DNA from: Ruminococcus sp.
GTDB lineage: Bacteria > Bacillota > Clostridia > Oscillospirales > Ruminococcaceae
Direction: 5' to 3'
NCBI GenBank assembly: GCA_015066665.1
Contig: SVNX01000020.1
Span: 1-44,240, forward strand
DNA length: 44,240 nucleotides
The translations under genes were made by a program, and so were the position numbers. A model generated the notes under the pieces. The model was not told where the DNA came from. It saw only the letters and a list, made by a program, of their open reading frames with translations, and searched no databases. Positions 1 through 44,240 of the stretch are shown piece by piece; position 1 is the stretch's first letter, and each line of letters begins with the position of its first letter.

Positions 1-143
1 TGAGTCCCTTTCTCCTGCTATCCTTCCGCTCCGACGCTCGCTCACGCTTCGCTCCGATAAAGACCTTCTCTATTCCTCTTTCAATGTGCTCTTTCTGTCA
101 GTTTTTCGGGCTTTTTGTTGCCCTCTCATCCGACAGCTTTATT

Positions 144-172
144 ATTATATCATACTTTTTGGGGTTTGTCAA
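144..172 (-). promoter_or_regulatory. Strong sigma-A promoter reading out of the left edge
   Basis: On the minus strand there is a perfect TTGACA (167-172), a 17-base spacer and a perfect TATAAT (144-149), preceded by TGA (extended -10). Transcription would start near 137 and leave the window. Positions 1-136 hold no convincing start codon with a ribosome site, so the product lies outside the window. Such a consensus promoter with a long leader would suit a stable RNA operon or an abundant protein, but that is a guess. Confidence 0.7.
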
Positions 173-210
173 GTAAAAGAAACGGTGCCGAACGATGAGG
201 TTTTTGTTTA

Positions 211-660
211 TTATGCCCAACCCAGTTCTATTATTCCATAGAATACAATGAATAGAACTAACGGTATGCCCATTCCGATCGCAATTCCGCATATACATTT
301 AAATCCTCTAAACGCCGTTCTTAGAAATTTCTCACCTTCCATCACTTCACCGCGTGATAACAGCGCAGCTGCAAATTGAAATCCTACGAACGGCAGCCAG
401 TACGCAACATTATACCAAATATAACTTATATTCGACTGCATAGCAGGTGCACTGCCATTCCGGCTTTGCGCTCCTTGTGCTTGCACTTCTTTACGCTGTT
501 CACTTTGTACTTGTGTTTCTATGCGTTGTGCGTTTTCTTTTTGCTCCGTCGCAATTCTTTCATTGGCTGTCATCTCAGCTTCCCTATGCCCGCATTTCAC
601 ACACATTCCGTTGGCATGCTCTGTGATCTCCATGCAGTTTTTGCATTTCTTTATAACCAT
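211..660 (-). CDS. Small zinc-ribbon membrane protein, function unknown
   Basis: A protein of 149 residues. The start is placed at the ATG at 658-660 because AGAAGGG lies about six bases upstream; the frame stays open further upstream but without such a site. The N-terminus has two CxxC knuckles (CKNC near residue 5 and CVKC near residue 20), typical of a zinc ribbon. A Gln/Glu-rich polar stretch follows, and then two hydrophobic segments in the last 70 residues that look like membrane helices. No catalytic motif is visible. The gene lies downstream of another zinc-ribbon protein (756-1163) on the same strand and may share its transcript, although a hairpin sits between them. The family was not recognised; seen are only the Cys pairs and the membrane segments. 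Confidence 0.65.
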   Translation of the reverse strand: MVIKKCKNCMEITEHANGMCVKCGHREAEMTANERIATEQKENAQRIETQVQSEQRKEVQAQGAQSRNGSAPAMQSNISYIWYNVAYWLPFVGFQFAAALLSRGEVMEGEKFLRTAFRGFKCICGIAIGMGIPLVLFIVFYGIIELGWA

Positions 661-721
661 TTTATTCCCTTCTATTATATACATATCAATTGACAAATTC
701 CAAAGTCGTCATATTATTTAT

Positions 722-746
722 TGAGGAGGAAAAGCCTTCCTCCTCA
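722..746 (-). terminator. Hairpin between the two zinc-ribbon genes
   Basis: A perfect 10-bp stem (722-731 with 737-746) and a five-base loop lie just after the stop codon of the upstream gene. On the minus strand the sequence after it is AT-rich but is not a clean T-run, so termination may be partial. Confidence 0.45.
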
Positions 747-755
747 TCCCTGAAA

Positions 756-1163
756 TCAGTCTGAATCTATTGTATCCACTTCATTCAGTTTAAACTTTGC
801 ATTCCAATGGATTCCAGCCTGTTGTGTCAACTGATATTTTTTATTTGCAGTAACCTCTCCTCTCACAGGATCAATATATCTGCCAAAATATACCGTTACT
901 TGTTTAGGAGCATCTACAGAGAAACGTGCTACTTCGCCAAGCTCTCCACTCCAGATCACATTGCCGCCTTCATCCTTAATCCAGACTGCTCGAGCTCCCT
1001 TTGTTGCGATCATCGGGGACATGCCAAGCTTCTGCGCAGTAGGCAGCTTAATTTTTACTACGCCATCCGTTCTCATCTCCTCCAGCGGGAATGCGCATCT
1101 GGGACACTGCGCTGCTCTGTCTGAAACTTCCTGCCCACACTCGGGGCAATTAATCAATGCCAT
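756..1163 (-). CDS. Zinc-ribbon domain protein
   Basis: A protein of 135 residues starting at 1163, with AAGGAGAG a few bases upstream. Residues 6-23 hold two CxxC pairs (CPEC and CPRC), the usual zinc-ribbon form at the N-terminus of many small Firmicutes proteins. The remaining roughly 100 residues look like a single beta-rich domain with no membrane segment and no signal peptide. It may bind zinc and act as a small adaptor, but the sequence shows no catalytic residues. It has its own promoter at 1210-1239. The neighbour downstream on the same strand is a second zinc-ribbon protein with membrane helices, so the two may work together. The specific function is unknown. Confidence 0.75.
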   Translation of the reverse strand: MALINCPECGQEVSDRAAQCPRCAFPLEEMRTDGVVKIKLPTAQKLGMSPMIATKGARAVWIKDEGGNVIWSGELGEVARFSVDAPKQVTVYFGRYIDPVRGEVTANKKYQLTQQAGIHWNAKFKLNEVDTIDSD

Positions 1164-1209
1164 ATTAACTCTCCTTTTCTTGCAAGCGACCTTGCTTTAT
1201 TATAAGTAT

Positions 1210-1239
1210 ATTATACCACACTCCCGATCACCCTGTATA
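1210..1239 (-). promoter_or_regulatory. Promoter of the zinc-ribbon gene
   Basis: On the minus strand TATAAT (1210-1215) is preceded by TGG, giving an extended -10. A TATACA hexamer (4 of 6 matches to TTGACA) lies 18 bases upstream at 1234-1239. The 349-base gap 1164-1512 holds only this promoter and the divergent mutase promoter; I see no gene in it. Confidence 0.55.
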
Positions 1240-1408
1240 GACTCAAATCCGCATGCAAATTGCAATCATTTTTGATGCATAGTTACCCAATGAAACTTTA
1301 TCGGATATTCCTTCCTCCTTTTAGAGATTTAAAGCATCGTATTTTCGCCAAATCCAAATGTCTTACCGCTAAAAACCATATTTTTTTAAAAAAAATTCAT
1401 TTACCCCC

Positions 1409-1437
1409 TTTTCAAATGTATTTTTTTGTGGTATAAT
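1409..1437 (+). promoter_or_regulatory. Promoter of the phosphohexomutase gene
   Basis: TATAAT at 1432-1437 is preceded by TGG (extended -10). TTTTCA (4 of 6 matches) lies 17 bases upstream at 1409-1414. The start codon at 1513 leaves a leader of about 70 bases. Confidence 0.6.
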
Positions 1438-1512
1438 AAAGGTAATTGTTTTCGGAATCTCATTCCGAATTGAATATTGATTGCATACAATCTATCAGGA
1501 GGTATTTTTAAT

Positions 1513-3225
1513 ATGACGGTTATGGAGTTGTTTGATATCTGGTGCGAGAAGGCTGTGGACGATCCTGATCTGAAAAAAGAACTTGATTCTGTTCGTGATG
1601 ACGAAGCGCGCATCCGCGACCGCTTCTATCGTGAGCTGGAGTTCGGTACCGGCGGTCTCCGCGGTGTCATCGGCGCCGGCACCAATCGCATGAACATCTA
1701 TACAGTACGCCGTGCTACACAGGGTCTGGCCGATTATGTCAAGGAGTCATTCGCTGAACCCAGTGTTGCCATTTCCTATGACAGCCGCATCAAGTCCGAT
1801 GTGTTTGCCAAGGCTGCTGCTTCCGTACTGGCTGCCAACGGCATCAAGGTACACATCTATTCTGAACTGATGCCCACACCGGCTCTGTCCTTTGCCGTGC
1901 GTGCACTCAAGTGCAGCGCCGGTATCATGGTCACTGCCAGCCACAACCCTGCTAAGTACAATGGCTACAAAGCATATGGCTCCGACGGATGCCAGATTAC
2001 ACTGGAAGTAGCTGAGACTGTAATTTCCAAGATCAATGCTCTCGACATGTTTGCCGATGTCAAGACCTGTGACTTTGACAAGGCTGTGGAAGATGGCATG
2101 ATCTCCTACATCTCTCAGGATGTCATTGAGGATTACTATCAGAATGTTCTGGCACAGGGCATCAACACTGATCTGTGTGCAGAGAGCGATCTCGAAATCG
2201 TATATACGCCCCTCAACGGCACCGGCAACAAGCCCGTTCGTGAGATTCTCTCCCGCATCGGCGTAAAGGATGTTATTGTTGTCAAGGAGCAGGAAATGCC
2301 CGACGGCAACTTCACTACCTGTCCCTATCCGAACCCCGAGATCCGTGAGGCTCTGGAAGTGGGTCTGCGTGTATGCCACGAACATAAGCCGGATCTGCTG
2401 CTGGCAACTGACCCCGATGCTGACCGTGTTGGTATTGCCGTTCCGGATGGTGATGACTATGCACTGTTCTCCGGCAACGAAGTCGGCGCAATGCTGCTCG
2501 AATACATCTGCAGCCAGCGTACGGAAAAGGGTACCATGCCCAAGAATCCCATCGCCATTAAGACCATCGTCACGACCGACCTTGTTTGTGCCATTGCAGA
2601 AAACTATGGTCTGGAAGTGATTGACGTCCTCACCGGTTTCAAGTTCATCGGTGAGCAGATTGGTTTCCTCGAGGAAAAGGGTGAGGAAGAGCGTTATGTA
2701 TTCGGCTTTGAAGAAAGCTACGGCTATCTGGCCGGTACCTATGTGCGTGATAAGGATGCCGTTGTGGCTTCCATGCTGATCTGTGAGATGGCTGCTTACT
2801 ACCGCAGCAAGGGTATCTCCATGATTCAGGCTCGTGAGAACATGTACAAGAAGTACGGCGTATTCCGTCACACACTGCAGAGCTTCACCTTTGAGGGCGA
2901 AAGCGGCATGAACAAGATGAAGGCTCTCATGCAGTCCCTGCGTGATGAACAGCCCGCAGAGATTGGCGGCCTGAAGGTTGTGACAGTTTCCGACTATCAG
3001 GCAAGCACAACCACTGATGTGGCATCCGGTACAAAGACAGAGATCACTCTGCCGAAGTCCAATGTACTGGTATTCAATCTCGAACAGGGTGCAAAGGTTG
3101 TGATCCGTCCTTCCGGCACCGAGCCGAAGATCAAGAGCTATTACACAACAAAGGGTGTGACCATGGAAGACGCCATGGCAATGGAAGAAAAGCTGATTGC
3201 AGATTTCAGCCAGCTCTTCAACTAA
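1513..3225 (+). CDS. pgcA: Phosphoglucomutase/phosphomannomutase (alpha-D-phosphohexomutase)
   Basis: A protein of 570 residues, close to the length of the Bacillus PgcA type. It interconverts hexose 1-phosphate and hexose 6-phosphate in the cytosol, feeding glycogen, cell-wall and nucleotide-sugar synthesis. All four family signatures are in order: TASHNP with the phosphoserine at S143, the metal loop TDPDADR (D300, D302, D304), the sugar-binding GFEESYG at 398-404, and the phosphate-binding RPSGTEPK at 532-539. The start at 1513 is chosen because AGGAGG (1497-1502) lies ten bases upstream; an earlier in-frame ATG at 1477 lacks such a site. It stands alone, with its own promoter and a strong terminator at 3238-3265. 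The superfamily is certain; whether glucose or mannose phosphate is preferred cannot be read here. Confidence 0.95.
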   Translation: MTVMELFDIWCEKAVDDPDLKKELDSVRDDEARIRDRFYRELEFGTGGLRGVIGAGTNRMNIYTVRRATQGLADYVKESFAEPSVAISYDSRIKSDVFAKAAASVLAANGIKVHIYSELMPTPALSFAVRALKCSAGIMVTASHNPAKYNGYKAYGSDGCQITLEVAETVISKINALDMFADVKTCDFDKAVEDGMISYISQDVIEDYYQNVLAQGINTDLCAESDLEIVYTPLNGTGNKPVREILSRIGVKDVIVVKEQEMPDGNFTTCPYPNPEIREALEVGLRVCHEHKPDLLLATDPDADRVGIAVPDGDDYALFSGNEVGAMLLEYICSQRTEKGTMPKNPIAIKTIVTTDLVCAIAENYGLEVIDVLTGFKFIGEQIGFLEEKGEEERYVFGFEESYGYLAGTYVRDKDAVVASMLICEMAAYYRSKGISMIQARENMYKKYGVFRHTLQSFTFEGESGMNKMKALMQSLRDEQPAEIGGLKVVTVSDYQASTTTDVASGTKTEITLPKSNVLVFNLEQGAKVVIRPSGTEPKIKSYYTTKGVTMEDAMAMEEKLIADFSQLFN

Positions 3226-3237
3226 ACAGAATATGAC

Positions 3238-3265
3238 AAACGCCCCGCTGACTGCGGGGCGTTTT
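3238..3265 (+). terminator. Rho-independent terminator of the mutase gene
   Basis: A perfect 8-bp GC stem (3241-3248 with 3254-3261), extended by three A-T pairs, has a five-base loop and ends in TTTT. Confidence 0.9.
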
Positions 3266-3281
3266 GTTCAGCATAGCAAAG

Positions 3282-3312
3282 AAAAACAGCACCCGATCGG
3301 ATGCTGTTTTTT
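3282..3312. terminator. Bidirectional terminator, mainly for the exchanger gene
   Basis: The inverted repeat AACAGCA/TGCTGTT (3285-3291, 3302-3308) encloses the inner palindrome CCGATCGG and is flanked by A-tracts on the left and T-tracts on the right. It lies just before the stop codon of the leftward gene and so can end transcription in both directions. Confidence 0.8.
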
Positions 3313-3314
3313 GA

Positions 3315-4280
3315 TTATCTCACGAAAATATACACGGCATAGCCCACATACATTGCGAGGAATGCGGCACCCTCCCAGCGTGTCAGCTTTGTGCCGGTCA
3401 GACACATGATGAACAGCATGATGGAAATCACCAACAGGATGACCTGGTCGATCAGGCTCTCGATGGTGACGTCAAAGGGCTTGATCATGGCTGTGGTGCC
3501 CAGAATGAGCAGAACATTGAAAATATTGGAACCGACCGCATTACCCAGTGCAATATCGGAATTTCCCTTCTTGGCAGCAACGAGGGATGTTACAAGCTCA
3601 GGCAGAGACGTACCCAGTGCCACTACAGTCAGACCGATGATGGCCTCACTGATGCCCAGCTGCTGCGCAATGATGGTTGCGTTATCAACAGAAATATTAC
3701 CGCCGATGACGATCACAACCGCACCGCCGATCGTGAACAGAATGCTCTTCCACCAGGGCAGAACCTTGATGCTGCCCTCTTCCGTCTCAGCACCACCGTT
3801 TTTACGGAAATCAAGTGCTGCCTTCACGGCAAGAAAAATATAGAACGCAAACACGATCAACAGGATCAGCGCCGCAATGCGGCCGATATGATTGCCGAAA
3901 ATCAGACACAGTGCAGGGAGCAGAACAGCGGAAACAAGAAGCACAGGAAAATCACGCTTGAACATGGACTTGTCCACCGTCATCGGTACAATGACCGCAC
4001 TGATACCCAGAATGATCAGGATATTCAGAATATTGGAACCCACAACATTACCAATGGCAATGTCACTCGATCCACCCAGTGCAGCGGACACACTGACGGC
4101 AAGCTCAGGGGAACTGGTACCCATGGCTACGATGGTCAGACCCACGATGATATCGGGAATTCTCATCTTTTTCGCAATGGAACTGCTTCCCTCCACAAAA
4201 AAATCGGCGCCCTTGATCAGGATAAAGAATCCGAAGATCAGCAGTACATAGGGCAGAATGGTTGAAACAATCGGCGGCAT
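3315..4280 (-). CDS. Calcium/sodium exchanger, YrbG type
   Basis: A protein of 321 residues, almost wholly hydrophobic, with about ten membrane helices. It shows the two inverted alpha-repeats of the cation/Ca2+ exchanger family: GTSSPEL followed by GNVVGSNI in the first half, and GTSLPEL followed by GNAVGSNI in the second. The acidic and polar residues of these repeats form the ion site in this family. Its role would be sodium-coupled calcium movement across the cytoplasmic membrane. The start at 4280 (Met-Pro-Pro) has GAGGAGAG upstream; the frame is open about 40 codons further, but that extension overlaps the promoter at 4330-4358. Length fits the family. It is a single-gene unit, convergent with the mutase. 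Confidence 0.92.
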   Translation of the reverse strand: MPPIVSTILPYVLLIFGFFILIKGADFFVEGSSSIAKKMRIPDIIVGLTIVAMGTSSPELAVSVSAALGGSSDIAIGNVVGSNILNILIILGISAVIVPMTVDKSMFKRDFPVLLVSAVLLPALCLIFGNHIGRIAALILLIVFAFYIFLAVKAALDFRKNGGAETEEGSIKVLPWWKSILFTIGGAVVIVIGGNISVDNATIIAQQLGISEAIIGLTVVALGTSLPELVTSLVAAKKGNSDIALGNAVGSNIFNVLLILGTTAMIKPFDVTIESLIDQVILLVISIMLFIMCLTGTKLTRWEGAAFLAMYVGYAVYIFVR

Positions 4281-4329
4281 AGACAATCTCTCCTCATAAA
4301 AATTTGCGCATTTCTGCGCCACGTTACTT

Positions 4330-4358
4330 ATTATAACAGATATTCGTGAACATTTCAA
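4330..4358 (-). promoter_or_regulatory. Promoter of the exchanger gene
   Basis: The minus strand has TTGAAA (4353-4358), a 17-base spacer and TATAAT (4330-4335), preceded by TGT. It is divergent from the promoter at 4429-4457. Confidence 0.75.
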
Positions 4359-4428
4359 TAGCTGTCCATTGGATTCTGGGAAAATTTTCTTATAATTCAT
4401 CTTTCTTCCACCCTGCAGCCGATTCCAC

Positions 4429-4457
4429 TTGCATAATTCTTCATTTTATGCTATACT
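4429..4457 (+). promoter_or_regulatory. Promoter of the DUF4434-dockerin operon
   Basis: TTGCAT (4429-4434), a 17-base spacer and TATACT (4452-4457) preceded by TGC. Much of this promoter, including the downstream TAAAGAATCC, recurs at 22021-22049. Confidence 0.75.
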
Positions 4458-4485
4458 GGATGTAAAGAATCCGGGAGGTGACGTG

Positions 4486-5769
4486 ATGAAAAGAAAGCTT
4501 GCAGCCATTGCACTTTCCTGTATGCTCGTGCAAACAGGCATGCCTCTGCCTGCAAATTCATCTGAGGACGGCAGATTCACCGCTTCTTTCCTGCAGGGCT
4601 GGCTCTGTCGGGACTGGACTGCGGAACGCTGGCAGCAGGAATTTGCTGCGGCATCCGATGCCGGCATGGATGCACTGATTCTCCAGTCCGTTTGTGATCT
4701 GTCCCATACGCAGTCCGATGCTGCTGCCCATAAGCAGGATGCATCCGCCTATGTCCGCACATCGGCTTATGCCATGTATCCGTCCGCACTTGATGCACTC
4801 TCCGACTGCACACTGTCTGCACAGAATGATGGTGATGCACTGGCACTTGCCCTTGAAGCGGCCAGACAGGAGGGCATGCAGCTCTGGATCGGTACCGTCA
4901 GCGACGACCGCTGGTGGAATTACGGCTGGGGCACGCCCGCTGTTTCCGATGACGGCACCTGCTATTTTGCTCAGTGGAGCGAAGAAAATGCGATGCTCTG
5001 TGCCAAGGTTGTAGAGGAGATTCAGACACGATACGGCGAAACCTATGGCGACACGATTGCCGGCTACTACTATGTGAATGAATTGTGGAATATCGACGCC
5101 GCCTGTGCCCGCACCGATGGCGGACAGTATGCCGCAGTACTGGGTGAAAACATCAACGCCACGCTTTCGGCCTGCGGAGAAGAACCGCTGATGATCAGTC
5201 CGTTCTTCAATCCCGATCTCTCGGATGCCGCACAGTACGGGGATTTCTGGACGGATATTTTCCGGACAGCGGATTTCCGCACGCAGGATGTCTTTGCCCA
5301 TCAGGACGGCGGCGGCCGTGAATGCACACCGGAGGTCATCAGAGAATGGGCACTGGCACTGAAAACCTCAGCCGATGCCGAAGGATTGCGTTTCTGGATC
5401 AACAATGAGACTTTTCAGGGGGATTATGCCTCCAAGCCCATTGCCGATCTGCGGGCCAATGTGGAGGCCACTGCGGATCTTGCCGGGGCACATATCCTGT
5501 TTTCGTGGAATCACTACTATAATCCGCTTGTTGACAGCAGCAAGGCGGAAATCGGTGCTGCCTTTCTCGAATATGCGCTGACATTCACGGAAGGCGATGT
5601 AAACGGCGATGGCATACGAAGCGTACTGGATGCTGTAATGTTCCAGAAATACCTGCTCGGTGCCGGTGTGCTGACGGCACCTGCGGCAGGCGATCTTTGC
5701 AAGGACAGCGTACTTAATGGCTTTGATCTCTGCCTGCTCAAACGGATGCTGCTGAGGGATGATACATGA
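4486..5769 (+). CDS. Secreted DUF4434-like (TIM-barrel) protein with C-terminal dockerin
   Basis: A protein of 427 residues. The N-terminus is a signal peptide (Lys/Arg, then a hydrophobic core, with a likely cut near residue 24). Residues about 30-365 begin with a GxxQxW-like strand, followed by a GMDALILQ segment, and resemble DUF4434, a TIM-barrel family related to glycoside hydrolases. Residues 370-425 are a type I dockerin: loop one is DVNGDG (D371, N373, D375), while loop two (near residue 404) has Cys and Lys at positions usually filled by Asn and Gly and may bind calcium poorly. It should be exported and docked on a cohesin. The start at 4486 follows GGGAGGTG; a GTG one codon earlier is possible. 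The next gene overlaps its stop by four bases, so they are translationally coupled. The substrate is unknown. Confidence 0.8.
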   Translation: MKRKLAAIALSCMLVQTGMPLPANSSEDGRFTASFLQGWLCRDWTAERWQQEFAAASDAGMDALILQSVCDLSHTQSDAAAHKQDASAYVRTSAYAMYPSALDALSDCTLSAQNDGDALALALEAARQEGMQLWIGTVSDDRWWNYGWGTPAVSDDGTCYFAQWSEENAMLCAKVVEEIQTRYGETYGDTIAGYYYVNELWNIDAACARTDGGQYAAVLGENINATLSACGEEPLMISPFFNPDLSDAAQYGDFWTDIFRTADFRTQDVFAHQDGGGRECTPEVIREWALALKTSADAEGLRFWINNETFQGDYASKPIADLRANVEATADLAGAHILFSWNHYYNPLVDSSKAEIGAAFLEYALTFTEGDVNGDGIRSVLDAVMFQKYLLGAGVLTAPAAGDLCKDSVLNGFDLCLLKRMLLRDDT

Positions 5770-6626
5770 AGGGAAAATTTCACTGGAAACGTCTTGTGAC
5801 GGCCGCATGTGTGATTCTCTTGCTGCTGCTCTTCTGTCTGTGGCAGAACACCACGCTCACCGTGACACATTACACCTGCACGAAAAGCACACTGCCGAAG
5901 GTGTTTGATGGATACCGGATCGTGCAGATTTCCGATCTGCACAATGCAAGCTTTGGCCGCAGCAACTGCCGGCTGGTCGGAAAAATCAAAGCGTTATCCC
6001 CCGATCTCATCGTCATCACCGGCGACATTGCAGACGGAAATCGTACGGATGTGGACACGGCTGTGAATTTTGCTGAACAGGCCGCCGCAATTGCACCGGT
6101 CTATTATGTCACGGGCAATCATGAGCTCTGGCTCAATGCAAAGGACTATGATGCACTTCTTACGGGACTTGGCAGCGCCGGTGTGACTGTGCTTGCGGAT
6201 GCGGCTGTTACACTCACCCGGGAGGAGGATTCCATCGCTCTTCTCGGACTGCGTGAAGAAAGTCTCGGCGGCACGGCGCTTCAGCATCTCAGTGAGGAGA
6301 CCGCAGATATACCTTTCCGGATGCTGCTTACACACGAACCGCAGTATACTGCGGAATATGAAGCGAGCGGTGTCGATCTCGTCTTCACAGGTCATGCACA
6401 TGGCGGACAGTTCCGGCTGCCCTTTGTAGGCGGTGTATACGCCCCCGATCAGGGCTTCTTCCCCGCTTACAGCGAGGGAATGCACGCACTCGGAAAGACC
6501 GATCTGATCGTGAGCCGGGGACTCGGCAACAGCGTTATTCCGGTGCGGCTGTTCAATTTTCCGGAGATCGTCTGTGTGGAGCTTCAGAAGGACAGCACAG
6601 CTTCGGATGAAATGGAGGCATCATGA
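5766..6626 (+). CDS. Membrane-anchored metallophosphoesterase (YkuE/YaeI type)
   Basis: A protein of 286 residues with one N-terminal membrane helix (about residues 10-26) that should place the catalytic domain outside the cytoplasm. The calcineurin-like motifs are complete: D57 and H59 in SDLH, D87 in GD, GNHE at 117-120, H190, and GHAHGGQ with H210 and H212. The family hydrolyses phosphate esters with a dinuclear metal centre; the YaeI/YkuE branch acts on the pyrophosphate of lipids such as UDP-diacylglucosamine analogues, but the substrate here is not known. Start and stop overlap both neighbours by four bases (ATGA), so it is the second gene of a coupled operon. Confidence 0.9.
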   Translation: MKGKFHWKRLVTAACVILLLLLFCLWQNTTLTVTHYTCTKSTLPKVFDGYRIVQISDLHNASFGRSNCRLVGKIKALSPDLIVITGDIADGNRTDVDTAVNFAEQAAAIAPVYYVTGNHELWLNAKDYDALLTGLGSAGVTVLADAAVTLTREEDSIALLGLREESLGGTALQHLSEETADIPFRMLLTHEPQYTAEYEASGVDLVFTGHAHGGQFRLPFVGGVYAPDQGFFPAYSEGMHALGKTDLIVSRGLGNSVIPVRLFNFPEIVCVELQKDSTASDEMEAS

Positions 6627-7126
6627 TGAACCACGAACCCAAGGTCATTCTGCTTTGCGGCAAAATCGCCAGCGGAAAGACCCATTATGCCGCAGCATTG
6701 CGAGAACGGGAAAAGGCCGTCATCCTCTCCTGTGATGCACTCACTTTCGCCCTGTTTGACGGCAATCTCGGTGATGCACACGATACCATGTCAAAACGCA
6801 TCTGGCAGTATCTATATGCAAGATCGCTGGATCTTCTGGCTGTCGGCGTGAGCGTCATTCTCGACTGGGGATTCTGGACAAAGGCCGACCGCATGGCTGC
6901 GTGTGCATTTTACAAATCCCACGGCATTCCATGTGAGCTGCATTATGTTGATACGCCCACGGATGTGCATCGGCAGTTTCTTGCTGAACGCAACCGTGCT
7001 GTACAGGCGGGAAAAACCGCAGAGAGCTATTATGTGGACGAAGGGCTCTTGGAAAAATGCGAGGCCGCTTTTGAAATTCCGGAACCGGACGAGATTGATG
7101 TCCGCTATGAAAACTGTCCGTCGTAA
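6623..7126 (+). CDS. Small P-loop kinase-like ATPase
   Basis: A protein of 167 residues. The Walker A motif is GKIASGKT at 13-20 (K19, T20), and a later VILDWGFW segment would supply the Walker B aspartate. A basic stretch near residues 122-130 (AERNRAV) could be the lid. The layout fits the AAA_33/zeta-toxin-like or chloramphenicol phosphotransferase-like kinases that phosphorylate small molecules. It overlaps the metallophosphoesterase stop by four bases; a second ATG three bases on is an equal choice of start. Pairing a kinase with a phosphatase in one operon is suggestive, but no substrate is indicated. There is no antitoxin-like neighbour, so a toxin role is unlikely. Confidence 0.75.
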   Translation: MMNHEPKVILLCGKIASGKTHYAAALREREKAVILSCDALTFALFDGNLGDAHDTMSKRIWQYLYARSLDLLAVGVSVILDWGFWTKADRMAACAFYKSHGIPCELHYVDTPTDVHRQFLAERNRAVQAGKTAESYYVDEGLLEKCEAAFEIPEPDEIDVRYENCPS

Positions 7127-7146
7127 TCAGATAAGGAGGAAATACG

Positions 7147-8424
7147 ATGAATGTGATGAAATATCTTGTGACCGCCGCCGTGTCTGCGGCGATGCTTTGC
7201 AGTGTACCCGCATTTGCAGACGACACGCCCGATTATCTTGCACTCGGTGACAGCATTTCAGCCGGATATGGTCTGGAAGATGCGGAAAAGGAAGGGTTCA
7301 CGGCACTTCTGGCAGAAGCAGCCGGCTATGACCTGATGAATCATGCCGTGAACGGCAATACAGCTGAGGGGATTCTGCGGCAGATTTCAGATGGTTCGCT
7401 CGATGAAGCAATTCAGGAAGCCGAGCTGATCACCCTCACCTGCGGCGGCAATGATATGATGGCACTCTTGTATGATAAGACCGCCGAAATCTATAATGCC
7501 ACAGGGCGCACACCGATCACACCGGATGAGGTGCTGCCGATTCTTGCCGATACTCTCGACAGACGCTGGTACTTTGTGCTCTGTGCCGCACAAGAAGCAC
7601 TCGACGGCTTTGCGGAAAGCGAGGCCTTCACAGCCGGTCTTGCCGTATATGAAGAAAATCTGACGCAGGTCATCACTTACCTGACTGCATGCAATCCCGA
7701 GGCAAAGATTGTGGTGGCAACACAGTACAACCCCTACCGGAGCTTTGCAGGTCATGCCACATTGGGCATGGTGGACACCAGCATGGATGCGGGTGCCAAG
7801 CGGCTCAATGAGGTGATTCATGAGAATGCCGTCCTGGGTTATACGGTGGCTGAGGTCTATGATGCCTTTTCCGCTGCCTCTGAAAACCTCTGCAATGCGA
7901 CCACTTCGCCCATGAATCTCGATTTCCACCCGAATGCAACGGGTCACAGACAGCTGGCAGCGGTCATGCTGGATACGCTCGGCATTGAGTGCGGTCATGC
8001 CGCATCGGAGGATGGATTCTGCGTCATCTGCGGTGCTGCTGCCGAAACAGAAACCACAACTGAGGAAACCACCACGGAAGCCACCACCACGGAAGCAGCA
8101 ACAACCGAGGAAACCACCACCGAAACGATTGCGAGCGAAACGACTGCGACCGAAACGACTGCAACTGAAGCAACTACCACGACCGAAGCAACAACGACAA
8201 CAGCAGAATCCACAACAACGGAAACGACCGCCGCAGCAGAAATGACCACCGCCACGGAGGAAACCACTGCATCGGAATCTGAAACATCCGAAACCACCTC
8301 CGCATCCGGCATGCTGCCGGAAACAGGATATGAAAGCGGGTACGGCTATCTGATTGCCGCAGCTGCAGTCATGACTGTATGCGGTGCCCTCGCTGTGACA
8401 GCATCACGCAAGGAAGAAGAATAA
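7147..8424 (+). CDS. Sortase-anchored SGNH/GDSL esterase with Thr/Glu-rich stalk
   Basis: A protein of 425 residues. A signal peptide ends at AFA (residue 24). The SGNH fold follows: block I GDSIS with nucleophile S36, block II Gly near G70 (VNGN), block III GGND with N102, and block V DFHPN with H261. The aspartate (D259) is two rather than three residues before the histidine. Residues about 297-388 are a low-complexity Thr/Glu/Ala stalk. LPETG at 390-394, a hydrophobic segment and a basic tail form a complete sortase A signal. The enzyme is therefore expected on the cell wall, removing acyl or acetyl esters. AAGGAGG precedes the start at 7147. It follows the kinase by 20 bases and ends at a bidirectional terminator. 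The substrate is unknown; plant polymer acetyl groups or lipids are options. Confidence 0.88.
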   Translation: MNVMKYLVTAAVSAAMLCSVPAFADDTPDYLALGDSISAGYGLEDAEKEGFTALLAEAAGYDLMNHAVNGNTAEGILRQISDGSLDEAIQEAELITLTCGGNDMMALLYDKTAEIYNATGRTPITPDEVLPILADTLDRRWYFVLCAAQEALDGFAESEAFTAGLAVYEENLTQVITYLTACNPEAKIVVATQYNPYRSFAGHATLGMVDTSMDAGAKRLNEVIHENAVLGYTVAEVYDAFSAASENLCNATTSPMNLDFHPNATGHRQLAAVMLDTLGIECGHAASEDGFCVICGAAAETETTTEETTTEATTTEAATTEETTTETIASETTATETTATEATTTTEATTTTAESTTTETTAAAEMTTATEETTASESETSETTSASGMLPETGYESGYGYLIAAAAVMTVCGALAVTASRKEEE

Positions 8425-8427
8425 GAA

Positions 8428-8467
8428 AAAACCTGGAGAGCGCATAGCTTTCCAGGTTTTGTTTTTT
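8428..8467. terminator. Bidirectional terminator between the esterase and ilvN
   Basis: A perfect 10-bp stem AAAACCTGGA/TCCAGGTTTT (8428-8437, 8451-8460) has an A-tract before it and T-runs after it. It serves the two convergent transcripts. Confidence 0.88.
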
Positions 8468-8478
8468 GGGGATGAGCA

Positions 8479-8967
8479 TTACTTCATGACAGCGCTGCCC
8501 TTCTGAATGGCAATCACGCCGGTGCGGACAACTTCCTTGATGCCATAGCCCTTGAGCAGTTCGTGCATCTTTTCGAGCTGTTCGGTGGTGCCGGATACTT
8601 CAATGGTCAGTGCATCCACGCTCATGTCCGCAATCTTGCCGCCCATGATCTCACAGATGGTGAGAATCTCGCTGCGCTGTGCGGGAGAAGCATGCACCTT
8701 GATGAACTGCAGTTCACGGGAGAGCAGCTCCTCAGGAGCAAGGTTACGCACCTTCATGGTATCCACAAGCTTGTTCAGCTGCTTTTCGAGCTGCTGGGCG
8801 GTATGCTCATCACCGTCAGCAACGATGGTGATTCGGGAAATCGAAGGGTCACTGGTCATGCCCACAGCAAGACTGTCAATATTGAAGGCACGGCGGGCAA
8901 AGAGACCGGCAATGCGTGCCAGTACACCCGCATGATTCTCCACAAGAATAGAAATGGTATGTTTCAT
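8479..8967 (-). CDS. ilvN: Acetolactate synthase small (regulatory) subunit
   Basis: A protein of 162 residues, the usual size. Residues 1-75 are an ACT domain beginning ISILVENHAGVLARIAGLF, the valine-binding regulatory fold; the C-terminal half is the ALS_ss_C domain (VHASPAQRSEI onward). It binds the large subunit, raises its activity and gives feedback inhibition by branched-chain amino acids. The start at 8967 has AAAGGAGG upstream. It lies 12 bases after ilvB in a two-gene operon and ends at the shared terminator at 8428-8467. Confidence 0.96.
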   Translation of the reverse strand: MKHTISILVENHAGVLARIAGLFARRAFNIDSLAVGMTSDPSISRITIVADGDEHTAQQLEKQLNKLVDTMKVRNLAPEELLSRELQFIKVHASPAQRSEILTICEIMGGKIADMSVDALTIEVSGTTEQLEKMHELLKGYGIKEVVRTGVIAIQKGSAVMK

Positions 8968-8979
8968 GATCTGCCTCCT

Positions 8980-10605
8980 TTAAGAAAGTGTTGCTTCCAT
9001 GGGATCCACATGGCAGACGAGCAGATAGGGCTTGTCCGAAGAGGCAAGCTTTTCCATCTTTTCTTCTGCTTCAGCGGCCGTGTAAACATTATCGCTTTCG
9101 ATGCCATAGGCTCTGGCGAGTGCTGCGAAGTCCGGACTGCCATCGAGATGCACCGCCATCTGACGGTCGCCGTAGCGCATGGTCTGAATCTCGCGTACCA
9201 TGCCAAGACGGGTATTGGCGAAGATCACGATTTTCACCGTGATGCCCTCCTGCATCATGGTGGCCAGCTCCATCATCTGCATCTGGAAGGAACCATCGCC
9301 GCAGATCACAACGACCTCACGACTGGGATCGGCCATCTTGGCACCGATGCCGCAGGGCACGGAATAACCCATGGTACCCATACCGCCCGTGGTCAGGAAC
9401 CGGCCGTTCTTGCGGATGCCGAAGTGGTTGCAGCTCCAGATCTGATTCTGGCCGACGTCAGCCACGCAGACTGTATTTTCAGGGAGCTTTGCGGAAAGAT
9501 CACGCAGGAAGGCCTTGGGGTTGATGCTGCCGTCCTCGTGCGGTGCGTAGATCGCATTGTCCTGTGCACGCTGTTCAGCAAGAGCTGCATGCCAGCCGCT
9601 TGCCGGTACCTGTTCCATCAGAGCCGCCATTTCCGTCAGGATGGCTTCGCAGTCGCCAACCAGCGGAATGTCCGTGTTGATGTTCTTACCGATCTCGGCA
9701 GGGTCAATGTCCATATGGATGATGGTCGTACTTTCTGCAAGGAATTTCGGGGAGCGCACAGCTCTGTCACCGACTCTTGCACCGACCAGAAGCATCACAT
9801 CGCAGTCGTGGACAGCGGTGTTCGCTGTGGACGTGCCATGCATGCCCAGCATGCCCAGATACAGCGGATGTGCACTCGGCATGATGCCAAGCCCCATCAT
9901 TGTGGAGACAACGGGAATCTGCGTCTTTTCTGCAAAGGCAAGCAGTTCCTCCTGTGCACCGGACAGGAACACGCCGCCGCCCGCACAGATCAGAGGACGC
10001 TTTGCAGCACGGAGCATCTCGCAGATCTTGCGGATCTGGATGGGATTGCCCTTGATGGTGGGCTTATAGGTACGCATCTGGATGGTCTCCGGATACGAAA
10101 AATCAATCAGTGTATTCTGGACATCCACAGGTACGTCGATGAGCACGGGGCCTTTTCTGCCGGTACCGGCCAGATAGAATGCCTCCTTGAAAATGCGGGG
10201 CAGGGAAGCTGCATCCTTGACAAGATAGCTGTGCTTGACAAAAGGCTCCGCTGCACCGGTGATATCCGCTTCCTGGAATACGTCACCGCCGATCTGGTCG
10301 GTGGATACCTGACCGGTGATGCAAATGAGCGGAATACTGTCGGCATAGGCAGTAGCGATGGCCGTCAGGAGATTGGTCGCACCGGGGCCGGAAGTTGCAA
10401 TACAGACGGCGGGCTTATTGGTAATGCGGGCATAACCGCTTGCGGCATGGCCGGCATTGGCCTCATGACGGACGAGGACATGATGCATATCGGATGCGTA
10501 GAGCGCATCGAAAAAAGGGCAGATCGCAGCACCCGGATAGCCGAATACCACTTTGATCCCCTCATGATTCAGACATTTTACCATTGCTTCAGCAGCTTTG
10601 ATCAT
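8980..10605 (-). CDS. ilvB: Acetolactate synthase large (catalytic) subunit
   Basis: A protein of 541 residues. It condenses two pyruvates (or pyruvate and 2-oxobutyrate) using thiamine diphosphate, the first shared step of valine, leucine and isoleucine synthesis. Visible are the catalytic glutamate E48 in RHEANAGHAASGYAR, the GPGATN segment, and the diphosphate/metal motif GDGSFQM near residue 435 followed by ANTRLGMVRE. The start at 10605 (Met-Ile-Lys) has GGAGTG six bases upstream; an extension to 10629 would need a TTG codon. The promoter at 10650-10678 leaves a leader of under 50 bases, so there is no room for a T-box or leader-peptide attenuator as found on many ilv operons. The rest of the ilv pathway is not in the window. 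Confidence 0.96.
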   Translation of the reverse strand: MIKAAEAMVKCLNHEGIKVVFGYPGAAICPFFDALYASDMHHVLVRHEANAGHAASGYARITNKPAVCIATSGPGATNLLTAIATAYADSIPLICITGQVSTDQIGGDVFQEADITGAAEPFVKHSYLVKDAASLPRIFKEAFYLAGTGRKGPVLIDVPVDVQNTLIDFSYPETIQMRTYKPTIKGNPIQIRKICEMLRAAKRPLICAGGGVFLSGAQEELLAFAEKTQIPVVSTMMGLGIMPSAHPLYLGMLGMHGTSTANTAVHDCDVMLLVGARVGDRAVRSPKFLAESTTIIHMDIDPAEIGKNINTDIPLVGDCEAILTEMAALMEQVPASGWHAALAEQRAQDNAIYAPHEDGSINPKAFLRDLSAKLPENTVCVADVGQNQIWSCNHFGIRKNGRFLTTGGMGTMGYSVPCGIGAKMADPSREVVVICGDGSFQMQMMELATMMQEGITVKIVIFANTRLGMVREIQTMRYGDRQMAVHLDGSPDFAALARAYGIESDNVYTAAEAEEKMEKLASSDKPYLLVCHVDPMEATLS

Positions 10606-10649
10606 AGGGTTCACTCCATTCATGGTCAAAAATTTTGGTGTGTTTTCTT

Positions 10650-10678
10650 ATTATATCATGTTTGAGATGCCCTGTCAA
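10650..10678 (-). promoter_or_regulatory. Promoter of ilvBN
   Basis: The minus strand has TTGACA (10673-10678), a 17-base spacer and TATAAT (10650-10655) preceded by TGA. It is a full consensus promoter, divergent from that of trkA. Confidence 0.88.
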
Positions 10679-10740
10679 GATGGCAGGGCCTGAGCTTTCC
10701 GGCGGACAGTTCGTTTTTCCTGCACCTTTACAAAAAATGG

Positions 10741-10769
10741 TTGACAAAAGCGAAGAGAAACGCTATAAT
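10741..10769 (+). promoter_or_regulatory. Promoter of trkAH
   Basis: TTGACA (10741-10746), a 17-base spacer and TATAAT (10764-10769). Among the promoters seen here it is the only one without TGN before the -10 (CGC instead). Confidence 0.88.
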
Positions 10770-10838
10770 ATATGATGTATATTCATGTGCGGCGGCAGGA
10801 ACGCTGCGCAGAAAAATATGTCTTAAGGAGTCATGATT

Positions 10839-12197
10839 GTGAATATTCTGATCGTAGGCTGCGGAAAGGCCGGCAGTGTGCTGGCACAGACCCTGTGCAG
10901 TGAGGGGCATGATGTCACTGTGATGGATACCGATCCTGAAATTGTGCGCACACTCGTTGACCATTTCGATGTCCAGGGTATCTGCGGAAATGGCCTCATC
11001 CTGAAGGATCTGGAGGAGGCAGGTGTTGAAAACACCAACATCATTATAGCAATGACAGAATCCGATGAGATCAATATTCTGTGCTGTCTGATGGCCAGAA
11101 AGTCCGGTGCCAGACACAGTATCGCACGCGTGCGCAACCCTGCTTATGCTGAGCAGCTGGTCTTCATGCGTGAGGAGCTGGGTGTGAGCATGATGGTCAA
11201 TCCCGAATTCCAGACAGCCAATGAAATTGCCCGTATGCTCCGCTATCCCAATGCGCTGCATGTGGAAACCTTCGCCAAGGGCAGACTTGAACTGGCAGAA
11301 CTGAAGGTCAGTGAGGGCGGCCTGCTCGATGGCATTCAGCTGATGGACATCACCCGCAAGCTGAAGCTGCATCTGCTGATCTGTGCCGTCAAGCGTGATG
11401 ACGACATCTTCATCCCCGACGGCAGCTGCACACTGCAGGCAGGTGACCGCATCTATATCACAGCAACGCACAGCGAGCTTTCGAAATTCTACAAACAGGT
11501 GGGCGATCTGAAGAACCGCTTCCGTTCTGCGGTGATCGTAGGCGGCGGCCGCATCAGCTTCTACCTGACAAATCAGCTGCTGGAGCTTGGCATGCATGTA
11601 AAGATCATCGAGCAGAATCTGGAACGCTGCGAACAGCTCAGCGAATGGTTCCCCAAGGCAAAGGTGATCTGCGCCGACGGTACGGATCAGGACATCCTGC
11701 TGGAGGAGGGCATTGCCGATGCCGACGCATTCATCACGCTGACCGGTATCGATGAGGAAAACATTATCCTCTCGCTCTACGGCAAGACACTGGGCGTGGA
11801 TAAGGTGGTCACCAAGATCAACCGTCTCTCCCTGCTGCCCATTTCGGACAGTGTGGGACTTGAAAATGTCGTATCGCCCAAAAATACAACAGCTGCGCTC
11901 ATTCTGCAGTACGTCCGTGCCAAGCAGAATTCCGAAAGCAGCAACATCATCACGCTCTATCGTCTGTCCGACAATCGTCTGGAAGCGGTGGAATTCATCG
12001 TCCGGAACGATCCGGATTATGTGGGCATTCCGCTGCGTGATCTGCGTGTGCGGCCTGGCTTCCTGATTGCCGGCATCATCCGCGGCAACAAGCTGGTCGT
12101 GCCTTCCGGTAATGACTGTCTGAAGGTCAATGACAGCGTGGTAGTCGTGACCACCAACAACAAGCTCTCCGATCTGGAAGACATCTTCGCATTATAA
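10839..12197 (+). CDS. trkA: Trk potassium uptake regulatory subunit TrkA
   Basis: A protein of about 452 residues, the usual full-length TrkA with two RCK modules. Each starts with a Rossmann nucleotide site: VGCGKAG at 6-12 and VGGGRIS near 234-240. Each is followed by an RCK-C domain. TrkA sits on the cytoplasmic face of TrkH and gates it through NAD(H) or ATP/ADP binding. I prefer the GTG at 10839 because AAGGAG (10825-10830) is then eight bases away; an in-frame ATG at 10833 is only two bases from it. trkH follows nine bases downstream, so the two form one operon. Confidence 0.95.
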   Translation: MNILIVGCGKAGSVLAQTLCSEGHDVTVMDTDPEIVRTLVDHFDVQGICGNGLILKDLEEAGVENTNIIIAMTESDEINILCCLMARKSGARHSIARVRNPAYAEQLVFMREELGVSMMVNPEFQTANEIARMLRYPNALHVETFAKGRLELAELKVSEGGLLDGIQLMDITRKLKLHLLICAVKRDDDIFIPDGSCTLQAGDRIYITATHSELSKFYKQVGDLKNRFRSAVIVGGGRISFYLTNQLLELGMHVKIIEQNLERCEQLSEWFPKAKVICADGTDQDILLEEGIADADAFITLTGIDEENIILSLYGKTLGVDKVVTKINRLSLLPISDSVGLENVVSPKNTTAALILQYVRAKQNSESSNIITLYRLSDNRLEAVEFIVRNDPDYVGIPLRDLRVRPGFLIAGIIRGNKLVVPSGNDCLKVNDSVVVVTTNNKLSDLEDIFAL

Positions 12198-12206
12198 GGA
12201 GAGAAC

Positions 12207-13643
12207 ATGAACAACAGAATGATTTTATATTTGTCGGGCCGCATCCTGCAGGTGCTTGGCCTGACCATGCTCCTCCCGCTCGCTGTAAGCCTGATCTATC
12301 GTGAGCCGGAAAGCATGTTTGCGTTTATTGTCACCGCAGCGGGGCTGCTGCTTTCAGGTACAGTAATTACCATCCGGAAGCCCGAGAAAAAGGATGTGTA
12401 TGCCCGTGAGGGCATGGCCACCACAGCGATTGCCTGGCTGATTGTGTCCGTGTTCGGTGCACTGCCTTTCTGGATTTCCGGCGAGATTCCGAATTTTGCC
12501 GACTGTATTTTTGAAACGGCATCCGGCTTCACCACAACCGGTGCCACGATCCTCAATGATATTGAGGGCATGTCCAAGGCCTGCCTGTTCTGGCGTTCCT
12601 TTACGCATTTTCTCGGCGGTATGGGTGTACTGGTACTGATGCTTGCCATCATGCCGCAGAATGATACCCGCACCATGCATATTGTCCGTGCGGAGTCCCC
12701 CGGCCCTACAGTGGGCAAGCTGGTGGCAAAGATGAGCTTTTCCGTGCGGATCCTTTACTGCATGTACATTGCCCTGACGGTGATGGAAGCGATCTTCCTC
12801 CTGTTTGGCGGCATGAATCTGTTCGAGGCGCTCTGTCATGCATTCTCGACGGCCGGAACGGGTGGTTTCGGCATCACAAACGGCAGTATTGCTGACTATG
12901 ACAGTGTTTATATCGATGTTGTCATCACTGTCTTTATGGGCTTGTTCGGCATCAACTTCTCCCTCTACTACCTGCTCTTGCTGCGGAAGTTCTCACAGGT
13001 CTTCAAAAACGAGGAGCTTCGGGTATTTCTGGGTATCTGTGCAGCATCCATCCTGATCATCTCACTCAATACGATGGGGCATTATGACGGATTCTTCACA
13101 GCGCTGCGCTACGCCAGCTTCCAGGTGTTATCGATTATCTCCACCACGGGCTTTGCGACGGCCGATTATACGGAATGGCCCGTTCTCTCTCAGGTGATCA
13201 TCATCCTGCTCATGTTTGTGGGCGGATGTGCGGGATCAACGGGCGGCGGCCTGAAGGTTTCCCGTATCATGACCCTCTTCAAAACCGCAGTCAAGGAAAT
13301 CAGAACCGCACTCAATCCCCGTGCGGTGATTACTGTCAAGTGCGACGGCAAGGCACTCGACCAGAGCATCATCAAGGGTGTGAGCTCCTATTTTGTCGTG
13401 TTCATGTTCATCATGGTGCTTTCCATGCTGATTCTGGCACTCGATGGCCATGATCTTGGTACAACCACAACAGCAGTCATCACCTGCATGAACAATGTCG
13501 GCCCCGGTTTGAGCAAGGTCGGTCCCTCCGGTAATTTTGCCGGCTTTTCTGAATGGGCCAAGATCCTGCTGAGCTTTGACATGCTTCTGGGACGTCTGGA
13601 GATCTATCCTCTCCTGATCCTGCTGCCTTTCCGAAAGAAGTAA
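12207..13643 (+). CDS. trkH: Trk potassium transporter membrane subunit TrkH
   Basis: A protein of 478 residues with about ten membrane segments. It forms the potassium pathway. The four pore-loop filter segments can be seen: ASGFTTTGAT, STAGTGGFG, ISTTGFATAD and NNVGPGLSKVGP. Basic residues follow the GGGLKVSR segment, as in TrkH proteins. AAGGAGAG precedes the start. It is cotranscribed with trkA and ends at the hairpin at 13651-13673. Confidence 0.95.
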   Translation: MNNRMILYLSGRILQVLGLTMLLPLAVSLIYREPESMFAFIVTAAGLLLSGTVITIRKPEKKDVYAREGMATTAIAWLIVSVFGALPFWISGEIPNFADCIFETASGFTTTGATILNDIEGMSKACLFWRSFTHFLGGMGVLVLMLAIMPQNDTRTMHIVRAESPGPTVGKLVAKMSFSVRILYCMYIALTVMEAIFLLFGGMNLFEALCHAFSTAGTGGFGITNGSIADYDSVYIDVVITVFMGLFGINFSLYYLLLLRKFSQVFKNEELRVFLGICAASILIISLNTMGHYDGFFTALRYASFQVLSIISTTGFATADYTEWPVLSQVIIILLMFVGGCAGSTGGGLKVSRIMTLFKTAVKEIRTALNPRAVITVKCDGKALDQSIIKGVSSYFVVFMFIMVLSMLILALDGHDLGTTTTAVITCMNNVGPGLSKVGPSGNFAGFSEWAKILLSFDMLLGRLEIYPLLILLPFRKK

Positions 13644-13650
13644 CTTCCCC

Positions 13651-13677
13651 GCCCCCTCCGATCCGGAGGGGGCTTTA
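13651..13677 (+). terminator. Terminator after trkH
   Basis: A perfect 10-bp GC-rich stem (13651-13660 with 13664-13673) has a three-base loop and only a short TTTA tail. Some readthrough into the CapA-like gene 23 bases on is possible, and no separate promoter for that gene is clear. Confidence 0.7.
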
Positions 13678-13696
13678 TCAAGAATTGGAGGTTTCC

Positions 13697-14845
13697 ATGA
13701 AACGATACATCCCCCTTGCTTTTGCGGCAGCCGCAGGACTGCTTCTGTCCGCCTGCGGTACCGCACCCATTACTCACAGTACGGCACCCACCCAGCCTGT
13801 GACTGAAGCCCCCACCACCCCTCCCGCAACAGTTGCCCCAACAACACTGCCGACGGAACCACCGACAGAACCGGAGATCCCGTTCGACTATACCTTCTGC
13901 TTCACCGGTGACATTGCCGCACAGGACGGCGGCCGCACCACTTCCTACTGGATCAGTCAGGGACGGGATACCTCGGCATGCTTTGATGAGACGATCTTCT
14001 CGCATATGCAGGATGCGGATATCTGTTTTGTCAACAATGAATTCCCCTATTCCACCCGCGGCAGTGCCACTCCCGGTAAGGATTATACCTACCGTGCCGA
14101 TCCTGCCAATGTACAGCTGCTGCTGGATCTTGGCGTGGATATGGTGTCGCTCGCCAACAATCATGCCTATGACTACGGTCCCGATGCACTGCTTGATACG
14201 CTGGATACGCTGCATGAGGCGGGCATTACCTATGTGGGTGCCGGCAAGGATCTGGCCGAGGCATCCGAGACGAAATTCGTGGAGCTGGATGGTCTCAGAA
14301 CAGCCTTCATCTCCGGTACACGCGTGGAATGGGTCGAGCTGACCAAGGGGGCCACCGAGGACAGTCCCGGCGTCTTCCGAACAGTCGACCCGACACTCCT
14401 CTATCAGCGGGTACGGGAAGCAAGAGAAGAAGCGGATCTGGTCATTGTCTACATCCATTGGGGCATTGAGGCGGTGGATTATCTGGAGGAATATCAGGAG
14501 ACCGTCGGCAAGGGTCTGATCGATGCCGGTGCAGATGCGGTCATCGGTGATCATACGCACTGTCTGCAGGGACTTGAAATGTACAAGGGGAAGCCCATCA
14601 TCTACTCCCTCGGCAACTACTGGTTTAATGCCCGCACGCAGGATACGGCACTTGCCGAGCTGCATGTGACGGGCACAAAATCAGATTATACCCTGACGCT
14701 GCAGTATCTGCCGGCGGTACAGTCGAATTGCCGGGTTTCTTACATCTCCGATGCCGGAAGGCAGGCATCCTATTATCAGTATCTGGAGAGTATTTCCAAG
14801 AATATTGTGTTCGATGAGAATGGCGTGGTGTCGGAAAGATCATAA
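13697..14845 (+). CDS. CapA-family lipoprotein (poly-gamma-glutamate synthesis-like)
   Basis: A protein of 382 residues. A lipobox LSAC puts the lipid-bearing cysteine at C20. A Pro/Thr-rich linker spans about residues 23-58. The rest matches the CapA (PGA_cap) metallophosphatase-like domain: FTGDI, a VNNEFP segment, LANNHAYDYG, HWGIE, GDHTHCLQG and SLGNYWF. Members include B. anthracis CapA, which helps export poly-gamma-glutamate, but many relatives occur without capsule genes and their reaction is unknown. TTGGAGG precedes the start at 13697; a start four codons earlier lacks that spacing. No capB or capC is nearby, so a capsule role is not supported. A MITE-like element lies six bases after the stop. 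Confidence 0.88.
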   Translation: MKRYIPLAFAAAAGLLLSACGTAPITHSTAPTQPVTEAPTTPPATVAPTTLPTEPPTEPEIPFDYTFCFTGDIAAQDGGRTTSYWISQGRDTSACFDETIFSHMQDADICFVNNEFPYSTRGSATPGKDYTYRADPANVQLLLDLGVDMVSLANNHAYDYGPDALLDTLDTLHEAGITYVGAGKDLAEASETKFVELDGLRTAFISGTRVEWVELTKGATEDSPGVFRTVDPTLLYQRVREAREEADLVIVYIHWGIEAVDYLEEYQETVGKGLIDAGADAVIGDHTHCLQGLEMYKGKPIIYSLGNYWFNARTQDTALAELHVTGTKSDYTLTLQYLPAVQSNCRVSYISDAGRQASYYQYLESISKNIVFDENGVVSERS

Positions 14846-14851
14846 CTATTA

Positions 14852-15013
14852 GGTCGTGTTGCCACTAAGCCTAACAACGCATCTTTTCGGCACAATTTCA
14901 CGCATCCTGCGTTGAAAAGGTTTGACAGGCGACAGCCTGCCTACACCTTTTCGCCTCGTCTGCATGAAATTTCTGCTAGAAAATCTGCGTATTATTTTAG
15001 TGTCAACACGCCC
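14852..15013. mobile_element. 162-bp MITE-like palindromic element
   Basis: The ends are inverted repeats: GGTCGTGTTGCCACTAA at the left and, reversed, GGGCGTGTTGACACTAA at the right (15 of 17 identical). The dinucleotide TA flanks both ends (14850-14851 and 15014-15015), as expected for a TA target duplication. The arms keep pairing inward with mismatches (TGCxTGAAAT, GAAAAGGT, CAGGC) down to a central AGGC-GACA-GCCT, so the whole element could fold as one hairpin. It carries no gene. This is the form of a non-autonomous element moved by an IS5/IS630-like transposase; no parent element is in the window. Confidence 0.7.
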
Positions 15014-15021
15014 TAGAACAA

Positions 15022-15055
15022 AAATGTCCCCTTCCGCATGCAGAAGGGGACATTT
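15022..15055 (-). terminator. Terminator of the XRE regulator gene
   Basis: A perfect 13-bp stem (15022-15034 with 15043-15055) has an eight-base loop, two bases beyond the stop codon, followed on the minus strand by a T-rich stretch. Confidence 0.88.
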
Positions 15056-15056
15056 A

Positions 15057-15662
15057 TTAGTGGGTCATTCTCTTTTTACAGTGGCTCTTTTTGCCGCAGG
15101 ACGGGCAGCGCAGATACCTTGTTGTAATAGAATGTGTGGATGCCATGTAGGCTTTGGCTGTGGGAACAAATCTTGTCCCACAGTGGACGCATTCATAGGT
15201 TCCTGTTTCCAGATCAAGCACCACAGCTACGGCAATGCCGCCGCCTATGACAAATACAGCAATGATGATCAGCAGGATTCTTGCCCATACGGCCATGGAA
15301 GCCATCCCCGCTGTCATGATCAGGGTCACGCCGGCGAGAATGGTGATAAAGCAGATAATGAAACAAAGTATCAGCTTTTTTTGGCTTTCCTCTTTTTCTT
15401 TCACAAGATTCATAATGTTTTCCTCCGCTTTTTTTTGATAGTCATCGGATGTCAGACGTTCTCCGGAAAGCAGTTCATTTACGCTGATTTCCAGCAATTC
15501 ACACAGAGGCAGCATCAGAGAAACCTCCGGCATCCCCTTTCCGGTTTCCCATTTGCTGACTGTTTTGTCGCTGATGCCGATCAGGTCGGCCAGCTGACGC
15601 TGTGTCATTGACTTCTCCCTGCGCATGGCTGCAATGAATTTTCCGGTTTTGCTCTGGTCCAT
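15057..15662 (-). CDS. XRE-family regulator with membrane helices and zinc ribbon
   Basis: A protein of 201 residues. Residues about 7-65 are a helix-turn-helix of the Cro/C1 type (MTQRQLADLIGISDKTVSKWE, the last part being the recognition helix). A coiled-coil-like charged stretch follows, then two hydrophobic helices at about 95-145, and a C-terminal zinc ribbon with CxxC pairs (CVHC and CPSC). A DNA-binding domain tied to the membrane suggests a sensor that responds at the envelope. The start is placed at the ATG at 15662, eight bases from AAGGAGG; a GTG three codons upstream overlaps that site. Its targets are unknown; the adjacent NYN gene is separated from it by a terminator. Confidence 0.82.
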   Translation of the reverse strand: MDQSKTGKFIAAMRREKSMTQRQLADLIGISDKTVSKWETGKGMPEVSLMLPLCELLEISVNELLSGERLTSDDYQKKAEENIMNLVKEKEESQKKLILCFIICFITILAGVTLIMTAGMASMAVWARILLIIIAVFVIGGGIAVAVVLDLETGTYECVHCGTRFVPTAKAYMASTHSITTRYLRCPSCGKKSHCKKRMTH

Positions 15663-15772
15663 GCCAGACACCTCCTTTCATTCTGATTGTATCATACCTG
15701 GAGGGAAAAACAAACCCATAAAGCGTGGAATTGTCCATGTATCGGACTCTTCGGATCGTAGAGTCATAAAAT

Positions 15773-15803
15773 AAGCCGTCCTCGGGCAATTCCGGGACGG
15801 CTT
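15773..15803 (-). terminator. Terminator of the NYN gene
   Basis: A 9-bp stem AAGCCGTCC/GGACGGCTT has a 13-base loop and lies 14 bases after the stop. On the minus strand it is followed by ATTTTATG. The plus strand also shows TTTTT after the stem. Confidence 0.7.
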
Positions 15804-15816
15804 TTTCCGATACGCA

Positions 15817-16716
15817 TCATCCCCGTCGTGCCGCACGGGAAAGATGGCGCAGATTTTCAAACTTCGGTTTGAACTTGTGATAGACGGCACCGGCCTTCTT
15901 ACCGTCACGGTAATAGCTTGTCAGCGCATTGTTGAACGCTGCCAGGCTTTCAGAGGAGGAGATCATATCACAGACCATTGTGATGGTTTCCTCATCCGTG
16001 CCCTTGCCGAGCAGATTGCGGACAGTATTGTGGTACTGCACCGAAATCATCGGATCGGGCTGGGGCTGCACCGGAATCTCTTCCGGTACGATGCGTGCAG
16101 TGAAAGGATCGGCAGCGCCTGCCAGGAAGGGCGCCGGCATCTCTTTGGGATCCTTTGCAAATCTGTCACAGAACATCGCAAAACCGCCCTTTGTTTCCGT
16201 CGGCTGCGGTGCTTCACACAGTGTCTCACGAAGATAAGCGTCCACGATCTCATCCAGCTCGGACGCATTGTACATTACAGCGTCAGCAAGCGATTCCTCT
16301 TCCACAGGTTCCGGCTCGGGCGCAAGCATGGAAGCGGCGATGCTCGGAACGATTTCCAGCGTAACGGACGCATCGGAGAGATACTGCTCGAAGAAACGCA
16401 CACCCAGTCCAAAATCCTTGTCCTTGCTGACGATATAGAGCGCCGTATGCTCACATGTGCCGATCAGATAGCCGGCATACATCATCAGCTGGATGTCGAG
16501 TGCATTTTTCACAGGATCGCCGTTTTTGTCGCTGACGGCAACTTCATTCAGTTCCACTTTCGCTCTGCATCGGATCAGCTGTTCATACAGCGCAAATGTC
16601 AGACCGCAGCGGTTCTGGGTATAAAATATATGCAGGATATCCTCCTCTGTCAGCTGGTCGAGCCCTGTCAGACCTTCGATATAGACGTTCTCATAATCCA
16701 CCATATAGATTGCCAT
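15817..16716 (-). CDS. NYN-domain (PIN-like) predicted ribonuclease
   Basis: A protein of 299 residues. Residues 1-115 form an NYN/PIN-like nuclease core: VDYENV near the N-terminus (D7, N10), NALDIQL with D74, and SKDKDF with D99 and D101. These acidic residues would bind the metal used to cut RNA. The rest, about 180 residues, has an acidic Pro/Glu linker and a C-terminal helical segment rich in Lys/Arg that could hold RNA or a partner; I do not recognise it. The start at 16716 lies eight bases after AAGGAGG, preferred over the GTG three codons earlier, which abuts that site. The transcript has a structured leader (16776-16821). Confidence 0.8.
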   Translation of the reverse strand: MAIYMVDYENVYIEGLTGLDQLTEEDILHIFYTQNRCGLTFALYEQLIRCRAKVELNEVAVSDKNGDPVKNALDIQLMMYAGYLIGTCEHTALYIVSKDKDFGLGVRFFEQYLSDASVTLEIVPSIAASMLAPEPEPVEEESLADAVMYNASELDEIVDAYLRETLCEAPQPTETKGGFAMFCDRFAKDPKEMPAPFLAGAADPFTARIVPEEIPVQPQPDPMISVQYHNTVRNLLGKGTDEETITMVCDMISSSESLAAFNNALTSYYRDGKKAGAVYHKFKPKFENLRHLSRAARRG

Positions 16717-16775
16717 TTGTTTCACCTCCTTATCAATTTGATCCGGTTGACACGCAGTACAGCCGGAATATACAA

Positions 16776-16821
16776 AAAATACTTGCTGGCGGCAAGTATT
16801 TTCCGGTCAGATCTGCTGACC
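16776..16821 (-). promoter_or_regulatory. Two-hairpin leader with attenuator-like terminator upstream of the NYN gene
   Basis: Transcription should start near 16820. The first hairpin is GGTCAG/CTGACC (16805-16821). The second is an 11-bp perfect stem (16776-16786 with 16792-16802) ending in six T on the minus strand, like a Rho-independent terminator. It lies about 57 bases before the start codon, inside the leader, so it could attenuate the gene. CCGGAA and TTCCGG on either side could extend the stem. Confidence 0.55.
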
Positions 16822-16826
16822 CATCT

Positions 16827-16855
16827 ATTATAGCACACAAATCCGGCTTTGTCAA
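16827..16855 (-). promoter_or_regulatory. Promoter of the NYN gene
   Basis: The minus strand has TTGACA (16850-16855), a 17-base spacer and TATAAT (16827-16832) preceded by TGC. Confidence 0.85.
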
Positions 16856-16910
16856 TACAGCGGAACACAGCACAAAGCAAGCGTCACCTTGAAAAACCAT
16901 CCAAAACCCC

Positions 16911-16939
16911 TTGCATTCTTCATCGCCATGTGATATAAT
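16911..16939 (+). promoter_or_regulatory. Promoter of metG
   Basis: TTGCAT (16911-16916), a 17-base spacer and TATAAT (16934-16939) preceded by TGA. The leader to the start codon is only about 32 bases, so no T-box or S-box is present. Confidence 0.82.
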
Positions 16940-16977
16940 AGGATAGATAACCCCTATAAAGGAAAGGATTGTAAGCT

Positions 16978-19011
16978 ATGTCAGATAAGAACAACATGCC
17001 TGAAGGCAAGAAGCAGAAGGCATTTGAAATTCCCCGTCCGGAATTCCCCAAGCGTGCTGTTGTCACAGCCGGTATGCCCTACGGCAACAAGGAGCTGCAC
17101 TTCGGCCATGTGGGCGGTATGATGGTATTTGCCGATACCTATGCCCGCTTCCTGCGTGACCGCATCGGCAAGGAAAACGTCATCTTCGTCAGCGGTACCG
17201 ACTGCTATGGTTCCCCCATTGCAGAGGGCTGGCGCAAGAAGGTCGCCGACGGCGAGTTTGAAGGCTCTCTCGTGGATTTCGTGACCAGAAATCATGAAAA
17301 GCAGAAGGCCACCCTCAAGGATTATGCCATTTCTCCCAATCTCTTTGCAGCCTCCGGTCTCGGCAGAAGCAAGGAGATCCATGCGGAATACACACTTGAA
17401 TTTCTGAATGCCCTTCACAAAAAGGGACAGCTGAACAAGATCACCACCATGCAGTTCTTTGATGAGAAGGCTGGTGTGTTCCTCAACGGCCGCCAGGTTG
17501 TCGGCAAGTGCCCCGTAGAGGGCTGCTGCTCTGAAAAGGGCTATGCGGATGAATGCGACCTCGGCCATCAGTATATGCCCGAGAATCTGCTCAATCCCGT
17601 CAGCACTCTGACCGGCGAAAAGCCCGTAATGAAGCCCGTTGTCAACTGGTACTTCAAGCTGCGCGACTATGAAAAGCTCCTGCAGGACTGGGTATCTGTA
17701 ATGCAGAAGGACAAGTCCATCCGTCCGGTTGTACACAAGACCATCTCCGAATTCCTCAAGCCGCCGGTGATCTATATCAAGCGTGAATTCGAGGAGACCT
17801 ACTTCTCCCTGAAGGACAGCATGCCTGCCCACAATTATCTGGAGGAGAAGAAAAAGCCCTCCTTTACCATTGAATTCGAGAATCTGCCCGACTGTGATAC
17901 CGCCTGCCGCATTCTCACAGAAAACGGCATCCGCTACCGTACCGGCAAGACACTTGTTCCCTTCCGTCTGACCGGCAACATTGAATGGGGCGTGCCCGCA
18001 CCGAAGTTTGAAGAGGGCGGCGAAGATCTGACCGTATGGGTATGGCCGGAATCCCTCTGGGCACCGATCTCCTTCACCAAGACCTATCTGGAAGAGCAGG
18101 GTGCTGCCGCAGATGCATGGAAGTCCTACTGGTGCAGCAAGGAAGCCAAGGTATACCAGTTCATCGGACAGGACAACATCTATTTCTACGGCATTGCCGA
18201 GCCCGCCATGTGGATGGCACAGCAGGCAGCGGAAACAAAGACCGCTGATCCCGCTGAGGGCGAACTCCAGCTGCCCACCATCGTGGCAAACCACCACATC
18301 CTCTTCCTCGACAAGAAGGCTTCCAGCTCCGGTGCTGTCAAGCCTCCGATGGCGGATGAACTGCTGAACCACTACACCCCTGAGCAGCTGCGTATGCACT
18401 GGCTGGGTCTGGGTCTGGGTCAGCGTTCCGTAAGCTTCATGCCCAAGCCCTACAATCCGGATGCTAAGCCTGAGGATGCCGATCCTGTTGTCAAGGACGG
18501 TCTGCTGCTGTCGAATGTTTACAACCGCATGATCCGTACGGCATTCTACACCACACAGAAGGAATTTGACGGCATTCTGCCCGACCTTAGCCCTGAAGAG
18601 AAGTTCCTTGCCGAGGCCAAGAAGGCAGTTCTGGACTTTGAGCGTCATATGTCCAAATTTGCCTTCCATCAGTGCACCTATGTCCTTGACAGCTATATCA
18701 GAAACGGCAGCAAGTACATGGCCAAGGCACTGAGTGCGGACAGCGGCACGCCTGAAGAGAGAAAGCAGGCACTGGCAAATCTGTTCTATATGATCCGTAT
18801 CACAGCCATTCTGCTGCATCCGATGGCACCGATTGGTACAGAAAAGCTGCAGGAATATCTGCAGGTTGATGACCGTATCTGGAGCTGGGAGACGATCTTT
18901 GAACCGGTGAACTACTTTGTCGGCGAGAACCATCAGCTGAAGTTCCTGCCACCGAGAACCGACTTCTTTACAAGACATGAAAGTCAGTTTGCAGCGGGTG
19001 GGGAGGAATAA
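16978..19011 (+). CDS. metG: Methionine--tRNA ligase with degenerate KMSKS loop
   Basis: A protein of 677 residues, a class I aminoacyl-tRNA synthetase of the methionyl type. The HIGH motif is HFGH (41-44). A zinc-knuckle insertion follows (C178, C183/C184, C193, with H197), then ENLLNP and VNWYF segments as in E. coli-type MetRS, an FIGQDN segment, and an alpha-helical anticodon domain. The second signature, normally KMSKS, reads KASSS (447-451): the second lysine is replaced by Ser450. The C-terminus lacks a clear EMAP-II tRNA-binding domain. It should charge tRNA-Met, but the altered loop raises the option of a lineage variant or a second, specialised copy. It is a single-gene unit with a strong terminator. 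Confidence 0.85.
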   Translation: MSDKNNMPEGKKQKAFEIPRPEFPKRAVVTAGMPYGNKELHFGHVGGMMVFADTYARFLRDRIGKENVIFVSGTDCYGSPIAEGWRKKVADGEFEGSLVDFVTRNHEKQKATLKDYAISPNLFAASGLGRSKEIHAEYTLEFLNALHKKGQLNKITTMQFFDEKAGVFLNGRQVVGKCPVEGCCSEKGYADECDLGHQYMPENLLNPVSTLTGEKPVMKPVVNWYFKLRDYEKLLQDWVSVMQKDKSIRPVVHKTISEFLKPPVIYIKREFEETYFSLKDSMPAHNYLEEKKKPSFTIEFENLPDCDTACRILTENGIRYRTGKTLVPFRLTGNIEWGVPAPKFEEGGEDLTVWVWPESLWAPISFTKTYLEEQGAAADAWKSYWCSKEAKVYQFIGQDNIYFYGIAEPAMWMAQQAAETKTADPAEGELQLPTIVANHHILFLDKKASSSGAVKPPMADELLNHYTPEQLRMHWLGLGLGQRSVSFMPKPYNPDAKPEDADPVVKDGLLLSNVYNRMIRTAFYTTQKEFDGILPDLSPEEKFLAEAKKAVLDFERHMSKFAFHQCTYVLDSYIRNGSKYMAKALSADSGTPEERKQALANLFYMIRITAILLHPMAPIGTEKLQEYLQVDDRIWSWETIFEPVNYFVGENHQLKFLPPRTDFFTRHESQFAAGGEE

Positions 19012-19019
19012 GAGAATAA

Positions 19020-19047
19020 AAAAGCAGCCCTTCGGGCTGCTTTTCTT
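19020..19047. terminator. Bidirectional terminator between metG and asnA
   Basis: A perfect 11-bp stem AAAAGCAGCCC/GGGCTGCTTTT (19020-19030, 19034-19044) has a three-base loop, an A-tract before it and T-runs after it. It serves convergent genes. Confidence 0.92.
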
Positions 19048-20058
19048 TTACAACAGTACAATCCCCTTCTCAGCGCACGTTTCCATCATTTCAGAAGGCC
19101 AGACGGATGCCTGGACTTCGCCGATGTGTGCCTTTTCCAGCAGCAACATGCACAGGCGGGACTGGCCGATGCCGCCGCCGATGGTCAGGGGCAGTGTGCC
19201 TTCCTGAATCATGCGGTGATAATCATACTGGTAACGATCGAGCGCGTCACGCTCCTCAAGCTGCTTCTGCAGGGATGCTGCATCGACGCGGATACCCATG
19301 GAAGAAATCTCCAGTGCGTTGTCCAGCACATCGTTCCAGAACATGAGGTCACCGTTCAGACTCCAGTCATCATAGTCAGGGGCTCTGCCGTCATGCGGTG
19401 CACCGCTTTTCAGCTTGCCGCCGATCTGCATGATGAAGACTGTGCCATGCTCCTTGGTGATCAGGCGCTCACGCTCCTTGGCAGGGAGATCCGGATACAG
19501 ATCCTCAAGCTCCTGGGAGGTGATGAAGAACGGTGTGTCACAGATGGTGCGCTTCAGTTCGGGATAACGCAGGCTCACCTTGCGCTTGGTATAGGCAATG
19601 GCCTTGACGATGGCGCTGACAGTTGTCTTGAGAAACTCCAGATTCCGGTCCTCGGCAGTGATGACCTTTTCCCAGTCCCACTGATCGACGAAGATAGAAT
19701 GGATATTGTCCGTATCATCATCGCGGCGGATGGCATTCATGTCCGTGTAGATGCCTTCACCGGCATTGTAATGGTAACGGTACAGCGCCATTCTCTTCCA
19801 CTTGGCGAGGGACTGCACCACCTCGGCATCGGTTTCGATCTCCTTGATGGAGAACTCCACCTTGCGTTCGATGCCGTTAAGGTCATCGTTGATACCGCTG
19901 CCCTTGCGGACAAGCAGGGGGGCTGTCACACGATCCAGTGTCAGCGCAAAGGACAGCGCCTGCTGGAAAATGTCCTTGATATACTTGATGGCATGCTGGG
20001 TTTCCCGAAGTGTCAGTGCGGATTTGTAATCCTCGGGAAGGTACAGGGTTCTTGACAT
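19048..20058 (-). CDS. asnA: Aspartate--ammonia ligase (ammonia-dependent asparagine synthetase)
   Basis: A protein of 336 residues, the usual AsnA length. The fold is related to class II tRNA synthetases. Family-typical parts include LxxTQxAIxxIK near the start, APLLV, GxNDDLNGxER, VDQWDWEK, and the C-terminal LTIGGGIGQSRLCMLLL. It makes asparagine from aspartate, ATP and ammonia in the cytosol. The start at 20058 has GAGGTGG upstream. It lies 37 bases after asnS, so both genes answer to the Asn T-box at 21507-21772. Synthesis and charging of asparagine are thus induced together when tRNA-Asn is uncharged. Confidence 0.96.
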   Translation of the reverse strand: MSRTLYLPEDYKSALTLRETQHAIKYIKDIFQQALSFALTLDRVTAPLLVRKGSGINDDLNGIERKVEFSIKEIETDAEVVQSLAKWKRMALYRYHYNAGEGIYTDMNAIRRDDDTDNIHSIFVDQWDWEKVITAEDRNLEFLKTTVSAIVKAIAYTKRKVSLRYPELKRTICDTPFFITSQELEDLYPDLPAKERERLITKEHGTVFIMQIGGKLKSGAPHDGRAPDYDDWSLNGDLMFWNDVLDNALEISSMGIRVDAASLQKQLEERDALDRYQYDYHRMIQEGTLPLTIGGGIGQSRLCMLLLEKAHIGEVQASVWPSEMMETCAEKGIVLL

Positions 20059-20095
20059 AAATACCACCTCATTCTTAATTTGATCGGTGCGTTGC

Positions 20096-21466
20096 TTATC
20101 GGATGGAACCAACGGTTCTGGGATAGAGAATCACGTCGCGGATGTTGGACACGCCTGTCACATACATAATCAGTCTCTCGAAGCCCAGACCGAAGCCGCC
20201 GTGCGGTACGGAACCGTACTTTCTCAGGTCGAGATAATCTGTGTAGAGATCCAGATTCATGCCGCGCTCGTTCATGGCAGCCACCAGCTTGTCATAATCT
20301 GCCTCACGCTCACTGCCGCCGATGATCTCGCCAACACCGGGAACCAGCAGGTCAACTGCGGCAACGGTCTTGCCGTCGGCATTCTGCTTCATATAGAAGG
20401 ACTTGATTTCCTTGGGATAATCGGTCACGAATACAGCCTTCTGGAATACCTTCTCAGAGATATAACGCTCATGCTCAGTCTGGAGGTCGCAGCCCCATTC
20501 TACAGGATATACGAACTTCTCGCCGGACTCCTGCAGGAGACGGATGGCTTCTGTATAAGTCACAGTCGCAAACTCGTGGGAGATCAGTTCTTCAAGTCTT
20601 GCGATGATGCCGTTTTCGAAATGTGCATCGAAGAACTTCATCTCATCGGGGCATGTTTCAAGCACGGTGCGGATGACGGTCTTGATCATGTCCTCAGCCA
20701 CCTCAATGACATCGGGCAGCTCTGCAAATGCAATCTCCGGCTCCACATGCCAGAATTCGGCCAGATGCTTGGGGGTGTTGCTGTTCTCGGCACGGAAGCT
20801 GGGGCCGAAGGTGTAGATCTTACCCATGGCCATGGCAGCCACTTCGCCCTCAAGCTGGCCGGATACGCTCAGGCCTGCCTTCTTGCCAAAGAAATCGTCC
20901 GCATAGTACGCTTCCTCATTCTTGTATTCTGTGGAATAACCGATTGTGGTCACCTGGAACATTTCGCCGGCGCCCTCACAGTCGCTGCCGGTGATGAGAG
21001 GCGTATTGATATACACATAGTTGTTGTCCTGGAAATACTTGTGAATGGCCTGTGCCATTACGGAACGGACTCTCTGCACTGCATTGAAGGTGTTGGTTCT
21101 GCCTCTCAGGTGGGGCATGGTACGCAGGAACTCAAGAGTGTGACGCTTCTTCTGCAGCGGATACTCGGGGGGGCAGGTACCGAGCACAGTGATGGCTGTG
21201 GCATTGATTTCCACAGAGCCCTGACGTGCCTCAACAACCTCACCCTCAACCTTCAGGGAGGTTCCCAGATGAAGGGCCGGCTCGTAGTCGATGTCGGATG
21301 CCTTATCCACAACGATCTGCAGATGCTTGAGGGAGGTGCCGTCATTCAGTTCAATGAAGGCCACATTCTTGGAATTTCTCGCAGTTCTTACCCAGCCGCA
21401 GACGGTCACGTTCTGACCGATGAACGCAGGATTGCTGAATACAGCTTTGATGTCAGTATGCTTCAT
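20096..21466 (-). CDS. asnS: Asparagine--tRNA ligase
   Basis: A protein of 456 residues, a class IIb synthetase. Residues about 15-100 form the OB-fold anticodon domain (VTVCGWVRTARNSKNVAFIELND). The catalytic domain shows motif 2 as FRAENSNTPKHLAEFWHVEPE and motif 3 as GLGFERLIMYVTG. The start at 21466 has AAGGAAG upstream and lies directly after the T-box terminator. A T-box with an AAC specifier supports asparagine rather than aspartate as substrate. It is the first gene of the asnS-asnA operon. The presence of AsnS means this organism need not rely only on the amidotransferase route to Asn-tRNA. Confidence 0.96.
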   Translation of the reverse strand: MKHTDIKAVFSNPAFIGQNVTVCGWVRTARNSKNVAFIELNDGTSLKHLQIVVDKASDIDYEPALHLGTSLKVEGEVVEARQGSVEINATAITVLGTCPPEYPLQKKRHTLEFLRTMPHLRGRTNTFNAVQRVRSVMAQAIHKYFQDNNYVYINTPLITGSDCEGAGEMFQVTTIGYSTEYKNEEAYYADDFFGKKAGLSVSGQLEGEVAAMAMGKIYTFGPSFRAENSNTPKHLAEFWHVEPEIAFAELPDVIEVAEDMIKTVIRTVLETCPDEMKFFDAHFENGIIARLEELISHEFATVTYTEAIRLLQESGEKFVYPVEWGCDLQTEHERYISEKVFQKAVFVTDYPKEIKSFYMKQNADGKTVAAVDLLVPGVGEIIGGSEREADYDKLVAAMNERGMNLDLYTDYLDLRKYGSVPHGGFGLGFERLIMYVTGVSNIRDVILYPRTVGSIR

Positions 21467-21506
21467 ACAAATACTTCCTTTCTGAATTGATTTATGCAGA
21501 GGGGCA

Positions 21507-21772
21507 TAAAAAAATACCCCTGTCCTCTGAAAAATAGGACGGGATACCCGTGGTGCCACCTAAATTACCGCATTGCGGTCACTTACGCTCTCTGTTGAAG
21601 CGTTTCCGTTTAACGCACGGTCTACGGCGCCCCTACTGATCACAGATGTGAGGTTCAGATTGCTGCTCGGGAGTGTTATTCGCAAGGGCTCTGCTGCGTG
21701 GTTTTCACTATCCCACACTCACTTTGAGTGAGCTCCCCTGTTACTTCTCTCCGTCAGGGCATTTATTGAATA
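21507..21772 (-). promoter_or_regulatory. T-box leader (tRNA-Asn) of asnS-asnA
   Basis: On the minus strand the conserved core GGTGGCACCA lies at 21551-21560, within AATTTAGGTGGCACCACGGG. Downstream, the terminator stem pairs ATACCC-GTCCT with AGGAC-AGGGGTAT (21514-21547) and ends in TTTTTTT. Stem I opens with GGGGAG and closes with CTCCC; its specifier bulge contains AAC (21675-21677), an Asn codon. Uncharged tRNA-Asn should stabilise the antiterminator and let transcription go on into asnS and asnA. Confidence 0.92.
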
Positions 21773-21778
21773 TGCTTT

Positions 21779-21807
21779 ATTATAGCATGTTTTCGCACGT
21801 TTGTCAA
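21779..21807 (-). promoter_or_regulatory. Promoter of the asnS-asnA operon
   Basis: The minus strand has TTGACA (21802-21807), a 17-base spacer and TATAAT (21779-21784) preceded by TGC. It starts the T-box leader. Confidence 0.9.
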
Positions 21808-21865
21808 GGATTTTTTTCTGTTCCAGGGCAATCGCCTACAGAATCTTTTATAAGACATTGGTTTC

Positions 21866-21936
21866 AAAAGGCGACAGCCTTTGCCGGTGCCGGTGCGGAG
21901 CACCGGCTCAAAAGCCCCCTCCCCTTGGGGAGGGGG
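21866..21936. repeat. Chain of three GC-rich hairpins, intergenic repeat
   Basis: Three stems follow one another: AAAGGC/GCCTTT (21867-21882), GCCGGTG/CACCGGC (21889-21907), and a 10-bp CCCCCTCCCC/GGGGAGGGGG (21915-21936). A G-rich tail (GGTTAGGGGGTGGGGG) comes after them. There is no ORF and no T-run. The 616-base gap 21467-22082 consists of the T-box, this element and two divergent promoters. The AGGCGACAGCCT core is shared with the centre of the MITE-like element at 14852-15013, so both may belong to dispersed repeat families. Confidence 0.55.
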
Positions 21937-22020
21937 TTAGGGGGTGGGGGAAATTTTGCATGACTAATGATTCAAAAGAGATTTCCCTGCACTCCCCCAT
22001 AGCAATTGCTTAAAAAATTC

Positions 22021-22049
22021 TTGCATCCTGTTCCATTTTATGCTATACT
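22021..22049 (+). promoter_or_regulatory. Promoter of the methyltransferase operon
   Basis: TTGCAT (22021-22026), a 17-base spacer and TATACT (22044-22049) preceded by TGC. It is a near copy of the promoter at 4429-4457, including the region just downstream of the start site. Confidence 0.78.
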
Positions 22050-22082
22050 ATAACTAAAGAATCCACATAGAAAGGGAATCCT

Positions 22083-22661
22083 ATGAAACGAATGAATTCC
22101 TTCAGTGCCCTCGACATCATCAATCGTGTGATCGATGAAACCGTGCATGAGGGCGATCTCTGCATCGACGCCACCGCAGGACGGGGCTTCGATACGCTCC
22201 ATCTCTGTCAGCTTGTGGGCGACAGCGGCCATGTAACCGCCTTCGACATCCAGCAGGCAGCCATTGACAGCACGCAGGCACTCCTTGAAAAACATGCCGT
22301 TGCGCATCGTGCCGATGTACGTTTACAGAGTCACAGCGAGATGGACACCCTCTTTGCACCGGAGAGTGTTTCCCTCATCTGCTTCAATTTCGGCTGGCTC
22401 CCGAAAGGTGACCACACCATCAACACCAAAAAGGAAACCAGCATTGCAGCAATTGAAAAAGGGCTTTCCCTTCTGAAAAACGGCGGCATCATGACGCTTA
22501 TCATCTATTACGGACGGGAGACCGGCTTTGAGGAACGTGATGCCATCCTGGCCTACCTTCCCACGCTTGACCACACCCGCTATACCGTGGTCGAAATGCC
22601 GTTTGTGAACCGTCCCAACTGTCCGCCCATCCCGATTGTCATCATCAAGGACAGCATTTAA
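22083..22661 (+). CDS. mnmM: SAM-dependent tRNA methyltransferase, YtqB/MnmM family
   Basis: A protein of 192 residues, typical for the family. The SAM site is DATAGRGFDTLHL (motif I, near 28-40; many relatives read DATAGNGxDT). The family hallmark FNFGWLPKGDHTINTKKETS follows, then a GGIMTLIIYYG strand and a VNRPNCPPI C-terminus. B. subtilis YtqB (MnmM) adds the methyl group in the last step of mnm5s2U synthesis at tRNA position 34, and the same role is likely here. AAAGGGA precedes the start. The next gene begins 12 bases after the stop, so it heads a three-gene operon. Confidence 0.87.
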   Translation: MKRMNSFSALDIINRVIDETVHEGDLCIDATAGRGFDTLHLCQLVGDSGHVTAFDIQQAAIDSTQALLEKHAVAHRADVRLQSHSEMDTLFAPESVSLICFNFGWLPKGDHTINTKKETSIAAIEKGLSLLKNGGIMTLIIYYGRETGFEERDAILAYLPTLDHTRYTVVEMPFVNRPNCPPIPIVIIKDSI

Positions 22662-22673
22662 GAGGAGGCCATC

Positions 22674-23108
22674 ATGTATCTGAACGAACTGAAAACCGGC
22701 ATGCAGCTCACCACGAAAAGCATTACGGTGGACAAATCCCGCATGCTTGCCTTTGCAGAAGAATTCAATCCCGCCCCGATTCACACGGACGAAGACTATG
22801 CTGCTTCTACAAAATTCGGGCAGCTGCTCTCACCGGGCATGTTCAGCTTTCTGCTCGTGTGGGCCAAATACATCGAGCAGGATTTTTTCGGAGATGCACT
22901 CATCGCCGGCAAATCCACAAAGGTGGAGTGGGATGCGCCCGTTTTTGCCGGTGACACGCTCACCGGCCATGCAGAAATCATCGACATCATCCCTCGAAAT
23001 GCACGCAATGGCATTGCAGTACTTGCACTTGACGTATGCAATCAGAACGGTGACACTGTTCTGCGCAGCGTGACCGAGGCTGTGGTGCGATGCAGTCCCA
23101 ATCCCTAA
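22674..23108 (+). CDS. MaoC-like hotdog-fold protein
   Basis: A protein of 144 residues. The pattern FNPAPIHTDEDYAxxTKFGQLLSPGMFSF is the hydratase signature of MaoC/FabZ-type hotdog enzymes. The usual catalytic pair is Asp and His in DxxPxHxD. Here the aspartate is replaced by N32, while H37 and D39 remain. It may therefore be a weak or altered (R)-enoyl hydratase, or a binding protein. AGAGGAGG lies close to the start. It sits between a tRNA methyltransferase and a kinase-like gene, with gaps of 12 and 13 bases. No fatty-acid gene is near, so its substrate remains open. Confidence 0.85.
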   Translation: MYLNELKTGMQLTTKSITVDKSRMLAFAEEFNPAPIHTDEDYAASTKFGQLLSPGMFSFLLVWAKYIEQDFFGDALIAGKSTKVEWDAPVFAGDTLTGHAEIIDIIPRNARNGIAVLALDVCNQNGDTVLRSVTEAVVRCSPNP

Positions 23109-23121
23109 AGGAGGTATACCT

Positions 23122-23736
23122 ATGAGAATTATTACAGTCAGCCGTGAATTCGGCAGCGGCGGCCGTGAAATCGGCAAGCGTCTTGCGGATATCATGGGCA
23201 TGGATTACTATGACAGAGAAATCCTCAGTGCCATTTCCGAGAAGACAAAGCTCGACGAGCACTATATCGAAAACACCCTCAACGATGGGCTGTTTTTTCA
23301 TTTCCCGCTGACCTTTGGACGTACTTTCGGCTATATGCCGGACGAAACGAGTACTTCCTCCCTGCTTGCCCAGCAGCACCGCATCATCCGTGAAATTGCG
23401 GAAAAGGGACGGGACTTCATCATTGTCGGACGCAGTGCGGATGTGATCCTGAAGGAATTTGCACCGTTCAATGTGTTTGTCTATGCCGACCAGGCCGACA
23501 AGATCCGCCGGTGCCGTGAACGGGGCGAGCATGTCAACGCCACGGACAAGGAAATCATCCGCCAGCTCAAGCGCATCGACCGCAGCCGTTCGGAATGCCA
23601 TGCACTGGTTTCAGGTGAAAAATGGGGTGAAAAGTCCGGCTATCACCTCTGTGTGAACACTTCCGGCACGGACATCCGGAGCATCACACCGCTTGTAGCG
23701 GAATTTGCCAGACAGTATTTTGTGAAAAATAAGTAA
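23122..23736 (+). CDS. Cytidylate-kinase-like P-loop protein
   Basis: A protein of 204 residues of the Cytidylate_kin2 type. The phosphate-binding loop is GSGGREIGKRLA (11-22), following ITVSREF. An IIVGRSAD segment and a lid with RRCRERG and RIDRSR complete the kinase layout. This family is common in Clostridia as a stand-alone gene and is distinct from canonical Cmk; the substrate is not established. AAGGAGG precedes the start. It is the last gene of a three-gene operon and ends at a strong terminator. Confidence 0.87.
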   Translation: MRIITVSREFGSGGREIGKRLADIMGMDYYDREILSAISEKTKLDEHYIENTLNDGLFFHFPLTFGRTFGYMPDETSTSSLLAQQHRIIREIAEKGRDFIIVGRSADVILKEFAPFNVFVYADQADKIRRCRERGEHVNATDKEIIRQLKRIDRSRSECHALVSGEKWGEKSGYHLCVNTSGTDIRSITPLVAEFARQYFVKNK

Positions 23737-23738
23737 AA

Positions 23739-23770
23739 AAGTGCCCCCATTCGGGGGCACTTACATTTTT
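23739..23770. terminator. Bidirectional terminator
   Basis: A perfect 10-bp stem AAGTGCCCCC/GGGGGCACTT has a four-base loop, an A-run before it and TTTTT shortly after. It lies between the convergent kinase-like and ABC transporter genes. Confidence 0.9.
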
Positions 23771-25688
23771 ATTCAAGTTCAAATGCACCGGTATACAACC
23801 GATAGTAATTGCCTCGCTGGGCAATCAGCTCATCATGGCTGCCCTTTTCAATGATATGTCCATGGTCAAGCACCATGATCACATCGGAATTTTGTACCGT
23901 TGACAGACGATGTGCAATCACAAACACTGTTCTGCCTTTCATCAGGCCATCCATACCCTTCTGCACAAGTGCTTCGGTTCGGGTGTCGATGCTTGAAGTG
24001 GCCTCGTCCAGAATCATTACGGGCGGGTCGGCGACCGCAGCTCTCGCAATCGAAATCAGCTGACGCTGACCCTGCGACAGACCTGAGCCGTCACCCTCCA
24101 GCACGGTCTGGTAGCCGTCGGGGAGCATCTCGATGAAACCGTGGGCATTGGCGAGCTTTGCAGCGGCGATACATTCCTCATCGGTGGCATCGAGTCTGCC
24201 GTAGCGGATGTTGTCCATCACGGTACCCGTGAACAGGTTGACATCCTGCAGTACCACGCCAAGACTCCGGCGGAGGTCGCTCTTTTTGATCTTATTGATG
24301 TTGATGTCATCGTAACGAATCTTGCCGTCGGCGATATCGTAAAAACGGTTGATGAGGTTCGTGATGGTCGTTTTACCGGCACCTGTAGCACCGACAAAGG
24401 CCACCTTCTGACCGGGCTCGGCATAGAGACTGATATTATGCAGGACGATCTTCTCCTCCACATAACCAAAGTCCACATCAAAGAAACGCACATCGCCCTG
24501 CATGGGGGTGTAGGTAATCGTGCCGTCCCCGTGGGGATGCTTCCACGCCCAGAGGCCTGTACGGTGATCCGCTTCTGTCAGCTCGCCCTCACGGTACTCG
24601 GCATTGACCAGCGTCACATAGCCCTCATCCGGCTCCGGTTCTTCATCAAGAAGATCGAAGATCCGCTCTGCACCGGCCAGCGCCATTACCACAGCATTCA
24701 CCTGCTGGGCAATCTGCGTCACGGGCATATTGAAGGTCTTACTCAACTGAAGGAACGCCACAATGCCGCCCAGCTCCAGTCCGGAGATGCCGTTCACAGC
24801 AAGGAACCCACCGAAAATGGCGATCAAAGCATATTGCAGATGGCCGAGATTGCCCATGATGGGCATGAGGATGTTGGCAAATTTATTGGCCTGTGTGGCA
24901 TTTGTGCACAGCTCATCATTGAGCTTGTCGAAATCATTTTTAGCCTTTTCCTCGTGACAGAAGACCTTGATGACCTTCTGGCCCTCGATCATTTCCTCGA
25001 TATAGCCGTTGACATCACCGATGGATTTCTGCTGCTTGGCGAAATACTTTGCACTCTTGCCGCCGATTGTACCGGCCACAAACATCATCACAGCCACGGT
25101 CAGCAGCACAAACAGTGTCATCGGAATGCTGGTCACGATCATTGCTGTCAGTACGGAAACGATGGTGATCGCCGAAGAGAAGACCTGCGGAATACTCTGG
25201 GAAACCATCTGACGGAGCGTGTCGGTATCGTTTGTATATCGGCTCATCAGCTCACCATGCGTATGGGTATCGAAATACCGCAGCGGCAGCTTCTGCATAT
25301 GGGTGAACATCTCATCACGCACACGCTTCTGTACGCCCTGTGAAATGCCGACCATCAGAAAATTATGCAGCCATGTGGAAATCATACCGATCAGGTAGAC
25401 AAGGGCCATGGTACTGAGTGCACGGATCAGACCCGAAAAATCCGTATTGTTCTCACGCAGCATGGGGGTGATGTAGTCATCGATCAGCGTTTCAAGGAAC
25501 ACCGAACCAATGACGCCTGCCACGGAACTGAACACGATGCATACCAGAACAAGTGCAAACTGCACCTTAAACCTGAACAGATAGGAAAGCAGACGCTTGA
25601 AGGTTTTCTTGGCATCCTTTGCACCTTTTCCGGGCATGCCGGCAGGCATGCGGCCACGGCCGCCGGGCATTCTGTTAGGACCTGCCAT
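23769..25688 (-). CDS. ABC exporter half-transporter, catalytically complete (BmrD/LmrD-like)
   Basis: A protein of 639 residues with an N-terminal six-helix exporter domain (about 35-340) and an ATPase domain. The N-terminus carries a Gly/Pro/Met-rich extension. An insertion of about 45 residues between the two domains, including an AWKHPHGDG segment, is like that of LmrD/BmrD-type subunits. The ATPase has GATGAGKTT near residue 430, LSQGQRQ near 535, and ILDEATSS with the catalytic glutamate. It pairs with the gene upstream, which has Asp instead, so the two should form a heterodimer with one active site. It overlaps that gene by 14 bases. Likely cargo: drugs, lipids or peptides, under control of the MarR regulator. 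Confidence 0.92.
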   Translation of the reverse strand: MAGPNRMPGGRGRMPAGMPGKGAKDAKKTFKRLLSYLFRFKVQFALVLVCIVFSSVAGVIGSVFLETLIDDYITPMLRENNTDFSGLIRALSTMALVYLIGMISTWLHNFLMVGISQGVQKRVRDEMFTHMQKLPLRYFDTHTHGELMSRYTNDTDTLRQMVSQSIPQVFSSAITIVSVLTAMIVTSIPMTLFVLLTVAVMMFVAGTIGGKSAKYFAKQQKSIGDVNGYIEEMIEGQKVIKVFCHEEKAKNDFDKLNDELCTNATQANKFANILMPIMGNLGHLQYALIAIFGGFLAVNGISGLELGGIVAFLQLSKTFNMPVTQIAQQVNAVVMALAGAERIFDLLDEEPEPDEGYVTLVNAEYREGELTEADHRTGLWAWKHPHGDGTITYTPMQGDVRFFDVDFGYVEEKIVLHNISLYAEPGQKVAFVGATGAGKTTITNLINRFYDIADGKIRYDDININKIKKSDLRRSLGVVLQDVNLFTGTVMDNIRYGRLDATDEECIAAAKLANAHGFIEMLPDGYQTVLEGDGSGLSQGQRQLISIARAAVADPPVMILDEATSSIDTRTEALVQKGMDGLMKGRTVFVIAHRLSTVQNSDVIMVLDHGHIIEKGSHDELIAQRGNYYRLYTGAFELE

Positions 25689-27423
25689 CTTCGTCCCCTC
25701 CCTTCATCTGCGATGTATACACTTCACGATAGATCTCATTGGTCTTGAGCAATGTATCGTGCGTGCCCACAGCATCCACACAGCCGTCATTCATGACAAT
25801 GATCTGGTCAGCGTCTTCCACGGAGGAGATGCGCTGGGCGATAATAAACTTGGTGGTATCCGGAATTTCCTCACGGAACGCCTTGCGGATGAGGGCATCC
25901 GTTCTGGTATCCACCGCACTTGTGGAATCGTCCAGAATGAGAATCTTCGGCTTTTTGAGCAAGGCTCTGGCAATGCAGAGACGCTGCTTCTGTCCGCCGG
26001 ACACATTGCGGCCGCCCTGTTCGATGTGGGTATCATATCCATCGGGGAACTCTCTGATGAAACCGTCAGCCTGTGCAAGCTCGCAGGCGTGGATCAGCTC
26101 TTCATCGGTCGCATCGGGATTGCCCCAGCGGAGATTCTCCTTGATTGTGCCGGAGAAGAGAACGTTCTTCTGCAGAACCATGGCAACGCTGTCACGGAGC
26201 ACTTCCAGATCGTACTCACGGACATTCCGTCCGCCGACTCTGACTTCGCCCTTTGTGACGTCGTAAAGACGGGGAATCATCTGTACCAGTGTGGACTTGG
26301 CACTGCCCGTTCCACCGATGATGCCGATGGTCTGACCGGATGCAATCTTCAGATTCACATCACGGAGGCAGGGCTTGCCGGATTTATCGGAATAACTGAA
26401 CTCAACACCGGAAAATTCCACGGAGCCGTCCGGTACTTCTGTCACAGGTGCTTCCGGATTGGTAATTGTCGGTGCTTCCTCCAGAATCTCCACAATTCGC
26501 TCTGCCGATGCCTTGGACATGGTGATCATGACCAGAATCATAGACAGCATCATCAGGCTCATCAGAATCTGCATGACATAGGTGAACAGGCTTGTAAGAT
26601 CGCCGGTGGTCATTTCCGTACCGCCGCTCAAGACGATCATACGGGCACCCACCCAGGAAATCAGGAGCATGCAGCCATAGGAACACAGCTGCATCAGCGG
26701 GCCGTTGAAGGCAAGCAGACGCTCAGCCTTGCAGAAATCGTCATGAATCTTCCGGGAGACTTCTTTGAACTTCTGTTCCTCGTAATCCTCACGGACGAAG
26801 GATTTCACCACGCGGATGCCGTAGAGATTCTCCTGCACAACGCGGTTGAGCTTATCATAGGTCTTGAATACGCGGATGAAAATGGGATGGGCATGGGTGA
26901 TGATCAGACCCAGACCAATCGCCAGAACCGGTACGGCCAGCAGGAACACAAGCGCTGCCTTTGCATTGATGGTAAAGGCCATCACAATGGAGCTGATGAG
27001 CATGAAGGGGCTGCGCACCGCTGTGCGGATGATCATCTGATAGGCGTTCTGCAGATTCGTCACGTCCGTTGTCAGACGGGTGACAATGCTGGCTGTGGAG
27101 AATTTATCGATGTTGAAGAACGAGAAATTCTGCACGTTGTAGAACATATCCTGGCGCAGGTTTCTGGCGAAGCCCGCAGAACCCGAGGCGGCATATTTGC
27201 CGGCCAGTGCACCGCATGCCAGTGACAGCACACAGCAGATCACAAGGACAATGCCCATTTTTGTCACATACCCCATATCCCCCACATTGATGCCATGGTC
27301 GATGATCTTACCCATAATCCAAGGCATAAAGACCTCAAGGACAACCTCACCGCTGACAATGAGGGGGGCGAGGATGGAATCCTTTTTGTATTGCCGCACG
27401 GACTGCAGCAAGCGTTTCAGCAT
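25675..27423 (-). CDS. ABC exporter half-transporter with degenerate ATPase site (BmrC/LmrC-like)
   Basis: A protein of 582 residues: six membrane helices (about 15-310) and one ATPase domain. Walker A is GGTGSAKST near 366-374, with Ala in place of the usual Gly before Lys. The signature is VSGGQKQR near 470. Walker B ends LILDDSTSAVD, so an aspartate takes the place of the catalytic glutamate. This is the known non-canonical site of heterodimeric exporters such as BmrCD, LmrCD and TM287/288. AAGGAGG precedes the start. It lies 12 bases after marR and overlaps the second half-transporter, forming one operon. Confidence 0.93.
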   Translation of the reverse strand: MLKRLLQSVRQYKKDSILAPLIVSGEVVLEVFMPWIMGKIIDHGINVGDMGYVTKMGIVLVICCVLSLACGALAGKYAASGSAGFARNLRQDMFYNVQNFSFFNIDKFSTASIVTRLTTDVTNLQNAYQMIIRTAVRSPFMLISSIVMAFTINAKAALVFLLAVPVLAIGLGLIITHAHPIFIRVFKTYDKLNRVVQENLYGIRVVKSFVREDYEEQKFKEVSRKIHDDFCKAERLLAFNGPLMQLCSYGCMLLISWVGARMIVLSGGTEMTTGDLTSLFTYVMQILMSLMMLSMILVMITMSKASAERIVEILEEAPTITNPEAPVTEVPDGSVEFSGVEFSYSDKSGKPCLRDVNLKIASGQTIGIIGGTGSAKSTLVQMIPRLYDVTKGEVRVGGRNVREYDLEVLRDSVAMVLQKNVLFSGTIKENLRWGNPDATDEELIHACELAQADGFIREFPDGYDTHIEQGGRNVSGGQKQRLCIARALLKKPKILILDDSTSAVDTRTDALIRKAFREEIPDTTKFIIAQRISSVEDADQIIVMNDGCVDAVGTHDTLLKTNEIYREVYTSQMKGGDEDGRS

Positions 27424-27435
27424 AAATCTACCTCC

Positions 27436-27873
27436 TTATTGATTCAGGTTGTCTTTAATTTTTTGAATCACCCGCAGGAATACTTCCATTTCCTCCTTGG
27501 TGATGCCTGCGCTCAGACGTTCTTCGAATGCTTCAATGCAGGCACGGCCCTGCAGATGCATATCCTCGCCGCGGGATGTCAGTACAATCCGCTTCATCCT
27601 GGCGTCGTGCTTGGCGGGGATACGCAGGATGATACCGTTCTTTTCCATCAGCTGCAGCGTCTGCGTGACGGTGGAACGACGGATCTTGAATTGCTCCTCC
27701 AGTTCCCGCTGATATACTTCCCTGTCCCGATTGCGGTACAAAAAGCCGATGATTCGGCAATGATTGGCCGTCGCGGCGTCATGTGCATGCGGAGACATGA
27801 CCTTATCCACCTCACGACGGATCAGATTGGAGAGCGTTTTGATCTCGAATCCGATGTGTTTCTGTGCGTCCAT
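27436..27873 (-). CDS. MarR-family transcriptional regulator of the ABC exporter operon
   Basis: A protein of 145 residues with the winged-helix layout of MarR. Recognition helix region: IRRSTVTQTLQLMEKNGII; the wing carries the basic DARMKRIVLT, equal to the DxRxxxxxLT hallmark. MarR proteins act as dimers that leave DNA on binding small ligands. AAGGAGG lies just before the start at 27873. It is the first gene of the marR-ABC-ABC operon, and a perfect 16-bp palindrome next to its -10 is the probable operator, which suggests self-repression and ligand-induced export. Confidence 0.93.
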   Translation of the reverse strand: MDAQKHIGFEIKTLSNLIRREVDKVMSPHAHDAATANHCRIIGFLYRNRDREVYQRELEEQFKIRRSTVTQTLQLMEKNGIILRIPAKHDARMKRIVLTSRGEDMHLQGRACIEAFEERLSAGITKEEMEVFLRVIQKIKDNLNQ

Positions 27874-27886
27874 ATGTCCTCCTTTT

Positions 27887-27902
27887 TGTTAGACTTCTAA
27901 CA
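27887..27902. promoter_or_regulatory. Palindromic operator for the MarR regulator
   Basis: TGTTAGAAGTCTAACA (minus-strand reading) is two perfect 7-base arms around AG. It abuts the -10 element and covers the transcription start of the marR-ABC operon, where a bound dimer would block RNA polymerase. Confidence 0.75.
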
Positions 27903-27930
27903 TTATAGCACGCATTCCACATCTTGTCAA
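27902..27930 (-). promoter_or_regulatory. Promoter of the marR-ABC operon
   Basis: The minus strand has TTGACA (27925-27930), a 17-base spacer and TATAAT (27902-27907) preceded by TGC. Confidence 0.9.
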
Positions 27931-27971
27931 GGGGCGTCGGGAAGTTTCATGGAATGTACACATTACCGCAT

Positions 27972-27999
27972 AAAAAACAGCCCCTGAGGGCTGTTTTTT
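27972..27999 (-). terminator. Terminator of the small lipoprotein gene
   Basis: A perfect 12-bp stem AAAAAACAGCCC/GGGCTGTTTTTT has a four-base loop and lies one base beyond the stop codon. It gives a T-run on either strand. Confidence 0.92.
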
Positions 28000-28000
28000 G

Positions 28001-28576
28001 TTATTTTGTGGCAAGGGACAGATCCGCATCCGTCAGCGTCACCGTGATACGGGAGCCGCGGTCGGTCGTCTTGGGGGTATAGTGCAGCTGAATCTCCTTG
28101 AACTCCGGATTCACCTCTGCAGCAAGATAGCCGGTGAAGGACTCGCCGGGCGCAATTTCCGCCTTGAATGGCTCCTCCCCCTTGAAGTTGTAGAACTTCT
28201 GCATTACGGGGATGGTGAAGCACTCGTTGGCCTCCTGATAAGTACCATCCACTGTCAGGCTGAAATTGTTGAGGTAATTGGTCACAACCGTTTCTTCGGA
28301 CTTGTTCTCGATGGTCACCTGGAAAAATACAGCCTTGAGGCCAGTGCTTTCCATTGTAATCTGGGGATCCTCAAAAGAATCCACCGTCATGGTCATATTA
28401 CCAAAGGAAGCGGACTCACCGGGATTGGCAGTGATCTCCTCATATACGGGCTCTGTGGGCTTGGGATCCTCGGGAAGAGCAGAGAGGGAATTATTGCTCG
28501 GCGTATGGGCGCCGCAGCCTGTTGCGGCCACTGTCAAGGCACAAAGCAGTGCACATAATGTCTTCTTGAACTTCAT
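28001..28576 (-). CDS. Small lipoprotein with DUF4352-like domain
   Basis: A protein of 191 residues. Signal peptide of the lipoprotein type: Lys-rich start, hydrophobic core, then AATGC, with the modified cysteine near residue 21. After a Ser/Pro/Glu linker, residues about 60-190 look like a beta-sandwich of the DUF4352/TEFB type (VFFQVTIENKSEETV is the usual conserved strand). Such proteins sit on the outer face of the membrane; their roles are mostly unknown. The start at 28576 is odd: the only good site, AAGGAGG, is about 30 bases upstream, separated by a small hairpin, while TCAGG is the only nearby match. It has its own promoter and terminator. Confidence 0.78.
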   Translation of the reverse strand: MKFKKTLCALLCALTVAATGCGAHTPSNNSLSALPEDPKPTEPVYEEITANPGESASFGNMTMTVDSFEDPQITMESTGLKAVFFQVTIENKSEETVVTNYLNNFSLTVDGTYQEANECFTIPVMQKFYNFKGEEPFKAEIAPGESFTGYLAAEVNPEFKEIQLHYTPKTTDRGSRITVTLTDADLSLATK

Positions 28577-28633
28577 ATAAACCTGATCCGCAGAAACTCT
28601 GCGAATCCTCCTTTCACGCATCATTGTAGTATC

Positions 28634-28662
28634 ATTATATCATATTCTTTCGGTTTTGGCAA
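28634..28662 (-). promoter_or_regulatory. Promoter of the small lipoprotein gene
   Basis: The minus strand has TTGCCA (28657-28662), a 17-base spacer and TATAAT (28634-28639) preceded by TGA. Confidence 0.82.
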
Positions 28663-28693
28663 GGGGTTTGCAGAAATATTCCGTTCTGCATAT

Positions 28694-28725
28694 AAAAAAG
28701 CACATCCGTCCGGAAACGGATGTGC
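28694..28725 (-). terminator. Terminator of tadA
   Basis: A perfect 10-bp stem GCACATCCGT/ACGGATGTGC (28700-28709, 28716-28725) is followed on the minus strand by six T, five bases beyond the stop. Confidence 0.9.
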
Positions 28726-28729
28726 CGGT

Positions 28730-29212
28730 TTATCCTTCGGTTTTCTTCGCACGGCGTGAAGCACGCAGCGTCCGGAAGAATGCGGTCAGAATGCCGCTGC
28801 ATTCCTCCTGCAGCAGTCCGCCTTCAACAGCTGGGCTGTAATTATAGGGCAGCTCAAACATCTGCTCGACAGAGCATGCTGCACCGCTTTTGGGGTCAAA
28901 TGCCCCGAAATAGACCTCATCGATCCGAGCCTGAATGATGGCACCGCTGCACATCGGGCAGGGTTCCAGCGTCACATACAACGCACAGTCCGGCAGCCGC
29001 CAGCCGCCAAGCTTCCGGCAGGCCGCATCGATCGCCATGATTTCGGCATGGGCGAGAGCATGTCTGTCCGTCTCACGGCGGTTATACCCTTCACCGATGA
29101 TCTCGCCGGTCGAACGCCGGACAACCACGGCTCCCACGGGTACTTCACCAAGATCCGCTGCCTGCTGCGCAAGTTCCAGCGCCCTGCGCATGTAAAATGC
29201 ATGTTCCTCCAT
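28730..29212 (-). CDS. tadA: tRNA-specific adenosine deaminase
   Basis: A protein of 160 residues. It converts adenosine 34 of tRNA-Arg(ACG) to inosine. The zinc-dependent deaminase site is complete: HAE (H55, catalytic E57) and PCPMC (C85, C88), with the preceding GEVPVGAVVV strand typical of TadA. Length matches bacterial TadA. GGAGG lies close to the start at 29212. It follows the CPBP-like gene by 12 bases and is the last gene of that transcript. Confidence 0.95.
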   Translation of the reverse strand: MEEHAFYMRRALELAQQAADLGEVPVGAVVVRRSTGEIIGEGYNRRETDRHALAHAEIMAIDAACRKLGGWRLPDCALYVTLEPCPMCSGAIIQARIDEVYFGAFDPKSGAACSVEQMFELPYNYSPAVEGGLLQEECSGILTAFFRTLRASRRAKKTEG

Positions 29213-29224
29213 GGCACCTCCCGA

Positions 29225-30367
29225 TCAAAGCATCACGGACGAGATCACAATCAGCATCAGACTGACAATGATCAGGCTCAGCATGGGCAGGGACAGGAAG
29301 AACGCAGCCGCTTTATCATACCACTTGAGATATGTCACATTATTGTTCACATTCTTGCCGGAGCGGTATCTCTGGTGAAGCAGATAGGCACCGGTAATCA
29401 GGCAGATCAGACATGGCAGCAGGATCAGAAGCCACCAGTGAACTGAATACAGTCCATCCGTGCTTTCCCAGTAATACAGGGCAAACATGTAGATTTCATG
29501 AATGATGTGGAGCAGCACCGCCGTCCAGAAGCTGCCTGAGCTGACCACGAAAATGGAAAAGATCAGTGTCATGATGCCAATTCTGAGTGCATCCTGCGGG
29601 GCATGGGACAACAATGCCGCAATCAACGAGACAACATAAATCGCAAAATAGTCACCAAACTGCCGCAGAACCTGGAACATGCTGCCGTGAAGCAGCAGCT
29701 CTGCCGCAAACGGAATAATCAGAAGGCTCATGATCAAATGCAGTAAAAGCTGAAAATTGCCTGCATCCGCAGCACTTGACAGCATCCTGTATTTTTCGAG
29801 CTCCGCCGAGCGTGACACACAAAAGAGACCAAGCAGCACGCTGAACAGCATCGTGATACAGATGCCAAGCAGCAGCTCCTTTGGGCGCTGCAGTTTCATC
29901 GGGTGACTGACCCGCCGAGGCAGCCGCAATGCAATACCGATCACAAGTGCCGGCACAAGATACTTCAGCAGATTAACTGCAGCAGAGACATAAAAGACAT
30001 ACTTCCCGTCCCCGTACAGATACGAACCAAGGAACATCACTTCAATGTCCAGATTCATGTGATTCATAATGAACACAATCACCTTGTCCAGCACATTCTC
30101 CAGCACAAGATAAAGAACCAGCGCCGAACCAATCAGAAAGCCCAGCCGTCTGAGCGCAGTATGCTCTACGGACGCAGGTGTCTCCTTCAGGATCGACATA
30201 TCTTCGGAAAAGGACGATTCCTTCAGATCTTTTATAAAAGAAAATGCATAGTGATTCTGCGGCTTACGCCGCCAGTCGCGGAACTGTGTCCGGTATTGCT
30301 CCGACTGATTGGGATATACCGAGGCTTCTACGACATCAATTTTTCTGATTTCACCGGACTCCTGCAT
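29225..30367 (-). CDS. CPBP-like intramembrane protease family protein, motifs degenerate
   Basis: A protein of 380 residues. A polar N-terminus of about 75 residues is followed by some eight membrane helices. The central part resembles the CPBP (ABI, Rce1-like) domain: PFAAELLLHGSMFQVLR stands where EExxFRG is expected, SHAPQD is near motif 2, and HIIHEIYMF is near motif 3. The first motif keeps one glutamate but lacks the second Glu and the Arg, so proteolysis is doubtful. GGGGGGAG lies just before the start. It is the first gene of a two-gene unit with tadA. It could be a membrane protease relative used in peptide maturation or immunity, but nothing nearby supports this. Confidence 0.7.
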   Translation of the reverse strand: MQESGEIRKIDVVEASVYPNQSEQYRTQFRDWRRKPQNHYAFSFIKDLKESSFSEDMSILKETPASVEHTALRRLGFLIGSALVLYLVLENVLDKVIVFIMNHMNLDIEVMFLGSYLYGDGKYVFYVSAAVNLLKYLVPALVIGIALRLPRRVSHPMKLQRPKELLLGICITMLFSVLLGLFCVSRSAELEKYRMLSSAADAGNFQLLLHLIMSLLIIPFAAELLLHGSMFQVLRQFGDYFAIYVVSLIAALLSHAPQDALRIGIMTLIFSIFVVSSGSFWTAVLLHIIHEIYMFALYYWESTDGLYSVHWWLLILLPCLICLITGAYLLHQRYRSGKNVNNNVTYLKWYDKAAAFFLSLPMLSLIIVSLMLIVISSVML

Positions 30368-30409
30368 CTTCTCCCCCCTTACATCTATGAATTTTTTCTA
30401 TATATCTTT

Positions 30410-30415
30410 ATTATA
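30410..30415 (-). promoter_or_regulatory. Extended -10 of the CPBP-tadA transcript
   Basis: TATAAT preceded by TGTGA on the minus strand; no good -35 hexamer is found at 16-18 bases. The start codon lies about 36 bases beyond the likely transcription start. The rest of the 405-base gap 30368-30772 is AT-rich and holds the promoter and leader of the next gene. Confidence 0.5.
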
Positions 30416-30635
30416 TCACATATTTTTCCATGGAATATCCACTATAGAAAAACATTTTATGAAGTTTTGGTAAATAAAATCTTTCACAACCGTGAATATG
30501 TCTGATGTTTTTTCGTGAAAATCCCAGAATTACCGACAAAACCCGATTTCGCATGAATTTTCGACCAAATTTGTACTATTTGTATATTCTAAGTTATTTT
30601 CATAGCAGAATTTTAAAAAAATAAACAAAAAGTAA

Positions 30636-30664
30636 TTGACGAAACAAGAAAAATATGATATAAT
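30636..30664 (+). promoter_or_regulatory. Promoter of the cohesin-like/BIG2/dockerin gene
   Basis: TTGACG (30636-30641), a 17-base spacer and TATAAT (30659-30664) preceded by TGA. It gives a leader of about 100 bases. Confidence 0.82.
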
Positions 30665-30711
30665 AGGTATAGAATTCAACACCTGCTGGGCGGTTTTTTT
30701 GTTCAAAGCTG

Positions 30712-30751
30712 ACAGATGCTGCAAAAAACGACTGCCATCGGCGGTATCTGT
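30712..30751 (+). promoter_or_regulatory. Structured leader element of unknown kind
   Basis: ACAGAT (30712-30717) can pair with ATCTGT (30746-30751). The inner hairpin ACTGCC-ATC-GGCGGT (30731-30745) stacks directly on the 3' strand, and an A-rich single-stranded stretch (30718-30730) lies on the 5' side. A short GC patch ending in seven T (30692-30710) precedes it. The start codon's AAGGAGG follows within ten bases. It does not fit a riboswitch consensus that I know. Confidence 0.35.
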
Positions 30752-30772
30752 ATAGAAAAGGAGGTTCCGGTT

Positions 30773-31996
30773 ATGAATTTAGTTTCATGTTTGAAATCGT
30801 TTTCGGCTGCCATCTGCGCAGCAGTACTTGGACTGACAGCAACCGGGATCGGAACACTCCCGGCTGAGGCTTCTGAAAGCACGGCACTGACGATTTCGGA
30901 AGTGCGTATTACAGAAGGCATCACAGAAGTAGCTGTGGATGTCACGATCGAAAACAATACGGATGGTTTTCTGGCCACATCATTCGGCATCGCTTATGAT
31001 ACAAGGCTGACATTCGACGAACTGGAATACGGCAATCGGGCCGGCATGACACATTATTATGCAAGCAATCCTTCCAAGGGCATTCTCTGGTTCAGCGGTG
31101 CGTCCGGTACGCCTTCCACTGTGGCCAACACAGATGAGGAAGTCATGTTCACCCTGAAGTTCACACTTCCCGAAAACAAAGCGATGGGCGATTACTATTC
31201 CGTGAATTTTTTCTGGAATGCACAGGACAACACGCAGGCCTACTGGTATCTGGATGACCATACCAATATCATCGGAAACATCCAGAGCCATGCCAAAAGC
31301 GGCGGCATCTCATTCCCAGACCCCAATGCACCTGTGCTGAGTCATAATTCCATTTCGCTTGGTATCGGCACCAGCAAAACCATTTCCATCACCAACTGCG
31401 ACTCCGTCAGCTGGTTCTCCGACAACACAAGTATTGCAGTAATTGAGAACGGTACGATCACGGGTATCGCTGAGGGTATATGTTATGTATATGCCTTCAC
31501 CGGCACGGAGATGCTCTCCTGTAAGGTAACGGTTTCGGAAGAAGCGACCTACAACATCACAGAGACGGATGTCATCTACATCAGGGATCCCGATCAGAAA
31601 GTACAGCTGCTCTATCCGGATAACACCCTCAATGTCACATGGATGTCCGACAACACGAGCGTTGTGACTGTAGCAAGTGACGGTCTTCTCACAGTCATCG
31701 GCAACGGCGTGGCAACCATTTATGCCACCTGCAACGGCGACATCCAGACCACGCGTGTCATTGTAGAGATTCCCGAACCTGTGGAAGGGCTCTGCGGTGA
31801 TGTCAATCAGGACGGCATCGTCAGCATTGTGGATGTCATCCAGATCAACCGGACGATTCTTGGCAGCGAGACGCTGACAACGGAACAGCAGGCTCTTGCC
31901 GATGCGTATCAGGACGGCACGGTCACCTCAAAGGACAGCCTGACCATTCTCAAGCATCTGGTTTCCCTGATTGAAACGCTTCCCATCACCCCGTAA
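30773..31996 (+). CDS. Secreted cohesin-like/BIG2/BIG2/dockerin protein (adaptor scaffoldin candidate)
   Basis: A protein of 407 residues. A signal peptide ends near residue 32 (PAEA). Residues about 35-180 look like a cohesin or a cohesin-like beta-sandwich: VDVTIENNTDGFLATSFGI at the start, a GILWFSGASG strand, and TLKFTLPENKAMGDY near the end. Two BIG2-type Ig domains follow, each with the (S/T)WxSDNTSxxxV motif. The C-terminus is a dockerin with loops DVNQDG and DAYQDG. One cohesin plus one dockerin is the form of adaptor scaffoldins such as ScaC of R. flavefaciens. AAGGAGG precedes the start at 30773. It is a single-gene unit with a strong promoter and terminator. The dockerin and BIG2 calls are firm; the cohesin call is moderate. 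Confidence 0.78.
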   Translation: MNLVSCLKSFSAAICAAVLGLTATGIGTLPAEASESTALTISEVRITEGITEVAVDVTIENNTDGFLATSFGIAYDTRLTFDELEYGNRAGMTHYYASNPSKGILWFSGASGTPSTVANTDEEVMFTLKFTLPENKAMGDYYSVNFFWNAQDNTQAYWYLDDHTNIIGNIQSHAKSGGISFPDPNAPVLSHNSISLGIGTSKTISITNCDSVSWFSDNTSIAVIENGTITGIAEGICYVYAFTGTEMLSCKVTVSEEATYNITETDVIYIRDPDQKVQLLYPDNTLNVTWMSDNTSVVTVASDGLLTVIGNGVATIYATCNGDIQTTRVIVEIPEPVEGLCGDVNQDGIVSIVDVIQINRTILGSETLTTEQQALADAYQDGTVTSKDSLTILKHLVSLIETLPITP

Positions 31997-32010
31997 ATTC
32001 AGATTCACAC

Positions 32011-32046
32011 AATCCCATGCAGAAACTGTTCTGCATGGGATTTTTT
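32011..32046 (+). terminator. Terminator of the cohesin-like/dockerin gene
   Basis: A perfect 13-bp stem (32011-32023 with 32030-32042) has a six-base loop and is followed by a T-run. Confidence 0.93.
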
Positions 32047-32063
32047 GTCCCTGTTCTGTCTAA

Positions 32064-32134
32064 CAAAAATATGTTCCGATTTTTGTGCAGATCCACAAAA
32101 ATGAAAACAATTCCGCTGTTTTTGTCAGGAATTG
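32064..32134. promoter_or_regulatory. Two inverted repeats upstream of the lipoprotein array
   Basis: CAAAAAT/ATTTTTG (32064-32070, 32079-32085) and CAATTCC/GGAATTG (32108-32114, 32128-32134) are perfect 7-base arms with 8- and 13-base spacers. No consensus promoter is seen between the terminator at 32011-32046 and the start at 32187, so these may mark a regulated promoter. Confidence 0.35.
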
Positions 32135-32186
32135 CCGTTCTGATGTGTATTAGGAGTGAAATCCAATCTGTTAAGGAGCGATCATT

Positions 32187-34412
32187 ATGAAAATACGAAT
32201 CCTTACCCTTCTCACCGCAGCTGCCATGACAGTATCCCTTTCTGCATGTGCACCCAAAGAAGCGTATGTGCCCTCCGGTGCAACCCTCGAGGTCAGCTTC
32301 GACCATTCCTATAAGTCCGCACCTCTCGAACCGGGTCTGATTCTCAGTCAGCCGGAATTCACCTTCGTGGGCGATGACATTTTCATCAAGGGCTATGACC
32401 ATACAGAATTCCACCGTTCCTTCGCACTTTACGACACCGCCGACGGCTCCTTCCACGACATCTGCGCTTATGCGGACGGTCAGACCGACAGCCGCTATAT
32501 CGATGTCATCGGCATGACGGAGAAGGACGGCCAGTACACAGCCACCTACAAGATCTCCGTTCCGGACGGCAGTGACTATGCGAATACCTATTATCAGGAG
32601 GTCTACGATGAGACACTTCAGGTCATTTCGGAAGAGGATATCACTGCACGTTTTCCGGAAAACATGGAAATGATCTACTGGACAAAAAACGGTGATAATT
32701 ACTATGGCATCGCCCTTGTGGATGGCATCACAAGGCTCTACTGCTTTGATGAAGACTATCAGGTGAAGGGCGAAATCAGCGGCGGCTTCTCGAATCCCCA
32801 CAGCCTGTTCGGCGATGCCTTCGGGAATGTGTACATCCTCTCCTACATCGGCTGTGCGAGCGTCTGCCGCCTCGATCCGGAGACACTGACAACGGAACCG
32901 GTCGAGGTAAACGGCATGCCGGAATGGCCGGGCAGAATCGTCCCCGGAGATGACAGCTGCCACTTTTATCTGTCCGATGAGACCGGCATCTTCGGTGTCA
33001 ATACAGATACACAGACGGTGGAAGAGATTGTGAACTGGAAGCATTCCGACTTCGACAGCTATGCCATATCGGAGTTTGCCGTGCTTCCGGACGGCGGCTT
33101 TCTTGCTGCGGAAAGTGCACATATGAATCCCAACAACATATCCTACTACAAGCTGACCGCACGCCCGCAGGAGGAGCTGTCCCAGATGAAGCTCATCACC
33201 ATGGCGGGTGTGGGCAACGGCATCGGTCTGCGGGATCTGGTGATTCTCTGGAACCGGCAGAGCACGGACAGCCGTATTGTGCTCTATGATTACGCCGAGG
33301 AGAACAGCGATCTGGAATGGAATGACAATCTGGAAAAATTCAAGAACGACCTCATCTCCGGAACAGTGCCCGACATCATCCAGCTCGACAGCAGCAGCTT
33401 TGCGCTTCTTGCAAACAAGGGCATTCTTGAGGACTTAAAGCCCTGGATGAAACAGGATGAGGATTTCTGCGAGGACGACTATCTGATGCATTTCTTTGAA
33501 GCACTCGAATACAAGAACACCCTGCCCCGCATGGCCTTCAGCTTTGATGTATATGCATTTATGGCCAAAACCGAATTCATCGGAGATAATACCTGCCTGA
33601 AGCCCGAAGACATCCCCGCTCTCGCAGAGAGTCTGCCCGAGGATATGTCGCTCTTCGGCAATACATCCAGAGAGTACGCCTACGAAATGCTCTGCCGAAG
33701 CAATCTTTCAGCCTTTGTCGATCCGGACACGGGAGAATGCACCTTCGACAGCAAGGCCTTCATTGATCTGCTCACATACTGCGGTACTTTGAAGGCAAAG
33801 GGCAGCAACTGGGGAAGCTACGATGAAATGATCTTCCGCCGAGATGGTGCTCTGCTGCAATACGACGGCTTGTTCTGCCCGTACAGCTATCATGGACACA
33901 AGGCGGGTGCCTTTGACAATGCCGATGTTTCCCTTGTGGGACTGGCCTCGATGGAGGAAAAAGGCAACGGCGGCCGCTTTACCGGCTTTGCGACGGTCGG
34001 CATGTGCCGGGAATCCCTTTACAAGGAAGAGATCTGGGAATTTTTCAAATTCTGTCTCTCCGAGGAAGTGCAGGATTCACTGCAGAACGACATGATTATC
34101 GGCATGCCCGTCAACCGTGCCTCCCTTGCGAAATATGCACAGAAGGCACTGGAAGAACCCGATCCTTCCAACGGCAATTCTTTCTTCGATATCGGAAACG
34201 AGGAGATCCCCCTTGGCCCTGCCACGCAGGAAGAGATGGATTTCTTCCTCGGTTACATCGAAGGCATCCGGTCCATGGATCTTTCCAACAATCACATTTC
34301 TGACATTATGGATGAGGAAGCGCAGATGTTCTTTGCCGGTGACCAGACCGCAGAACAGGCTGCCCAAAACATCCAGAGCCGTGTTTCACTCTATCTGAGC
34401 GAGCAGGAATAG
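32187..34412 (+). CDS. Propeller/solute-binding-like lipoprotein, array copy 1
   Basis: A protein of 741 residues. Lipoprotein signal with LSAC and the lipid cysteine at C21. The mature start has HSYKSAPLEPG, shared with copy 3. Residues about 40-325 have repeated short beta units such as DAFGNVYIL and LPDGGFLAAE, like blades of a beta-propeller. From about 335 (MKLITMAGVGNG) the sequence resembles family 1 extracellular solute-binding proteins: WNRQSTDSRIVLYDY, GTVPDIIQL, a KGILEDLKPWM hinge region, and YKEEIWEFFKFCLSEE near the end. It closes with GDQTAEQAAQNIQSRVSLYL. AAGGAGCG precedes the start. It heads four genes spaced by 16-22 bases. No permease or ATPase is present, so it may bind or sense rather than import. 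Confidence 0.8.
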   Translation: MKIRILTLLTAAAMTVSLSACAPKEAYVPSGATLEVSFDHSYKSAPLEPGLILSQPEFTFVGDDIFIKGYDHTEFHRSFALYDTADGSFHDICAYADGQTDSRYIDVIGMTEKDGQYTATYKISVPDGSDYANTYYQEVYDETLQVISEEDITARFPENMEMIYWTKNGDNYYGIALVDGITRLYCFDEDYQVKGEISGGFSNPHSLFGDAFGNVYILSYIGCASVCRLDPETLTTEPVEVNGMPEWPGRIVPGDDSCHFYLSDETGIFGVNTDTQTVEEIVNWKHSDFDSYAISEFAVLPDGGFLAAESAHMNPNNISYYKLTARPQEELSQMKLITMAGVGNGIGLRDLVILWNRQSTDSRIVLYDYAEENSDLEWNDNLEKFKNDLISGTVPDIIQLDSSSFALLANKGILEDLKPWMKQDEDFCEDDYLMHFFEALEYKNTLPRMAFSFDVYAFMAKTEFIGDNTCLKPEDIPALAESLPEDMSLFGNTSREYAYEMLCRSNLSAFVDPDTGECTFDSKAFIDLLTYCGTLKAKGSNWGSYDEMIFRRDGALLQYDGLFCPYSYHGHKAGAFDNADVSLVGLASMEEKGNGGRFTGFATVGMCRESLYKEEIWEFFKFCLSEEVQDSLQNDMIIGMPVNRASLAKYAQKALEEPDPSNGNSFFDIGNEEIPLGPATQEEMDFFLGYIEGIRSMDLSNNHISDIMDEEAQMFFAGDQTAEQAAQNIQSRVSLYLSEQE

Positions 34413-34434
34413 CCATTCACGAAAGGAGCACAAC

Positions 34435-36690
34435 ATGAAAAGACAGATTACAGCCATTCTGACCGCCGCACTGCTGTTGGGCAGCCTGACGGCATGCGAG
34501 ACAGAAAGCACCTCCTCCTTCACGAGCGAGGTGCAGTCCACTGAGGCGGCCATTTCACTGATGGAAGCAGCCACCTCCCAGTGGCTTATCACGGCCAAAG
34601 CACAGCCCAACGCCGTTCACCTTGCCGGAAACAAGATTTTCTGGAGCTATGGAGAGCCCTTCTCAATGAAAGTGGACGGCTTTGACATGGAAACCGGCAC
34701 GGCGCTTACCGCTCCCTTCTCCTCCCCCGCAGGGGAAGATGCACTTGCGACCATGATGCCGAACAGCATCACGGTATCTGAAGGGAACATTGTCTTCACC
34801 TACCGGATCCAGCGCATTGATGAAGCCAACGAATGGCTTGGCAATGCGTATTATCAGGACACCTATGCGCCCTCCATGGAGCTGCTTGAACGCCGGGAAC
34901 TGTTTGCGACGGATGAGGCAGATTCTGCCTTCGACAAATTCTGTCCCGATGGAAACGGCGGCTGGTATGCCACGAAATTCGTGGACGGCTCCGAGCAGAT
35001 CGTCCAGCTCGACAGTGCCTTCCGGCAGACGGGAACCATCACCGGCCCCGTGCTCTATGCCGATGCCCTGTACCCCATGCCGGATGGCCGTGTCTATGTC
35101 CGTTATCACGAACAGATGGGAGGGTCCGGCATCCCGCAGCTCGGCGTATTCGATGCAGAATCCATGCATCTCACGCCCGTCAGTCCCTCGGGCATGCCGC
35201 AGACACTGCGGGGGGTATGCAGCGACGGCCAGACAATGTATGTATTCGATGACAAGGGCATCTATGCACTGAGTGATACCGCCTGCACCATGGTCGTGGA
35301 CTTCCTGACCGCCAATTTCAACGGCAGCAGCGTAAGCTCTGTGAACGCCCTTGCGGATGGGAGCTTTGTGCTGGGGACTGCGAATGCAGACTATTCCGAA
35401 ATAGAATTCTGGCATCTGGAGCGTGCCGAGCCGAATCAGGAGATGCAGACCATCGTCCTTGCGGGACGTTTGTTCAATGATGATGTGAAAAATGCTGTGA
35501 ATCGCTATAACCGAGCAAACAGCGATTACCGCATTGAAATCAAGGACTACAGTGCTGACGAATCCGAGGACATGGGGCAGGCGGCGTTCGAGACCGATCT
35601 GCTCGCAGGCGACCTGCCGGACATGATCTACTGGAACGGCCTCAGCTTTGAAAAGATCGCAAGAAAGGGCATCTGCGAGGATCTATATCCCTATATGGAA
35701 CAGGAGGGCTGCTTCACGGACGACCACTACTTCATGAATTTCTTCGAATCCATGGAGTATGAAGACCGGATGCTGCGGATCGGTTTTTCCTTCAGCATCG
35801 ACACGCTTGCAGGCAAAACGGAATTCGTCGGCGAAGAGCAGGGGCTGGATTATGCCGCCTTCCGTGAGATGATGCAGTCGAGACCCGAGGGCATGGATCT
35901 CTTCTGCGATATGAACAGCTCCTGGGCACTCTCCTATCTCTGCGTGCCGAGTCTTTCGCAGTTCATGGATACCCAAACAGCCGAATGCCGCTTTGATTCG
36001 CCGGAATTCATCGAGCTGCTGCGCATCGGTGAGGGCTACCCGAGCTTCGATGAGCTGATGCTGTACGAACAGTCACTGACGGATGAGGAACGCCTTGTCT
36101 ACTTTGAAAACCGGCATAATCAGCTACGCAACAATACAGTGCTGTTCCATCGAAACTCCATCTCCGACCCCTTTCAGTGGCACCACATTACTGCGGGAGA
36201 ATTCGGCGGAGCGCCTGTGACCTTTGTGGGCTATCCGACCAGCACGGGCAATGGCGGCCGCTTCCTTGTCTATGATCAGATTTCCATGGTCTCCTCGTCC
36301 GAACACAAGGAGCAGATCTGGGATTTCATCCTGTCCATGCTGAGCGAATCCAGTCAGAAAAGCATGATCGGCGGCCTGCCCGTTCACCGCGGCGTAATGG
36401 AAGAACGGATGCAGGCGGCCATGCGTCCCCTGCCCGAGGATCAGTCTGGTTTTTCCAGAGCGTGGGTGGATCAGGACGGCGCCCATCCCATCGGGGATGC
36501 GACACAGGCGGAGATGGATGCGTTTCTCTCCTATGTGGAGGGCATCCGCAGCTGCAATGATACGGATCCGGCCGTGCTGAACATTTTCTGGGAGGAAGCG
36601 GATATATACCTCGCAGGTGACCAGACCCCCGAACAGGCTGCCCAGAACATCCAGAGCCGTGTTTCGCTCTATCTGAGCGAACAATCCTGA
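34435..36690 (+). CDS. Propeller/solute-binding-like lipoprotein, array copy 2
   Basis: A protein of 751 residues. The lipobox LTAC gives C21, the same position as in the other copies. It lacks the SYxSxxL segment found just after the cysteine in copies 1, 3 and 4, and has a Ser/Thr/Glu-rich linker instead. The propeller-like half spans about 50-335 (for example PDGRVYVRY and LADGSFVLG). The solute-binding-like half starts near MQTIVLAGRLFNDD, with NRYNRANSDYRIEIKDY, GDLPDMIYW and KGICEDLYPYM. The tail is GDQTPEQAAQNIQSRVSLYL. It is the most divergent copy at the N-terminus. It lies 22 bases after copy 1, with GAAAGGAG before its start. Confidence 0.8.
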   Translation: MKRQITAILTAALLLGSLTACETESTSSFTSEVQSTEAAISLMEAATSQWLITAKAQPNAVHLAGNKIFWSYGEPFSMKVDGFDMETGTALTAPFSSPAGEDALATMMPNSITVSEGNIVFTYRIQRIDEANEWLGNAYYQDTYAPSMELLERRELFATDEADSAFDKFCPDGNGGWYATKFVDGSEQIVQLDSAFRQTGTITGPVLYADALYPMPDGRVYVRYHEQMGGSGIPQLGVFDAESMHLTPVSPSGMPQTLRGVCSDGQTMYVFDDKGIYALSDTACTMVVDFLTANFNGSSVSSVNALADGSFVLGTANADYSEIEFWHLERAEPNQEMQTIVLAGRLFNDDVKNAVNRYNRANSDYRIEIKDYSADESEDMGQAAFETDLLAGDLPDMIYWNGLSFEKIARKGICEDLYPYMEQEGCFTDDHYFMNFFESMEYEDRMLRIGFSFSIDTLAGKTEFVGEEQGLDYAAFREMMQSRPEGMDLFCDMNSSWALSYLCVPSLSQFMDTQTAECRFDSPEFIELLRIGEGYPSFDELMLYEQSLTDEERLVYFENRHNQLRNNTVLFHRNSISDPFQWHHITAGEFGGAPVTFVGYPTSTGNGGRFLVYDQISMVSSSEHKEQIWDFILSMLSESSQKSMIGGLPVHRGVMEERMQAAMRPLPEDQSGFSRAWVDQDGAHPIGDATQAEMDAFLSYVEGIRSCNDTDPAVLNIFWEEADIYLAGDQTPEQAAQNIQSRVSLYLSEQS

Positions 36691-36706
36691 CCGGAAAGGA
36701 GCACAT

Positions 36707-38923
36707 ATGAAACACAAACTGACTTCCCTTCTGCTTGCCGCAGCATTGTTTGCAGGAATGACCGGATGCTCGAAGCCTGCGCCAACCGGCAGTACGCTCA
36801 CAGTGCCCGTTGAACATTCCTACAAATCCGCCCAGCTTGACATGACGCTCGGACGGGTTGACCATTCCCTGCCGCTCGGGGATGACCTTCTGCTTTTTGA
36901 CCGCCGTGAGACGGACACGGCGGCAAACTACCATGTGCTCCGCTTCGATGCATCCGAAAACGAACTGGCTGAAATCCCCCTGACAATGCCGGAGCTGCAG
37001 GATGGTACCTATCACAGCGTAATACAGGTACAGAAGGCGGCGGACGGCTTCACTGTCATCTATGGCATCACCGGCGGTGAAAGTCTCCCCTATTGTGTGC
37101 AGTCGTGGTATGATGCGGACTGCACTTTGAAGAGAACCGAAAAGCTGCCGGCCGATGCACAGGAGGTTTCTCTTTTTGCCGGCGTCTGGCAGGATACAAA
37201 AGGGCATTACCTGACTTACGGCAACGATGATGCCGGTTTTCAGGTGCTGCGTGTATTCGATGCGGATTTTCGGGAAACCGGCATGATTTCCGATCAGATC
37301 GCCTATTACAACGGCGTGGTCATCGGAGCGGACGGCACGCTGTACCTTGCCTATGCTGATACGAATGACGGGCATCACTTCGCCGAGATCAACGCCTCAG
37401 AACATACGCTGCGCAAGTTTCCGGTTTCCGGTCTTGAAAAGGGCTGGTACGGCATTTCTTCCGGCAGCGGTGAATATGACTTCTATTTCCACAATGATGA
37501 CGGCCTCTACGGCGTGACGGTGGAAAGCGGCGTACCGGTGCCGCTGATCAACTGGAAAAATTCCGATTTTGAAGGGCACATGATCAACCATGCCGCCATG
37601 CTTGCGGATGGACGCTGTCTCATCACGCTCATGGATTATGAAACGGGCATATCGGAAATCTGGCTGCTCTCCAGACGCACCGAAGAAGAGCTTGCGAATA
37701 TGAAATGCATCACCATGGCGACCATGGGCTGCTATGGCACACTGCTCGACAGCGTGTACGAATACAATCGCTCCCACGCCGACAGCCGCATTATGCTGTA
37801 TGAATACCAGCAGTTCAACACGGAGGAAGACCCCGATGCCGGCATTGCCAAGTTCAAGCAGGACATGACGGACGGTCTTGTGGCGGACATCATCTGCACG
37901 GACGAGCTGCCGTTTGAGATGCTCGCCAACAAGGGCATGTTCGAGGATCTGACGGGCTATATGAAGGCGGATGAGCGTTTTCAGGAGGAAGACTTCTACA
38001 TGAATTTCCTCGATGCGCTGTCCTATGGCGGCAAGCGTCAGCGGATTGCCTTTGACTTCGGCATACGCACTCTTGCGGCACGCTCCGCACATGTCGGCGC
38101 ACGGACGGGCTATACGGCAAAGGAATTTGCCGCCCTGACCGCATCGCTGCCGGATGACCGGAAGGCCTTCTGCTGGATCAACAAGCAGACGGCACTCGAG
38201 GAATTCTGCATGTACAATCTCAGCAGCTTTGTCGATGTGAAGAAGGGAACGTGCCGGTTTGATTCCGATGATTTCATCTCCCTTCTGGAGCTTTGCGACA
38301 CCTGGGAGAACGGTGCCTATTTTTCGGAGCTTGCATTTGAAGAAAAGATCCCGATCGCCGCTGAGCGTGAAGACAGCATCCTGCGGGATGAAAGCGTATT
38401 CTGGACGGAGTATCTCTATTCCCCCTACGGCTACCACGCCCTCATTGCAGGAACATTCGGCGGCGAGGATGTGACGCTGACAGGCTTTCCAAAGGGCACG
38501 GATGCCGGAAACGGCGGCGTCTTCCAGACGGAGAATGTCCTTGCTATGTGCAGCCAGTCGCTCTATAAGGACGAAATCTGGGACTTTTTCATGCTCCAGC
38601 TGAGCGAGGAGAAGCAGTCCATGAGCGGCTTTCCCGTCCGGCGCAGCAGCATGGAAAAAGCCATGCAGACGGCACTTGACTTTGATGACGGCACGACCTA
38701 TGTCGGAAGCCGTGAAGTGAAGATCGGCCCCGCCACGCAGGAAGAAATGGACGAGATGGCAGCCTATATCGAAGGCATCACCGTGTGTGATTATTACAAC
38801 GAGGAGATCTGGCAGGTCGTACGCGAGGAAGCGGACATGTACTTTGCCGGTGACCAGACCGCTGCACAGGCCGCAGAGAAAATTCAGGGCCGTGTGAGCC
38901 TCTATCTGAGCGAGCAGTCCTGA
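36707..38923 (+). CDS. Propeller/solute-binding-like lipoprotein, array copy 3
   Basis: A protein of 738 residues with lipobox MTGC at C21 and the HSYKSAQLDM segment after it. The N-terminal half has blade-like repeats (IGADGTLYLAY; LADGRCLIT). The C-terminal half starts near MKCITMATMGCYG, then YEYNRSHADSRIMLYEY, GLVADIICTDELPFEMLANKG with a hinge region FEDLTGYM, and YKDEIWDFFMLQLSEE. The tail is GDQTAAQAAEKIQGRVSLYL. GTDAGNGGVF near 605 equals the xGNGGRF segment of the other copies. It follows copy 2 by 16 bases, with GAAAGGAG before the start. Cargo unknown. Confidence 0.8.
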   Translation: MKHKLTSLLLAAALFAGMTGCSKPAPTGSTLTVPVEHSYKSAQLDMTLGRVDHSLPLGDDLLLFDRRETDTAANYHVLRFDASENELAEIPLTMPELQDGTYHSVIQVQKAADGFTVIYGITGGESLPYCVQSWYDADCTLKRTEKLPADAQEVSLFAGVWQDTKGHYLTYGNDDAGFQVLRVFDADFRETGMISDQIAYYNGVVIGADGTLYLAYADTNDGHHFAEINASEHTLRKFPVSGLEKGWYGISSGSGEYDFYFHNDDGLYGVTVESGVPVPLINWKNSDFEGHMINHAAMLADGRCLITLMDYETGISEIWLLSRRTEEELANMKCITMATMGCYGTLLDSVYEYNRSHADSRIMLYEYQQFNTEEDPDAGIAKFKQDMTDGLVADIICTDELPFEMLANKGMFEDLTGYMKADERFQEEDFYMNFLDALSYGGKRQRIAFDFGIRTLAARSAHVGARTGYTAKEFAALTASLPDDRKAFCWINKQTALEEFCMYNLSSFVDVKKGTCRFDSDDFISLLELCDTWENGAYFSELAFEEKIPIAAEREDSILRDESVFWTEYLYSPYGYHALIAGTFGGEDVTLTGFPKGTDAGNGGVFQTENVLAMCSQSLYKDEIWDFFMLQLSEEKQSMSGFPVRRSSMEKAMQTALDFDDGTTYVGSREVKIGPATQEEMDEMAAYIEGITVCDYYNEEIWQVVREEADMYFAGDQTAAQAAEKIQGRVSLYLSEQS

Positions 38924-38940
38924 CCTGAAAGGAGTTCATT

Positions 38941-41163
38941 ATGAAAAAACAAATTCTCTCCCTCATTACCGCCGTTATGATGGGCTTCTCACTCATCGGA
39001 TGTGAGAAGAAGCCCACCGGCAGCACAATGGAAATGCCGCTGGAACTTTCCTATGCCAGCACCCAGCTCTTTACGGATTACTATGAGCCGGTTCCCTTCT
39101 GCGTGACCGGAAACTGGATTCTGGCGGCCGAATCCAACGGCAAAACCAATTCCGTCATCGCCTATAACACTGAAACCGGTGAAAACATCGAACCCGAACT
39201 GCAGAATGAAAAAGCGCTGAATGACGGCTTCTACGCCACCTGCTGGTGGGCACAGGCCACGGAGGACGGCGGTCTCATGCTGCTGTCAAACGAATACAAG
39301 ATGCGGGGCTTTAACTACACGGATATCCATCATTTCATGGACTACTATGACGCCGAGCTGAATTTCAAGGAGCGCGTGCCGCTGCCGGATACCTTCCTCC
39401 CCGATACGGGCACAATCAATCAGGATTATCTCCTCATGGATGGGCAGGGCTATTTCTATAGCCTTGATAGCGGATCCTGCTGTCTGATCGTCTTTGATGC
39501 AGAGTTTCAAAAACTGGGTGAAATCGTTTTGCCCGGCTCCAATGTGCATGAACTGTTCCTTGATGCCCAGGGGCGTGCCCATGCTTCCGTCTTCACTTTT
39601 GACGAGAAGACTTACGAAACCGATCTGTCCTGCTACGCACTCGATCCCGTTGCTCTGGGCTATGAACGGCTGTCAGGCTCCCTGCCCACGCAAAACAACG
39701 TAAGCATTGCAGACGGATTGGGCGAGGACAGCTACTACTATTCGCATGACAACGGCATTTTCAGCAAGAATCACGACGGCGCATCGGAAAAGGTGGTCGA
39801 CTGGGTCAATTCCGATTTTACGCCGGGTTCCGTAGCCACCGTCTACAGCCTGCAGGACGGCCGCTTCCTCACTGTCAGCTATGGCCACATCTCACCGACC
39901 GGTACCCCGTCCACCAAGCCGGAAGCCTGGCTGCTCCGCCCCCGCACGGAGGAGGAGATTGCTGCCATGACATTTGTGAGCCTTGCGGCACTCAATGCCA
40001 ATGCAGACCTGGTCGAGACCATTGTCCGCTTCAACCGCAGTTCTGATGGCACACGCATCGTCATCCGTGACTATGCCGAGTACAACGAGAATTATGACGA
40101 CAAGACGGGCTATGAAATGTTCAAGCAGGATCTGCTTGACGGCGTGATCGCAGACATCATCTGCACGGACGGTCTGCCCTTCTTCAGTCTCTCAAACAAG
40201 GGCATGTTTGCCGATCTGAATGACTTCATGGAAGCTGACGAAAGCTTTCACGAAGAGGACTATATCATGAATTTCTTCGAGTCGATGGAAAACGGCGGAC
40301 GGCTTGAGCGCATTGCATTCAGCTATTCCGTGCTGACGACGGCTGCCAAGACCGAGCATGTCGGCACGGAGCAGGGCATTTCAATGGAAGACTACCTCGC
40401 CCTTGCCGAGAATCATCCGGCCGGCAGCACACTCATGACGCCCATGGACAAAGACATGGTATTCTGGAATTTTCTCGGTGCCATGCAGAACTGCTATATT
40501 GATACAAGTACCATGACCTGCCGCTTTGACAGCCCCGATTTTGTCCGGTTTCTTGGGCTGATCAAAAAGATCGCCGAGGAGGGCGAGCTGATCATGAGCA
40601 GTCAGGCGAACCTCGATGCCTACTGGAACACCCATCGCTTCCCCTACAGGGATGATGCCGCACTGATCGACCCGCTCTATATTTTTGCACCGATCCGTCT
40701 GCATGAGACCCTTGTCACCGATTTCGGCTCGGCAGAGACAACACTCATCGGCTATCCCCTCCCGTACGAGGACAGCAACGGCGGCATGTTCTCGCCGACC
40801 TTTACGCTTTCCATCAACAGCCAGTCCCTCCATCAGGAAAGAATCTGGGCATTCATGCGTAACCTCCTTCAGGATGACCATCAGAATCAGACAAATCTCC
40901 CCGTGAAGCGTTCCGCTCTGGAAAAGCAGCTCGTGGCGGCACAGCATATGCCCATGGCCACGGGCGGCAGTGCATCGGAGAGTGAAATGAATCTGCTGCG
41001 TGACTACATTGACGGCATCCGTGTGTGCTATTTTCAGGATGACACAGTCTACAATATCCTCGCAGAGGAAACGGACAAATATCTCGCCGGTGACTGCACC
41101 GCCGAGGATGCGGCCCGTGTGATCCAGAACCGTGTCAGCATTTATCTGAGCGAACAGGGCTAA
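38941..41163 (+). CDS. Propeller/solute-binding-like lipoprotein, array copy 4
   Basis: A protein of 740 residues with lipobox LIGC at C21 and the LSYASTQL segment that matches SYKSAxL of copies 1 and 3. Blade-like units include LDAQGRAHASVF and LQDGRFLTVS. The solute-binding-like half starts near MTFVSLAALNAN, with VRFNRSSDGTRIVIRDY, GVIADIICTDGLPFFSLSNKG and the hinge FADLNDFM. The tail is GDCTAEDAARVIQNRVSIYL, with Cys where the other copies have Gln. It follows copy 3 by 17 bases and ends at a strong terminator, closing the array. Confidence 0.8.
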   Translation: MKKQILSLITAVMMGFSLIGCEKKPTGSTMEMPLELSYASTQLFTDYYEPVPFCVTGNWILAAESNGKTNSVIAYNTETGENIEPELQNEKALNDGFYATCWWAQATEDGGLMLLSNEYKMRGFNYTDIHHFMDYYDAELNFKERVPLPDTFLPDTGTINQDYLLMDGQGYFYSLDSGSCCLIVFDAEFQKLGEIVLPGSNVHELFLDAQGRAHASVFTFDEKTYETDLSCYALDPVALGYERLSGSLPTQNNVSIADGLGEDSYYYSHDNGIFSKNHDGASEKVVDWVNSDFTPGSVATVYSLQDGRFLTVSYGHISPTGTPSTKPEAWLLRPRTEEEIAAMTFVSLAALNANADLVETIVRFNRSSDGTRIVIRDYAEYNENYDDKTGYEMFKQDLLDGVIADIICTDGLPFFSLSNKGMFADLNDFMEADESFHEEDYIMNFFESMENGGRLERIAFSYSVLTTAAKTEHVGTEQGISMEDYLALAENHPAGSTLMTPMDKDMVFWNFLGAMQNCYIDTSTMTCRFDSPDFVRFLGLIKKIAEEGELIMSSQANLDAYWNTHRFPYRDDAALIDPLYIFAPIRLHETLVTDFGSAETTLIGYPLPYEDSNGGMFSPTFTLSINSQSLHQERIWAFMRNLLQDDHQNQTNLPVKRSALEKQLVAAQHMPMATGGSASESEMNLLRDYIDGIRVCYFQDDTVYNILAEETDKYLAGDCTAEDAARVIQNRVSIYLSEQG

Positions 41164-41170
41164 GCCCCCT

Positions 41171-41197
41171 CCCCGACCTGCCGGTCGGGGATTTTTT
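41171..41197 (+). terminator. Terminator of the lipoprotein array
   Basis: A perfect 8-bp stem CCCCGACC/GGTCGGGG (41171-41178, 41183-41190) has a four-base loop and is followed by six T. Confidence 0.93.
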
Positions 41198-41217
41198 CGC
41201 ATTCTTCACGAATATTA

Positions 41218-41246
41218 TTGACAAAGTGTGAAAAGTATGCTACAAT
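41218..41246 (+). promoter_or_regulatory. Promoter of the HEFAH/dockerin gene
   Basis: TTGACA (41218-41223), a 17-base spacer and TACAAT (41241-41246) preceded by TGC. The leader to the start at 41279 is about 27 bases. Confidence 0.85.
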
Positions 41247-41278
41247 TTACATATCAATATTTTATTCAGGGAGGAATT

Positions 41279-44089
41279 ATGAAAATGAAGAAGAACACAA
41301 ACTGGAAGCGCACGGCCGCATGGCTTTGTGCTGCTGTCATCTGCTTCGGGGGGAGCAGTGCAGCACAGACCGCTTCCGCAATCAGCATCGACCGTACGGA
41401 GCAGACGGTTTCACAGGCCGCCGCATTGCTCACCCGTGACGTTCTCTGCCAGAATCAGAGCGGCGTCAACTACTGGGAATCCGAGCATTTCCAGTTCATC
41501 TGGGGCAGCTACGGCACGGACAGCGGCAGAGTCACACAGGAATTCCTGGAGGGCAATGCACGTCACCTTGAAGCCTGCTGGGATGTTTACATGAATGAGC
41601 TGCAGATGGCACCGCCCACGCAGTCCGTCAACATGTCCCTGCGTGACGGCAACGAGTACAAGACAAACATCTACATCTCCGGCACGGGTCTGGAGGCCTT
41701 TACTGACGACTGGGCCTACATGTCCTACGATTCCGGCGGCTTCGGCTTCATGTTCTGCTGCGTGGACGCCATGGCCTACAATACACCCTCCTGGGTTATG
41801 CCGCATGAATTTGCCCATGTTGTGACTGCGCATCAGCTCGGCTGGAATGAAAACAAGTACACCTATGCATGGTATGAGACCATGGGCAACTGGTTCCGTG
41901 AGCAGTTCCTCTATTCGGACTACTACAGTCCCTGGGTGGACTCTGTCGGCGGTACGGATTTCTTCGAAACCTATATGAAGAATCTCTGCTTTACCTTCCC
42001 CTTCGGACGTGATTACTATGCCGCATGGCCGTTCTTACAGTATCTGACAGAAAATCCGGATCAACTGGAGGGCTATGGCACGGACTTCGTCAAGACCATG
42101 CTCCAGCAGGGACAGGTGGATGAATATCCGCTTTCCATGATCGATCGTCTCGCACCGGCGGATATGAAGGACACACTCGGTCACTTTGCAAAGCGCATGG
42201 CTACGCTCGACCTTGCGCAGCAGGACCGCTATCGGGCTCGCCTCAATCAGCTCTATCAGACGGGCGAATGGAACTGGGGCGAAATCTACACCATCCTCGA
42301 GCAGAGTACGGATAATGCCAATTACTACACCGTGCCCACAGAACGTGCTCCCCAGCAGGCCGGTATGAATCTCGTGCCGCTCACTGTGACGGGCGATGCC
42401 ATTTCTGTAACACTGCAGGGGCTGACGGATGTGCAGGGTGCGGACTGGAGAGCCTGCATTGCCATCGAGCAAAGTGACGGCACAACCCGCTATTCCGATC
42501 TGTTCCGCTCCGGCGAGACCATGCAGATGGCATGGAATGCCGGCAGTGACATTCAGGCCTATCTGACTGTTGTGGCGACCCCCGATACCGATACTTATGT
42601 GAAGGTGGGTCTCCCCTACGGCGAAGGCTCCGAATTTGAGGAGCGCAATTATCCGTTCGATTCCAAGACAAGATATCCGTATGCTGTGACCATCACAGGC
42701 GCAGAAATGCAGCATGTCCGCAATAACAGCGGCTTTGCACAGGGCAGCTATCATCCGAACGGCGGCGGATTTGTGGCATCCACAGCTTCCGTTGACGCCA
42801 GTGTCTATGTCGGCCCGAATGCAAAGGTTCTGGGCTGGGCTACGGTATCCGGCAATGCTGTCATTGATGATTATGCCATTGTCAGCGGCAGCGCAAATGT
42901 ATCCGGCAATGCCATTGTCAGCGGCCATGCTGTTGTAGCGGAGCGTGCTGTCATCCGTGACAACGCCATCGTCACCGATTATGCCGGCGTGATGGGCAAT
43001 GCGATCGTGAGCGACTATGGCAGAGTGGTGGAAAGCGGTCTGATCTACAATGATTACACCGTCAGCGGCAATGCAACAGTAAAGGGCGTGGCCTTCTGTA
43101 TGGCAAGGGGCTCCCTCTCCGGTCAGGCCATTGCGGACGGTGACTACTACGATGACGGCAATAAGGCCGTATCCGCAGGTACGGTGTATGGCTGGGTTTC
43201 CCCCGAGAGCTATGCATCCTCCCGTCCCTATACGGACGGCCTGTATGTTGGCTATGAATTCGCTGAAAACAGCACACTGCTTGCGAAAGACACCTTCACC
43301 TCCACCTATGGCGTGATGCAGAATGCACCGCTCTGGGAAACTGTCCGCACAAGCGGACAGGGCGTTCTGACCTTCAACGGCAAGGATCAGTATATGATCG
43401 CTGACAGTGCTATGGCTGCGTTCCATGACATCGACATCCAGACCGCCGTGCTCTGGCGGGGCGGCAGTGATCAGCGCATTTTCCATTTTGGCAATGCGGA
43501 AAAGTACATGTATCTGACCACCGCCGGCTCCGGTGATACGCTTGAATTCGTCATCAATGACGGCAGCGGTGAGCAGCGTCTGAGCGCAAATTCCGCACTC
43601 ACAGCGGGCGAATGGGCAACCGTCAGCGTGGTGCTCACAGGCGACACCGGCAAGCTCGTTCTGAACGGTCAGACTGCAGCCGAGGGCAGCATTACGGCCG
43701 ATCCCGTAGACGTGGTTTCTGCGGATGCCAAGTACTACATCGGCAGGGGCCTTGACGGCCAGTATTTCAAGGGTTCGATGGACTTCTTCCGTGTGAACTT
43801 CAAGGAAGTGGCTGAACCGACCTACTACTACAGTGAAACCGAGGATGTCGAGATTGATGCACCCGTCAGTGAAACGGCACGCATCGGCGACCTGAACCGT
43901 GACAGAAAGATCAACGGCTTTGACCTTGGCATCCTGAAGAAGGGCCTGTTTGATCAGGATTACTACGATCCCTTCGTCGATTGCAATCAGGACGGCACCT
44001 TCTCCATCGTGGATGCGGTGGCCATGCAGAAATATCTGCTGGGTCTCGGCAGCGAATGGATCGGTACGGAAATGACCATTACCGAATAA
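41279..44089 (+). CDS. Secreted DUF6055-like metallopeptidase candidate with beta-helix, LamG and dockerin
   Basis: A protein of 936 residues. A signal peptide ends near residue 38 (TASA). Residues about 60-350 resemble DUF6055 and contain HEFAH (176-180), an HExxH zinc site; acidic residues in YETMGNW, some 20 residues on, could be the third ligand. Residues about 500-625 are a run of hexapeptide repeats (for example GNAVID, GNAIVS, DNAIVT) expected to form a left-handed beta-helix. Residues about 655-855 look like a LamG/concanavalin-type sandwich (FNGKDQYM, GEWATVSVVL, YYIGRGLDG). The end is a dockerin with loops DLNRDR and DCNQDG. GGGAGG lies five bases from the start. It is likely a docked extracellular protease or polymer-binding enzyme; the substrate is unknown. 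Confidence 0.85.
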   Translation: MKMKKNTNWKRTAAWLCAAVICFGGSSAAQTASAISIDRTEQTVSQAAALLTRDVLCQNQSGVNYWESEHFQFIWGSYGTDSGRVTQEFLEGNARHLEACWDVYMNELQMAPPTQSVNMSLRDGNEYKTNIYISGTGLEAFTDDWAYMSYDSGGFGFMFCCVDAMAYNTPSWVMPHEFAHVVTAHQLGWNENKYTYAWYETMGNWFREQFLYSDYYSPWVDSVGGTDFFETYMKNLCFTFPFGRDYYAAWPFLQYLTENPDQLEGYGTDFVKTMLQQGQVDEYPLSMIDRLAPADMKDTLGHFAKRMATLDLAQQDRYRARLNQLYQTGEWNWGEIYTILEQSTDNANYYTVPTERAPQQAGMNLVPLTVTGDAISVTLQGLTDVQGADWRACIAIEQSDGTTRYSDLFRSGETMQMAWNAGSDIQAYLTVVATPDTDTYVKVGLPYGEGSEFEERNYPFDSKTRYPYAVTITGAEMQHVRNNSGFAQGSYHPNGGGFVASTASVDASVYVGPNAKVLGWATVSGNAVIDDYAIVSGSANVSGNAIVSGHAVVAERAVIRDNAIVTDYAGVMGNAIVSDYGRVVESGLIYNDYTVSGNATVKGVAFCMARGSLSGQAIADGDYYDDGNKAVSAGTVYGWVSPESYASSRPYTDGLYVGYEFAENSTLLAKDTFTSTYGVMQNAPLWETVRTSGQGVLTFNGKDQYMIADSAMAAFHDIDIQTAVLWRGGSDQRIFHFGNAEKYMYLTTAGSGDTLEFVINDGSGEQRLSANSALTAGEWATVSVVLTGDTGKLVLNGQTAAEGSITADPVDVVSADAKYYIGRGLDGQYFKGSMDFFRVNFKEVAEPTYYYSETEDVEIDAPVSETARIGDLNRDRKINGFDLGILKKGLFDQDYYDPFVDCNQDGTFSIVDAVAMQKYLLGLGSEWIGTEMTITE

Positions 44090-44115
44090 TCATAAGCCCC
44101 TCCCATGGCTGATAC

Positions 44116-44240
44116 TGACCCGCCCCTTGTCAAGTAGACAGCGCAAAAAACAAAAACAATCTACGTTGTGACTAAAAGCAGTCTGTGCAATTTGTGCAGG
44201 CTGCTTTGATGTTGTCAATTGGCAAGCCCCTTTTGAAGTG
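44116..44240. other. Possible end of an IS3-type insertion sequence at the right edge
   Basis: TGACCCGCCCC followed by TTGTCAAGTAGACAG resembles the ends of IS3-family elements, which start with TG and often carry such a GTAGACA segment. A hairpin with arms AAAGCAG/CTGCTTT (44175-44207) follows. A minus-strand frame runs from the window edge to a stop at 44172-44174 and could be the end of a transposase, but it is too short to identify. No clear T-run terminator for the dockerin gene is seen between 44090 and 44115. Confidence 0.3.

Follow-up and report, generated by a model that had tools for sequence, protein, structure and literature searches.

Four tandem propeller-binding protein lipoproteins of a Ruminococcus sp. 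as candidate receptors of a CbpC-type ABC importer whose core is encoded elsewhere in the genome

The window analysed here, the whole stretch of 44,240 bp, is a complete contig (C11) from the genome of a fibre-degrading Ruminococcus sp. of the gut, an assembly of 2.03 Mb that is 77% complete. On its forward strand, at 32187-41163, lie four head-to-tail ORFs separated by gaps of 22, 16 and 17 bases, all four frames being open and full length, and about 3 kb remains between the end of the array and the contig end at 44240. The features of the region are as follows.

30716..31996, + strand: flanking secreted protein with Big_2 and type I dockerin domains (Pfam)
32011..32042, + strand: terminator-like hairpin separating the array from the dockerin gene upstream of it; consensus match, 14 pairs
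32187..34412, + strand: candidate receptor 1, lipoprotein of 741 aa; predicted propeller at about residues 30-329, solute-binding protein (SBP) part 336-741 (ORF, N- and C-half profiles)
34435..36690, + strand: candidate receptor 2, lipoprotein of 751 aa; predicted propeller 46-333, SBP 339-751 (ORF, N- and C-half profiles, Pfam)
36707..38923, + strand: candidate receptor 3, lipoprotein of 738 aa; predicted propeller 27-327, SBP 334-738; the copy with a structure model
38941..41163, + strand: candidate receptor 4, lipoprotein of 740 aa; predicted propeller 26-338, SBP 345-740 (ORF, N- and C-half profiles)
41170..41191, + strand: terminator-like hairpin 3' of the array; 9 pairs, 7 of them GC, then TTTTTT
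41218-41246: promoter-like site before the 41228..44089 gene; 11 of 12 bases
41228..44089, + strand: flanking secreted protein with DUF6055, LamG-like and type I dockerin domains (Pfam)

Terminator-like sites also occur by chance (15 in the 12 kb scanned versus 9.4 +/- 3.3 in shuffled sequences), and promoter-like sites were rarer in the region than in shuffles. The ORF coordinates bear out the original prediction of four tandem genes of 738-751 residues with gaps of 16-22 bases. Its description of the neighbourhood stands in that no permease was found among the six genes filling 30716-44089; the remark that no ATPase is nearby was loosely worded, because an ABC exporter half-transporter pair, apparently unrelated to the array, sits 4.8 kb upstream on the opposite strand (23769-27423). 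Among the neighbouring genes scanned with Pfam no kinase, sigma factor or other sensor partner was recognized, nor was any polysaccharide-active enzyme domain in the two flanking dockerin genes. The 41228-44089 product also includes a hexapeptide-like part, and its matches to the NCBIfam Svx/AvrXca model are far under cut-off. A DUF4434 protein with a dockerin (4429-5769) is a possible further cellulosome-type component of the window.

The lipobox cysteine is residue 21 in each of the four proteins, as had been noticed, and is invariant in an 82-row family alignment as well. The tail AGD.T...AA..IQ.RVS.YLSEQ, claimed to be the same in all four, proved on sequence comparison to be common to them. 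The C-terminal halves had been likened to family 1 SBPs, and this is confirmed by profile and, for gene 3, by fold. Pfam SBP_bac_1 exceeds its cut-off in proteins 1 (1.3e-6) and 2 but not in 3, where the match is sub-threshold; protein 4 lacks it and has no Pfam match of its own at E <= 1. Protein 1 also has a sub-threshold SGL match (2.3e-5). The family profiles match all four proteins in both the C-half (E <= 7.4e-136) and the N-half (E <= 4.6e-60), partly by construction as they were built from the window and related proteins. A model of gene 3 (82 sequences, pLDDT 90.9, pTM 0.89) has the SBP fold from about residue 333. The cognate permease pair expected of SBP_bac_1 members in the same operon does not occur among the six genes of 30716-44089; some relatives have one. 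Hints of flagellin (FliC_D2, E 0.058) and lectin (CV39L, E 0.049) domains were dropped.

The N-terminal half, originally described as beta-rich and blade-like, is by profile and model a predicted beta-propeller of repeated four-stranded blades. A profile of 47 N-halves matched 35 PDB chains at E <= 0.01, all of which we take, by name or otherwise, to be propellers or designed propellers. Those called Cake, Bagel, Scone and WRAP we take to be designed propellers or blade fragments, and five rows named only 'Cell surface protein' presumably belong with the Bagel series, judging from their entry codes. Comparing the N-half with itself revealed repeats offset by about 54, 106 and 150 residues (best E 3.8e-9), and the strand list of the gene 3 model gives some six blades of four strands within residues 39-323, ahead of the SBP fold, a count read from strands and not from geometry. 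The fold comparison of this model returned a list filled by SBP matches, uninformative on the N-half. Since Pfam is nearly silent on the 47 N-halves (one family, SGL, in one member), the propeller claim rests on the profile, the repeats and the model.

The two halves are modular, because relatives' arrays, in the loci compared with the N- and C-half profiles, include standalone genes for an SBP alone (468-527 aa) and for lipoproteins that consist of a propeller alone (328-329 aa). This supports the original view that a propeller module distinct from the binding-protein fold is joined to it, with variation between copies. The propeller-only lipoproteins (L118:7785-8774, 329 aa; L121:8743-9729, 328 aa) close the big arrays in two relatives.

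Window copies 2-4 share 32-36% identity with copy 1. Between the window paralogues the N-halves are 18-24% identical versus 34-44% for the C-halves. In 12 orthologue pairs the N/C divergence ratio is 1.0-2.4, and since the bias is seen between orthologues too it need not mean diversification on duplication; judging from these sequences the propeller may simply be faster-evolving. In a tree of the SBP half (57 rows, with good support for 34 of the 54 inner branches and a long-branch warning from the program) window gene 3 groups with an array member of G016 (99/99). Gene 1 groups, on long branches (98/97), with one of the two genes that make up a separate array in G013; no close orthologue appeared among these rows for genes 2 and 4. 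Array members of four relatives (G007, G008, G013, G016) form long-lived orthologous groups in this tree, which together with the 32-36% identity rules out a recent gene amplification. The 'fourfold amplification' thus stands as four related copies, and not as a recent event.

The claim that the array is without a transporter is not supported. In three relatives (G007, G008, G016) an array of 7, 8 and 8 full-length receptors, respectively, among the matches listed lies directly downstream of genes for MalF, MalG, an HlyD-type fusion protein and a MacB core-domain protein, here called the core. A genome-wide search of the window's own genome located this core together with an SBP-only receptor on contig C8 and two further receptors on C24, besides the four on C11; the single MalK-type ATPase match is on C39. 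The C8 locus keeps the right flank that follows the G008 array, namely a MatE transporter (78% identity) and a dockerin protein (62%). By Pfam the C8 core consists of BPD_transp_1 twice, HlyD/biotinyl-lipoyl and MacB_PCD. Its MacB-like protein is 354 aa long with two predicted membrane helices and only MacB_PCD above cut-off; the L116 copy is alike, all five copies checked have two predicted helices each, and complete MacB-domain ORFs range from 344 to 587 aa across loci. Profiles of the core proteins match MacB and YknZ in the case of the MacB-domain protein, and MacA and EmrA among others in that of the fusion protein, whose middle part has a mean of 271 residues (range 153-419, n=35) with 4.3% proline plus glycine.

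The linkage of receptors to the core was surveyed in 76 loci, some of them overlapping, which were the best by similarity to the receptors among 397 confirmed. All four core parts were found in 29 of the 76; at least one was present in 39, and none in 37, of which 13 have more than 3 kb on both sides. Where an HlyD-MacB pair occurs, a receptor is directly next in 32 of 35 cases, in loci that had been chosen for having a receptor; these neighbour counts depend on a simple gene caller. Adjoining one core is a gene (L141:5774-7645) whose 623-aa product combines a GGDEF domain with a LacI-like sugar-binding domain, and in L147 the corresponding place (14961-16832) is taken by a gene that is equally long and begins similarly. 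A SpoIVB-like neighbour looks incidental.

A receptor match is found in 37 of the 38 genomes of the genus among the matches listed, three of these matches being weak (G003, 7e-14; G020, 7e-4; G035, 6e-5). The MacB-domain protein is matched in 31 of 38, including 12 of 12 genomes that are at least 90% complete, and the fusion protein, at E <= 1e-20, in 33 of 38. Among the matches listed, 30 genomes thus have a receptor and the MacB domain, seven a receptor only (G003, G004, G010, G021, G031, G035 and G036, all less than 90% complete) and one, the 63% complete G028, the core only. The fusion protein is present in G010 and G021 despite the missing MacB-domain match; G036, at 89% completeness, has at least ten receptor matches and no MacB-domain match. 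One core of this type was detected in nearly all genus genomes that have any (a single MacB-core-domain match in 29 of 31), one core meaning one match to this model, which more distant cores would escape; the exceptions are G018, whose two matches are fragments, and G019, whose second match has an E of 8.9e-5.

Core loci were examined in 24 of these 31 genomes; three end too soon and 21 are assessable. A receptor adjoins the core in seven (G007, G008, G012, G013, G016, G037 and the window's own genome, G000, where it is SBP-only), and at 14 of the 21, each with 2 kb or more of downstream sequence, none of the three genes called after the core is a receptor (for G017 the count starts at the fusion protein). 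The original prediction held that a permease pair just outside the cluster in relatives would make this an ordinary importer. Such a pair exists in G007, G008 and G016, yet the importer does not look ordinary, because its permeases come with HlyD-type and MacB-core-domain proteins and 14 of the 21 core loci have no adjacent receptor. Ten genomes were fully scored, setting aside 13 matches of E >1e-4 that are confined to the signal-peptide end of the profile (its first 37-126 positions). Eight of them (G001, G005, G006, G009, G014, G015, G025 and G029) have one receptor (E < 1e-60) and one core on different contigs, while G030 and G033 have two receptors.

At the family level a receptor match (E <= 1e-100) occurs in 26 of 198 genomes and the MacB-domain protein (E <= 1e-50) in the same 26, a co-occurrence with a hypergeometric probability of 4e-33, uncorrected for kinship or linkage; the cut-offs were chosen once the gap was apparent, and scoring was limited to at most 5 and 10 candidates per genome, respectively. 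Weaker matches in other family genomes may be more distant versions. In the class, the MacB-domain protein is found in 36 of 392 genomes at E <= 1e-20 and in 60 at 1e-8. In G057 (L173-L175), from a distant family, a core of this kind is surrounded by several binding proteins resembling CbpC, some of them arranged in tandem.

In 10 of the 22 genus loci tested a receptor gene lies head to head with a gene for a PL11 rhamnogalacturonan lyase, and these ten include all eight one-receptor genomes, so that in several sister species the sole receptor found is paired with this enzyme. The PL11 catalytic domain was seen in six (G001, G005, G006, G009, G015, G030); in G011, G014, G025 and G029 the DNA examined covers just the N-terminal 300-400 residues, which are 59-82% identical to the L015 PL11 protein.

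From the established gene layout, folds, homology and core count, and from the linkage to the core in some relatives and to PL11 in others, we consider it probable (about 0.6) that the four genes encode receptors of a CbpC-type ABC importer that share the single core of the genome in trans. The lipoproteins would be anchored in the membrane, with the C-terminal half docking on the MalF/MalG-type permease, and the propeller would serve as a fast-evolving recognition or positioning module holding the receptor near its polymer or an enzyme. Having no transporter of their own, they would use the core on C8, which would draw its energy from a shared ATPase of the MsmX/MalK type whose gene lies elsewhere. 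Each copy would probably capture a different plant cell-wall oligosaccharide and hand it over to the core. More tentatively, and with considerable doubt, we suggest that the fusion protein is used here for import, with a tube of this protein and a MacB-like collar on the one MalF/MalG core of each genome reaching into the thick wall, and a genome-wide set of exchangeable receptors, their genes adjoining the matching polysaccharide lyases or grouped in arrays, delivering different large oligosaccharides; that its middle part is a long hairpin extending into the wall is speculation.

It is conceivable, though we think it unlikely, that the fusions serve surface recognition or sensing, binding glycans and holding them near the cell or signalling, and feed no importer. 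The receptors have no core part next to them in the window, nor in the 37 core-free loci, 13 of which have ample sequence on both sides, and the related CbpC has a blocked pocket and no transport phenotype in the portions of PMC9601137 available to us. Against this reading, relatives have the receptors in a row with permeases, with all four core parts in 29 of the 76 loci, receptor and core co-occur across the family, and the neighbours scanned contain neither a kinase nor a sigma factor domain.

That the core is an export or envelope-assembly machine, its HlyD and MacB parts acting outwards and the binding proteins handing over or chaperoning cargo, we regard as quite improbable. The matches to MacB, MacA and EmrA favour it, as does an ABC ATPase gene (241 aa) directly after the MacB-domain gene in G025; this ATPase is probably SufC, because the next gene resembles a SufB/SufD relative by eye. 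The permeases, however, are of the importer type BPD_transp_1, the five MacB-like proteins checked have two predicted helices, MacB_PCD is the sole match above cut-off in the two that were scanned, and in ten genomes receptors adjoin polysaccharide lyases. We give even less credence to an importer of the ordinary kind that lost its permease or had it moved elsewhere, leaving copies without a specific role. The C8 locus, with the right flank of G008 but only an SBP-only gene, favours it; four open, full-length frames and the long-lived orthologous groups in four relatives speak against leftovers.

If receptors sharing a core in trans is the right reading, it would explain orphan binding proteins in dockerin-bearing gut Firmicutes, and would offer a function and candidate ligands, pectin fragments, for the family of transporter C of C. 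thermocellum, whose role is disputed. It would also be a case of HlyD/MacB-type parts cooperating with an importer, and with one core and many receptors the specificity could be read from the enzyme gene adjoining each receptor.

Among known systems, MalE and YesO (the latter for rhamnogalacturonan in B. subtilis) are family-1 (CUT1-type) oligosaccharide binding proteins, normally with one binding protein per permease pair; to our knowledge this type has neither a propeller nor a fusion-protein or MacB-domain partner. Export systems of the MacA-MacB and HlyD/EmrA types resemble the present one in the homology of the fusion protein and the MacB core domain. They differ in that the MacB-like protein here, in the copies checked, shows no ATPase and only two predicted helices and is joined to importer-type permeases; neither the ATPase nor the FtsX-type membrane domain of a MacAB-type exporter was recognized in the C8 and L116 copies. 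In the literature searched we found no title or abstract describing propeller-SBP fusions or such cores.

The closest known system is that of CbpC. According to the parts of PMC9601137 consulted, C. thermocellum has five sugar transporters, mutants of transporter C show no growth defect on glucose, cellobiose or Avicel, and CbpC bound none of the sugars tested, a loop blocking its pocket, although binding had been reported by an earlier study that the paper cites. Genes named 'acra' and 'hp' appear in the legend to its Fig. 1. The portion of PMC8303734 available gives the operon as Cthe_2125-2128 and quotes glucose binding. Genome G302 has a 100% match to CbpC over 201 aa. On one strand it carries CbpC and, beyond a gap of 1.1 kb, MalF, MalG, the fusion protein, called as a pair of ORFs, and the MacB-domain protein. 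A CbpC-like tail fragment of 66 residues upstream of CbpC (L172:10348-10548) is likely the remnant of an old duplicate. Because the CbpC genome carries these genes in this order, the core as a gene cluster is not new; the sections seen of PMC9601137, PMC8303734, PMC3492117, PMC9045158 and PMC4300822 do not describe it as a distinct kind. The window proteins are homologous to CbpC and their genome encodes such a core, on C8. CbpC itself (PDB 7x0o; a 460-aa ORF) has no propeller and adjoins its own core, whereas the candidate receptors of the window are propeller fusions, arranged in a tandem array and located away from the core.
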